From the NCBI GenBank assembly GCA_964036295.1, contig OZ038467.1, positions 15,206,670 to 15,270,669 of the forward strand: a DNA stretch of 64,000 nucleotides, in the 5' to 3' direction. Below are positions 1 to 64,000 of this stretch, in pieces; within the stretch, counting starts at the first letter, position 1, and every line of letters begins with the position of its first letter. A model generated the notes under the pieces. It worked only from the letters and a program-made list of their open reading frames with translations. It did no database searches and was not told where the DNA came from. The stretch comes from Plumapathes pennacea (lineage: Eukaryota > Cnidaria > Anthozoa > Antipatharia > Myriopathidae). Both the position numbers and the translations under genes were made by a program.

Positions 1-729
1 GAGATAAGACAGATATGCAAGAGACCAGGAGATAAGGCAAGTATGCAAGAGATTAAGACAAACAGATAAGACAAGTCTTGTATGTGGAAGATTTATGCTA
101 ACCCTAGACTGGGAGTTGGGGCACATATGTGGGAAACTAACATCATTTCTTTTCCCTTAAACCATTTAAAAATAACGCGGTTTAATAAAAATGGAATTAA
201 TTTTTTTAAACCAGAATAAAAGTTTTGAACAAAGAGGGAAATTTTCAAACTACAACATGTACATAGGGGAAGGACATGACTATGCAGGAATAAGGTACCC
301 ATGCATAATACTGTATGCAGGAATACAAAATGTCTCACATAATCGACCATGCAACACATACAAGTGTACTGTATTCTCATCAAGCCATTTTTAACGAGCA
401 ATGCAAGCACAAGGTCCTTATTTCACTGGGAAAACAGGCTCGACACAAGCGCAATCACAAACATAAGGATCAAACGATTGTGCTTGTGCTTGCGACAAGC
501 CTGTTTTCACTGTGAAATTAGCTTTTGTTATTTATTATTATTATTTATTCATAGGATGACACACAAAGATATACATGAAGAAGGCCAAAGCCAGTGGCTT
601 AAATGGCTTGGGGTCAACAGATGAATTAAGTGTTTCATTAGAGAAGTGATGCACTCAGCAAATACAATGTTACAATTACAAATAGCAAATTAAATTAAAT
701 TTAATTTAATTTAATATAAACCTAATAGC

Positions 730-761
<32 letters not shown>

Positions 762-986
762 AACTATAATTCCTATAAAGAGGTCGAACTAAGTATACTG
801 TAAACTACATACTAAATACATATCATTACTTATTTTATAGTGAATTAAATGGAAAGAAAGAAATTACAATCCTTTGAAGGTTAAGTCAGTATGCGTTAAT
901 ACAGTATGCTGGTGCAAAGTTGCGTCATTCGTGTAAACCAGCAAAAAGAACCTAATTTTTGCGACTGGCAAAGTTAAGTAACATAC
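1..986. other. BRIP1-like intron 1 (partial), no exon seen
   Basis: This is the 5' part of the first intron of the minus-strand helicase gene whose exon 1 ends at 987; the intron leaves the window on the left. It holds AT-rich low-complexity DNA (around 690-715), a CAA microsatellite and no reading frame with recognisable protein similarity. Confidence 0.5.
729..762. repeat. (CAA)n microsatellite
   Basis: About eleven perfect CAA trinucleotides in a row, inside the intron. Confidence 0.9.
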
Positions 987-1085
987 CTTATCCATCATGC
1001 AGAGCTGGGTCGGGTAAGCTTTGAATGGAAACACGATTTTTGTGCCGTTGATTGTGTATGGAACACCCTCCAAGTTTGCCGCCAT
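987..1085 (-). CDS. BRIP1: BRIP1/FANCJ-like DNA helicase, exon 1 only
   Basis: A 33-codon first exon starting at the ATG at 1085 and ending in AAG followed by a GTATGT donor at 986. The residues YTINGTKIVFPFKAYPTQL followed by CMMDK match the extreme N terminus of FANCJ/BRIP1-type iron-sulphur superfamily 2 helicases, where this stretch (FPxKAYPxQLxMM) is the Q-motif region just before Walker A. The family unwinds DNA 5' to 3' in interstrand-crosslink repair and homologous recombination in the nucleus. The other exons lie outside the window to the left, so helicase motifs and Fe-S cysteines cannot be checked. The related RTEL1 helicase has a different sequence here, so BRIP1 is the better match. 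The upstream flank (1094-1110) is GC-rich with GGCGCGCC, which may be part of a CpG-type promoter. The downstream end of ESS2 lies 1.1 kb upstream on the same strand. Confidence 0.72.
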
Positions 1086-2227
1086 TTTATATATTATGGC
1101 GCGCCGGCGATACCGTGAACGTTTTACTTCAAAAAACGGAAACCAACGACGAACGCAGCCTAACAAAATACATCCAACACAAGGCCATCAATAAGAGTGA
1201 CAAGCCTGTGATTGTTTTTCTATTCTGCACCAAAACAAAGCAACACACCACAGAACACCTCCACAAGTTCCCCACGGACGGTCAGCGGCCTTACATCAGG
1301 TTAACGAGAGGACCTGGAATCTACAGTTCATACTGAAGCGACCTGAAGCACGATACCAATTTTGCCCCCTCCCCCAGGGGTGTCTATAAAACTATACAAA
1401 GCCAAGACCTATAAAACTAAGACCCCACACAACAAGATTAACGAGAGGACACAACTTGACTACATCTCAAGGGCAATGTATCCACTCAAGGTTCAGTCAA
1501 GACAGAGAATGCACTGCTAAGGAAAAATTATCAATTTTTTGGTCACATTTTGCAATATTCAACACCATTTCAGACCAAATACCAAAATCTACTAGTATTC
1601 CAGACCTATAGTATTTCAAACTAAAACACTGAAAACAATACGGCTTATACGTAGGAATCGCCCCTCCACCTCCGGGCAATCAGTGTCTGGGAAGTGCATT
1701 CATTGTTTTGACACTGCATATTTCATATTCTGTTTAACCCTTTCACTCTCAAGTTCAAAATGCAGATTCTCCCAACTTCTAAAAGGAAAATGAATGAGAA
1801 CTGATAGTTTAATCAGCTATTATCTGAGCAAGGTATATTCTTACTGTATGATATATTTATGCTGCCAAAACCAAATAAGAAAATTGAACTTGATAATGCT
1901 CGGGAGTTAAAGGGTTAGATGGAAAGCTGTAAAGTTTTGGCCTTCCATGGAGAGTGGAGTGGGAGAACTGGGAGAAGATCTGGAGGGGGGCCTGACCGGG
2001 TGGGGTAACCATTACAGTGAGGGGGTGGGGTGTGTGTGTGTGCTGGCGACACCACCACCTGCACCACCAACTGCACCCCATCCCCACGGCTCCCACCAGC
2101 ACCCACTCCAATTTTTCCCTAAGTCGAAGGAAGTATCACACAGTGTCAAGGACTTGGTATTTTATATTATTATAGTGCCTATTAAATTCTCAGAAGATGA
2201 AAAGTTCAGCATGATGTGTCCTCCTTG
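1086..2227. other. Intergenic spacer between BRIP1-like and ESS2
   Basis: Contains the presumed BRIP1-like promoter at its left end, one copy of the TTTCACTC hairpin family (1736-1917) and a GT/GGGG-rich patch near 1985-2045. No supported gene was seen. Short open frames here have no coding character. Confidence 0.5.
1736..1917. repeat. TTTCACTC-family hairpin MITE, copy 1
   Basis: The ends read AACCCTTTCACTC and GGGAGTTAAAGGGTTA in inverted orientation. The interior carries a TGCAGATTCTCCCAAC-like block that recurs in the copies at about 4134, 17660, 19914, 32805, 36247 and 62796. A short non-autonomous DNA element; superfamily not determinable from this window. Confidence 0.7.
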
Positions 2228-5200
2228 CTAGTGTTTTGGTAACTGTAATAAGTTGTCTGTTAGTGAGATGTTTCTTGATGGAGTGCTACCTCGGCTCTCC
2301 ACTTGACCAGGAGTCCTTGATGCAGGTTCACGTTCCGGAGTTGCAGCAGCACTACCTGGTTGCCATGGTGATGGACTGTAACTGGCACGAAGAGACTTGT
2401 CAGTTCCAGTTCTGATGCCGAGTTTGTTTGATGCTAGTCTTTGGGCTGCTGTAGAAAGCTGACTCAACCGCTCCACTGTGTTTCCACCAGACTTTGGGCT
2501 CCTAGACAAGGAAAAAGAGTCACACATCATACTGTATACCTAAATTGTGTACTAAGTGCTAGTGAATTTTACACCCCAGGGAGCCCCCCTTCACATAAGC
2601 TTTCACTCCTGCACTTGTTCCTGCTTTCACTCCCATCCACACTTGATATCAGAGAGCATTGCACTTCACACAAGTACTGTACTGTAAGTACTCGAATAAG
2701 TGTCCACCCTCAAACAAACACCCTCCTCAAATAAGCACCCCTCCTCTAAGCCAAAATTGTAAATAAGCTCCCTGGGTGCTCATTCAAGGATTTGTGTATA
2801 ACCAAACATGAACTACTCTGGCTTCTGATTGGTTAAAGTTGTTTCTAACAGCCTCTGTGATCTGAAAGTGTATAATCTACTTTGCTTTTGCTCTTCCACG
2901 ATCATTATTAGTTTGTTCTTACTTTCCAATCAAAGCAGTTGCTTTGGCAAGAGCATCTCGTCTTTTCTCCCTCTGTCTTCTGCTGACTCTCTCTGCCAAA
3001 GCATGACCAATCGTTTCCCGTTTCTTGGGTTCTGGCATCTTGAAAGATGGTCCTGGGGTGGCATTTAGGGGTGTGTCCTCTCCATCTAAACGGAAGGGTG
3101 TTCCCTCTATACTTCCCCATGTCATGAGGGGAGAGGCATCAACACCTGTGAGTGAATCAACCAAATAATGTTATTTTTACAATAACACGTCAGTTTCTCG
3201 CTTTGTGATTGGTTAATTTTCATTATCAATAAGAGGACAGACACATAAAATCGAGTGCTGACGACAGTGATTTGGACGAAGAAGGTGAATTCAGCTTCAA
3301 TTTTACCTCAGTTCTTGCAAAAGCGACATTCGGCATTTGAAGTAGAGAACCAGAAGTGTTCAGAGGCAAATTTCCTTGAGCTTTGTCTTAAAATTGTCGA
3401 GAAAACCGGAGCAGAAAAGCGTCTACTTTCATTTCTTTCTAACTTCTTTGACAAAATTTTATTTTGCACACGCGAAATGCTAATGTCAAACTGTCACTTT
3501 TTGGCCAATAAAATGTCTTGAATTTCAACCTCAACCAATTAGAAAGTGGGAAAAGTTGTTGACAACATTTCGGTCAAATCGAACAAAATCCAGTTTTCTT
3601 GCGTGTTTTCCCCGCGTCGTCGCTTGAGTTTTGTTATTGTAAAAAACAAATTGACGCCAGTTTTTTATGTGTCTGTCCACTTATTGATCATGAAACGCAT
3701 CATAACATTGTCAAAAGGTTGCGGATCCACAACTTTTTGACAATGTTATGACGCGTTTCATGATCAATAAGAGGACAGACACATAAAAAACTGACATCAA
3801 TTTGTTAAGTGGTCCACTATTCCACTGAGTCAGTAACAGTACTTTTACTGCAGCCCCCTCACTCCTCAGATAAAACTGCAGAATATCCCAACCTTTTTAT
3901 GATACTTTGCATGTATAAAGTGGTTTAGTGAGCATCTGTAGTTTTGGTGTCAAAAACCAAGTTCCCCATACCACATGTATACATGAAGATAATATAATAA
4001 AATCAAGTTGATCACTTGTGGTAATGTAGTGAAAGGGTAAAGGTTACCAGTAATTTCACTAATCTCATCACAGTACAAGCAACATGTTTGCTTACGCTTG
4101 GCAGGCAGCAACGTAAACTTCAAGTTAGCTGTAGATAGGTTGGTTTCACTCCCAAGAGTGACCAACTTCAATTTTCTCCTTCAGTTTTTCACAAAAGATA
4201 TAACATACAGTATGGAGAACTTGACTTTTGATAGCTTGCTTAGATGACATCTGACTGAAGTATTAATTCTCTCTACATCTCTCACACATTTTCTACTTGA
4301 ATGGTTGGGAGAATCTGTACTTTGAACTTGGGAGTGAAAGGGTTAAAAACCAAACTCAATGCAAGTACCCAGCCAATCACAGAGGCCATAAATATTAATT
4401 TACATTTGGTTTTATCACAAACACAAACAAAAGATTGTCTGGAAAATACTGTTTCAGGAAACTTTTCTCTAAACTCAGGACACCTAGTTATAATAATAGT
4501 TACATGTACATATGATTTCAAGATAGTCTGATGGTGTCTTGGCTCCAAAATATTCTAGGTTTTGTTTCCAGATGACTCCATAATGAAATAAACTACTGCC
4601 CACTTACCAGGAGCAGGAGATGGTGTTCCTACAAATCCATATCCATTAACTTTAGGTGTCTCTGTGGGTTTCTGTAAGTGTCCATCCACACCAATCTTGC
4701 CCTGCAAAGCTGCGTTGTGCGTCGCAGCAGCCATTGCTAATTGTTCTGTGCACGTATTCTCGGGATATGGATTTTGTCTTAGCCTGGTGTTTGCATGAAT
4801 CACCTGTTGCCTCTTGATGTTCTTCCCCTCAATTTTCTCTTTTGCCGAATCTTCAACTCCTTCAGGTACATACATTAGAGCATTCTTGTTTGTATAACTC
4901 CATAGCTGGACCATCCCAGGTCTGTTCTCCTCTGTGAACTGGTCTCCATCAGCAGCCTCTGTCAGAGCAAGACTCCTGACTTTTGATTCCTTTCGCTCCA
5001 CTTCCTCTTTGTAAAGCCACTCGTATTTCTCTCTATGATTCTTTCGAGTGTTTTCCATAATTTGTTCAAATGATTCATTGTCCTCACTGGTGTTTTTGGC
5101 AAAGAATTTATCAAGTGTCAAATCAGAGTTGTCTTTCTTATCTTTGTGTTCTTTGCACGATTGGTTATTTTCCTCAGAGCTTGTCATCTTTGGCACAGGA

Positions 5201-8200
5201 GAGCCCTGGACTGTACTTGGTGTTTCAAATGTAGCAGGGGTACCTGCACAAATCAAAAGTCAAACAGAATCACAAATCTTCTTTGGTACTGCTGTCAGTG
5301 GTTCAAATACTGTTATAACATAAGGTGGATAGTATGCACAATCTGATCAGTGAATGCTGACAAATTCTGCATGCATTATACAGTAACTTAACATAGCATA
5401 ATATGTGCACATCAATTTGATGTCAGCTTGCACCACAGTGCTTGACATTAAGAGGCATTCCATTTCCGATTCGAGTAAGGCTGGGAAACAATAGTCCACA
5501 ATGCATTGCGTAAACTTGAGGGAATCGCGCTTTCTTGCACGTTTTCAACGGCTTTGTGGAAGGTGCCACTTTCAACGGAAAATCTGTCTTCTATATAGCC
5601 TGCTTGAAATGGATTTGTCTGCAGAACAAAAGCTCCATTTAATGCCGTTGTTTTAACCGACGAGGGATCAGAGAAGCCTGCTGCAAATATCTGTTTGTTC
5701 TTGTTATCTGTTGCCACGAATGGGACGTTTATCGGAGTTGTGCTGACAGCTGTCAAGAAACGCTTCCTAACGTCAAAAAGGTAAGAAATTCTAATTATTT
5801 TTGTCGTTTTCAATGAGTTTATTTAACGTTTATTTTGTAAATCTTGCTGTAATATTGTGTGGTACTTGAATAGCCTCGCGATCATAAGGTTTTGATGAGG
5901 ACTATTATTCGCTCGCGCCATTGAGTGCCAGCAAAGCAAGGCTTTGTAGATTTTATTTTTGCTCTTGATTGAAAAATACCGACCATGAATAAACGTAGTA
6001 TTAATTTCTATACCTCTTAATGAGATTTCAAAGTGACTCGAAGAGGTAAAGCGTGCAATAATTGGACTGACCAGTACGGTCAGCATGAAGTGAATGTCTG
6101 TGTTAATGCAGTTGTCATATGGCGTGTTTTCATTCACTATCGCCCCTTGGATGACCAGGGCCAACCAAAATGTTCAAAATTCGCATATTTCAATTTATCA
6201 TCTAAAAATCTAGCTAGGTTTACCAGCTTTTCAACGATGTAACGGTCACCAAAATCTCTTTTGCTCATGTTGTGTTTGATTTCAGTTGCTTTCTTGGCTT
6301 GCTCGGGATTTTTAGTTGTAGTTCGGCAAGATTTCTTGCAAAGAGGTCATTTTTACGTCTTGCATGACAAGAGATACTGAAACAATGTTGGAACAAAATT
6401 GAGTTACAATCGCCAAAAAATTAGATGCGAAGGAAGGTTACAAAGTTCGACCTAGTCATGCTTGCATCATAACTAAGTAATTAGCAGCGAATTTGGCGGT
6501 CTAGACATTACGGGGCCATGAAATTGTCTTTACAAGTTTGTTCTTCAATAATTTTTCCCAGTATTTAGACTCCCCTGATTCAAATTTAAGGATGTAACGG
6601 TGCTGCGATCGGCTTTTTTTTACCGCGAGTACTGTGGTTCTCGAAAGCTGTTGTGATGTTCAGTACAACCACCGGAAATTGGACTGGTACGACTTTGAAA
6701 GTACATAAAATCGTGTATCTGCGTTATCGATTCACAATTGTTGTTTTTTATGACTTGTTTAAGTTGTCTTTGGTAGTAAATATTTTACTGCGTTTTTTGT
6801 AATGTATAATGTGACAAATTCAGTGGATAATTGTGATTTTTGCCAAATATAATCATATAAATTATGCTATTTTTTTTCTGTTGCCTGTCTGAAATTAGGT
6901 ATGGTGCAAACCCTTTCATCTCAAAATAAGTTTGCAGTTACCGGTAGCTCGTTCACTTTCTTGCACATTGTAAACTAAAAGCTACTTTTAAAAGGCCTTG
7001 CATCACATAAATAACCAACTCAAAATTGCCTTCAGAGTGCAAATGGATTGCAATGTGCCAATGACTTAGTTTGTGCTTTGCGCCTTGTTTTCCTTGTTGA
7101 ACTTGCTTAATCGTTGCCTGTGCCGCCTTGACCAATACTGGAGAATCTGTCTTTCACTTAATGAATTGTCAGGCCCCACTTCAGCCGGCAGGTCTTTTCC
7201 ACGGGTAGCGGGTAGCGGGTGACGGGTGGCGGGTAGCGGGTGACGGGTGGCGGGTAGCGGGTGACGGGTAGCGGGTAACGGGTGACGGGTAACACTCAAT
7301 CGCTTTCTCAATCGATGAAGATCAGTATTGCAGTCAAAGCAACCGTAACTCTTTCGCGCATGCATCACACAAATCTTGACTTGTGTCGTGTTTGACAGCG
7401 ATATGTCACCACCTTGTGTTGAACACCAGTGAATGCGATTGATGTTCTATTTTAAATGGAACCGCAAGCAGCTACCTTTGGTGACAATTAGTGTTTATTG
7501 ATTGACGTGTAATTTGAACTAACTGCAAATCGACCCCAAATGAATTTGCCTTCAACGAAGAAAAAAGTCAGGAAGGATATAAGAAATACAGTTCCAATAC
7601 GTACAGCAATGTCACCCATCAAACCAAAGAACTATTATAATAACATATAGTTAATAAAATCTCATTAAAATACTGTATAACGTTAATTTTGTTTGGTAAT
7701 CAAAGAGGTATAGTCCTTTGGTGGCCATGTATTGTTTTAAACGCTATTCTAATTGCTATTCACTCCAACAAAACAAGTGTGTTACAAGAAAAACAACTTA
7801 ACAAGTGTTCCTCTGGGAAGGCGTTGGTAAGAACAATGAATTGGCAATCAAATTGTTTCTTACACAGTAAAACGTATAAGGAATACGCTTCACTGTCTAC
7901 AGCTGTTGTTCGACTAATCAAAAATGTATGCCGAATTCCCGCCAAAGAAGCTGTTTGTTTGACTCCGTTAATGTGCTCTGAGTTGCTTCATCGATGCATT
8001 TACTACGGTAAATTTTTTATTGTTCTGAAACACACTTACCACGGTTTTGTGAATTGTCTAGACGCGTCGTACTTTTACCGCAGTAAAGTAAATGCTTTCA
8101 CCGAGGTAAATGTGTCTCGTGTAATAAAAATTATTTATTTTACAAACAAACACCAAATAAACAAGACAGGAAAATGAACACCGCTACCCGTTACCCGTCG

Positions 8201-11200
8201 CCCGCTGCCCGTTACTCGCTTACCCGTTACCCGCTACCCGTTACCCGCTACCCGCTACCCGTCACCCGTCACCCGCTACCCGTCACCCGCTACCCGCTAC
8301 CCGTCACCCGTCACCCGCTACCCGTTACCCGTCACCCGCAACCCGTCACCCGTTACCCGCTACCCGCGGAAAAGACCTGCCGCACTTCAGCATGTCTTTT
8401 CATTTCAGCCTGACACATGGCTGCAGTGTACCGGGCAGATTTTGATTTTGTCCCAGAGTCATAACACCTGTCCATGACCTCTTTTTGTGCATGAGAAAAT
8501 CGAATATGTTGATTTTTTGGTCTGTGGATCTTTCTGGCCATCCCTTTCAAGTTACTAGTGATTTCTTGCTGTTTGTCCACCAAAGTAGTGTTTCCATTCT
8601 TAGATTTACACACAGTATTTGCACAAGTAATTCTTGACACAGCCTCTGTTATTTTTTGAGGAGCCACATCCTTTGGTGCACAAGCCAGATACATTCTCTC
8701 ACACTCTCTGCTGTCTTTGTGCCGTTGCATATTTCCTTTCCTCAAGAAAGATTTTCCACATTGCTCACAGGTAGAAAGTTTTGAAGGGCTCTCAAAGTTC
8801 TGCTCTTTGCATGCTTTAGAATTTTTGTTGGTCATTTGGCATTTTTTCCCTTCCTTTGGTTCCTGGGAAATTAGAAGTTGGGTTTGTTTAGCTGTGTGTG
8901 TGTCAAAATTAGACATACTCCCTGTTGATGTTGCTGGTGCCTGCAGGAGTTTCCAGTTTTTTCGGTGGATAGAGTATTCCATCACCCAAGCGCGTTTGTT
9001 CACGAGCCCGTATCCCACTGCAGCAACCTCCCTCTTTGCCACACAAGTATTCAAAGTCAGAGTAGGTTGTAATACCAAGCAAAGTCTTTGCTGGTTTTGG
9101 TTCTTTTTCCCTGTCGATGAATACCTGATAAACATGAGTCCCTCTGAGTCGTCCTTGAGTGCCTGCAATAATGTCTTCACTGCTTTCAACGTTGTGTCCT
9201 TCGTGCCTGTAAGACCTCAGGGAAAATTTCAGTGTTGCATAATGTGAATCAAGCTTTGTTTTACCCTTTTGTGGCTCAAAGTTGGAAAAGTTGTCCAGCT
9301 GAATGTCAGTTACTGATTTGAAGGAGGCAAGCCATATCACCAAGGAAGTGTTCTTATAATGTGGACCATTGTCTGACCAAAGTTTCATGTTTGTTATTTC
9401 TGGATGGAGTGATTTGAAATTAGTTGTAGCTTCCTCCAGGCAGCTGGCTGAGAAAAACCAGTTTTGAGTGTCATCTGAATCAGAAAATGTATCATGAAAT
9501 TCGGTGATGAGTTTTCCATCTTCGGTCTTAAACATAAACATTACTCCATGGAGAGAAACGCCCTTTTTTCCATACCACTCTCGTTGTGGCTCATAGAGCT
9601 TTTGAAACATCAGTTTCATCATAAAGTCACTGACAGCAATTACTTCTCCAGGCTTCAGAAGATTTATGTCTTCAAGAAATTTGTCTCTTTGAAATTTACC
9701 CCTTATTAGGTGTCCAACATATGCATTTAACTTCTGCTCGATTTCTTCAAGTTTTTGGTGAAGTTCTTTTTTGTTTTCATTTGTGCAATTTAGTTTGGTG
9801 ATGCTTGCTTTTATGTCCTCGAATACTGTGATCCGTTCCATACAATTCATGCACTCCATGGAATGGCTTTCTTCGTCGTGATCACATTTCCCTCCCAACT
9901 GCCAAGTCATGCAGTGGCTTGCACATGTATCATTCATCCTGAGATTTCTTTGAAAATCCGAAAGAAGATAACCTTTCAAGGCTTTAAGTCTGGTTTTTAT
10001 ATCGGTGTATGGGCTTTCTGTGGTATTATTTTCATTCCAATGGAGTTCCATTTGCTCAACAAGAGCTGACAAGTTTTGGAAGTTTTCAGCACCATATTCA
10101 CTACAAATGTTACACAAGCCTGCCAATTCTGTTAATTCTTTAAAGTTGCCTGCCTCGAGACCTTGATAAAACATTGATTGACTGATGACTCGTCTTCCAT
10201 TTTTGTTTGCCTCTTGACGGTACATGTGATACAGCTTCGCCTTATTATGTTTTAACCATAACACAGGCTGTGTTCCACCCCCCATTAGGTCACTCAACCA
10301 GGACTTCTTTTTGCCTTCACAGGATGCATTCCTATAGGATGATCGTTCTACACAATCAGAATTGTGGATGAAGTCTAGAAGAAATGCTATATCTTCCACT
10401 GGGATATAAAATTGCCTTGCAGATCTTGGCTGTTTGGAAGGTTTTTGGAGGCCAGAGCCAAACAGATGGAAGTGCTTTCTTGCTTCTGTAATTTCATAAT
10501 CTGTGCAAGTTAGCTCTTGCCCTTGTCTTCCAATGTAGTGAAACTTTTTCTTAAGTTGGGCATTATTCAAGGTGTTTGCCACACAGCTCAGTATCCGTAG
10601 TCTCTCAGCTGTATTTGCAGCTCTTGAATAGGAGAGTGCCATACCATCCACAAAGTTTTCATTTGTGCTCTGGGTGGGCTAAGGAATAATGTGGTGTGTA
10701 GGGTGTGAAAATACTGTATGCAGTATCATTATTTTATTATTCTACTACTGTATATGGCCTGAATAAAAGGAGAGTGGAGCAAGATTTTAAAGATGTCAAT
10801 AATATTGTATACTGTCGTTATACTGTCATTATAGTGTCTAACATTGCTGACTTTTATTTGCATATAACTGTACATAAAGTTCAATTGACAGACCCAAAAC
10901 AGATAATCCAGGGGTAATTATTTTATCAGCTCAAAGTATTCAATATTATTTTTGTCGTTTCAATAAACCTATTGTTTTTCCTCCTGCATAAAAATTGCCA
11001 GTGTACCATCAAACTTGGCATATTATTTTTCTATTTTCCACAAGACCATAGTTTTCTGAGACAGGGGGGGGGGGGGGGGGGGTCCATATTTGGCTGCAGA
11101 AAAATAAGTGACCTACCTGCTCTTCCTCCTTCATTATGTCTGCCAATAACTGCTTCCCACAATTCCCACTTATTTCATCCAGAGTTTCATTTAGAATGGC

Positions 11201-14080
11201 CTCAGCCTTTGTTTTGATCTTTGCTTGGGTTCGCTTACTTGCTTTATTGTAGGGTGTTGGGGGCCTTCCTTGTTTAGGAATTCGATTATCTTCAGGGTGG
11301 ACTACAGGCCTGTCTTGGGAAGATGGGGTTGCAGAGATGGTTGAAGTGCAGACCGGTGTTGCTGTAACCAGTTCAGATGCAGCCTTGTGGATTTTGGCAT
11401 AGCATGCTTTGCAGCATTTCATTTCACGGACTGTTCCGAATTTATTGTCCACAAGAGACTGTAGTTTGGCTTCCAGAGTTTGGTATCTCAATGGCAGGCT
11501 TCTCATGCTACATTTTCTCTTGGGTGTTGTGCAGCCAAGAACTTTGCATCCCTCTTCCCACTTCTGACGTACGGAGCAACTTATGCATAACCTGTGCTTG
11601 TTGTCTTGTCTGGCCGGTCTGGAGTTCGCACTTAAAACGTTTCGCTCACAGCTAGCACAAACTACGTCCATGCTGGCAGACTACGAGCCACGACCGGAAA
11701 GATGCGAGTAATTTAAAACTCGTAGAAAAACGATTTGAAAAACTTTTTTAAACGGATAGTGCTGCTGGACTTTAAATTTAAAAGTACTACGAACTGTTTA
11801 CATTTTACGATGCGCGCTCGCCCATTTTGGCGCGCACTTTTGGCGCCTAAACTTGCGCGGTAACGCATCATCGATCGGGAAGAAAACACTGACACGAGCA
11901 ATTCGTTAGTTTGTTTTTATTGTTTTCACATAATAATTTTGCTATGCCGGCAAATGTGTTTATATGCTCATTGTCTAGCCGCAAAGAAATAATTCAAATC
12001 ACAAGAAACAACATCGTTTAGATACGGTATATGTATGAAGTACGAAAGTGCTGCATTTAAAATTGGCGACACTGGCCGTTCATCGAATTCACTGCGTTTG
12101 GAATATCATTTCATGATCCGATTTTTGATCGTAAAACGCGTGCTGCTACCTGATTACTTTATACAACGGAAGCTGGATCTCATTTCTTGAAAAAGGCACG
12201 TAAACGACACTAAACTCTGTCACTTTTCTTCAAAGATGCTCCCATCCGCCATCTTGAAATGCAAAAGTTCCAGTGATTACACGCGCAATGCTTACTGGGA
12301 TATTGTTTCTCGAATTGAGCTCTGTTGCTCGAATCGAAAATGGAATGCCTCTTAAGGTTTTAGGTTGGTTGCCCTTTGGACTGTAGATTGACTTCAAGCA
12401 ATAGAAAGTTTCATAATTTCTAGTTGCCCGGCCCAGAATTTACCTGCCCGACCAAAGGTTTTGGTTGCCCCGGGCAAGTGGGCAACCGTTAATGTTGAGC
12501 ACTGCACCAAATTCAATTCTTTTTCTTGTTGTTTTTCACAAAGTTATTGTTTGCCTTATCTTATAAAAGGAATACTATAGAGCACTTGTCAGTGTGCCAC
12601 AGTATATGTTGAGTTATAGATTGAAGCACTTGGGGATTTGAAAGAACATGAGAGAAGTGCGGAGAAGCACTCTGCTTTCAAATTCCCGTGTTTCTCTAAC
12701 ACTATAACTTTTTTTAATCTATAACTCAACATAGCATGCTGACGCATGCTCTATTCCTTTACTAATGGTCACTGGCCATGTTGATATGGATTTCTACAAA
12801 CAGTGGATTACCAGTATGCAAAAACAAATCTGCAAGAATGTTTTTCAGAAGCTGAGTGCAAAGTGTTTAAGTTGAGAAGAATCCTACCATAAACCACATA
12901 GACAACCTCCCATACTTACACAGCTGTCCTCCAGGAGTTTGCGAAACTTGAAATCTGGCTGAAATCTCTCTCATCCTTTCAAAATCATTGTGCTCCATGG
13001 CATCAAGGTATTCTTGTTTTGCTCTCAACTTAGGAAGCTCAGGAAAGAAGTCTCTCTGGATGATTTTATCCACTGACTGAAGAAAATCAAGAAACATCAA
13101 GAATACACCACAACACTGTAAAAATATAATATCAGTAACAATCAACTAGTGGTCTAATGCTAATCCTGCAATCTGATTGGCTACTGTTGTCTATCAGCCG
13201 ATAGATGTTGAGTTGCAAAAAGCCGGTTTTCACTTGGTCACCGCTTCACGTTTTTGCGAAGTTTTTAAAAAGGATTCACAAAATTCACACCTGAATGCAA
13301 CTCTGGAGAAACCCAAGTGTGCTACAAAATATAAAGCGTAGATTCTCAACAGTAAGAAGATGAAAAACGAAGTGGAAAATTGAGTTTCCATGCACAACTT
13401 TCTGGAGCGAATTCAAAACAGCAAACTGAATATTTGTGCAGTTCACAGATTAACACTGTCCAAGGGCAAACCTAGACAGCTATCTAGACGTTTTATAAGC
13501 TTCGGTACAACAGCAAAATGGCAAGAGTTTTAGAGGTTTCCTATTTGTGGTGGATTCTTCAGTTAGCAAGGTCCCCCCCCCCCCCCCCCCCCCACCCCCA
13601 CTGTAGTGTAACCAAAATACTGATTTGTTCTTCAGTCAAATTGCAGTGAAATCTCTTGTCAGTAAGTGACCACTCCGTGGGGTCGGGAGGAAGTAGCATC
13701 TCCGTTGCATAAACTATGTGACTGAACAACTATAAAATCAAATACCTGTGTTTTATGTGATGTGCCATTCACTTTACAACTACTAAAGTTGTTATTCAAT
13801 ATACAGTAGTATTGTCCCAAAATAAGACCTCATTTGGCCTTCTTGGTACTAACAAATTCCCACAAGCAATCATACATCTACAGTATGCCTCACATATGGG
13901 AGATGAGTAAATAATATGAATCAACCAAGATCGAGTTGTAAAGAGACTTATCACCACAGTACTTTATACCTGCACGTAAGTGTCCTCATCCAAAATCTGC
14001 ACTTTAGATTTTCTGTTCGTCTCGGAAACCTGTTTCCCTAAAACAACAGCCAACTTCTCGTCCTTCTTTACCAAAGCCAT
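2228..14080 (-). CDS. ESS2: ESS2 (DGCR14) splicing factor, complete, 5 exons
   Basis: Exons on the minus strand are 13970-14080, 12920-13076, 4608-5243, 2923-3145 and 2228-2501. All have GT-AG borders, the phases agree and the frame ends in TAG; the product is 466 residues, close to the human length of about 476. Family blocks in order: QRDFFPELPKL (exon 2); TPATFETP, the conserved EEx coiled/charged region, NALMYVPEGVED and NGYGFVGTPSPAPG (exon 3); SPLMTWGSIEGTP and TPGPSFKMPEP (exon 4); AAQRLAS, LRASYSPSP and ITDNLLQLP (exon 5). ESS2 is a nuclear protein associated with the spliceosomal C complex and pre-mRNA splicing fidelity. For exon 2 two acceptors exist; the downstream one (13077/13076) gives YVQSVDKIIQRDFF, which aligns without a gap to the family. 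Intron 2 (7.7 kb) is almost entirely nested transposons, yet the splice sites are intact. Confidence 0.93.
2502..2922. repeat. ESS2 intron 4 with a degenerate GTCCACCCTC / AAATAAGCACCCC repeat
   Basis: Around 2693-2790 the intron has stuttering GTCCACCCTC, ACACCCTCC and AAATAAGCACCCC units. A related inverted stretch lies at 43995-44085 (GGGGCACTTATTTGAGGGGGG). This is a dispersed repeat fragment; no exon is seen. Confidence 0.45.
3647..3804. repeat. Foldback element with ~70-bp arms
   Basis: The left arm (CAAATTGACGCCAGTTTTTT, then ATGTGTCTGTCC) and the right arm (GGACAGACACATAAAAAACTGACATCAATTTG in two pieces) are near-perfect reverse complements around a centre at about 3727 (TTGCGGATCCACAA). 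The transcript would form a very stable hairpin. A lone end of the same type lies at 3222-3250. Confidence 0.8.
4134..4346. repeat. TTTCACTC-family hairpin MITE, copy 2
   Basis: Left end TTTCACTCCCAAGAGTGACC and right end CTTGGGAGTGAAAGGGTTAA are inverted repeats. The body (TTCTCCTTCAG, GGAGAACTTGACTTTTGATA) matches the copies at 36247 and 62796. Confidence 0.75.
7177..7185. repeat. 9-bp target-site duplication, left copy
   Basis: CACTTCAGC immediately left of the 1.2-kb element; the identical copy is at 8383-8391. Confidence 0.85.
7201..7292. repeat. GGGTNRC heptamer array (left terminal)
   Basis: About 13 tandem copies of GGGTAGC / GGGTGAC / GGGTAAC / GGGTGGC variants. Confidence 0.9.
8180..8368. 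repeat. GYNACCC heptamer array (right terminal)
   Basis: About 26 tandem copies of the reverse-complement heptamer (GTTACCC, GCTACCC, GTCACCC), inverted relative to the left array and twice as long. Confidence 0.9.
8383..8391. repeat. 9-bp target-site duplication, right copy
   Basis: CACTTCAGC, identical to 7177-7185. Confidence 0.85.
11064..11082. repeat. Poly-G tract (19)
   Basis: Homopolymer in the intron of the transposase-like gene; the length may be imprecise because of sequencing. Confidence 0.9.
12566..12760. repeat. Hairpin MITE (AAAGGAATA ends)
   Basis: Left AAAGGAATACTATAGAGCAC and right (reverse complement) AAAGGAATAGAGCATGCGTC are inverted. Both arms share TATGTTGAGTTATAGATT further in. 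A related fragment occurs near 61867. It lies just inside ESS2 intron 2, 160 bp from exon 2. Confidence 0.75.
13077..13969. other. ESS2 intron 1, poly-C tract
   Basis: An 893-bp intron with a 21-base C homopolymer at 13573-13593. No exon or element with clear ends was seen. Confidence 0.6.
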
Positions 14081-15621
14081 TCCGACAAACTACAAAGTAC
14101 TAATTCAGGTTATCTGAGTTGGGACGACGAAGTTTAAAGAATTTTCTCAATGCCTTCCTTCCGTCATGGCCGCCATGTTTGTTTGTGCGTCAGGCTTAGT
14201 AGCCTCTCATATTCCTTTCCCAGAGTCCACTGCGCGGACTAGGAGAAATCCCTGGGGTGGGGAGGGATACAAAACCCTGGATTCAAAAAGGCTTGCTGTC
14301 AATTGGAAAGAATTGGATAAGAAAAATTTCGAGCACTGCCCAGAATGGACAAGACCCCCTCCACCCCCATTTTGATCCTGTCACTACTGTGACCACCCAA
14401 ATCAGTACAGAAACAAGACAAATTCGGTACAAATGAAGCCGAACCCATCCCCAGGCCTTTACGTTTCGGACATCCAACTTCATGTAGGAGCCGGAAGGAG
14501 ATGATACTATGCACTCAATCGAGCCTTTCATGTGTGTGCACTACAAGTACAGGTATATGTGTTGCTCTTACAATTAATAATTTATAATTTACACCACAAG
14601 TGATGTTTGCAAATTGGACCAAAATTGCACAAGCCGTCAGGCGACTACTTGTATCATGTGATTATAAAAAGTTTAGTAGAACTAAAAAATTCGCACTATT
14701 AAAAATTTCGTCGGATGAAGCCGTGGAAAAGTACAGAAAACGCGCAATCATTGGTTGTACGGTAACTAATGATTAACCAGCGTATAGCAAGCGTTTCCGA
14801 GTCGTCGTCTCCGCTCACAAACCTACGGAAACGCTTCCTTCGCAGGCTAACTAACGATTGACTTGCTTGCTCTAAGCCAATCAGACTGCAGAATTTTTTA
14901 TAGTCATAATAAGCAGCGTTATTACACGGCCAGTCAATCCGCTCGCTTGATTGTCAACAAATAGTTTTTTGCTTACTGCATCAAGTAATTGTACTGGACC
15001 CGATTATCTGCTCCCATCAACATGGCGGATGAAGCAATTTTAAAGGGTTATTCTATAAAAACGCTGTTTTTATTCGAATGAGAAGTATGGCGACAGAGAA
15101 CAAGGACAATCTTGTTAAAGTAGATATTGTTCTATCTGACCACACTGACGACAACCAAGGGATTTTTTTTAACTTTTCAACAATAAGCCACTTTCCCAAT
15201 CATGCGCAGTTCGTGAAACGCAGATGTTCTCGCGGGCACCTGACGATAAAACTTGGTTGGGCAGAGTGGAAAACCGATTCTTTAGTGATAATGCAATTAT
15301 GTAGAAACGAGACCTAACCGTTAAGGTCGGGCACCGATGATTAATTTAGGAGTTAATCAGTGTGACTACTGTTTGTTTTTTGCTTTTTTTTGTTTGTTTT
15401 TTTTTTAACTGTATCGCTCCCCATTATGATCACAATTTAATTTTATTAGTTTTGCTAAATGCCCAGCAATAATCTCAAGAACAAAAATACCTTAATTGTG
15501 CCCGGAAAACATGTACAGCAGAACCTCAAAACCTCAATTTAGTAGCAAACATGCACTGTACCTGCTCTCTTTGGTTATATGCAAGGCTCTATTAAAAAGC
15601 CTGATATGCCATGCACATTTT
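14081..15621. other. Intergenic spacer, ESS2 promoter side to GPCR 3' end
   Basis: The left end should hold the ESS2 promoter. Two ATGGCGGC/ATGGCCGC-type starts (14166 plus, 15022 plus) open only short frames without similarity. Around 14790-14850 short inverted motifs (AGCGTTTCCG / CGGAAACGCT) suggest a decayed hairpin repeat. No supported gene. Confidence 0.45.
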
Positions 15622-16836
15622 CTACATAGAATTTGTTCGGCGGCTTTCCGGTGATGCAACTTTTGACGTGAAGTTCAAGGAACAAGAGCGAGTTCCACGA
15701 GGAGGGGCAGGCCATGCCATTTTCTTAGAAGAATCAGCGCGAGCTTTGTTGTCGTTATCTTGCTGTTTTCTTGACTGGCTTGTTTTCTTTGCCCTAACCA
15801 CTACAGTTAGCTGGGAATCTTCCAGATTAAACAGTTCTTTAAGCGCCCTTTGAAATTCCTGTGTCCTGATGCAGTAAATTATTGGATTGAGTAACGAGTT
15901 CAAATATACTCCCATTTCTACCAAATACAGTGGACCTATCAAACTGCCTATTGGTACGTTATTTACAGGCAAAGCTACTAATTGAAATATTATCACAGGG
16001 AAAAAACAAAACAACAGAAAGCTAATGATAATCGTCGTAGTTCTGGCCGCTTTATCTTCCTTCAGAAATTCTTTTGCACCGAACGCCGAGACCTGATGAG
16101 CCTTGATGTGTTTACGGTGTCTTCGGCTTTCTAACAGCAAAGCAACTTGACAGAAAGAAATTAATAATAGGCTGCCTAAAACCGTTAAAAGAATCGCTAT
16201 ACTATCCGACTCGTCTGAGGGTACGGCTTCACCCGATAGAATAAAAGCAATATTAACTAAAGTTGATATAATAGCTGTAAAACTCCATGCTACAGCAACA
16301 GCTATGGTCAGTCGACGCGTAGTGACAAGAGTTTCGTAGCGCAATGCGTGCTTTATGCTGATGAATCGTTCAGCGCTGATTATCACCAAATGACATAGTG
16401 AAGCACCACAGGCAAGATATGTAACTTCAGACGATATTATGTAAATGAGGCAGATTGGGCCCACTCCAAGGATGTATTGTACGTGGTTCGTGATTACCAA
16501 AGGCAGGACGACAACTCCAACGAAAAGATCCGTTGCTGCCAGACAAGCCAGAAAAACACAGTGCTTTTTCTTTCGCAGATACCGCTTTCGCTTGACCGCC
16601 AAAATTACAAACGCATTTAGAAATATTGTAAAAGGGCAAATCAGTGCTTCTAAAGAGGCGGCAAGAACGATGAAGGCGAAATTGCTTGGTGACAGATATT
16701 CAGCTTTCCAGGCAAAGTCTCCTGAGAGAGAGCATAAGTATGAGGAATCAGGCTGTGTTGAGTCTGTCACATTGATGGCCATCATGGGTTGGTTTCTTTG
16801 TGCTGTCTGATCCACTCCTCGACGATAACAATGCAT
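15622..16836 (-). CDS. Class A (rhodopsin-like) GPCR, intronless
   Basis: A 404-residue receptor in one exon. Seven hydrophobic segments lie at about 54-80, 92-115, 128-155, 177-201, 212-236, 266-291 and 299-323. Class A signatures are LAATD in TM2 (Asp103), AERFISI at the end of TM3 (a DRY variant, Glu156-Arg157-Phe158), CFFP in TM6 (a CWxP variant) and NPIIY in TM7 (317-321), followed by a helix-8 stretch and a basic, serine-rich tail. An N-glycosylation site (NVT, residue 22) lies in the outer N terminus. The TM3 cysteine (129) is present but the second extracellular loop (SGEAVPSDESDS) has no partner cysteine, which is unusual. The start could be Met1 or the Met18-Met19 pair. It acts at the plasma membrane through heterotrimeric G proteins; the ligand is unknown. 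Intronless amine/adenosine/melanocortin-like receptors of this kind are numerous in cnidarians. Confidence 0.9.
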   Translation of the reverse strand: MHCYRRGVDQTAQRNQPMMAINVTDSTQPDSSYLCSLSGDFAWKAEYLSPSNFAFIVLAASLEALICPFTIFLNAFVILAVKRKRYLRKKKHCVFLACLAATDLFVGVVVLPLVITNHVQYILGVGPICLIYIISSEVTYLACGASLCHLVIISAERFISIKHALRYETLVTTRRLTIAVAVAWSFTAIISTLVNIAFILSGEAVPSDESDSIAILLTVLGSLLLISFCQVALLLESRRHRKHIKAHQVSAFGAKEFLKEDKAARTTTIIISFLLFCFFPVIIFQLVALPVNNVPIGSLIGPLYLVEMGVYLNSLLNPIIYCIRTQEFQRALKELFNLEDSQLTVVVRAKKTSQSRKQQDNDNKARADSSKKMAWPAPPRGTRSCSLNFTSKVASPESRRTNSM

Positions 16837-17639
16837 GAACCTGTAGGAGGTTTTTGCTTTTTAAAGCCCAGCCCCAAAACTACATCATATACACCGGAAA
16901 TCTGTCATCGCTATAGTATTATTGGGGTATGCGCGGCATTGTGATACGCACATACAAACTAATTTTTGCATTGTCGCCAAAATTTCGTGATTAATTACAG
17001 AATTATACTAGGCAAGAAGTATAGAAAAAAAAATGTTGTGCTGCAAGTCGACCCGTGTAACATCACCTTAACAACAAGATACAAAGTCCCAATGAGTACA
17101 TTTTAATAACAGTCTTCAAGTTGGTGTTGAGTTGAGTTCATGTAATCCTCAGTTTAGTATGCGCAGAGAAATTTGTCGGGAAAAGTGCCGTATAACAATG
17201 GAGACCGATAAAACAACTACGGCAGTATAGGGCTAAAGTGCAGTTTGGTTCATTTCCGACCCTTTGATAAGCCCGAGTAATGCTGAATAAACCTAAGGAA
17301 AGCACTGAAAAAGTTTCAATAAAGACAGCAATATTGTCTATTTACTTTCTTTTCCGTCTTTAAGCAAAAGTTAACAATACGCTCCACTCTATAAGCAATT
17401 CCGACTTTTCTGTTGAAGATACACCTGCAGGCATACATTTATTTGCACGATTTCGGCATTTATAAAATACATATTAGTTAATATATGTTTCGTTTCTTGT
17501 TGTTTTTGATATTTGTACACAAATTCCTTTAAGGCCGGTTGACTCAAATTCGACTTTTCGCACCAAACAGTGAAAAATAAAGTACAAAAAGCAGCGAGAC
17601 GGTCACCCAAACTGCGGAAAGTGCTTCCTTTTTATAACA
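16837..17639. other. GPCR upstream region, nothing recognised
   Basis: About 800 bp 5' of the receptor. No gene or element with clear ends is visible; the receptor promoter should be near 16837-16950. Confidence 0.4.
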
Positions 17640-17970
17640 ACAAGGCTGGCGTTGCCAGTGACCTCGTTAGATGGGGTTGAGACCAGAAGAAACTAAAATG
17701 GAAAGTAGAGACAAGAGCAAGACTCCCAAAAGAGATTTTCAGTTTCTCACCAGAAAAATATTATACGGTATAGAGAACCTGACTTTTTATTTTACACCTT
17801 GCTCAAATGAAACCTATTACTATAAATTGTCATTACAACACTCATACACTTGCTTCTTAAAGGTTGAGCGACTCTGCATTTTGAGCTTTGGAGTTAAAAG
17901 GTTAGCCAGCAAGAAAAGAGTAATGCGTGACTCACCTTTTCATGTACAGTCGATTTTTACAGTTTGACTA
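17640..17970. repeat. Dispersed repeat R850, partial inverted copy
   Basis: Matches in inverted orientation the right part of the repeat at 19440-20180 (GGGGTTGAGACCAGAAG, CAGTTTCTCACCAGAAAAAT, GTCGATTTTTACAGTTTGAC). It includes TTTCACTC-family-like sequence. Confidence 0.6.
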
Positions 17971-18487
17971 TGGGCTACGCCCAACGAGCAATAAAAACTA
18001 AATTAACATAGGGGTTGGGTGGAATAACGCAGCTGGTTCCTCTACGAAGCCAAAGTAGACATTTCAGTAATTTACAGTTCGGTTTAAAAATAGAGTTATG
18101 ATTGTGAGCAAAAACGGAATTGGAACTTATAAACAATAGCCACAAGATTAAAGGTAAAATTTGTGCTTTTCAGACAGAAGCTATTCGCATAATGAAAGTA
18201 CCGCCAAACGGAAGCACATATTAACCCGTTCGCGCTCATTTTGTGTGAAGAACATGCAGCGAAAACAACGTCGACATTTACAAATGAATTCAAAGCTGTG
18301 TGAATTTCGGTACTTTGTCGCGGAAGAATAATTGTTGTATGTTGACTACCAAACTCAATTAAAAGAAGACGTCGTCTTTCTCTGGATGCTTATAGTTAAA
18401 GATTATTTCTTATTCAGTCTAGTGCAAACGCACAATCAAAACAATCTCGGCACTGAAATATGCCGTGAAACGAAGCTACTTCCGAAA

Positions 18488-18737
18488 GACTGCCGGTTTG
18501 TCTTGCTTCAGTAATGAGTCATTTAGGTTTTGTGGGCTTCACAAAAGTGAATGGAAGTTTCCGATGGTCGGCACAAATTTTACCGGCCTCCACAAAGAAT
18601 GACAGTTAGAAAGACTGCCGGTTTGTTATGCTTCAGTAATGAGTCATTTAGGTTTTGTGGGCTTCACAAAAGTGAATGGAAGTTTCCGATGGTCGGCACA
18701 AATTTTACCGGCCTCCACACAGAATGACCGTTAGATT
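18488..18737. repeat. Two-copy tandem duplication, 125-bp unit
   Basis: GACTGCCGGTTTGT starts at 18488 and again at 18613. The copies are nearly identical through CCGGCCTCCACA and then AGAATGA, so the duplication is recent. Confidence 0.9.
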
Positions 18738-18900
18738 GTATTTTTAACTAAAGAAGGGAAATTAATGTACGCATTTTCCTTCCCGTGTTTTATAAAAACT
18801 GGACAAAACGTTCCCACTATAGTAGAAGTGATTCCGATTTCCTTTGAACATCGATTGCACGGTTTCGTTAATGGCTGAGATTAATGCATGCATGCATCCC

Positions 18901-19100
18901 AAAGGCCGATTTTCCCACGGAACGACTTTTGCTTACGACTGTCGCATGCGATTTTCTTACGGGTAAATCCTATGACTGTTTTCGAGTCGTATGCGACTGA
19001 CGTAAGCGAGCCGTAGGGTTGATTTACACGATACGAATTGTGTCGTAAGAAAATCGCATTCAACGTCGTAAACAAAAATCGTACCGTGTAAATCGGCCTT
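18901..19100. repeat. Hairpin MITE (AAGGCCGATTT ends)
   Basis: The left AAGGCCGATTTTCCCACGG and the right end (reverse complement AAGGCCGATTTACACGG) are inverted repeats extending about 38 bp, with further self-complementarity around CGTAAG and CGACTG motifs. Confidence 0.75.
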
Positions 19101-19439
19101 AATATATATTTCGGTTCACTGTGTTTAATAGTTACTTGTAGACTAGTGCTTTACAGCCGGTTTAATCATATTCAGGTAGTGGCACAATGAAATCCAATAT
19201 TGCATTGCAAGTCCCTTGAGTTAAAAGGGATTGTGCTCGGAAATTAAAACCAAAAACAGTGTTCAGAATGAACTACAAAAAGTAAGGAGGGTGGTCGCCA
19301 CAATCTCACCCAAACTCCAGAAATCACCTTCCTTTTTATAAAACAATAAAAATAACTACATCGATGGAGTGGGGTGGGATGACTTTCCAAAATTCAGTAC
19401 TCACAGGCAGTCCACACAGGCTGATGAAGTCACGAGTTA

Positions 19440-20180
19440 GAGCCGTTTTCGAATGACTATCAAAAATCAAAACCAAAGCAATCACAGAGCCAATCAACGA
19501 AGCGAGCAAAAACAGGTCCGACCAACTAGAAGTACTGGGAAGATACCAGGCCGAAAACGGACACCAAACCCATGACGAACTTTAGCCGTAAACAATGATG
19601 ATTTATGCTTTACACTGTACATGGCATCTGTTGCCTCTTACATACTGTAGCTGTTTTGTAAAGCCTTTTCGCCGAACCGCAATAATATTGTAAACAAGTC
19701 TCGTGTTACATTCCTCTCTTTCAATTTTATATTTGTTACAGAGCGGGAATACTCGAAAGCCTCATAGAAGAAACGCATTCAGTAAAAGACACAAGTATTG
19801 AAGCGAAGGCTAGATTATCGTCGCCTCTGATTAAAACTAAGTGTTCAAAGTCAAACTGTCAAAATCGACTGCATGAAAACATAAGTCACGCATTACTCTT
19901 TTCTTGCTGGCTAGCCTTTTCACTCCTAAGCTCAAAATGCAGAGCAAGTGTATGAGTTTTGTAATGACAATTTATAGTAATAGCAAAGTGTCATTTGAAC
20001 AAGGTGTCAATAGTCAAGTTCTCTAAACTGTATGATATTTTTCTGGTGAGAAACTGAAAGTCTCTTTTGGGAATCTCGCTCTTGTCACTACTTTCCATTT
20101 TTGATTCTTCTGTTCTCGACCCCACCCACGCCACGAGCTCACTGGCAACCCAGTCTTGTTCGTACTTTAACGGGTCCATA
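19440..20180. repeat. Dispersed repeat R850, copy 2
   Basis: Shares long collinear blocks with 32310-33060: CAGGCCGAAAACGGA, GATGATTTATGCTTTAC-like, TCAATTTTATATTTGTTACAG (in part), ATACTCGAAAGCCT, and the CAAGTTCTCTA to CTTTCCATTTT tail. Its left edge (AGAGCCGTTTTCG) also matches the end of the MITE at 33418. It is not assignable to a superfamily. Confidence 0.7.
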
Positions 20181-20607
20181 AGAAAGGCTGGCTGAGGTAA
20201 ATATTCGTTAATTCGCGGGGGTTCTAAACTCCTGTCTCGATCGAGGTCTTCACATGCATCGAGTTGACAGTCTTATTGACAAGTATTGTAAATGGGTTTT
20301 ACCAGAGGAAGGGTCACTACTTCAATATCTCAGGGCCTGTTGTGGTTTGATAAGATAAAGTGGATCAGCTCCAAGAATTTTTTCAGGAGTGGTGTAACGA
20401 AGTGTGAAGTAAAGAAACACATCAAATTTGCAAGGAAGTATAATTTAGAGAATGCCAACAATTAAGTTGTCAAACACCATGTTTAGCATTCAGATGATAA
20501 ACCTATCTAAAAACCTACTCCATCATTCTGACGAAAGTCGGTCAAATGGTCGATTTCTAGGCAATACTTTTTTCAAATAGTATCCTATACTGTTATACCT
20601 CCCCCAG

Positions 20608-20627
20608 CCCCCCCCCCCCCCCCCCCC
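20608..20627. repeat. Poly-C tract (20)
   Basis: Homopolymer within a C/T-rich stretch (20599-20660). Confidence 0.9.
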
Positions 20628-20683
20628 TTCCCTCTCCCTCCCATTCTCTCCACTTTACACAGTTACACTCTGAGTAAAGCAAC

Positions 20684-20898
20684 CTAAAGGTGATGTTACA
20701 CTGGTCGATTTGCAATGATACGATGTTGCGCTAAAAGTAGTTGAGGTGTAATACCCCATTGCGAACGATTTTTCACGATGTTTGCAGTGCTGCAACGCGT
20801 TGCAAGTTTTTGAAAGCGATTCAAAAACTTGCAACACCGTTGCGCGAGTTTGGAGCAAATCGGCGTTGCAAATCGACCAGTGTAACACCAGCTTAAGG
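20684..20898. repeat. Hairpin MITE (GTTACACTGGTCGATTT arms)
   Basis: Left TGATGTTACACTGGTCGATT then TGCAA, and right the reverse complement (TTGCAAATCGACCAGTGTAA then CACCAGC), form arms of about 30 bp. The interior also pairs (TTGCAACGCGTTGCAA-like). Confidence 0.8.
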
Positions 20899-21859
20899 TA
20901 AAAAGAACATTTCATCGTGTTGACTTAGACTCACTGCAAATCTTTGTTTTCCTCCAGGGCTCGGTGATTTTGGCCAACAAACTGCAGAGTTTTGATCAAA
21001 GACTCACCAAAAAGTTAGCTCCAGTTCAAAACTGGGTGAGAAAGTTGTTTTGTTTGCAAAAGGTTTTCAATTTCAGGTACAAAATGAAAACAAAGTTTAG
21101 ACTTAACCCAGCGTTAGCCTAACCATGCTTTGAACAACTGGGCCCAGGAGTTTCGACTGAAACTTTGTATCGCATCTTTTGAGTTAATCGTCTTCAATCA
21201 CTGCAATCCGACCTTCTAAGGCGCAGTTGTTGCCTAATTATTCCTGAACTATGTTTAATTAATCTTTTCCCCGTACAAAAGTAACAAGGCTTTGTTCCTA
21301 CATGGTGGTGTGAGCCAAAATAAGCTTACATGTAGTTGTTCTTGAAACAAAACATTGCAGTATGCCCACCATAAGGTTGGCAGAACAAATTTCTATAATC
21401 CTGGATTGAGTAAATCTGTAAATCTCCAAAACAGGGGTGATATCAACTCCTATTTAGGGAGATTTACTTTCATGAGTTAAAAAGTGGGAGTAAAAAGTAC
21501 TCCAAAAAAGGAGTCGTTCTGTACGTTTTTTTAACTCTCTTTTTGGAGTTAAAATAACTCTCTGAAAATAACAGTGTAAACTTGGGCCAGGCCAGTCAAA
21601 CCTCTATTAAGCGGTCCTGTATTAAGCGGACACCGTTGTCCAAGTCCCACAAATCTTATATTCTCCAGTAAGACACTGTAAACTCTCCCAGTATTAAGTG
21701 CCAGGCACTCCACCAAGGGTTGTTAGTGGCGCTAGAAACGTTTTCAACAGTACACAGTACACAGTCTTGACCTTATCCAGGACTTGCTTAGTTTCTTATA
21801 CAACTGTTGCAGCTGTTGCTCGTTTGTCTCTTTTGTGTCAGTAAATAAACCATTTTCTC
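20899..21859. other. Spacer with repeat fragments
   Basis: About 20960-21130 is found inverted at 26920-27020 (AAACTGCAGAGTTTTGATCA). Around 21593-21745 is a fragment of the AAGCGGACAC family (CAGTCAAACCTCTATTAAGC). A self-complementary GGAGT/ACTCC-rich patch lies near 21440-21560. No gene recognised. Confidence 0.45.
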
Positions 21860-22100
21860 AAGGTTGCGCGCGTATCCAAGCTTGACGGGCCACAACCTTC
21901 GATATGAGAATTGTTTAGCGAGCATTCATGCGTGAACGTCACAGAAAAGGGCTTTAAAACTCAACATAGCCGTTCTAACTTAAATAACAGCGCAGCATAA
22001 AGCATTTACATAGAGGCCGAACACAATTCCCCGTGAAAGAAAGCTAAAAGTTGAATTTGAAAATCTTGGCCCGTCAAGCTTGGATGCGCGTGCAACCTTG
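21860..22100. repeat. Hairpin MITE (CAAGCTTGACGGGCC arms)
   Basis: AAGGTTGCGCGCGTATCCAA then GCTTGACGGGCC at the left is mirrored by GGCCCGTCAAGCTTGGATGC then GCGTGCAACCTT at the right. A decayed lone end of the same family lies at 23938-23985 inside the MULE. Confidence 0.8.
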
Positions 22101-22135
22101 GGACCATGGCCTGTTGATGTATATTACGACTTATC

Positions 22136-22279
22136 TTAAGTCTGGACAGCATCCTCTTGTTTCTCTTTCTTGGTGTCTTTGATGGTCTCCTTATCAACCG
22201 GCTCCTCCTTAACTTTCACGTCTTCGCCCTCTTTGCTGTTCTCTTTCTTAATTTGTGTTTCACTTATGCTGACAGTCAT
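22136..22279 (-). CDS. Putative 47-residue KE-rich polypeptide or terminal exon
   Basis: Starts at the ATG at 22279, shortly downstream of a plausible acceptor (TTTTATTGACAG, exon from about 22305), and ends at TAA/TGA-type stop at 22136. The product is highly charged and contains VKVKEEPVD, which fits a canonical SUMO-acceptor motif (psi-K-x-E), plus KKENSKEGED. It is not recognised as a known family. It could be the last coding exon of an unseen gene, a captured fragment or chance. It sits between a MITE and the MULE. Confidence 0.25.
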   Translation of the reverse strand: MTVSISETQIKKENSKEGEDVKVKEEPVDKETIKDTKKEKQEDAVQT

Positions 22280-22402
22280 GGCGGCCTCCTTTCTACTCCC
22301 TGTCAATAAAACAAGACAAAGCAATTAGGTACATATATAATAGTTTAATACTTCGTTGTCCTGTGTCCGATTCCTCAAAGCGCGGTTTAGGCTCACCGCC
22401 CT

Positions 22403-22411
22403 AGCCCTGGG
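22403..22411. repeat. 9-bp target-site duplication of the MULE, left
   Basis: AGCCCTGGG; identical copy at 26534-26542. Confidence 0.85.
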
Positions 22412-22529
22412 CGGAGTTTATACAATGACGAATTTCGTCGTTAATTTTATATACAGACGCGGATGAATTATTGCAACAAAGAAGCGGTGAAGACATAAAC
22501 ATTACTTCAAACCTTATATACAGACACAA

Positions 22530-23655
22530 CATTTCGCCGTTAATTAACGGCGAGATTTTCTGTCTGTATATAGGGACACAAGATTTCGCCGTTAATTAAC
22601 GGCGAGATTTTCTGTCTGTATATAGAGAGACACAACATTTCGCCGTTAATTAACGGCGAGATTTTCTGTCTGTATATAGGGAGACACAAGATTTCGCCGT
22701 TAATTAACGGCGAGATTTTCTGTCTGTATATAGGGACACAAGATTTCGCCGTTAATTAACGGCGAAATTTTTTGTCTGTATATAGGGACACAAGATTTCG
22801 CCGTTAATTAACGGCGAGATTTTCTGTCTGTATATAGGGACACAAGATTTCGCCGTTAATTAACGGCGAGATTTTCTGTCTGTATATAGGGACACAAGAT
22901 TTCGCCGTTAATTAACGGCGAGATTTTCTGTCTGTATATAGGGACACAACATTTCGCCGTTAATTAACGGCGAGATTTTCTGTCTGTATATAGGGACACA
23001 AGATTTCGCCGTTAATTAACGGCGAGATTTTCTGTCTGTATATAGGGACACAAGATTTCGCCGTTAATTAACGGCGAGATTTTCTGTCTGTATATAGGGA
23101 CACAAGATTTCGCCGTTAATTAACGGCGAGATTTTCTGTCTGTATATAGAGAGACACAACATTTCGCCGTTAATTAACGGCGAGATTTTCTGTCTGTATA
23201 TAGGGAGACACAAGATTTCGCCGTTAATTAACGGCGAGATTTTCTGTCTGTATATAGGGACACAAGATTTCGCCGTTAATTAACGGCGAGATTTTCTGTC
23301 TGAATATAGGGACACAACATTTCGCCGTTAATTAACGGCGAGATTTTCTGTCTGTATATAGGGACACAAGATTTCGCCGTTAATTAACGGCGAGATTTTC
23401 TGTCTGTATATAGGGACACAAGATTTCGCCGTTAATTAACGGCGAGATTTTCTGTCTGTATATAGAGAGACACAAGATTTCGCCGTTATTTAACGGCGAG
23501 ATTTTCTGTCTGTATATAGGGACACAAGATTTCGCCGTTAATTAACGGCGAGATTTTCTGTCTGTATATAGAGGGACACAACATTTCGCCGTTATTTAAC
23601 GGCGAGATTTTCTGCCTGTATATAGAGAGACACAACATTTTGCCGTTATTTACTT
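22530..23655. repeat. Palindromic ~52-bp tandem array, left arm (about 21 units)
   Basis: Units read TTCGCCGTTAATTAACGGCG followed by AGATTTTCTGTCTGTATATA and GGGACACAAGA. Twenty-one full palindromes plus a decayed one at 23641 were counted. The AATTAA core is TTATTTAA in the last units. Confidence 0.95.
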
Positions 23656-23721
23656 TGGAATACTTGGGAAGACACTTTTCTGCACACAGAGGAACGCAAC
23701 GTGTTTTTATTTTTGTATACA

Positions 23722-23868
23722 CTGCGAGCAGTCCCTCCTTTTCCCTCTAAGATCGTGAGCAAGCGCCGAGAAGAAACGCGAAAGAGGGAGACTCCATTCA
23801 CTATGTTTTTTTTTTTCGAGCACTCGCTGCACGATCTTAGAGGTCAAAGGAGGGACTGCTTGCAGTAA
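23722..23868. repeat. Nested hairpin MITE (GCAGTCCCTCCTTT ends)
   Basis: CTGCGAGCAGTCCCTCCTTT on the left and AAAGGAGGGACTGCTTGCAG on the right are inverted. The arms continue through CTAAGATCGTG / CACGATCTTAG. It is inserted between the left array and the transposase region. Confidence 0.8.
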
Positions 23869-24279
23869 TTCTTTATATAGACTAGATGCACAACATTTTT
23901 ATCTCGAGAACAAAACATTTCGCCGTAAAATTAAATTTGAAATCTTAGCCCGTCAAGTTTGGATGCCTGCGCAACCTTGAAAAATGGTCTATTTAACTAT
24001 ATAACTACCATGATACCATGATCTTTACTTCGACTAATTTTGATTCACACGCAGACGCACTTGAGTCGCCCTAAATTCATTCGAGTAAAACGTTGGAACA
24101 TAAAGATAAGTCGTAAATGATTGGGTTCATGGAAAGTTTGAATTATGCACTCTGCCCAGCTGGTTCAGACGACAATCTTTTGACGATAAAAGGTCAGCGT
24201 TTGAACTGGTGCCAACTGTCACCCCTTATTTTGAAAACGGAATGGTAAACTACGCGTAAAAAGACAGTTTTTGCATAAT

Positions 24280-25319
24280 TCATTTAACTAGAAGTCTGAC
24301 GTCCGGGCTATTTATGGTGGGAATCCAATCTTCTTCTTCGGGTCTTGTTTCTGTCTCATGGAACTTCACTAGATAGCCCTTGTTTCTGTTGTATGCCACT
24401 ATTGTGCCTTTGAACCATCCCAGATAATTTGCCTTTCCGTCTAATTCTTCCTGGTACTCTACCTCCACTGATGCGTTTATCAATGCTCGACCTGTTTTCC
24501 TTTTGGCCTAAAAAATGTGTCCAACCTGCGCCGCTTGTCGGGAGGTGTTTGGTCCATCACCGGCTCTACTTGAATGAGGCTGGACCGCTTTCTCTTTTTC
24601 CTTTGTGGGTTGCCTGCTTGACTTCGCACAGAGTACTCTGTGCTTATGTTTTGCTCTGTTGCGACCATTTTCACGGCGTGCAATCTGTCCTCAAGATAAA
24701 TGTTCCGCAAAAGGACAGATATGTTGCTGCAACCTTCTTTTATCGATTGCCTGTTCAACGATTCCACTGGATTGTTGGTATTGGGTGCGCTGTCCCACTC
24801 ATCAGTATCTCGCAATGTAAATGCTTTACAAAACATTCGTAGAATCCTCTCTCTGGTCCACCAATTCACCCAGTGTTCTGCTTTGTTCCAGTGAATAATC
24901 ATGACGTTCTGAAAACGATCGAAATTTTCAGCAGCCAGAAGATGTTGTGCTCGGGCTATAGGCTCTTTCCCACATAAGATACTAAACGTTAACATAACGT
25001 CCTCTTTGTTCGTTAGATGTTGAACCTGATATGCCAGGATCTGAAATGCATCAAATTCTTCTTTTGTGTTTGTCACAATGTTGTTCACCCGATTTATGGA
25101 CTGCTTCCAATGAAAACTGCAGCCTCTCAACAGTTTTTTAGTAAGATCTGCACCAATTCCGCTTTCGAAACCATTGTACTCTGCCTGGTCAAAATCAACC
25201 ATTATTTGGCGAAGATGTTTCCCATTTTTAAAGCTTGGGTAGAGTTTGTCCACGTGCTGGAACACCTGGGTAACTGCAGTCGAATACGAGTTTCCATCTT
25301 GTTTATTACAAACGCTGCA
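24280..25319 (-). pseudogene. MULE transposase, 5'-truncated, with Tudor-like C-terminal frame
   Basis: From a possible acceptor at 25320 (TATTACAG) the frame reads [14 protein letters not shown] then [15 protein letters not shown] hallmarks follow: [13 protein letters not shown] (second catalytic Asp region), [12 protein letters not shown] (the C/D-x2-H knuckle context), [15 protein letters not shown] and NNPVESLNR (final acidic residue helix). A lysine/arginine-rich tail (KRKRSS, DKRRRLD) ends at TGA 24480. A second frame overlapping by a few bases (24280-24483) reads [25 protein letters not shown] and EDWIP, a Tudor/Agenet-like fold. It is probably the original C terminus joined by a frameshift or intron. 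The N-terminal DNA-binding part and first catalytic Asp are absent, so this copy cannot encode a complete enzyme. Confidence 0.8.
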
Positions 25320-25556
25320 CTGTAATACTTGTTAATTCCTTAGTCCTTATTGTCACGGAAACTGATTCAAATGCTATCATGTCAATGTCGTAATAATGAA
25401 GTCGGAAATTAGTTCATAAACAACAACAAACTTTTTTTTTCTTTTTAGTCAAGGGGTTATTACACGGCAGGGAGTGCAATATGGCGGCGTATTTTTACAA
25501 GTCGGTTTTATTTTTTCGTTTTTTCTCTTTTTCTCATTTGTTCGAGCCTGCGGCAA

Positions 25557-26430
25557 ATCTCGCCGTTAAATAACGGCGAAATGTTGTGTCTCTCTATACA
25601 GACAGAAAATCTCGCCGTTAAATAACGGCGAAATGTTGTGTTCCTACCTATACGGACAATAAATCTCGCCGTTAAATAACGGCGAAATCTTGTGTCTCTC
25701 TATACAGACAGAAAATCTCGCCGTTAAATAACGGCGAAATGTTGTGTCTCTCTATATACAGACAGAAAATCTCGCCGTTCAATAACGGCGAAATGTTGTG
25801 TCTCTCTATGTACAGACAGAAAATCTCGCCGTTAATTAACGGCGAAATGTTGTATCTCTCTATATACAGACAGAAAATCTCGCCGTTAATTAACGGCGAA
25901 ATCTTGTGTCCCTATATACAGACAGAAAATCTCGCCGTTAAATAACGGCGAAATCTTGTGTCTCTCTATACAGACAGAAAATCTCGCCGTTAATTAACGG
26001 CGAAATGTTGTGTCTCCCTATATACAGACAGAAAATCTCGCCGTTAATTAACGGCGAAATCTTGTGTCCCTATATACAGACAGAAAATCTCGCCGTTAAA
26101 TAACGGCGAAATGTTGTGTCTCTCTATATACAGACAGAAAATCTCGCCGTTAATTAACGGCGAAATGTTGTGTCTCTCTATATACAGACAGAAAATCTCG
26201 CCGTTAATTAACGGCGAAATGTTGTGTCCCTATATACAGACAGAAAATCTCGCCGTTAAATAACGGCGAAATCTTGTGTCCCTATATACAGACAGAAAAT
26301 CTCGCCGTTAAATAACGGCGAAATGTTGTGTCTCTCTATATACAGACAGGAAATCTCGCCGTTAATTAACGGCGAAATCTTGTGTCCCTATATACAGACA
26401 GAAAATCTCGCCGTTAAATAACGGCGAAAT
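25557..26430. repeat. Palindromic ~52-bp tandem array, right arm (about 17 units)
   Basis: Units read CGCCGTTAAATAACGGCGAA then ATGTTGTGTCTCTCTATA and CAGACAGAAAATCT, inverted relative to the left array. AAATAA and AATTAA cores alternate here, whereas AATTAA dominates on the left. The right arm is therefore older or homogenised separately. Confidence 0.95.
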
Positions 26431-26533
26431 GTTTCGTCGGTATATAAGGATCATTCAGAAATATTTTTTGGCGATATTTTGTTTGCGTATGTATATATAG
26501 TTTATCACGAAATTCGCCATATTCATAACACCC

Positions 26534-26542
26534 AGCCCTGGG
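26534..26542. repeat. 9-bp target-site duplication of the MULE, right
   Basis: AGCCCTGGG, identical to 22403-22411. Confidence 0.85.
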
Positions 26543-27041
26543 TAAGTATAAACTTTGCTGTCATTTTGGGTTATGGTATTTGGCGAAACAAAACGACACT
26601 TCGTTCTGACTTTGTTCTATATCAAATTAGCTGTTCTATGCTTCGTCTGTTGGAAACGTGACGAACTTTGTTTTGCCGCGATTACCAAACGGTCGAGCAA
26701 ACTGACTCACCAATTCGTAGTGAAACGTCTTATATCAGTGTCTTATTTCATTCCAGGTTTTGTTTTGTTTTGTTTTGTTTCTTTTCGTTTCGTTTCGCTT
26801 TGTTTCCTTTGTTTCGTTTCGTTTCGTTTCGCTAAATACGATAAGCCGTCATTTTGAGCCTGATGTTGAAAACCTTTAGCAAACAAAACGACTTCCTCGC
26901 TATGTTTCGAGTTGGGACAAAATTTTTGGTTAGTCTTTGATTAAAACTCTGCAGTTTGTTGGTCAAAAGCATGAGACAAAATTTAGTTAACTGTAGGTTA
27001 GCTTAACCCTGGACTGTAAGAATTTAAAATCAAAGAGAACA
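26543..27041. other. DNTTIP1 3' flank
   Basis: Contains a TTTTG/TTTCG low-complexity run (26757-26832) and, at 26920-27020, an inverted copy of the fragment at 20960-21130. No gene. Confidence 0.5.
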
Positions 27042-30000
27042 TCATGACATCACTCTGGCCTTACTTCGCATGTAGTTCTTCATTTTGTCGACCATTGCCT
27101 TCGGAACCTTGAACCCTTTAAGTTCGTCTGTTCGAATATTTTCGTTATCCCTGCAAGAATAGACGACATACCAGTATTATAATGTGAGAATCTGTTGCCC
27201 TATTAATATACCGCATTGAACAGAACTGTTTGAAATGACGTCCAAACATGATTGTAAAACATGTTTTTATAGAACAGTCCATTGTTACCTACTTGTATTC
27301 AGCATATGTGGCCAACTTCTTGATATCACTAGAAATCATTAAGAAAGCCTGCAGGCAACAATAGCAACAACAACAAAAATCAAATGACCAAATTAATCAT
27401 TCAATCACTCAATAAATTAATGAATAAGTGAATTAATCAGCCAACAGACCAACTTATCAACGAACCACCAGCTACTACGGTCAACTTGTGTCCAAGCCTT
27501 TTTTCGATAAGTTGACCGTAGTAGCTGGCTGGTTCGTTGGTCTGTTGGCTGATTGATTCACTTATTCATTAATGTATTGATTGATTATTGATGGTCCAGT
27601 TGGTTAGTTGGTTAGTATTCCTTTTACTTTGATTTTATCAAGACAAACCAGAGGTACATCTGAAGCAACCGCTTGATCAATCATTCGGCGATCAACTACC
27701 AAATCGATCAATCAATCATTCAATCAATAGACCACTCAATTAATCACCTGATCAAATCAAAATTCATACTAAATCTTATACTATCAGTATTACACAGGTT
27801 CCCTAATAAACTTTCAGAGTTTTTACAACAAAACTAATGTTATCAGTAAATAAAATATTGGATTGCATAGAGATGATTGCCACATGCAATAGCTGAGCAT
27901 TTAGATACACTTGTTGTCCCCATTTCGTTTATTTTAACCTGCACATCAGTCTTACCTTCCCCCCTGTGATGGGTAACAGGTTTTGTTCATACAACCACTG
28001 CTTGTCATCAGCATCTCCAGAGTACTGTAAATAATATTGCAATATTCATCAATTTAGCGATAACCACAACCAAAATGTCACATTAACAATGACAAATGAG
28101 TGTTAGGGCACACCGCAAGATCAATGTAAGATAATCCTGGGTTGCATTGTCCCGGGAGGAGGTGGGGGGGAGAACTTTATATAGGGAGACCTCCACCCAG
28201 ACTATAAACCCTTAATACCCTTCCAAGTACCATTCTGGGGTCGAAATGGTGACCCTTTTATACCTCTAGTAAATTTGGCCCCTTTGTGTGCCTTTCAATG
28301 GAAAACATCTAAAACAAATGTACACAACTTGCTCGGGAATGCAACTTTTGCAAACTTCCCAATCAAAGAACGAGTCCCACATTTTCTGCTGTTGACATCA
28401 TTGATATCCTTACTGGTGAGGACATGGAAAATATTCCACTCGAGTCTTGGATGTAGTTTTGTATGAACTTTACAAGATGTAGTCTATTTCCCAGTAAAAC
28501 ACTTTTGTCTATATAATAAATTAAAAGTTTAACATATCTATCATTAGTGAGTCGTAAGGATTAAGTATGTGATTGTAAGGACGTTAGTATGTACAGTACA
28601 TGTAAAGGACAAATAGAAGTCAGGAGAATCATCGAATCCATTGTGGTCAAATTGCTCAAACGATATTTTTATTGTTCTGAGCTCAATGCACATGTACAAA
28701 GAGTGTGTACTCTCTGTATCTGCTAGCTAGTCACCCATACAACAATCTTGTGAGTGTGTCCTAACGCATGCTATTTGAAAAATTAATTAATACTTATTTA
28801 TCTTTGGCTAAGCAAAGCAAAGCGTAGCAAAAAAGACAATATTTTTTTTTTCAAATTCCAGAGCATTAGCATCAATTTGTGTAAAGGCTATTGTAAAGCA
28901 TGTGTATTGTAAAGCATTTTTTTTTTAATATTAAATACAAAATGGTGGAATGAAGAAAGCAAGCAAGAAGCCTCTCACCTTTCTCGGCACGAACAGAACT
29001 GTCAGCTAAATAAATGGTTTTACACAGCAACATTTACATTACAAGTCACCAATTGTGCATTTTTATGTTGTGTTTTGTCAGCAATAGGCAGAGCAACAGA
29101 TTTAGCGTGGCGGCCTATTTTTAAATCACGCGCTGTTCTGATTGTTTGACATTATTTTATTCTGGCTTATAAAATAGCATTTTCTGTTTAGTTGCTCTCA
29201 TTTGTTCATCAAGCGGGAGCCATTTCGAATAGCGACTGCCATCTTGCCGGTAATTAATATATTCATTAAAGTCTTCCTTAGGAAGGGCCTTTTATAGTGC
29301 ACCCCCACGTTTAAGACAAGTGTGCATGTTGCTAATAAATGGGCTAAGATGTGTCTGCTACCTGCACCACAAGTTAGCTGAGTGTGTTCCACCGTTGGTG
29401 CAGGATATTTGAGAATCAGTAAGATTTTGTCAAACTCACCTTGAAGAGTTCAGGATGCCTGTAATAAAGTTTTCCTCTTGTAGCTGCAAAGCCAAGAGCC
29501 CTAAAAAGGAAAGAATCAACCATAAAGGAATGGAAACATTACCTGATAAGACCACTTTTCACTCTTGAGCTCATAGCCCAACCATTGAACACAAAAATGC
29601 ATCAGTGAATGCATACCATAAACTACTGCCTATAAGCCCTGGGCATAAATAAACGGGGGGAGGGGGGGGGGGGCTTATAATCTGAATAAAGAAATGTTTC
29701 AAAATGAGCTGATAAGAAATAAGTTGAGACAATGCAGCAGTATCAAAATACGTTTTCTATTTACTCAGTGGTAAGTTATAACTGGGAGGGGTGCTTATAG
29801 CCGGAGAACAGACCCAACTGAATGCTCCCTTACTTGTTGGCTTTAACTCCCATGATGAACTCAGTGTCCTCGTTAATGCTGTCTGGATCCCACTATAAAA
29901 AGATAAAAGCATGTCCACTAATTAAATATTATAGTGGCTAACCGGGACCAGTTGTTCATCTTGTGTGATCATCTAGTGTTAGATTCTGAGGGGTTGGGGG

Positions 30001-33000
30001 GTTCAATAGCTATATATTTTCCAGGGGTGGTAGGGTGCAAGTGAGGTGGGGGGGGGGGGGGGTGGGTGGGGATCATAACAGTGTTTAACATGTTACATTT
30101 CCCTAAGATTTTGCAAATTGGTTTCTTCTCTTATATTATAACCAAAATGCAAAATACTTTCATTGGCTTTTAATGGTGTATTTTTTTCTTGATAGGTTTA
30201 AATACTCACGTCATGTGCCACAAGTTTGAGATCACTTCTGCTTGACTTCACAGGCAATGAAGAACTGCAAAAAAGAGAGATAAAACCAGAGATTACAATA
30301 CATGAACTATTGCCAACACTTTTTAAAGTTAATTTTTTTTTTCCACCACCGTTACAAAATCACGAAATTAACGTGTCGTGAGATATGCACCAAAATCGTG
30401 CAAGTGATGTGTTGCAAAATGTTTATGAATTAATTAAGGTACCTACATTGCAATGATGATCAAAAAATAGAAGCACATACTAAACTGTTTCTCTATGTAG
30501 CTAGCCTATACATGTAACCTTCTGGCACAGAATGTTTACAGAATGTGGTGACCAGGGGGCGTATTCACCAAACTTGCGTACAAACAAAAATGTTCACACG
30601 TATGACTTAACGCATCGTAAGTTCAACTTATACGTATACCATCTCGCTCAAGATAGTATGCGTAAGTCATTGTTCTGATGTATAAGTTTGATGAATATGG
30701 CCCCAGGTCCATATGGACATTTCTGTCAACAGATTTATAGCAGACAACTCACCCTTCCTTGTCTGGATCAATACGGGGTCTTTTCTATTGGAAAACATAA
30801 AATATAAAAAGCTGTTATTAACATATTTCACACATTAAGTACATGTATTTAGACCATGATGGAATGTGAGAAAGCAATGAAATAATATTGCTAATAATAA
30901 TATCTCTGTAAACCTTAAATTTATATAGTTTCTTCAAGGTACCCAATATTCTACTTTACTGATTGATCTTGTCATTACAATAGTTATAAGGTTTTTCTTT
31001 GGATGTGGTCTGTTTCACATTGCACATGTAACTGAAAATATACATTTTATAAATCCACACTGTACTACAGTATAAAGTTAATGTGTGTATTTTATTGAGG
31101 AGATCATTAAATAAGCTGTGAATATCATACAAACCCTCTTGACGACAACTGGGCTGGCTCCTCTCTCATATCTCATCTAAAAGAAAACATGGTTCCTTGA
31201 TCATTTTACAAAATTATAATTAATTTTATTCGTAAATACAATTAATACATGTACCCACTGCACAAAGTCAACTTCGCTCTTACAAGAAATTAAATTCAGA
31301 ACACAATTTTCTGAGAACTCACCTTCTCTGAGGTAACCCTGCAATCACTTCTGAAGAGCAACTTGGCCTGTTTCAGCATTCAAAGGACAACGCACACATA
31401 ACACTTTTATTAATGATAATTAATAAATAGCTATTGTACAATATTGTAAATGACACCACTGAGAAGTATGGTTCAAAGCTTCATTTTTTCTGTTGAAACA
31501 GTGATTTTGATCAAATGAAACTCCTTGTATTTTTCCCTTAACAACACCAGTTTCACCTGTGTCATTGCACACTTTGATTATTGCTCGCAGACAGCGCAGC
31601 TGCGGCGAGCTTAAAAATGGAGGTTTTTTTTGTTTTCCTTTTTCTGGGTCGAGAATCAGCACACGGTGATTGGTTCATATTATCACGTGATATGCGATGA
31701 TGTAAATCGCCGCCCGGTTGGCTTAGTTGGTTGAGTGCCGGTCTTTCGTGCGGGAGGTCGCGGGTTCGAACCCCGGCAGGACCAGCACTCGGGGTCTTAC
31801 AATAACTAAGGAGAAGATGCTGCCTTTGTTTTTATCAGCAAATGGTAAGATCTTCACGTGGCTCGGATGACTACGTAAAAAGGCGGTACCGTCTCCCTAT
31901 ACTTCTACACTTGATTACAGGAGGGACGTAAAAGAACCACTGAGGACGTAAGCAAATTTCTGGAAGTGACCACTCTCAGTGTCTGTACTCCACAGTAATA
32001 TGGCGAAGCCAAATTGTAGCTAAAAAGCCCCTTGAGGGTAGCATCAATAAAAATATGTATGTAATGTATGTAATTGACTTCGCTAAACAACTCGAGATGT
32101 GGCCAGTGAATATTGCTCGTTACTTGTGTGTAAAAGTTAAACTGCATCCTATCCAAACTCAACATCATTGGGCTCTGAGGAACATGTACGGATAAACTGG
32201 ATTTTAGGGAATGATTATGGCTTGTGTTCTTAAGTTCACCGTGGAAGCTTTGAGAATAGCCGTAAACAAAAAATTTAATCCTGATGAAACTTTCTGTGGC
32301 GGCACGAAATACTTCTGGGAAGATTACAGGCCGAAAACGGAAACCAAAGCTACGATGAGCTTTAGCCGCAAAATAATGACGATTTATGCTTTACTCTGTG
32401 CATGACATATGTTGCCTCATAACATTCTTCTGCTTATCGTACATTGCCTGTTGAAATGTTTCTTTCATTCGACCATGTAGCCTTTGCTTCGCAATGGTCA
32501 TTGTATACCAGATATGAAAAATACACCGAAATAGTCCTGAGCATTGGGTTTGCAGTCACAAATGACTTTGAACAAAACCACAATAATAATGTAAACAATT
32601 GTCGTGTTACATTCCTCGCTTTCAATTTTATATTTGTTACAGAACACGAATACTCGAAAGCCTGATAGAAGAAACGTATTCAGTTAATAAAAGAAAACAC
32701 AAAAGTATTGAAGCGAAGGCTGGATTAATCGTGGCCTCTGGTTAGAAATAAGAGTCGAGGTCAAACTGTCAAAAATCGATTGTGCATAAAAAGATATGTA
32801 ACGCATTCTCAAAATTCAGGGTCGCTCTACTTTAAGAAGCAAGTGTATGAGTGTTGTAATGATAATTTATAGTTTAATCAGGTTTCATTTGAGCAAGGTG
32901 TCAACAGCCAAGTTCTCTATACTGTGTGATATTTTTCTGGTGAGAAACTGGAAGTCTCTCTTGGGAGTTCCACTCTTGTCCCTACTTTCCATTTTAGTAT

Positions 33001-34320
33001 ATTCTGGTCTCGACGCAACTCACGCCGCGAGCTCACTGGCGACGCCAGTCTAGTTTTGACACTTTGTTTATTATTACACAACTTCACATTTTCGAGTGCA
33101 AATACGGGCCAAAACAAGTGCAAATATGGGAGCGTATTGCACTCGTCAGGAACCAGATCAACTGGTTTATTAGCTTACGTGATCAATTTTCGCAAGCAAA
33201 GTTTACAAACGCGTCATTTTTTGTTCCATTTTGCGCACGGCGAGAAAGTTTGCCCTGCTTCGTTTGTCGTATAATAAACAATTTATTACACGAAAAGTCG
33301 TGCAATATGGCTGTATTTATCGCCGGAAGCAGGCTCGAAAAAATAAAATCGACTCATAAAAATACTCTGCCGTATTAAACTCCTTCCCGTGTAATAACCT
33401 CTTTGTCCACTATGTATAGAGCCGTTTTCGGATGACTGTCGAAAACCAAAACCAAAGTAATCACACAGGCCAATCACAGAGACTGAGAGAAAACAGTTCA
33501 GCCAATTGGAAGCCAAAGTAATTTGCCTTTGGTTTTATGCACTTTCCAATCAGCAGTGTGAGTACACGCCATCGCTTGCGTGAGAAGTGTTTGGTTTTGG
33601 TTTTGGTTTTGTTTCTGATTGGCTGAGCATGCTGACAAACTCGTGTGAACCAATCCGAAAGCGAAGCAAATGCAAAACCAAAGCAATCACACAATATTAC
33701 TTTCGACAGTCATCCGAAAACCACTCTAAAAACAGGAAACATGTCACCACTCAACCACTGTCACCTTTCACACAGGAAACACCCTGCCTATAAACATGAT
33801 TGTGGGAATTTGGGAAAACACAAGAGTACTGTACATGTAGTATAAGTAAATCACCATGTCATAAACATTGTGTTTTGACTTCCAGCTGTGGAAGCCCATT
33901 GTATTAGGACTGCCTCCTCCACAGTCTTTTCTTGCCCCTTCCCCAGTGAAAAAGCTGGTGCGAGAAAGCTGGGGACCAGTGCAAAGCATGGGCGTTGATG
34001 GGAAGGGGAGAAAGAGGAAGAGAAGAGTCAGTCTGCTTTTCCCTCCCCTTCTCGTCTTTCTCTGCTTTCCCTTCCTTCCCTTCCCATACTTACTTGCGCA
34101 CCTAGTTGGAATCAAGAAGGAGTGACTGGGGACGAGGCAGGTACTAGGAATGTACAGCAGTACGTCAATATTCTTACCTCATCTAAACTCTTGCGGAGCA
34201 CAGATCTGACTTGTTCCTCTGTTACTGCTTCTCCTGTGTTGTCTTTGATGTTATGAGCTGCCATTTTGAACATCTGAAGAATGAATCACACAATTAAGCT
34301 TGCATTTACAATAAAAGCAG

Positions 34321-34351
<31 letters not shown>

Positions 34352-37300
34352 GTCTGATATCTTTGCATTGCATGGACCATTCATATAGATAATCTAACTC
34401 ATTCTAAACCTGACCTGCTTATCTCACTAATGTCAGGTGAACAGAATCCCTGCTGTTATTAACGAAACTTGGGTTGTTCCAGAATTTCCAATCTTTCTCA
34501 CTAATTATAATTTGCTTGATAAAAAAAAGGCACTAAACAGTATTTGTACTAAAATGTAGTCAGACCAACCTCTTGGTAACTTTTCAAGATTGCTTCAATC
34601 TCTGCATTGAGGGATGGCTGTAACGCTGCCCTAACAAGTTCAAGGGCCTTATTGGCACTGAATGTACTACCTCTGTAAAACAAACAAAAGGGACTTTAAG
34701 ATACAGGACAAGAGGAGACTACAACAACGTCGGTGAAACAATAAAACTTTATAATAACAGAAGGCAAAAGGAGCACGTGAATATCTGAAATTGACTTGAC
34801 CTCAGGGTCACCATGCTCTCATGTGTGACTCCAAATGCTTCTGTTTTAGGTAGTTGTTGGAACGTGGACAACATTTCAGAGAAGTTCAACAGTCATTCAT
34901 TTTAGTAAGAGTCGATGAAAGCAATAGAACCTCAGCAAAAACGGAACAAATCAAGCAACCTAAGAACATAGGCAAAGTTACAAAGACTTAAGGAATATGT
35001 AGACACTTTTTTTCTGCAAACAAATTTGATCACACAATTTTTCAATTTGATTTTCAATATTATTAAAGATAGTTTCATCAAAATAATATTATAAATAATA
35101 AAATTATATATTAAAAATATAATATTCATTGTTTCTTTGCCAGGTCCTCTCTTATTTACTATAAAGTACTAACAGTACTTATACCATGTTGGATATATCT
35201 ACATTATTTAATTTTCTTACTCTGTATACTTGAAAGTTGCAAAATATAATGTAACAACACAAACCTGGTGCGATTATAAGAAACCATGGTGGAGCGCACA
35301 TGGTTCCTAAATTAGAATAGAAAATAAAACCTTCTTACAAGAGAATAAGAATAGATGAATTTGTCAAAAACAACTCACAGTAAGAATTTTATTAAGAGAG
35401 AATAATTCAACAAATGCACCGACATACAGCTGTCAGTAGCAATCTCATAAAAAACACTGACACTGAATCCTTAGATGCTACCACATTTTGAAGAAAATGC
35501 AAAAGTAAACCACAAGTTCTCACACAAGAGCACAAAGATCAGCTTTCAACATTGCCTGCTAGCTGTAAGAAGTATATTTTATTTTAATATTTTCATTTAT
35601 ATCAATATTGTCATTACCATCCTTGACTGTTTAACTATTAAGGTCTGCACAACGAGAAGAGAACTTCCTGAGGGTTACACAACATGATACCTGTACACCA
35701 CTGCACAGTACCTCTTTTTGGGGAAATTCCTTGATGTCATGTTAAAAGGATTTGGATTCTGTAAAACCAAAATATATATTTTGTTAAATACATCAATCAG
35801 GTTTCTATTTTAAAGAATTATAGTGTCCAGATAAATCAATTTTATCAATATTATTCGATGCTTATTGCAGTATTACCTTCTTACTATCCAGTATCTTAGA
35901 GCTATAAGATGATTTAGTATATACCACACAAGTGAATAGTGCTTTTCGCACGCTCTGATTGGCTCCTCAATCTCGGAATATCAAGTACTATTCACCTCCC
36001 GGCAGCTTCCAGTAAAACAAAATGGTGCCACCGCTACTCACCTCTACTTCAGCAAATAATTGTTAAATATTCTATAAAGCAAGGCATACAGTTAAAAAAA
36101 ATTCAAACCTTGTCTTTCTTAAGGACTTTTGAGTCCTCCATTTGCTTTATTGTCTCCCTGCTTTTACTGTAAGAAGAGAACAGAAATATATGTACATCAT
36201 GTGAATACAAAAGATGGCCAAGATATTAGTTTACAAGTATTCAGTTAACCCTTTCACTCCCAAGAGTGGCCAACTTCGAGTTTCTCCTTCAGCTTCTCAC
36301 CAGAAACATATATGGTGCAGTAGGGAGAACTTGGCTTTTGATAGTTTGCTAAGATGAAAGCTGATTAGACTATAAATTCTCACTACATCACTCATACATT
36401 TTCTTCTTAAAAGGTTGAGAGAATCTGCATTTTAAGCTTGGGAGTGAAAGAGTTAAGCAGTTTCCATGTTTACTGTATAGTATTACACATGTCTATCTGG
36501 TATAGCGACAAGCAACTGCCTACAGACTTACATGTACTGTATGAGGCTTGTGAGCTAAAAAGTATTACAAACAGAGACAAGCAAACTACATTTTGAAGCT
36601 CTCATAAGCAGACACTCTTGGAAGGCCGAAAAATGAAGTGTCACACTATGTACATGTACCAGGAACTTTCTGCTTACGAGAACACATGTAATTTTATGTA
36701 AATACAGAATTTGACTGAAGAGGCATCCTTGTCTACCCAGAGAGCTTTGTCTATACTAGACAGTAGAGCTATAACAGAATTTGAAAGGGTTTCCACTACA
36801 ATTTCAAGCAATAATTGCAATAAAACAAAACAGTTTATGAATTAAGAAATAAATTAAGAAATTATTTATCATTTACTTAATCAATGACTTTTTTATTTTT
36901 CACCATTTTTCAGCATATCTTGATGCATATCGTCTCTCACCGTACTGTAACAACAAAAACAACTCACAGAGCTGTTCAAACAGGACAAGTGCCCCTATCA
37001 AACTCTTTTTTTAATAACTATGCATAACTGTGTTGCTTATACAGTGAAATCTCTCTAAGTGGACACCTCTTTAAAGCAGACACCTCTCTAATGTGAACAG
37101 CATGTAGATTTGGTCCTTGCTGACTTTCACTTGTTTCTCTGTAACTGAACTCTCTCTAAGGCAGACACCTCTCTAAGGTGGACACAAAATCTAGTCCTGA
37201 GTGTGTCTGCTTAGAGAGAGATACGTAAATAGTATCAAAATAAATCACTAAAATAGTGCTTCTTTTTATGGCTTAATTACTCAAGTTTACAATAGTGGCA

Positions 37301-38221
37301 AAATGCCTTCATTGCTCCCCAGGTAAATGAAGTGAATCAGAATGCACATTCTGACTGTAAAATGTAAGAATTTATTTTCAAGCTGTTCAGGGACAAATAT
37401 TTGAACCTCTGGATCCATTTAGCTTGCAGGCTCAATGAAGTGGTAATCATGGCTGTTTAACACACAAAAGGAAGCAGCAAATTCCTCGAGCTTCACCTAC
37501 TTCCTGTTAGATGCTATTAAATCAGTCTTATGCTGTAGAACCTCACATTGTATATATGCAAACTTAGACGTTTCAGTAACAAACAATGTGATCCCAAGAA
37601 AACACATTCCACTTCTTTTTACTATGCATTTGTATATCGAAGGTGGCTGTGATTTTAAACAAGGAAATTCAGATCAGCTAGCAAAAGTAATAGAATACTA
37701 AATTATTATCAATCTATATAATAATATTATCACAGAGAACACTACATATAAACTATATAGTATGTCATTCCTCCTCGGAAAGGCAAATATAAACGACAAG
37801 TTATCGACAATATGTTTGAATAAACTGACACGAAGTGATGTCGTTCATGAACTGAATCCAGAGAAAAGGATTCACACAGTATTCATATAAGGCTTTAGCA
37901 TATCGGGTTGGAACAAGTGGCAAAAGTAACATAAAAAAATGAAGCGACAGATTGTCCTGCAATGCTTCGAGATCTACCGACATGTAAGCCTCAGCCGACG
38001 GGACGCTCTCTCTCTCTCTCGCATTATTCAGCTTTGCATCTCTAACGAGTCGCCACGCAAACAAAACAAAGACAAATGGCTCTGTACTCTGTAGTTTCTG
38101 TAACAAATATGTTCACTTTAAACAGAGTGTAGTGTAAAACTTACTTTCCACTCGTGAAACTTCCTCCTGCTCCGAATAACGAGTCCGCAAAATAAAGACC
38201 AACATCCGGTGGTTCGGCCAT
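27042..38221 (-). CDS. DNTTIP1: DNTTIP1 (TdIF1), MiDAC histone deacetylase complex subunit, complete, 15 exons
   Basis: Exons (minus strand): 38145-38221, 36109-36166, 35712-35758, 35265-35306, 34570-34672, 34178-34273, 31323-31367, 31135-31176, 30753-30784, 30210-30264, 29834-29892, 29440-29500, 27956-28024, 27293-27348, 27042-27150. All borders are GT-AG, the frame is continuous, and the 316-residue product compares with about 329 in human. The N-terminal dimerisation region is recognisable (NPFNM, ALELVRAALQPSLNAEI, MAAHNIKDN, AKLLF), then a basic linker (KRPRID) that may act as a nuclear signal. The C-terminal SKI/SNO/DAC-like DNA-binding domain follows: WDPDSINEDTEF, ANKALGF then TRGKLYYRHPELFKYS, and QWLYEQNLLPITGGK. 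The protein scaffolds HDAC1/2 with MIDEAS in the nucleus. The gene is head-to-head with the first RhoGAP gene, 1.03 kb between start codons. Confidence 0.94.
27402..27590. repeat. Foldback in DNTTIP1 intron 14
   Basis: Arms of about 75 bp (AATCAGCCAACAGACCAAC and its complement GTTGGTCTGTTGGCTGATT) are nearly perfect around a short loop at about 27490-27505. It lies between exons 14 and 13 (27349-27955). Confidence 0.85.
28025..29439. other. DNTTIP1 intron 12, nothing recognised
   Basis: A 1.4-kb AT-rich intron with a G-rich patch (28155-28170). No element with clear ends and no coding frame was seen. Confidence 0.5.
29501..30209. repeat. DNTTIP1 introns with poly-G tracts
   Basis: Poly-G runs at about 29656-29672 and 30048-30062. 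The first sits in a CTTATA / TATAAG-containing repeat resembling the AAATAAGCACCCC fragments at 2693 and 43995. Confidence 0.5.
31709..32072 (+). mobile_element. tRNA-derived SINE in DNTTIP1 intron 6
   Basis: The 5' head resembles a tRNA with an A box (TGGCTTAGTTGG) and a perfect B box (GGTTCGAACC) about 45 bp apart, the internal RNA polymerase III promoter. The acceptor stem does not pair and there is a long non-tRNA body. The tail ends in stuttered ATGTATGTA units at 32053-32072. A SINE is therefore favoured over a functional tRNA gene. It is opposite in orientation to DNTTIP1, in the 2.8-kb intron between exons 7 and 6. Confidence 0.72.
32310..33060. repeat. Dispersed repeat R850, copy 3
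   Basis: Collinear with 19440-20180 (CAGGCCGAAAACGGAAACCA, TTTCAATTTTATATTTGTTA, GTATTGAAGCGAAGGCT, GGTGAGAAACTGGAAGTCTC) with extra sequence at about 32420-32580. Confidence 0.7.
33418..33727. repeat. Hairpin MITE (GTTTTCGGATGACTGTCGAAA ends)
   Basis: CCGTTTTCGGATGACTGTCG on the left mirrors CGACAGTCATCCGAAAACC on the right. The interior is rich in GGTTTTG / CAAAACC. Single ends or decayed copies are at 19440-19530 and about 52330-52440. Confidence 0.8.
34319..34360. repeat. (TC)n microsatellite
   Basis: About 13 CT dinucleotides followed by TGTC repeats, close to the acceptor side of DNTTIP1 exon 6. Confidence 0.9.
36247..36456. repeat. TTTCACTC-family hairpin MITE, best copy
   Basis: Ends AACCCTTTCACTCCCAAG and CTTGGGAGTGAAAGAGTTAA are inverted; the body is intact. 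This copy best defines the 210-bp family. Confidence 0.85.
37040..37222. repeat. AAGTGGACAC-family MITE
   Basis: ACAGTGAAATCTCTCTAAGT then GGACACC at the left and GTCTGCTTAGAGAGAGAT at the right are inverted, with two internal CTCTCTAA(A/G)G(C/T)(A/G)GACAC half copies. Related to 57832-58318 and the fragment at 21593. Confidence 0.7.
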
Positions 38222-38276
38222 TGTCGCGAAAACAGCTCAGCCCAGTCTCTCACCGAGCATCGGAAACTCCCGGCAA

Positions 38277-38284
38277 TGACGTCA
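38277..38284. promoter_or_regulatory. CRE-like TGACGTCA in the DNTTIP1 promoter
   Basis: A perfect palindromic cAMP-response element 56 bp upstream of the DNTTIP1 start codon, with a second CACGTCA-like half site at about 38310. By sequence it fits CREB/ATF binding; use in vivo is inferred. Confidence 0.4.
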
Positions 38285-39250
38285 TGTGCCTCGTGACCGG
38301 AAAACTGGTCACGTCAATCTATCTCTTTGCAATATAAAACAGCGGCTCGAACCATTTCATTTATTTATTTTCTTGCTGCAAAAGTCGGGCTATAAGTTTC
38401 AGCCCCAAGATCGCCCAAGATAGCTTTCGCCCACAATGAGTGGGCCCAGGTCCCCACCCTAAACTGAGAAAGACTCATCCTGACAATAACAGGAAGTGTG
38501 GGATAGAAGCTTTGAAAATAGAGGGTTAGATTTCACAACTCAGAAATTCAAATTCTCCCAATCTTTCAACACTCGTTTCCAGGCTCCATTTCTCTAACCG
38601 CTACCACCGGGCACATTGCCTGTCGAAAACTGGGCTAAGATGTGCCCCGCGATATAGTTAATTCGTGGTTTAGATCTTCCTCTTCTGTTTCAGTGCTTCA
38701 AATAGTTCTTTTGTACTTCATCCTCGGACGAAAAACTTTCTTGTATATTTTATGCTTTACTACGTCACTATCGCCCAGAATGCTTTGCGCGATTGAGCCC
38801 AACACAGTAGTGGGTGTGTGTTCATTTACCAGGGTGTCCGAAGTGGGATTACAGTAAAATTCGCATCAGAGGGACGTTTAAAGCGATTTAGCCACTACCA
38901 ACAAATCAATTTGGGACTTGCTACAAGCCATGACATCGCAAAGCGGTTGTCGCAGCACTGCAGGAACTTTCTCAAAAATCAAACAAGGTGGCATTGTGCG
39001 AAATCCAAGAGATTTTCAGCGCCACACCGCATCAAAGAAAAAAGAATGACCAGTGTCAAGGTTTTAGCCATATAAGGTTTCGCTTTCTGTCTCCTCGTCG
39101 TTTGACGCAACAAAGGATGTTCAAGCTCGCGCACTTTTGCGACCGTTGAAATCTAAGTCTGGCTTGGCTTGGTCGCTACGAAAGCTGCTGTGAAGTTGAC
39201 AGTCATTCAAAGCGTAAAACTATTTGATATAAATCCATACAAGATTCAAA
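38285..39250. other. Bidirectional promoter region DNTTIP1 / RhoGAP-1
   Basis: A one-kilobase spacer between divergent start codons. At about 39093-39135 is a block (TTTGACGCAACAAAGGATGT then TCAAGCTCGCGC) repeated upstream of the paralog at 56648-56690, so it is probably a conserved promoter element. No other gene recognised. Confidence 0.5.
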
Positions 39251-42200
39251 ATGGGTCTTAAGGCTTCCAGGCAACAGGTAAGAGTTACCAAGAAAGACTT
39301 GTTTCCGTTGAACGGACAAAAAATCCGTTGGAAAAATGTCGATGAAAACGTCAGCTCTCGTCAACCTTGTTGGTTTGAAAAACTTCACCAGTTTTTAGCA
39401 AGATTCCAATGCTCTTCTGGAATCTGTGTTTACGAAAAGATCACTAATGTATACGGGACTGTATAAACACGCAAAGTCTGGTCCAGAGTTAGCCATTGAG
39501 ATTTTCTGGTGTGAAGGAGTTCCCTTGTCTTGTCCTATTGAAACTGTCAACATGTCTTATCGAGGTTTCAACCTTCCGACGTTCCTGGATCTAAATCTTT
39601 CCTTCATTTTCTGTTTCTAATTGCAGCGTAAATCGAAGGAAGTCACGAAGGAAAATCTAGCGAGTTTGGTAAGTGCAGACATCTCTAGAAGGCCTGTAAA
39701 TCCTTGAGTGCAACACGTACATCAAATTGTTTACGGCCCGCCGAGCTAGTGTGTGATTATATTTATTTCCATTACGACTGAAAGAAAAGCTATTCGCCGA
39801 AATTGAGTCGGCATAGCTTAAGATCTTGACAAGTAGTTACTGGAAAAAGAGAATTACACACCAGAACTACTACGACTATGAGGAAGGAAACCCTCACTTG
39901 ACTCGCTTGCATGCAACCGTCGTAGTTTTTCAAGATAGAAGTAGAAATATGAAACCACAACTACCACCTTTTAGAATTATAATCTATTTACTGCAAGTTG
40001 GTAGAGTTTGTAAAGCCGTAATAAACTTTGCTTTCACTACAACTAAGTTAGCCAGGTTTCAACGGAGAAGCTCCGCTAAAACGATCGAAACCTTATATTT
40101 TCTAACGCAGTGTCGGAGCTCTTTAGATAGTCTAGGTAACCACTAATTTTAAAGTATTCTCTTTTTTCTTAATATGTTGCAGTTTTGCGACTCTCAGTTG
40201 TACGGTTACATTCAAGAATGTGCAGAGTTCATCTGTTGTCACGGTAAGTCGTATCATGCAGACAGAATTTAGCTACAAAAACAGGAACATCAGAACCGAG
40301 GCAAACGTGACGTTCTTACCAAAACATAAACATAACAAAGAAAAACACAAACCTAGTTAATGACAAACAGTAAACTGACAGAGACAGAGACACGAGGCTT
40401 GGTACACACAGGCAAAATGAAACACACAAACACATTCAAATAAACAAAAACAAAATTACGAACAGCAGCACTCAACAGACAAACACAAATAACAGAGTAA
40501 AGGACCAATTCAAACAAGGACTGACACCAATCCCGTACAGACACTGACACTGAGACAATGACATATGGACAGAGACTAAGGCAAACATAGAGACAAGTGA
40601 CAAGGTTAGATACCAGGACAAACTGACAGAACAACAACAACAAAGGATGAAAACAGATAAAGAATGAGCAGCAAAGTTTGATTTTTCGGTATGTTTGTGC
40701 CTACAGGACTGGATTTAACAGGAATCCTCAGAATCAGTGGAAATAAAAGAAGAATCATTGAAATGCATGAGGATTTCTGCAGAGGTGAGTGTCAAGAAAA
40801 ATGGGAACTATTTCAGTAGAATAGTTGCTGTGAAAATTCAACATCAAGGTATTGTACAGCTTTGTGCTTAAAGATACTTAAACGGCTTATAGGGAAGAGC
40901 AACATGATAGTAATATGTTCTACCTTTCATCACAGAAGATGACAAGAAAACCAATCAGTAATCAAAATAACAATATTTATAACCAATCACATTATCATTA
41001 GCAGGCAGAAAATCTAAAAATATAACTTTTGAGATAATTACTGTCCTTTGTCATGGGATTGGCTTAGTCATCATATGATTGAATGTCCTCTGACGGTGAA
41101 TCTACCACATGACCAAGTAATTGTTGTATGTAACTGAGCCCCAGTCAGCGTTCACTTGTGTAATGTCCCGGTCACTGAATTTACAGGCAGCTCTCCTCTG
41201 ACAAAAGCAGGACCTGAACACATTCATGTGGTGGTTGGTGCGATGAAGTCACTGATCAAAAGCCTGGACAAACCTTTATTGTCCAACTGGAGACATCTCT
41301 TGCGCATCTCAAGTAAGTACTTCATTACCCACATGACCAGAAAACCATTTTGTAAGTAAACTCCACTGGAGATCACATAGAGTATGACCATAAGTGCTGA
41401 ACCTAACCATCTTGCATTGCATGATGGGACAGGAAATTTTGATAATACTGGATTAGTGCAAATCTATTGCCATTCCAACTTTGTTTTGCATCTGAAAATG
41501 TGAAAAAAGAAATGAGGTAAATTAATGACAAAACAGTAACATGAATGTCAATATTGCCAAATAAAAGTCTAACTGAAATGGACTGTCAAATCCTTTTGAT
41601 TTTCAAGGGCTCTGAAAACTGTGATTGAGAGGATAACTCCTTTACACAAAGCATTATCGGTTGAACTGCCAAGTAGCCAGATTATTTTACCTATTTTACT
41701 TTCTGGTTGTCAAACCTCTGGATTGCACTAAAGTAGTTTTAATCGTTCTTCAGGTATGCATGGTGTTTACAACAGACTTTCCACTCTGAGAGAATTCCTG
41801 GACAACATGCCCAAAGAACAGTTCAACTGTCTCTCCAGTGTGTTTGATCTGCTCCTAAAGTAAGAAGTCATTTCTAAATGGAAAATGATAACACATAGAT
41901 AGCACTAATAATGGTAGACACAATGACAAATCTATAATGGGCACAAATAGACATAATTGCACAGACATAAAATAGAGACATGCAAAAGACCAGATGTAAT
42001 CAGATGGTCAATGTTGGCTCTTAAGCTGTGGTGTATATAAAGCATATACAGAATTTCCAGTGATGTAAAAACTTGACCCCGAATCTTTGACCAATCTGAC
42101 AGGCCATGTAATGCTTCATATTCATACTATTTATATACTGTATGTCTACATAATGACATACATAAATACTTTACATACATACCATACATACCTACATACT

Positions 42201-42552
42201 ATAGTATGCATTACATACATACAGTACAACTTTACTTACATTCATAAATCCTCTCCATTGCATTTATTGAGTGCTTTTCCTTCTTTACAAACTCATACGT
42301 TTCTCTTTTAGGATCAATGAGCAGAGCACCAATAACAGCATGACCACTGACAACCTGGCCAAGGTCCTGACCCCCACCCTCTGTGGAGGCTTGTCAGACT
42401 TGACTGCAGTGCACACACTCGGTCTCCTGCAGAAAGCAATCAAAGATCTGATAACACACGGAGAATTCTTTTTTAAGAATGGACCTCTGGATGAGGACAT
42501 GGTGCTTGAAGAAGGTAAGCTGGTGAAAAAATTAGACAATCTGTATATTTAG
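39251..42552 (+). CDS. Small RhoGAP-domain protein, paralog 1 (7 exons)
   Basis: Exons: 39251-39277, 39627-39668, 40183-40243, 40707-40784, 41187-41312, 41754-41859, 42312-42552. The frame is continuous and gives 226 residues, a stand-alone RhoGAP fold without other domains. The start MGLKASRQQ fits the N-myristoylation pattern MGxxxS, suggesting membrane anchoring. RhoGAP landmarks: the arginine finger in GILRISG (Arg52), Lys90 in VVVGAMKSLIKSLDKPLL, and the NLAKVLTPTL helix with Asn161. These residues stabilise the transition state of GTP hydrolysis on Rho, Rac or Cdc42, so catalysis is plausible; specificity is not predictable. The last exon is read through to TAG at 42552, but a good donor (GAAG/GTAAGC) at 42515 could join further exons outside the alignment seen here. 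Four internal exons match paralog 2 in length exactly (61, 78, 126, 106 bp). Confidence 0.85.
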
Positions 42553-42629
42553 TCCATTCTTGTTATACAGCACTGTTCATTGTACAGTAGGTTTCTTCTC
42601 TACTTTCAAACAGACAGACTTATATAAAC

Positions 42630-42824
42630 TGGTGTATCAACTACCTGTTGATGAGGGTAATGGAACGCCATCAAAGAGACAATAGCTGACATTTCGAGTG
42701 CTAGCCCTTCGTCAGGGCGAATTCGCTCTGACAAAGGGCTAGCGAAGGGCTAGCACTCGAAACGTCAGCTATTGTCTCTTTGACGGTGTTCCATTACCCT
42801 CATCAACACTTAGTTGGTACACCA
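42630..42824. repeat. Foldback element just 3' of RhoGAP-1
   Basis: TGGTGTATCAACTACCTGTT and TGATGAGGGTAATGGAAC on the left are mirrored at the right end. The inner arms (ATAGCTGACATTTCGAGTGC, TAGCCCTTCG) pair around GGGCGAATTCGC. It resembles a very common cnidarian-type foldback; autonomous partner unknown. Confidence 0.85.
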
Positions 42825-43191
42825 GATTGTCTTCTGCCATGCCGACGCAGTCAACCTAGTTCTCTTAAGAGCTAGTATTACGTTGAGACTTTTATATATA
42901 TTTATACAACATATATTTATACATTTCACATTATTAAATCCAATTTTGAAAACCTTACAATATAATATAATCACAAGATTACCATCAATATTTCCCACAC
43001 TTAATATATTGTCTAATGGCATCCTGTACAGTGAAATACAGGTATAAACCAGAAGTCTAAAATGCACTAACATTATGATGTATTGTATCTAACATGCAAA
43101 TATACATATTTTGAATAAATTTTGGTTTGCCAATTCCCAATGAACACACATTGGCTATTTTCTTAAAACACAACATTAGCCTTACATGTAC

Positions 43192-43852
43192 CTGACAGTT
43201 CTCCAAAGCCTGTGCATTTTCACTGTCTAACCCAGCTAAACACAAAGCCTGATCAGTAACAAACTTCTTCTCCTGCAGTTTCCACGACTTTAGCTGAGCA
43301 CAAGACTCGCAGTGCATCCAGGCTTCCCTGGCCAAGAGACAGCCACATAATCAACAGATTCCCCTGGTTGCCAATGAAAACTTCCTTGGGATTCGTAGCC
43401 AAATCTGCTTCACTGCAACTCAAAGATATCTGTCCTGAGTGTACATGCATGTGACTTTTTGTATGATCAAATTTTTCTGCAAGTCCAAATTCCACGAGCC
43501 TCTTTAGCACTAGTAGAACAGATAGAACTGGACAATAGCACTATAGGTCTTAAGCTAAGAACCCGACTCTCATCAACTGTCATGTTTTTTTTATTGCCAG
43601 TATACTAGCTCCGATCTTACTTCACTTAATTTTTTCCATGTAATATACATTCTAGAATAGATGGCTCTATTTCTGTCTAATAAATTCCTGTAAATAATCA
43701 AGTATTTTATATAAAAGTATGACACCACAAAGAGTTTCTGTTGTTTCAGAGTGAAAAGTCCATTTTTGTGTTTCCCTTCTTGCTAATTACCAAAGAATAA
43801 TTTGAAGCAAATGCACTTACCTCACGTTGACCAGGCCGCCGCCATTTTTCAT
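43192..43852 (-). CDS. Putative gene start, two exons, unrecognised product
   Basis: Exon 1 (43821-43852) begins with an ATG followed by AAAAATGGCGGC and ends in a GTAAGT donor. Exon 2 (43192-43327) follows TTGGCCAG. Together they give 56 codons: MKNGGGLVNV, then REAWMHCESCAQLKSWKLQ and EKKFVTDQALCLAGL, ending AQALENCQ at a GTACAT donor. The CxxC pair and the regular charge pattern look like real protein, but no family is recognised and no further exon was found to the left. An alternative reading of 43253-43510 in another frame (LVEFGLAEKFDHTKSH) is also open. It starts convergently with RhoGAP-1. Confidence 0.35.
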
Positions 43853-44086
43853 TTGCACCAGTCAGGACTGTGCAGGGAGACTAAGTCCAAGTAGACAGAC
43901 CGCAGCTTCCGTTGTCAACACTTCCGGTTAAGGAAGTGCCCAGTTCAACTCGAAAACGGAAGATTGTGTTCTTGACAATCTGAATATGGCTAATGAAATA
44001 CCATAATTTTCGAATCCGGACGCTTTTTTAAATTTTGGCTGAGAGGAGGGGCACTTATTTGAGGGGGGCGTTTATTCGAGGAGTTA

Positions 44087-44267
44087 GAAGGTACCCAGTC
44101 GATCGCGGATATTACCTCGCGCGTAACAGCAATATACGCGTTTGGTCACTCGAAACACGCTGCGTGGATGTGTCGTGGAGGATAAACGTTTCGAGTGACC
44201 AAACGCGTTCTCGCGTTTCTCGCTGTTACGCGCGAGGTAATATATCCACGGGAGACTGGGTACCTTC
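44087..44267. repeat. Hairpin MITE (GAAGGTACCCAGTC ends)
   Basis: Ends GAAGGTACCCAGTC and GACTGGGTACCTTC are perfect inverted repeats. The inner arms carry ATTACCTCGCGCGTAACAGC and its complement, and TTTGGTCACTCGAAAC and its complement. The transcript would be almost fully double-stranded. Confidence 0.9.
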
Positions 44268-44285
44268 ATACATTTGGGAGGAATT

Positions 44286-44341
44286 ACCTTGGACCTTGGA
44301 CCTTGGACCTTGGACCTTGGACCTTGGACCTTGGACCTTGG
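44286..44341. repeat. ACCTTGG heptamer array (8 copies)
   Basis: Eight perfect tandem copies of a 7-bp unit. It lies directly 3' of the MITE at 44087-44267. Confidence 0.95.
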
Positions 44342-44836
44342 AACTAGACTGATACGTGGGATTGCCTTTCTTACCTTTATATTCTTTTGGTTAGCTCGAG
44401 TTAGTGATTGTTTGAACTTGTGGTGGGTTAAAGTTTCACCCTAAACTGGCGGGCCCTAAAGTATGAATGAATCAATAATCCCTCTGGTTTGCTTTGAGGA
44501 AAGAGCAAGAGGTGATCGAAAGGCTTTACTTTAAAGCGACTTTGCCATTTTACCGGAAGTTACATTTTTTTGCAGAAAGTTTTTGCACGGACATCCCGTA
44601 TCCCGCCTCTAAGAAATCCCACTTCCCGCCTTGTATTCTCCCGCCTTCCCGCCCCTTCTGCTCCTGTGTTCCCGCCTACTGTACCCCATATATAACTATG
44701 TAATCTCCAGGGCAGCTTACACTGTACGGTTTGTTATGTTGTCCAATTAATAAAGTTATTCCATCACTCATTAATTCACTGGTCGCTTTTTTAGGGACGA
44801 TTTATCGTGATTGAATGCAATCTTTTCTGAGAATCT
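44342..44836. other. Spacer left of nested element A
   Basis: No gene is recognised. A C/T-rich patch containing repeated CCCGCC motifs lies at 44595-44680. Confidence 0.4.
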
Positions 44837-44869
44837 GAGAACGGTTTGGAACGTTCCGACCACCTCAGA

Positions 44870-45405
44870 TCCACCACCTCAGGCCCCAACAATCTCAGAC
44901 CCACCACCCCTCGGGGGATTGGGGACCAACCACCTCAGACCCCTCGGGGGATTGGGGACCAACCACCTCAGGCCCCTCGGGGGATTGGGGACCAACCACC
45001 TCAGGCCCCTTGGGGGAATGGGGACCAGCCACCTCAGACCCCCGGGGGATTGGGGACCAACCACCTCAGGCCCCAGGGGGGAATGGGGACCAGCCACCTC
45101 AGACCCCTCGGGGGATTGGGGACCAACCACCTCAGACCCCTCGGGGGATTGGGGACCAACCACCTCAGGCCCCAGGGGGAATGGGGACCAGCCACCTCAG
45201 ACCCCTCGGGGGATTGGGGACCAACCACCTCAGACCCCTCGGGGGATTGGGGACCAACCACCTCAGACCCCTCGGGGGATTGGGGACCAACCACCTCAGA
45301 CCCCTCGGGAGAATGGGGACCAACCACCTCAGGCCCCTTGGAGAATGGGGACCAACCACCTCAGGCCCCTTGGGGGAATGGGGACCAGCCACCTCAGACC
45401 CCGAA
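44870..45405. repeat. ~33-bp tandem array (CCACCTCAGACCCC), about 16 units
   Basis: Units such as ACCAACCACCTCAGACCCCT then CGGGGGATTGGGG recur with GACCAGCC/GACCAACC and CAGGCCCC variants. All frames stay open on both strands because the unit length is a multiple of three; this is repeat DNA, not a coding sequence. Confidence 0.92.
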
Positions 45406-45429
45406 CTTCTCAAATTTCGCAACTGTCTA

Positions 45430-45439
45430 CGGTTAAATA
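45430..45439. repeat. 10-bp target-site duplication of element D, left
   Basis: CGGTTAAATA; identical copy at 46924-46933. The uninterrupted site can be seen in inverted form in the right arm of element A near 56296. Confidence 0.85.
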
Positions 45440-45738
45440 TACCCTGGGTTCCAGAGGTTTCTCGCTCTCGGAAATCCGGGCTGCGCGGCCCCGTAGAGCT
45501 GGGGCCGAAATCACGGGCGGCGGGGGGCTGGGGGCGAGGCGAAGCCGAGGCGAGAAACCTCTGGTAACAAACGTCGTTGTCTTTGAAAGTGCCGCTCCAA
45601 TCACAAGGCGTTTTAAAGCTCCCGAGTCAAAATCTGACCCTGGCACTCTCATTGGCTCAACCAAGATTGTTTTCTCACGAAGTCAGTGATTGGTCTAATC
45701 TGATGAGTTGGTAAAACCGGTTTTGAAGCAAAACCAAA

Positions 45739-46249
45739 GTGTCCGTCGAAGAAGTGTTGTTTCTCGAAGCGAGTTTAGCAATCGTTGAAACGATTCACTC
45801 GAAGTTTCCCGAAATCGAATGTTTAAAACCCCAGCAGCGAGACGCAGTTCTACAGTACATTTTGAGGAAGGATGTATTCGCAGTGCTTCCTACCGGCTTT
45901 GGAAAGTCTCTCACCTTCCAAGTGATTCCTGACATCTGTCGACATTTTCGCTGCACGCGGTTTTATATATCCTGAAAGTCCCATATTGCTGGTTATTTGC
46001 CCACTTGTTTCCCTGATTACTTCTCACACGAAGGAACTCGAGTCGCACGGCATATCATCGGCTTGTTTATCAGGAGATGCAGTGGACGGAGAAACGGCTC
46101 CGCAAAGGAACCAGCGCTTGAAAGCAAATCGGGAGCTTCAGACGCCGTTTTGTGTTAAACTCAGATACTTATTTAGAAAGGACAAGCAACAAAGGTTAGT
46201 CAGTGGAAATCGAACAATCACCGTGGCAAATATATTCTATCCCGTATAG
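45739..46249 (+). pseudogene. RecQ-like helicase fragment, frameshifted
   Basis: The first frame contains a Q-motif-like LKPQQRDAVLQYILRKDVF and Walker A (VLPTGFGKSLTFQVIPD) of superfamily 2 RecQ helicases. A stop follows at about 45973, after which another frame resumes at motif Ia (LLVICPLVSLITSHTKEL). The frame then degenerates (LFRKDKQQR) before the DEAH box. It has no upstream ATG and no C-terminal helicase half. It is dead as an enzyme and most likely captured by element D. Confidence 0.7.
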
Positions 46250-46266
46250 CTTGTAACTCGATCACT

Positions 46267-46764
46267 TCAAGAATGTATTAAAATCTGTATGCTGATCATT
46301 TTCCCTCGAAGTATTGTTTTACTACGCTTCTGTCGCCAGTTTCGGCTACCGTATTCGCTCAGAGCAGGAACTTGAGTCTTGAATGATTTAGTCAGATGTC
46401 TTATTTTTCTGTAATCTGACAGGCGGTGCTGCAGCGAGAATCGTTCACAAACCCTTAGAAGTAGGACTAGGTCTGCTTTTGTCACTGGCATGTCCAACAC
46501 CTTGGACAGTCGGTCCGCTAACTTTTCGTCCAGGGATTTTTTCCCGCTGAATAAGTTACATTTTCCCCTGCCAAGTACAGCTGGATCACATCTGCACACT
46601 CGACAGAAATCGTCCGGTTTGATGACTTTCGTAGGAGTTTTTTTATGCAGTTCGCTGTCATTGGTTTTGCATTTCGCCACGAACGAAACACAATTTTGAC
46701 AAGTATCAACCACGTGAGCGGAAACCGGTTTTTTTATTATCCAATTAAAATAACTGTCAATCAT
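46267..46764 (-). pseudogene. Cysteine-rich (ZAD-like) N-terminal fragment
   Basis: A 165-codon frame with CQNC then FVAKC, FCRVCRCDPAVLGRGKC, NLFSGKKSLDEKLADRLSKV and VCERFSLQHRLSDYRKIRHL. The arrangement of an early CxxC and a later cysteine-bearing helix recalls ZAD-type zinc-binding heads of multi-copy cnidarian proteins. One expected cysteine of the second pair is missing. The start at 46764 is close to the right inverted repeat of element D. Function unknown. Confidence 0.4.
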
Positions 46765-46933
46765 CGTGACATGGAAGTGAGATCAACGACGTTTGTTACC
46801 AGAGGTTTCTCGCCTCGGCTTCGCCTCGCCCCCAGCCCCCCGCCGCCCGTGATTTCGGCCCCAGCTCTACGGGGCCGCGCAGCCCGGATTTCCGAGAGCG
46901 AGAAACCTCTGGAACCCAGGGTACGGTTAAATA

Positions 46934-47275
46934 CCACAAGCTTCCGTTGTCTTGAAGAACAATTTAAGGTCGTATGCGCGCATGGATGTCTGTAGCTTGT
47001 TGTTTTTTTTTTACCTTTCTTTTAATCTTGTTACTATGCTGAAAACAGATTAAAGATCAAGATAGAGTACTACTCTGGTTGTTTGTATATTTTTCTAGCA
47101 GACAATATGTATTCTAAACTGTGTACAGCCAGTGAACGAAGATCGATCGGGAGATAGGGTATGTACGTTAAATTGTAACGCTGCAATGATTTCTTTTCCA
47201 AGTGGGACTCGCTAACCTTTATCGAGACTATAAGAGATTAATAGACGGATAACATGAACAAATTTGCAAAATAGC
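46934..47275. other. Element A internal segment between insertions D and B
   Basis: No coding sequence is recognised. Continuity with 55686-56444 was interrupted by insertion of element B. Confidence 0.5.
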
Positions 47276-47284
47276 GGATCTTTA
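47276..47284. repeat. 9-bp target-site duplication of element B, left
   Basis: GGATCTTTA; identical copy at 55677-55685. Confidence 0.8.
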
Positions 47285-47442
47285 GAGAACGGTTTGGAAC
47301 GTTCACCCAACCTCAGACCTCCAACGTCAGGCACCACCAACCTCAGATCTCCAACCTCAGGCATTTGGGACTGGGTCCAACTACCAACCTCAGGCTCTGG
47401 GAGAATGGGGACTACCAACTGAGGCACCTAGGGGACAAGTCG

Positions 47443-47449
47443 TAGGGGA
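47443..47449. repeat. 7-bp target-site duplication of element C, left
   Basis: TAGGGGA; identical copy at 54550-54556. Confidence 0.65.
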
Positions 47450-49379
47450 CAACACGATCTCGAGGCGAGAATAATGATTATCATAAATTCTTATTTGATC
47501 TGGAAATAATGATTATGATTGTTCCCAGGGCAGATCATGCGATGCTTGTCCCCAGGGCCATCTGCTTCATCAAAATGGCCGCCTCTCGTGGCATGCAAGC
47601 GTTCTCGAGATTTATCAACCGACGCTGTTGCTGAATGCTACAACCTTATCGAGAGTAGAAAAGAGGTCCAGGAAAGAATCTCATAACAGATGCGACGATG
47701 ATGCTAGCGCAACTCCTTCGGGTAAGGCGGCCAAACGACTTCCAAAATGCTCGTTTGTAGCAGTAGGCCACTGCGTCATGTAGGCTGGATATCTCTTGAG
47801 AACGCTTGCCTTTCACGTTCGATGTGCGACGAGAGGCGGCCATACATCTTGGTGATGCTGATACAAACCTGGCGTGCATGGAATTGCAGGATATGGTTTG
47901 TGTAGTTTGAATATTGCTTCTTGTGTACGCTGAGCTGTGAGTGTGTGGTATATACGGCTTGTTAAAACATTATTTAGAAAATATTTAGCATTACAGTAAA
48001 CACCGCTTATAATCAGGCTGTTTCGGTTCTTAAGTAGGTTCTTATTAAATCAGGGTTGAAACTGTTTGCTACTCTTCAGAATAGTACAAATCCATTACTA
48101 TGTAGCATTTACCTGGTTCGTTGTTGGTGAAGGGGTTGAGCTAGCGTAGAACTTTGGTTCGTAGTGCGAGAACGATCTCAACACGCAGAGGTTACTCTTA
48201 CAACTGACTTTATTGCAACATCTCAACTCATATATTGACTCTATTTGGTACCATTACAGACTTATTTCACAATCAGTTGGTGCATATCATTTTACTGAAC
48301 AGATTAATGCTATAATGTGTTTATATTAATTTCTGGGCTATGCTACAACTATAATAATATGATTATATTATAATACCATGCTTGCAGCAAACAATGAGGA
48401 TTATATTTCACTTGAGCCATCATAGTGATATTAATGTGTCCATGAAGCATCTAGTGCCAACACTGGTACATGTAGAGCTACAGTAGTATCATTTGTTACT
48501 GTAGATTTACTACACAGGTTGAGAAGACCTTGATATTGATCGCAAAAGCCAACCCAATATGCTGCAAGCAACAGAGAAAGGAAACCTTGGCATGTAGAAT
48601 GACATGTGTCAACAAAATAGTCTCACATACATATATTAAATAGAATGATTATTGTATTTGCTAAATAAAGATAACTAAATAAAAATAAACTAAATTATTT
48701 AGTTTATCTTTATTTATTGACAGGGCTTGTCAGTAAAACTTGGCAACTGGCTGGGGGTGGGAGGTAGAGTTATCCCCTATATTTCCTATAGGGACGTTCT
48801 GCTGGATAGGGTATAGTTTTCAGGGTCCTCCAGCTGGCTTAAACATGGTATATGATTTTACATTTTCGTGTCTTAAACAGGGAACTTAACTCCCACACTC
48901 AACTAACTTAAACTCCTGCTTTGGCTTGAACTCTTGCTCTGCGCAACAAGAATTGCGATTACATTAAATGATTTGTAATCAACCTTTTCACATAATGTTT
49001 ATCTTGCCATCACTTTGTCTATATGATAGCATTTGACAAGACGTATTTGTTACAAGGAGTTTTGTACCTGATGTGTATTGCCGCGTAAATGCAGACGGCT
49101 ATGTTGCCTAAGGAAAATTACGTGGAATAAAGCATTTTGCAATAGTGTCTTGAATATGGTGCAATTTTTGGTTGCCTTGCAAAATCAGGAAATTTGGACT
49201 GATGGCTAATACTTATGGCTACTTGGTGTATAAATGAGAATGACGAACTTATCTGAACCCTGTAAGAATTTCAGGCTTTGGTGCAAAATAGGACTACTTT
49301 ATTTGTTTGTACACTGACTCAGTGTGGGAGAAAAAAACTAGATTTGCCTTGTATTCCAAGTGGGTGCTGTCATGCCGAT

Positions 49380-52300
49380 GCTTTTTGCAAACAGTTTACT
49401 GCCTGAACACTGCGTATGTTTACCAAAAAAAGGTTGTGGGATCTCTTTGTAGGTCACAAGTGGGAGGATCCAAAAGAACCAAGATCCAATTGTAAAATCC
49501 AAAAGAACAGATGTTCTGAATGGTGAAGCGACAATTTAGCCAAGCCGACTGGCTCCTTGCAATCATCCAAGACATCGCCGCGGGCTACTAATGGCCTGCC
49601 ACTCACGGCTCTCTTAAGAGCCACCACGTTAATAAAAGTGAATGATTCATTTAGCGCTTCAAATAAACGTTATCCGAAATGAAAAACGCTACCGACCACT
49701 TACCGACCACTAAATCTTACCAGCCACATACCGACCACGTTACTGACCACGTTACCGACCACTTGCCGACTAGTTCAACTTGTTCACAATCACCCTGGCT
49801 TTTTCCAATAGTTATCAGTCAGGTAGGCCTGTAGCTTCATTGCCACCTTGCTGTTTCCAGCGGCTGTTTCAATGTTTCATGCCCGTGGAAAATAGCTCTA
49901 TCAGCTTCTTGGGAGTACCTTATGGTGCAAAGGTTGGAGAATGTTGTCTAATATTACGCGCGTAGCAACCTTCAAATCCGCTTTTTGTCCGCAACAGGAG
50001 CCGCAAATATGCTGGAAGGTTCTGTGGATGTTAAGGTAGATGCTTCACTGTGTCAGTAAGAATTGAAGATCCCCACATCCCAAAGCACATTGCTTGACAC
50101 CTTGCGCAGTTTTGTTATATTTTTTGCAACCTCGCAAGTGGCATTTGGTTGATATATATTTGAGGGGATAAGTCAGATTTGTTTGCTATAGCCTTGGTTT
50201 TAGTGACTTAGTTTTATTGGATTCTCACCATCATAAGCTCGGAGGTGGCGCGCTACTTGTTTTGGGCCAATTTCCTTCAATCAGTCGTAAGCCGGTAATC
50301 CGGCATCGGTTGCCGGCAATGAATTGATAAACTGTACCCATACTCAAAAGTCAAGCCCTCGGAAATCTTGAACCTGATAACTCCAGTACAATTAATGCTT
50401 AATAAATGCTCACGAGGAACTCAAAGGTGTGATCGCTCTTGATGTCTTTAGAGCAAGATTGTTCTTGAAGAATTTTGCGTTTAAAAAGGTCACGCCTTGC
50501 TTGACAATATTACACCGACATCCCCTAGCCACGTATATGTCGCCGGCTGGTCAACCTACTATTTGCAAGAAGTAGTCAAAATAATTCCTTATTTCTTTGG
50601 TGATATCAACAGCTTTAAAGCAATAAGATTTACAAAAGCTGCAGTTTTCTGACTGTTTATTATAGTAAAGCACATACCCGGTGGCTGTAAACTGTGCCAG
50701 AGGGACGGAGAGTAGGAAACCCCTACACATCCATAAGCATTTCAAATTTAGACTCTAATTCATCATTTCAGCGTTTTATGCGATTTTGCCCGTGTTTCGG
50801 TCAGTGTAGTATGTAATAGCAGAAAGTTTCATCTGGTTCAAAGCAAGAAACGTGATTATTTTCTATAACTGCTGCTTCATCGCCTTCTTTTTCATTTTTA
50901 TGCGCATTTGTCTATATTTCCTGCACTGTAGCGTCTAAACTCAACGAGTCTCACCCGGTTCATTGCAAAAAAACGACTATTTCGCATACAACGCTCAAAT
51001 CCATTTTCTACGCACTATGCGGTTCTTTCCGTGTTTTGTACACTGTAGCGTCTGAAGAAAAGGCATTTCATCCCTTTTTCGAGCAAAAATCGACAAGTTT
51101 GCACCGTCAGTCCTCACCCTACCCCACTGAAAGGAAATACCAACAATTTATGCGACTACATAATCAGGTAGTCACAAACGCTATATTTGCCTGAAGTATA
51201 TTGTATGAGAAATGTACATACCGTAAATCGTTTCAGGATTGTCTAAACTCTTCCTAGCACGACTTGAACAAGGGTTAATGATGCCGTCATATTTGGTTTG
51301 TGAGGGTGTGGGGGTTGGGGAAAAATTGTCGTGGCTGTGACCTAGCCGTACTCCAAGAAACGCAAATTTTGATCAACTCCAGCATCATTACACTCGAATT
51401 TAACAAATATCTCTGTCGCTTGTCCTTTGACTTTCACCAATGCTGTATTAGCGCATGCATCTTCGGCAAAGCGGTGAAAAACCTGTTTTTGATCGATCTA
51501 TAAATGAAAAAAAAAAAAGGTGAGCCACCATTCCACTCGAATTTCTCATCCTTTGAAATTATAGTGGCATACACAGCAAACAACTATAAAAAAAACTTTT
51601 GGTCGAGCTGTGCGACATGTATCACCCTCTAGATACATTTGTAAGCGCATGCCGCGCCCACAATAATTTACACGAAAATTTCGGATTTGGGGTAGGTAAA
51701 GTTTTCGTATCAAAACCGCGGCGCCCATTTTATATATTCTTTCTCCTTTTCGATAAGATCGTTTCTTTCATTTGTTAAACTCACTTTGATACTAGTTTCA
51801 TTTTATAGCATTTTGTTTCATTTGGGAAATTTACACCCTGCGCAGTGCACTGTGTAGTAATTTTTTTTGCCTCGGAGGTGTGCGATCCACGCACACCAAG
51901 GAGCTTATACTCTCTAGTAACATGCGCTTAATATCTGTTATCCATTTTTCGATCTTTGACAAACTTTTGATCCGCACTTTGCGCGCAGCTAGAAACATTT
52001 GGGCTTTCTTCGTTTTTCCGACAAATAAAACTAACTAGAAACTAGAAACTGCAGCTTGAAACTTTAGTGGTGCTTTGCGACATTTTAGTTTACGAGTCTG
52101 AATTGAGTAAATATGCTCTTTCCAGCTGTGTCATAATTTCATCTTTGTCCAAGTTTTACATAAGCTATCATTACCGCGATAAAGATCTGTTACAGTACCT
52201 CGGCACTGCATGACTAAACCCTTTCTTTTAAATGGAAATAGAAAAACCCGATTGCGATATTTTCATGCAAGAAAGCAAGTGGCGATGTTTTGCAGTTGTC

Positions 52301-52664
52301 CGCCCACTGTTGACTGATTTCTTCTTTAGAGTAAAACTAAACGCGATTTCCTTGGCTTTCGGTTGGCTGAAAGTGTTTCTTATGCATAATTGCTTTATTT
52401 TGGTTTTCGAAAGTCATCCAGAAATGGCTCAAATCAAACACAATTAATGGAACACAGGATCAGAAACATGAATGTATTTAAAACAAAGTCAAAACCAATA
52501 CAAAATCTTAGCATTTAAGGATAGGATAGAATACTCCTATCACCATATGGAATAAGGTAATCATTCTGTTATGCCGTTCTTTTAATTTAAATTCGGTGCC
52601 AGCCTTGTATAAACAAATGTGGAAAACTATGAAAACTTAAACCTCAATTTGACCTTTTTGTGAG
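49380..52664. other. Element C central region
   Basis: No coding gene is recognised. Features are a histone-type 3' stem-loop (49607-49622), stuttered ACCGACCAC units (49690-49775) and a decayed GGTTTTCG MITE end near 52330-52440. Confidence 0.45.
49607..49622 (+). promoter_or_regulatory. Histone-mRNA-type 3' stem-loop (orphan)
   Basis: GGCTCTCTTAAGAGCC: a six-base-pair stem with a four-base loop, flanked by CAC on the left and ACCACG on the right. This is the shape and flank of replication-dependent histone 3' ends (GGCTCT-loop-AGAGCC-ACC). No histone coding sequence is visible upstream, so this is an orphan element or histone-gene relic; chance is possible. Confidence 0.5.
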
Positions 52665-53056
52665 TCAGGCATAACAGCACCCACTTGAAATACAAGGCAA
52701 GTCTAGATTTTCCTTTCATACTGAGTCAACGTACAAACAAATAAAGTGCAGTCCTATTTTGCACAAAAGCCTAAAATTCTTACAGAGTTCAGATAAGTTC
52801 TTTCTTCTCATTTCATTTTAATCATGTTTGGAAACAATATTCCTCTTGGCAGTTGTCCCAGTTATTTGACAATGCTGACATTCTTGAATCCCAGGAACAA
52901 TGTTTTATTTGTCATTGCCACTCATGTCAACACAGGACTCCAAAGCTTCATCCAAAAGATCTTCAGAAAAGAGAAAAATATGGGTAATACTTCAATAAAA
53001 TATAAAAGTAGCATCTGATGTAAACAGCAACATGTAGCTATTTGTGAGCTCATAGG

Positions 53057-53256
53057 ACTAGTTTACATGTACAACAAAAACATAAGCATAAGTGTAAGCA
53101 TAAGCATAAATGACAAAAAAGTTACAGTGCAACATATTAACATAAAATATTTTCTTACCCAGTTATGCTTATGTCCCACTGTAGCTCTCCTGTTGTTTAT
53201 GCTCATGCTTATATGTTTGCGCTTGTGCTTATGCTTATGTCATGTGTAAACCAGCC
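53057..53256. repeat. Hairpin MITE inserted in the right arm of element C
   Basis: GTTTACATGTACAAC then CATAAGCATAAGTGTAAGC on the left pairs with GCTTGTGCTTATGCTTATG then TGTGTAAAC on the right. No counterpart is seen at the matching place in the left arm, so it inserted after the arms formed. Confidence 0.7.
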
Positions 53257-54549
53257 TAAAGAGTTGAAAAGATACCATTTGCCTGGGGGAGAGGGTACTC
53301 AATGGTAAATTGGGTAAGAAACAAAAATATATATGTATTTTACCCTGTCTAATTTGTGATCCTGTTCAAGACTGAACCAAAAATTGCACCCTACTTAAGA
53401 CACTAATGCAAAATGATATATTCCATGTACTTTTCCTTAGGCAACAGATTCGTCTGCATTTACACGGTAATATACATCAGGTACAAACTCCTTGTAACAA
53501 ATTCATCTAGTCAAATGCTGTACTACAGACAAAGTGATGAATGCAAGATCAGCGTCATGTGAAAATGTTGTTTACAAATCATTCAATGTAATTACAATTC
53601 TTGTTGCGCAGGGCAAGAGTTCAAGCTGAAGTAGGAGTTCAAGTTAGTTGACCATGGAAGTTAACCTGTTTAAGACATGGAAATGCAAAATTGTATACCT
53701 AATTGTTTGAGCCAGCTGGAGGATCCTGAAAACTATACCCTACACATTAATATTACTATGATGGCTTAAGTGAAATATAATCCTCATTGTTTGCTGCAAA
53801 CATGGTATTACAATATAATTATATTATTATAGTAAAGGATTTGTACTATTCTGAAGAGTAGCAAACAGTTTCAACCCTGATTTAATGAGAACCGACTTAA
53901 GAACCGAAACAGCCTGATTTAATTCCCACTAAACACCCGATATATAAGAACCTATTTAGGCTGACTTGTATGAAATGTAGGTTCTTATAAGCGGGTGTTT
54001 ACTGTAATGCTAAATATTTTCTAAATAATGTTTTAACAAGCCGTAAAATACCACATACTCACAGCTCAGCGTACACAAGAAGCAATATTCAAATTACACA
54101 AACCATATCCTGCAATTCCATGCACGCCAGGTTTGTATCAGCATCACCAAGATGTATGGCCGCCTCTCGTCGCACATCGAACGTGAAAGGAAAGCGTTCT
54201 CAAGAGATATCCAGCCTACATGACGCAGTGGCCTACTGCTACAAACGAGCATTTTGGAAGTCGTTTGGCCGCCTTACCCGAAGGAGTTGCGCTAGCATCA
54301 TCGTCGCATCTGTTATGAGATTCTTTCCTGGACCTCTTTTCTACTCTCGATAAGGTTGTAGCATTCAGCAACAGCGTCGGTTGATAAATCTCGAGAACGC
54401 TTGCATGCCACGAGAGGCGGCCATTTTGATGAAGCAGATGGCCCTGGGGACAAGCATCGCATGACCTGCCCTGGGAACAATCATAATCATTATTTCCAGA
54501 TCAAATAAGAATTTATGATAATCATTATTCTCGCCTCGAGATCGTGTTG

Positions 54550-54556
54550 TAGGGGA
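54550..54556. repeat. 7-bp target-site duplication of element C, right
   Basis: TAGGGGA, identical to 47443-47449. Confidence 0.65.
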
Positions 54557-54729
54557 ATGAGTTCAACCTCAGGCACCTTGGGGACTGGGGACCACCAACC
54601 TCAGGCACATTCCCCAGGAGACTAAGTACGACCACAACGTCAGGCACAAAATGGACGTGACGCAACAGGAAACAGCGATACGAACAACAAATACGTTTAA
54701 TATCAGCAATAACATGAACTGTGATTGTG

Positions 54730-55348
54730 TCGTAATTGTAGCGAATATTATAGCATCTCGGCACTCATCGACCTCACACGAGGTCGTTTCGCCGGGGCCA
54801 TAAGCCCCATGGGTGGTATGCCTGCAGTGAATCGGATTCATTAGGCCTGAAAACGTTCTACTAGCCATAAAAGTCCCAGACGTAAAGTGCACACACATGC
54901 CCTTCAAGTATCTCCCAGGGTGGATAGTTACGTTGTCTAACGTCCGCTTGTGCTGTTCACGAACGTGGCGCTGCAAAGCGTGGTTATTGGGATATAACCT
55001 GCTGCATTTGGGACAGACCAGATTGGAAACACGACGGCTTTCTCCGTCCGGAGCCGGGTCACTGTTACTGGCCGTTAAGGTAGGCGCGCTTGCCGTTGCT
55101 CGCCTTTGTATAGGGCGGGGCTGCTTGCTTGCAGGTCTTGAAGCATGTGTTGCGAGGTGGGGGTTAAATTCTCGCTTCCTCTGATAAATACGACCACAAA
55201 AAGCGCAATGCCAATGGCTGCGCTTGTGGAATGCTTTTCCTCGGCACCATCATCACAACGACTTATAAAGGTCGAAAACTCATCCAAGCTGTCTATGGTG
55301 ATGGAAATGTGTTCACATTGTGTTGCGTCCGTCTGTAAAGTTAAATAA
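54730..55348 (-). pseudogene. C2H2 zinc-finger gene fragment of element B
   Basis: Reading leftward, the frame begins with EHISITIDSLDEFSTFISRC. After a frame change come two fingers, CAFCGRIYQRKREFNPHLATH and (after a linker) CPKCSRLYPNNHALQRHVREQ with the last His following. Then comes a conserved-looking stretch (HPGRYLKGMCVHFTSGTF, GAYGPGET). The finger spacing is canonical (C-x2-C-x12-H-x3/4-H). A related fragment sits at the same relative place in element A. It may derive from a transposon-encoded or captured DNA-binding protein; the frameshift suggests decay. Confidence 0.6.
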
Positions 55349-55676
55349 CGTACTAAACCAAAAACAACAATAAAAAACGTAATAAGTCATCTACTTACAG
55401 CCATGTCTCTACTTTCTCCTTGAAGAGTTTACATAATTTCGATTCGAAAGACGGCAATATTTCTTTGAGGCGGCGCGTGGTTCTACCGAAAATCACCAAT
55501 TCCGATTCACCGGAAGTCTGGCGATGTGCCTGAGGTTGGAGTTGGACCCATTCCCCCAGGTGCGCTGCTGAGGTTGGTAGTCCCCATTCTCCCAGATGCC
55601 TGAGGTTGGTAGTTGGACCCAGTCCCAAATGCCTGAGGTTGGAGGTCCGAGGTTGGTGAACGTTCCAACTGTAGAT

Positions 55677-55685
55677 GGATCTTTA
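55677..55685. repeat. 9-bp target-site duplication of element B, right
   Basis: GGATCTTTA, identical to 47276-47284. Confidence 0.8.
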
Positions 55686-55910
55686 TGCTAAGCGCTGTTT
55701 GCCATATACCACAAAAGGGAACTGCAGCAACGAGTATATTTTATAGGTTCTTACCACAGAGAAAAGGTGCTATGTTTCACCATCCGCGCCTTAAAACGGA
55801 ACCCCATACTACTGGAACTGTACGATTTTTATTCCATAAAAACACCGGCGTCGGAGACAGAGTTATCCGCCTCGGAGGTGTCTGCTTTATGGGAGATAAG
55901 TGCATGTAAT

Positions 55911-56102
55911 TTACAGTGTCATACGCAACTTACCACCTTGCAAAATCCTGTCATCCCAATGCCGTTTGGTGAAGTGGTCTTTCATTTTGCACCTTTTCGT
56001 GGCTTTGAAATCCAATTTAGGGCAAAGAATACTATCACAAGGACCGATTAGCGCTGAAAATCCATCCGATTGATCCAAAGTAATAGAAATATGTTCCGTC
56101 AT
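55911..56102 (-). pseudogene. C2H2-type gene fragment of element A
   Basis: The frame MTEHISITLDQSDGFSALI then GPCDSILCPKLDF and CKMKDHFTKRHWDD parallels the start of the element B fragment (EHISIT-D-D-FS--I--CD). Only one incomplete finger is visible (C, then HFTKRH), ending at a possible donor (GGCAAG side, about 55930). No downstream exons are seen because element B interrupts the host element. Confidence 0.5.
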
Positions 56103-56444
56103 TAAGCATTCTGAATTGTTTCAAGAATGAAAGAAAACTAAGAAGGAACAAGGTTACTCAGGAGCATGTGTCCAAATCTGCAACAGTTCGTATTTTTAAA
56201 GACGCCAGAAAAATAACTAAGACGAAAAATTTTACCCTGCGTGAAAACGTTCTGTGAATCAATACTTTTCTTTTCACACTGGAAACTTGTGGTATTTAAT
56301 CGGAAACAGATGCGAAATTTGAGAAGTTCGGGGTCTGAGGTGGCTGGTTCCCAGTCCACAAGGGGCCTGAGGTGGCTGGTCCCCATTCCCCCAAGGGGCC
56401 TGACGTGGTGGGTCTGAGATGGTCGGAACGTTCCAACTGTATAT

Positions 56445-56765
56445 GTACAATCTCGTGCGAAAAACTTTCTGGAGAGTCTTTGAAACCAAAATTTTGTAAC
56501 GCGTTTAGGCGTATATAATAACCTGCACAACAAGCGCTTTTCGTTACGGATTCTCTTTACGGGGAGCGCAAACAACAAGCCGCGCGGTTAAATACAAGGG
56601 CCTGTTGCGCAGGCTACCGTATATAGCTGTCAACGCGCGCTCTTCTTGTCGTATGACGCAACAAAGGATGTTCAATTAGTTCGCGCGGTAATTTGCAGCG
56701 GTTGAAAGACTACGGAAGTCATTGAAAGCGTAAAACCGGTGATAACAATCCATACAAGATTCACA
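56445..56765. other. RhoGAP-2 upstream region
   Basis: Contains GACGCAACAAAGGATGTTCA at 56653-56672, the same block found upstream of RhoGAP-1 (about 39100-39121), so promoter sequence was copied with the gene. Confidence 0.55.
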
Positions 56766-59700
56766 ATGGGACATAAGAGTTCTAAACACGTAAGATTATC
56801 AAGAACAAACATGTCTTTAGGACAAAACGTCGCCTAAAATTTTGTTTTGTAACTCTGGTTTGTTTGAAGGTTGAGCTTGACTAGTTCTCAGCACCCTCAA
56901 AAAATGAATCTGGAATCTTTCTTTACTAGGAAAACAATATGCTCGAAACTGTATGAACTTGTGTCATCAAATCTGGAGTTGTCAGTCGGTGTAAAGGAGT
57001 TTCCTTGTCTTGTGGTGGCATGTCTTATCGTTTATAATCTTTATTTCTGGATCTAAATCTTTATTTCATCTCCATTTTTCTCGTAGCATAAACCCGGCTC
57101 GAAAGAATACCACCCGGAGGAGACCATGCCGGCATGCCCGGTAAGTGAGTAGATAGCCGTCTTAAACTCTTTTGCAATTGCTTGCGGAGACCATGTCGTT
57201 TTTTTCAAACGGAAATTACCACAATAAACAGAAAACTGTAAAGGTTAAGAAAATGAATCGCATATTGCATGGAACCGCCATCCTGTATTTTATTTTTTAC
57301 TGTATTTATTGCAAAGTTAGTGGAGCTCAGTTGTAACTCGTAAAGACTAAAGACCCTAGACTAAAGACTAGGTTTTTACTATGTCAAAGCCGTTCGATGA
57401 AAACGAATTGATCTAACAAGAGATGTACATTTAAAATAATCCGAACTTCGCTGAAAGATTAAATTGTTTAGATGATGAGACAACGTGTAGAGTTATTTAG
57501 ATCTACATTTTTAGTAGTCCTTATTTTCTGTGACTTTGCAGCTTAAAGACCCTCAGCTGTACAGAAACATTCAAGAATGTGCAGATTTCATCTGTAATCA
57601 CGGTAATTAATATTACGCCGACAGAAACATGGCAAACACTGAACTGAAACTGAACATCAGAATCGAGGTAGCAAAACATGACACAGATGTGAAAACAAGC
57701 TAACTTTATAGAGAAACACAACTCGCTCATGCCACCAACATAAAATGATAGGACACGAAAGGCCAGGAATGAAGAAAACACACTGGCAAAGACAAAGTCA
57801 AAGATCGACACGCACAAAAAATGAAACAAAATACAGTCAAAGCTCCCGTAAGCGGACACCCTCGGGAAGCGAAAAAAGTGTCCCTAACTGAAATTGTCCA
57901 CTTACGAGAATGAATCTTGTAGGCGGATACTTGCAGTTAAAGGGAGAGGTAGATGGTTACACTTAACCAAGAACAAGCAAGGCGATATTTTGGGCATAGA
58001 GGATGGCACTTTCTGTCAGCAAGTTCTTGAAGTGGGAAACAAAGAAGGCATTGTTCCGCCAGAGTGCCCTCTTAGGAAGCTTAAAAACAAAAACAAAAAA
58101 CAAAAAACAAAAACAAAACAAAAAAACAAAAAAACAAAAAAACAAAAAAACAAAAACAAAAACAAAATCTAAATCTCACCCCTCAAAAGTGCCCAGTCCG
58201 CTAACGGGAGTGTCCGCTTACAGGAATGTGCGGTAAATACAGAGTTTGAGTGAGAGTTCAAACGGGGTTTCCGAGCTGTCCGCTTACGAGAGTGTCCGCC
58301 CAGAGAGTTTTGACTGTAAACATAAATTGAATAAAAACCATTAGCCGAGAACACAGAAGGAAAAACAAACTTCCAGGGAAACCAGGACAAACTGAAACAA
58401 AATGACAGAAATAGAAATAAACTACACAAACACAACTCTAGAAGCAATAAAGGTTCACGCCGCCTCTCTTTGTTTGTTTTATGTCTCAAGGATTGGAATT
58501 CAAAGGAATCCTCCGAATCAGTGGAAACAGCATAAAAATTCGTAAAATGCTGGAGGAAATTTACGCTGGTGAGTACGCAGAAAGAAACAAAGAAATGGTG
58601 AGCCAGGAATATTTACAACTTTGAAAATTTGACATCAAGGCCTGAGTTTAGCTTTATTCTCAAACAGTATTATGTAGCCTGCGGAAACGGATGCGTATTT
58701 TGTAAATTAAGAAGTTCTGTTTCTGTTCTGCTTTTAAAAATGAAAATTGACAAACTGATAATCAAAAAGAGAGCCGATCTTACAGCGGCAACGCTGCTTT
58801 GATTGTACTATATGATCGCGCCATATTCTTCCAAACAGAACTCATAAAATCTTCACCGAGAAAGTATTCTTCATAACAGACCATTTCCATCAATTAGTCA
58901 CGTGATGCAGTTATGCACTCTAAATGTTATTCCCTATTATGACCCATCAAATATTTCCGTTTGCGCTTGATTGGTGGAATCGTAACACCGTGACAAATCC
59001 AACCCGCTCTCTTAGTTTCTGGAGTACAGTTGGACGTCATTTTAGTGTGACTGTACCACGAGAGCAGTCGATGTGAAAGACCCAATCAGCGTTTACTTGT
59101 GTAATGTCCTGACCGTTCAATTTACAGGCAGCTCTCCTCTGAGAAGGGCAGGACCGGAATGCATACATGTGGTAGTTGGTGTGATGAAGATAATGATCAA
59201 AAGCCTGAAAAAACCTCTGTTGTCCAAGTGGAGAGATCTTTATCGCATCTCAAGTAAGTGCACCACTTACTAGCAATACTAAACCGTTTCCACCTCCGTT
59301 TCCCGTTTTCACATCCGTTCCCCGTATCTGACGTCATAAATTCCAGAAATATCCGCTGACACGCAAATCGGAAGGCGCAACATGTAAAACATAACTTGGA
59401 AAATCGATCATTCACACTTCGAAGATCCATTTAAAAATTGGTAAATTTTTGTATGCAGTTCTCCGTTAATTGCTACAGGTATCTCCGATGATTGCAACAG
59501 GCGTATCACCATGAGAGGATTCCTGAGGAACTTGCCCCCTGCACAGCTCAACTGTCTCGCCAGTTTGTTTAATGTGCTCCTAAGGTGAGAAGCCATTTCA
59601 TAGCAAGTTATAACGTGAACAGTGCTGACTGTAGATACAACTGTAAATTTATAACGGCCGAAAGTGAAAACGTGCTTGTAAACTCATGAGACAAAAAGGT

Positions 59701-60428
59701 GTACTGTGTCGGCTCCCCCACATAGATAATTAAGAAATAGGCCTCGTAGTTTCCCTACGCTACTCGAGTGTTCTCCCAAATTTCCGCGTGTTTAGACGAG
59801 GCTATATTACACGGGAACGCGTTATATATTTCTTTTATAAATTACTTAAGAAATAATGTACATCACGTATCACGTCAGCGTATAATATACTCTCATCTAA
59901 CATGGTTTTTTTAGCCAATCAGAACGCGCGTAGTATCATAGTTATTTTGTAAAATCCTCATAACAATATTTGAGTACCTTCTTAACAACTCGTATGTTAT
60001 TCGCTCATAACAGAGGACGTTATTCAGTCACGTGTCACGCTTACACCAATCACGCGCGAGAAGAATTATTTGATGGGTCATAATTTCTGCAATCTGCGGG
60101 ATAGTGTTTATCTGTACATTATATTTCAAATAATAAAATTGTTGTTGTTTTTAGGGTCAGTGAGCAGAGCGCCATCAACAACATGCCCGCTGACAATCTG
60201 GCCAAGGTCCTCACCCCCACCCTGTGCGGAGATATTTCTCATACGACTGTGGGACAGGTCTCAGCGGCTGCACTCGATCTCATGCAAAATATGATAACAG
60301 ATTTGATAACGTGCGAGGAATTCTTTTTTAAGAATGGACCTCTGGACATGCAGCTTGATAAAGGTAAGTTGAAGGAACTAATCAACCTTACGCTGATGAA
60401 GCACAAGTGTTTTGCTTGTATATTATAA
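56766..60428 (+). CDS. Small RhoGAP-domain protein, paralog 2 (7 exons)
   Basis: Exons: 56766-56789, 57087-57140, 57542-57602, 58491-58568, 59128-59253, 59479-59584, 60155-60428; the product is 240 residues. The start MGHKSSKH also fits the N-myristoylation pattern (Gly2, Ser6). The RhoGAP core matches paralog 1: arginine finger in GILRISG (Arg55), Lys93 in VVVGVMKIMIKSLKKPLL, and DNLAKVLTPTLCG. Exon 2 differs most (HKPGSKEYHPEETMPACP against 14 residues in paralog 1), so the linker between membrane anchor and domain evolves fast. Even intron sequence before exon 5 is conserved (TACTTGTGTAATGTCC), which points to a fairly recent tandem duplication. As in paralog 1, the last exon can end at an in-frame stop or use a GTAAG donor (60364). 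Confidence 0.85.
57832..58318. repeat. AAGCGGACAC-family MITE in RhoGAP-2 intron 3
   Basis: TACAGTCAAAGCTCCCGTAA then GCGGACACCC at the left and the inverted TACAGTCAAAACTCTC at the right. Internal GTCCGCTTAC half sites are present, as is an A-rich AAAACA run (58081-58168). Related to 37040-37222. Confidence 0.75.
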
Positions 60429-61380
60429 CATAGTTACTACTATGTGTATTGTATAGCTACATACGCCGAGCGGCAAAAACTATTTATAAAGTAAACCAAC
60501 GGCAGCATAACGGCAAGTACGTGTATCTAAAAGAAAGTCTCCAGTGTTGGAATATAAAGGCCAATTAAAAATTGTTGGCAATAATCATAACTTTGTTTAG
60601 AACTAGACTGCTTTAGTTCATAAAAAATATTGGACGGAAATACGGGATTTTTAAAGTTCGCAGGCGTCGCCATCTTGGATTTTGTGACTATTGTTAAAGG
60701 GACGATCAATAACGGCGGCGACGGATCTGCCGCTCGATCGCTCGCCGCCGTTGTGGACGCCATCTTGGATTTCAAACTCGAAAACATTAGGCGAATGTTT
60801 TCAAGATTCGACCAAACGCGCGCGCATGCGCATCTCATGACACAGTCCCTTTAAACGTCAGAAGATCCAAGATGGCGGCGAACTGAATTATTGATTCCTA
60901 TTTTTTTAAACAAATATACAAAAATACTATGCCAACAATGTAATGGTAACTTGTATCATCCACTTGTTCAATTATCGTAAAACCCAACTAACTATGTACG
61001 ACAATGGCAGGTGTTCGCCCCAGGATGAACGCATAGCAGCCTGGGAACGATGAACGTTCGTGTGACAAGCTTTATACGACTTTGTCAGTTTACTCTCTCA
61101 CCGTCTGTTGTTACTATTATTTACGAAACTGTAAGCTCCGAGTAGTGAGCCTTTTATTATTCACAAGGAACTTCGCAAGTATATCTCTTTCGTGATATTA
61201 TTTCTTGTTTACCGTAATGAATAAACCAATAGTGTTCGCCGTTGCATTGTGTGGCAGTTTATGATAAGGGTTTCAGTGAATTAAAAAATGCTGGTCGCCG
61301 ACATTCAGTCGACACACAGGTGTAAAGCTTGATAAACAGTGACTCGAAGAGAAAAAGAACTAAGGCCCACAAATAAAGAT
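60429..61380. other. Spacer 3' of RhoGAP-2 with a possible MITE
   Basis: An inverted pair TTAAAGGGAC (60694) and GTCCCTTTAA (60846) encloses a region with repeated GCCATCTTGGATTT motifs. Otherwise nothing is recognised. Confidence 0.4.
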
Positions 61381-61392
61381 TATCATTGCACA

Positions 61393-61535
61393 TACAGTAG
61401 AATCCCGATAAACTCTAACCAAGAGTCGCTTCCTTCTAGTTGCTTCACTGCAATTTTACCCCCAATAATTCGAAATTCTCGCAAATTCGAACCAACTTTT
61501 GGCTCCCTTAGGAACATTAGAACCTCGATAACAAT
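61393..61535. repeat. CAGTAGAATCCCGATAA-type MITE fragment
   Basis: ACAGTAGAATCCCGATAAAC then TCTAACC at the left and GAACCTCGATAAC at the right, with internal AATTCGAA motifs. This is the usual look of a mariner-type short element; the ends are imperfect. Confidence 0.5.
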
Positions 61536-61784
61536 ACGCACTAGGTCGCCTAGATAGGCGAAGATAGAGGAACAGAGCACGCGTCAGAGTGCTTATATAG
61601 ACAGAAGTGTTTTACTGGAAAATATACTGTGCGTAAAATCCATACGAAACTACATCCGGGACCTGAGTGGCGTATTTTCTATATCCTCACTAGTGAGGAT
61701 ATCGATGGCGTCATTTCCCGCTTTTGCACGGTTGTTTGTACATTTTCTTGTAAAACACTCGTGCCTATATAATAAAAAGAAAAT

Positions 61785-61846
61785 TTCACGGCGGCTTGAA
61801 GATATAGATTGTATTTTCAATTCATATCTTCTTTCGCGCCGCCGTG
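61785..61846. repeat. Short hairpin (CACGGCGGC / GCCGCCGTG)
   Basis: CACGGCGGCTTGAAGATAT pairs with ATATCTTCTTTCGCGCCGCC then GTG around a short AT-rich loop. Confidence 0.7.
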
Positions 61847-62561
61847 TAATATCCTCTATGTACTCTATGTTGAGTTACAAAAGCACGCGGAAATTTTAAA
61901 GAACACGAGAAACGTGTGAAGAAGCACGACGGCAGTGACAGCTTCCTGACAGTTTATCATATCAGGCTTTTTTCCTTACCTGCAAGAGAAATCTGCGACC
62001 AAAGGTTAAGTTAGGACCCTCCTTTTTTTGCACTTTTTGTTGAGCTCCATACGATTGCCTTGGTTTCACAAACTTGTCCTGTCCGTGTCTTCAGAATCCT
62101 TTTAGTATCTGCTTGTGGAAACTAGAAATGTTGTACTGCGCGATGAAGAGGCCACATGTTGCAACATATAGTATTCCATCGATATCTACGGTATATAACA
62201 GAGATTTCCCCAAAGTTTTCCAGAATTCTTCTTCCCTATACTCTGTACATATTGGAGTATTTGTGATTTTAATCGATGAGATTCGCGCGCGTATTATATT
62301 AATACATTCTTTTACCTAATTCTTATTTTTCTGCTCAAAGCAGCCTTTTTACTTGACTGGAGAAATATGATTTGTTTAAAAAGCAAGTTAGAGTTAAAGT
62401 TTTACAAAAGTCTAAGGACATACGACTTTAACCAAAGCTTAGTCATAGATTATTGCTCACTTTCCGCTCGTGTGTCTAACTAAATCAATAGAATACAAGG
62501 ATATATTGTTCTGTTAAATGCGTCCAGCATTTTCACATTTGTGTACAGCTGTTAACGAGAC

Positions 62562-62782
62562 CCTCTCACCGTAGATGCTTTGCGCGCTCAGTGACTGACG
62601 GCGGCCATTTTCGTATCATACGAAAATGGCGGATGTTTTTCTACGTTTTACCGCAAAATAAATCAGCACAAACTCAGAAAGTCTATTAAATACGGCAAGC
62701 CGTCATAACGTGGGCGCCTCAGGAAAGTCGAGATCCGGATGTAAATATGAACATGGGCGCGCAAAGCATCTACGGTGAGAGC
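62562..62782. repeat. Hairpin MITE (CTCTCACCGTAGATGC ends) with central palindrome
   Basis: Ends CTCTCACCGTAGATGCTTTG then CGCGC and the exact complement at 62757-62782. Near the left end is a second perfect palindrome (GCCATTTTCGTATCATACGAAAATGGC at 62602-62628, in which TATCATA is the loop). Confidence 0.85.
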
Positions 62783-62795
62783 CCGCACCCTATTT

Positions 62796-63002
62796 AACCC
62801 TTTTACCCCCAAGAGTGATCAACTTCAATTTTCTCCTTCAGTTCTCACCAGAAATACGTCATCCAGAAAGGAGAATTTGACTTTTAATACCTTGCTGAAA
62901 TGAAAACTGGTTGAACTTTCAATTCTCACTACATCAATCATACATTTTCTTCTTATAAGGTTGGGAGAATCTGAAGTTTGAGCTTGGGAGTGAAAGAGTT
63001 AA
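62796..63002. repeat. TTTCACTC-family hairpin MITE, right-most copy
   Basis: Left AACCCTTTTACCCCCAAGAG and right CTTGGGAGTGAAAGAGTTAA ends, with a body like 36247-36456. Confidence 0.75.
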
Positions 63003-63870
63003 GACCTGTATCCCAACCAACCTCCCCCCCCCCCCAGACCTGTAAACGAAAATGTTCGCCCTATTTCAGGTCTGTGCCCAAAAAAGGGAAACCCTGGACC
63101 AAATAGGAAATCTACAAAATCGATACCCTATTTCAGACTGAAATGCTCGAAACGATACCAGTTTTGGGGGCGGCACATATATATGTGGCCTATTATAATC
63201 CTGGAACAAAACTAACTGGACTGTGGGCAATTTGCTTCACAGATACGGAAAGTTAAAACTACTATTAGCTACTGCACGTAAGTGTGACCGAGCTAATCCA
63301 GGATTAACGAATTCTTTATCTCGACCTCCCTGCCAATAAACTCGAGGGTTTTGTTCGAAGATGGATTAGAAAGCTTGTTCCAGCTTAAAACGTTGTCAAG
63401 GAAGTCGTTGTAGACAAAACCTTCACATTTTCAAGCTTATACGTGACAAGAAAGTTTAAAACTAATCCGGGATTAGCCTAATCGTGCTTTGAGAAACCGG
63501 GCCCAGGGGAATATCTCTGGTGTTGTGATCTGACCTAAGTTCACATAACAGGGAACACGAGTGTCAATTGCGACAAAAATCCTCTTGCTATTCGCCTGTC
63601 ACCATGCGTGACAAACTCATTAAGGTACTTTATCCGTTGGAAGTACGTCAAAACGCCTTGAAACAACAAAACCGAAAAAGTGGAAGCAAACTAAAGGAGC
63701 CACACAAAAACTGCCGTGGCTCACTCTTCCTCGCATCTAAACCTTCGACTTCTCTGCAGAGGCTCTCATGCATCTCATCAGGCCAGTTATTGCTTTCTAT
63801 CTTTACTGTACTACGGACACTGTAGAAGTGTCTTTGTCGCTAACTTGTCATCCGGGCACCTCACAATTCC
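63003..63870. other. Spacer, nothing firmly recognised
   Basis: Holds a short poly-C (about 63027) and GATACCCTATTTCAG-like stutters near 63060-63145. A plus-strand frame at 63568-63825 has no known similarity and overlaps the minus-strand terminal exon's downstream side. Confidence 0.4.
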
Positions 63871-63977
63871 GCTGACCAGTCGTCTGATGGTACGTCGCCG
63901 CTTTCGCCTCCCTGTTGTTGAGTTTGCACATCTTCTATGATCATTTTCGCGATTTTCCACGCCATTTCTTCTTTCGC
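63871..63977 (-). CDS. Putative terminal coding exon of a gene entering from the right
   Basis: After a good acceptor (TTTCTGCCGTTTTGCAG, ending at 63978) the frame reads AKEEMAWKIAKMIIEDVQ then TQQQGGESGDVPSDDWSAEL and a TGA at 63871. The amphipathic helix and acidic tail look like a protein C terminus, but no family is recognised. The frame is also open through the acceptor to the window edge. The rest would lie beyond the right edge. Confidence 0.35.
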
Positions 63978-64000
63978 CTGCAAAACGGCAGAAACGATTT

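Follow-up and report, generated by a model that had tools for sequence, protein, structure and literature searches.

Two inverted arrays inside a 9-bp duplication

Positions 22412-26533 of the window (the whole stretch of 64,000 nucleotides that was analysed) are occupied by two inverted arrays of a palindromic unit, lying inside a perfect 9-bp duplication, AGCCCTGGG, and separated by an incomplete coding part (Table 1). A sequence-only reading of the locus had proposed a transposon-like unit of this kind, with palindrome arrays of about 21 and 17 units, a perfect 9-bp duplication around the whole and a degenerate coding remnant between the arms. Our analysis bears this architecture out, as the duplication is exact at both sides and 21 and 17 cores were counted. 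The locus is probably a defective transposon whose ends are built of 38 palindromic units, and the genome that carries it is probably that of an animal.

The CGCCGTTNNNNAACGGCG pattern matched 38 places in the window, every one of them in the element, 21 in the left arm and 17 in the right. Steps between cores are 52 or 54 throughout and neither array has an internal gap; period detection gave 52-54 in both arrays and placed the right one at 25555-26433, from where it could be traced on to 26446. The arms are inverted relative to each other, with complementarity reaching 97% over 330 nt. The 9-mer AGCCCTGGG has a third exact occurrence in the window, at 29635, and with at most one mismatch it occurs at 8 places, the 3 exact ones included; we put the probability that chance would set an exact 9-mer pair within 10 bp of the two ends at about 0.002. 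Comparison of the element with the rest of the window by blastn gave no match for either the tips or the arrays, and the element is seen as one copy in the 64,000 nt. A candidate coding exon adjoining the element (47 codons) was rejected, given a stop codon and the lack of a clear splice donor.

Table 1. Features of the element and its borders, in window coordinates
Feature	Position	Strand	Evidence or remark
Target site duplication (9 bp), left copy, AGCCCTGGG	22403..22411	+	identical to 26534-26542
Left tip, outside array	22412..22514	+	aligns to right tip via CGAATTTCGT and TATATACA-ACG blocks (global alignment)
Left array, 21 palindrome cores, unit 52-54 bp	22515..23652	+	core count, period, unit comparison
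Partial 22nd unit, broken stem	from about 23640		inner border of left array; outside the 38-core count
Inner continuation of left arm	23653..23934	+	includes a remnant of a decayed unit (23900-23934)
Nested small inverted-repeat (MITE-like) insertion in left arm	23721..23866	.	terminal inverted repeats ACTGC(G/A)AGCAGTCCCTCCTTT aligned
75-codon open frame, in a different frame from the 283-codon one	24280..24507	-	Agenet-like domain, residues 14-62 (PF05641)
283-codon open frame, putative C-terminal part of DDE transposase	24483..25331	-	D46, C71xxH74, W179, E190
Repeat fragment	25451..25518	.	84% identity over 68 bp to 33336-33403 (self-blastn); upstream of open frame
Right array, 17 palindrome cores, inverted relative to left	25555..26446	-	core count, period, unit comparison
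Right tip	26447..26533	-	may contain degenerate palindromic unit (GGCGATATTTT ... TATATA ... AATTCGCC)
Target site duplication (9 bp), right copy	26534..26542	+	identical to left copy

A unit with two dyads

The repeated unit is a near-palindrome of 52-54 bp made of two inverted half-units of about 26 bp (TATATA...CGCCGTTAA), so that each array amounts to a string of alternating half-sites. It is palindromic over its full length about two dyads, with 21 of 26 positions paired at each, while no other centre pairs more than 12 of 26, and the symmetry of the spacers at the two dyads was matched by only 4 and 2 of 5000 shuffles. None of the 14 stem columns is variable, against 12 of the 36 spacer columns (Fisher p 0.012). 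All 38 cores combine a perfect stem and unbroken spacing with varying spacers, and since the search pattern itself demands the stem, the stem count is evidence only together with that spacing. Folded as single-stranded DNA, pieces of 58 and 70 nt gave z scores of -6.3 and -9.1 (0 of 200 shuffles each). The observed/expected CpG ratio is 1.9-2.0 in the arrays versus 0.79 for the window; this absence of depletion and the intact stems fit youth as well as constraint.

On the + strand, the left cores comprise 19 AATT and 2 ATTT, and the right cores 7 AATT, 9 AAAT and 1 CAAT. The earlier view that the arms differ in core (AATTAA against mainly AAATAA) holds as a weak difference in counts and no further, because AAATAA on the right is TTATTTAA on the left once the arms are read the same way, and the variant is present in both. 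Leaving out the last unit of each arm, which has no core after it, the remaining 36 units fall into 19 types, two of which are letter-for-letter identical across the arms (L02 and L12 with R05 and R06; L19 with R01, R03, R07 and R10). Unit pairs differ at 4.2 positions within the right arm versus 3.8 from right to left. Identical types across arms and a right arm as diverse internally speak against the suggestion that each arm homogenises on its own; a between-arm excess of differences does exist, 19 of 2000 label shuffles being as large, and a degree of separate homogenisation may therefore have taken place. In the left arm, units 1-4, 6 and 7 are repeated ten units on, as units 11-14, 16 and 17. 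This period is borderline, 106 of 2000 random unit orders equalling it at some lag (716 of 2000 did as well in the same test of the right arm), and gives only a hint of block duplication in the left arm.

The likeness of the unit to the tips is weak and method-dependent, and is suggestive of the unit being a decayed copy of them. At the left, 22412-22508 resembles the unit weakly (18 of 500 shuffles equal it) and an nhmmer profile of the half-unit gave a marginal match, 7 of 500 resampled tips being as good; at the right, no shuffle of 500 was as good as the local alignment of 26452-26533, and the nhmmer half-unit profile found no match. Inward of the left array, past the small nested insertion, both nhmmer (E 0.01 at 23910-23926) and local alignment (equalled by 1 of 500 shuffles) detected the remnant of a decayed unit at 23900-23934. 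The neighbouring piece 23656-23727 showed no significant likeness to the unit (83 of 500 shuffles as good), a search inside the right array gave nothing comparable (484 of 500 shuffles as good), and no target duplication of the nested MITE-like insertion was seen by eye.

The coding remnant and related elements

The 283-codon frame carries the order D-CxxH-W-E, with a D-H distance of 28 and a D-E distance of 144, and its length was reached by none of 1000 resampled interiors (longest 282). No segment bearing the first catalytic D turned up. Up to E 10, searches of Pfam, NCBIfam and PDB sequences with the whole frame were negative, NCBIfam being a weak test given its prokaryotic coverage, and neither the frame nor five pieces of it matched the MULE domain PF10551. 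Pfam matches of the pieces (PCSK9_C2, ZNHIT3_C and DUF5575_N) were weak and unrelated (E 0.08-0.23) and were discarded as noise, and a single-sequence fold prediction of the 283 residues gave no usable model (mean pLDDT 39.5). When viral_contigs and genome_contigs were scanned for the protein with six 8-residue patterns, an approach that reaches close relatives only, 1 and 15 stretches matched, none of them a relative. The Agenet-like domain of the 75-codon frame scored E 6e-5 and 23.9 bits, under the curated cut-off of 27; among the papers listed on Agenet domains and MULE transposases, one contained the word Agenet. An N-terminal zinc finger was not found in the 6 frames scanned among the 41 open stretches listed, nor was the N-terminal part itself, and no PHD finger matched in the scanned frames of this incomplete protein, where the Agenet-like domain was found instead. 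The fragment at 25451..25518 could mark the former place of the missing 5' coding part. With neither the first D nor a zinc finger in evidence, the superfamily assignment depends on the length of the duplication, the order of the motifs and the architecture. A MULE transposase remnant, as had been proposed, is thus a plausible identity for the 283-codon frame in view of its motif order and spacing, while the lack of a PF10551 match leaves the MULE part of that claim unproven.

The element has the long inverted arms of internal tandem repeats that characterise Foldback elements, and its exact 9-bp duplication falls within the 8-10 bp of MULE-type Foldbacks and the 8-11 bp of MULEs. As in Rehavkus, a minisatellite lies in or beside the terminal inverted repeats, here in both arms. 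Foldback/NOF of Drosophila belongs to the same group as Rehavkus. We consider the element likely to be a Foldback-type DNA transposon that is defective and non-autonomous, its most likely branch being MULE/Rehavkus (NOF); it fits Foldback elements such as Rehavkus, Tm1 and Muta1 in architecture and duplication length.

Repeat-array ends are described in Tm1, Tetris and Rehavkus-1_TC (PMC3169594, PMC4079207, PMC10218199) and in 10 of 12 long-armed Aedes MULE families (PMC5225508); the duplications measure 8-10 bp in the first two and in the Aedes families, and 9 bp in Rehavkus (PMC3169594, PMC4079207, PMC5225508, PMC6446971). Rehavkus shares with our element the 9-bp duplication and a minisatellite tied to the terminal repeats (PMC6446971, PMC10218199), but it is described from insects and annelids only, and its minisatellite is placed ahead of the 3' terminal repeat rather than in both arms (PMC6446971). 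The 164-bp repeat of Rehavkus-1_TC (Tribolium) forms short arrays in the inverted termini, mostly of five and eight monomers (PMC10218199), whereas the unit here is 52-54 bp, wholly palindromic and present in 21 and 17 copies; the scanned frames of our incomplete protein also differ from Rehavkus in having no PHD finger. Tm1 of root-knot nematodes (Phantom subclass) has the terminal motifs CGGTTAA and CCTACCC (PMC3169594), and our element begins with CGGAGTT and ends with AACACCC, a likeness so short that it may be accidental. The units of Tm1, mostly of 14 bp, number 1-9 per arm, palindromy not being described in the available text, and Tm1-A, unlike our element, retains FLYWCH and MULE domains (PMC3169594). 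Muta1 of Aedes aegypti resembles it in an 8-9 bp duplication, subterminal tandem-repeat arms and a DDE transposase with CxxH and W, with D-H and D-E spacings of 24 and 136 against 28 and 144 here; it differs in a 12-bp repeat in 9 copies, a palindromic part confined to a separate 10-bp terminal motif and an intact transposase (PMC5225508). Tetris of Drosophila virilis is likewise a non-autonomous Foldback with 8-10 bp duplications and arm tandem repeats of varying number, but its units are about 220 bp, and the two allelic copies that were compared carry three and four of them (PMC4079207). Mcmar of Meloidogyne chitwoodi, known to us through a citing paper, is Tc1/mariner-like and hence of another superfamily.

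Repeat-built ends are thus already known, and what looks like the less usual version is that the unit itself is palindromic. No array of palindromic units was found among the papers listed on Foldback/MULE arms, palindromes, NOF, Rehavkus and binding sites, and exact 16-18 base strings of the unit were absent from the literature searched. The accessible portions of PMC13359780, PMC12220107 and PMC12694884 describe no such array, and the coral MITEs in that of PMC2872659 are piggyBac-related. In viral_contigs the palindrome occurred in 4 contigs at one site each, about the chance level by a rough estimate that assumes the size of the collection in bases, and the longer unit pattern had no match; a single site in a Burkholderia MAG (genome_contigs) was taken as chance.

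Possible origin and role of the arrays

The element would have inserted by cut-and-paste, leaving the 9-bp duplication, and its terminal inverted repeats are expanded into tandem arrays, which presumably grew by slippage or unequal exchange, the arms trading some units with each other. The terminal sequence of the element itself may be the source of the half-units, which could serve as repeated dimer-binding sites for the transposase, a role that we advance tentatively. The narrower proposal, that the 38 double-dyad units offer about 76 alternating half-sites to a dimeric DNA-binding protein (transposase or host factor) and are kept palindromic by selection, seems to us unlikely. Counting against the MULE/Rehavkus-type Foldback reading as a whole are the open frame without a family-profile match, the uninformative fold prediction, the failure to find the first D or a zinc finger, the weak and method-dependent unit-to-tip likeness, the borderline 10-unit period, the single copy seen without an empty site, and the described host range and minisatellite placement of Rehavkus.

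It is quite possible that the arrays, though not the element around them, have no transposition function and are a neutral by-product of slippage and unequal exchange in a dead element, the palindromes merely destabilising the region; this is compatible with a Foldback origin. Unit number also varies in the arms of Tm1 (1-9 units) and of Muta1 derivatives (PMC3169594, PMC5225508), and the decayed unit inward of the left array, the incomplete coding part and the further repeats inside the element all agree with neutrality, but the stems are intact in 38 of 38 cores despite spacer variation and the arrays show no CpG depletion.

P and hAT transposases make 8-bp duplications. That length, set against the 9 bp found here, and D-E and D-H spacings near those of Muta1 make it rather improbable that the element is a Foldback of another superfamily (P/Galileo-like or hAT-like) whose arms converged in architecture, even though PF10551 is unmatched, Galileo joins a P-type transposase to Foldback arms (PMC3169594; Foldback-like arms also in PMC4079207) and CxxH and W are common to MULE and hAT (PMC5225508). 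Retention of the arms as a source of double-stranded RNA, a chromatin boundary or replication-pausing elements would suit their 97% complementarity over 330 nt and the strong folding of the 58- and 70-nt pieces relative to shuffles, but such folding between arms is expected of any Foldback element, and we regard this role as very unlikely. An independent satellite expanded at two inverted places without any transposon is the least credible reading. TIR-220 of Tetris and the 164-bp repeat of Rehavkus-1_TC are also described as satellites (PMC4079207, PMC10218199), but the exact duplication, the matching non-array tips and the long open frame between the arms all oppose it.

Returning to the Foldback element with candidate binding sites, its ends would, if the dimer proposal is true, form a scaffold of stacked dimers as opposed to one recognition site per end. 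To our knowledge, it is unsettled whether the arrays that recur in the ends of Foldback elements are there as added binding sites or through mere slippage. The two-dyad unit, with its unbroken stem in 38 of 38 cores, provides a definite sequence with which to test these two possibilities, and it also serves as a marker by which an intact copy could be traced in the host species.

Layout of the element and symmetry of its arm units

The Foldback-type candidate at 22412-26533 spans 4122 bp and is bordered on both sides by the duplication AGCCCTGGG. Inward from the duplication lie mutually alignable tips of 103 bp and 87 bp, followed by two inverted arrays and a mainly degenerate middle. The arrays, inverted arms and bordering duplication outlined in the sequence-only reading were recovered here, and its estimate of about 21 and 17 units agrees with the 38 cores (palindrome centres) of the form CGCCGTTNNNNAACGGCG counted in the window, 21 left and 17 right. 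Core-to-core steps are 52 or 54 and unbroken inside each array, so that every unit within the arrays keeps its stem (the paired bases); the partial unit at the left array's inner border has lost it.

The same reading centred each unit on a palindrome, which holds, but it understated the symmetry: the unit has two dyads, with 21 of 26 pairs complementary at the TTAATTAA centre and again at the TATATA centre; no other centre exceeds 12 of 26. Symmetry of the spacer (the rest of the unit) alone was matched by 4 of 5000 shuffles in its 34-nt form and 2 of 5000 in its 36-nt form. The array thus consists of half-units of ~26 bp in alternating orientation, which is why its stretches are ~80% complementary to their neighbours. 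In folding computed on single DNA strands, with 200 shuffles each, the 18-base core reached -7.4 kcal/mol (6 shuffles equally good), a 58-nt unit -13.6 kcal/mol (none; z -6.3) and a piece of 70 nt with two cores -25.3 kcal/mol (none; z -9.1). Array DNA could thus in principle extrude hairpins, a predicted capacity that does not imply extrusion itself.

Features of the element and its surroundings
Feature	Position	Strand	Remark
Left array	22515-23652		21.6 copies, 52-54 bp unit (Tandem Repeats Finder)
Right array	25555-26433		16.6 copies, 52-54 bp unit (Tandem Repeats Finder)
Small inverted-repeat element nested in left arm	23721-23866		ends ACTGC(G/A)AGCAGTCCCTCC
Decayed unit remnant, inward of left array	23900-23934		beyond nested insertion
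75-codon frame with Agenet-like domain	24280-24507	-	E 6e-5, below curated cut-off
283-codon open frame	24483-25331	-	putative MULE-type catalytic core
ATG in GCCGCCATG context, then 47 codons and stop	22136-22279	-	ATG at 22279
Rhodopsin-family receptor open frame, 412 codons	15625-16860	-	informative on host lineage
Stretch of Es2, conserved nuclear gene	4558-5259	-	informative on host lineage

Unit variation and growth of the arms

Leaving out each arm's last unit, we aligned 36 units (20 left, 16 right), which fall into 19 types. Two types are letter-identical across the arms (L02 and L12 = R05 and R06; L19 = R01, R03, R07 and R10). Mean differences are 2.3 in the left arm, 4.2 in the right and 3.8 between arms, an excess between arms reached by 19 of 2000 label shuffles. 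The left arm is therefore more uniform than the right, and the arms draw on a common unit stock with weak differentiation; the earlier proposal that the arms homogenise separately is weakened by the shared types, though some separate homogenisation may have taken place. In the left arm, units 1-4, 6 and 7 recur unchanged as units 11-14, 16 and 17. This may point to a block that was copied, although 106 of 2000 random orders equalled this repetition at some lag; the right arm showed no repeated order (716 of 2000 random orders as good), and alignment found no unit remnant inward of its array. The arms probably lengthened through unequal exchange or slippage, between which the data do not discriminate.

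Among the 36 units, variable columns number 0 of 14 in the stem and 12 of 36 in the spacer (Fisher p 0.012, with units that are not independent). The arrays have a CpG observed/expected ratio of 1.9-2.0, compared with 0.88 for the element interior and 0.79 for the window. Such stem invariance and CpG level would be expected under selection on the palindrome, but also after recent amplification.

Coding remnant and neighbourhood

The 283-codon frame carries, in order, VDFD (D46), GCSFH (C71, H74), several W (last 179) and NNPVE (E190), which we read, also in view of motifs known from such transposases, as a putative MULE-type catalytic core. Its D-H and D-E spacings of 28 and 144 compare with 24 (D283-H307) and 136 (D283-E419) in Muta1, in the available text of PMC5225508. 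The MULE transposase remnant of the sequence-only reading is plausible from motif order and spacing, but searches up to E 10 of Pfam, the prokaryote library NCBIfam and PDB sequences gave no match to the frame, and five pieces of it gave only weak, unrelated Pfam matches. The Agenet-like frame lies directly downstream in a different reading frame; we are not aware of a transposase that carries one. The stretch ahead of the 283-codon frame, a possible place for the first catalytic D, holds a fragment of a different repeat (25451-25518, recurring at 33336-33403). Another dispersed-repeat fragment occupies 23927-24008 (recurring at 22047-22130 and 21842-21890). In its present state the element looks non-autonomous.

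The window (64 kb, 40% G+C, N = 0) looks of animal type from its receptor frame and Es2 stretch. The minus-strand ATG and the left end of the element are 133 bp apart, and no splice donor is evident in the sequence after its 47-codon frame. Elsewhere, a 125-bp sequence stands in two head-to-tail copies (18484-18735; 96% alike), and the 33-bp minisatellite ACCCCTCGGGGGATTGGGGACCAACCACCTCAG in 15 copies (44906-45402); short arrays that look similar occur at 47307-47363, 55527-55613 and 56330-56408. A 7.1-kb element-like unit (47450-54549) has 502-bp terminal inverted repeats (identity 498/502) and a flanking 7-bp duplication, TAGGGGA (47443-47449, 54550-54556); four of its five open frames of at least 85 codons lie in or overlap the arms, which enclose only one, of 112 codons (50856-51194).

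Known systems and the possible role of the units

Terminal arms of tandem repeats with 8-10 bp duplications are a known transposon architecture (PMC10218199, PMC6446971, PMC3169594, PMC5225508, PMC4079207; here and below, as far as the available text of these papers goes). The Rehavkus group combines a 9 bp duplication, a minisatellite and a PHD finger (PMC6446971), and Rehavkus-1_TC has 164-bp repeats within inverted termini, mostly five and eight monomers (PMC10218199). Arm units measure 14 bp in Tm1 (PMC3169594), 9-15 bp in Muta1 and other Aedes MULEs (PMC5225508) and 220 bp in Tetris (PMC4079207), in contrast to 52-54 bp here. In the accessible part of the literature on Foldback/MULE-type arms, mostly open-access and outside Repbase, no array with a full-length palindromic two-dyad unit was found; we regard this as an unusual trait of the element, without asserting that the literature lacks such an array.

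The element most likely moved as other Foldback/MULE elements do, with transposase from a full-length relative. For Tetris, its authors argue by analogy with Galileo that the arm repeats are extra binding sites (PMC4079207, available text). That the arrays are by-products only, of no help in transposition, is a serious possibility, if one we lean slightly against. The dyads would suit a dimeric binder of the units. Overall the element is real, was well captured in outline by the sequence-only reading and, apart from one unusual trait, is mostly typical of its class.
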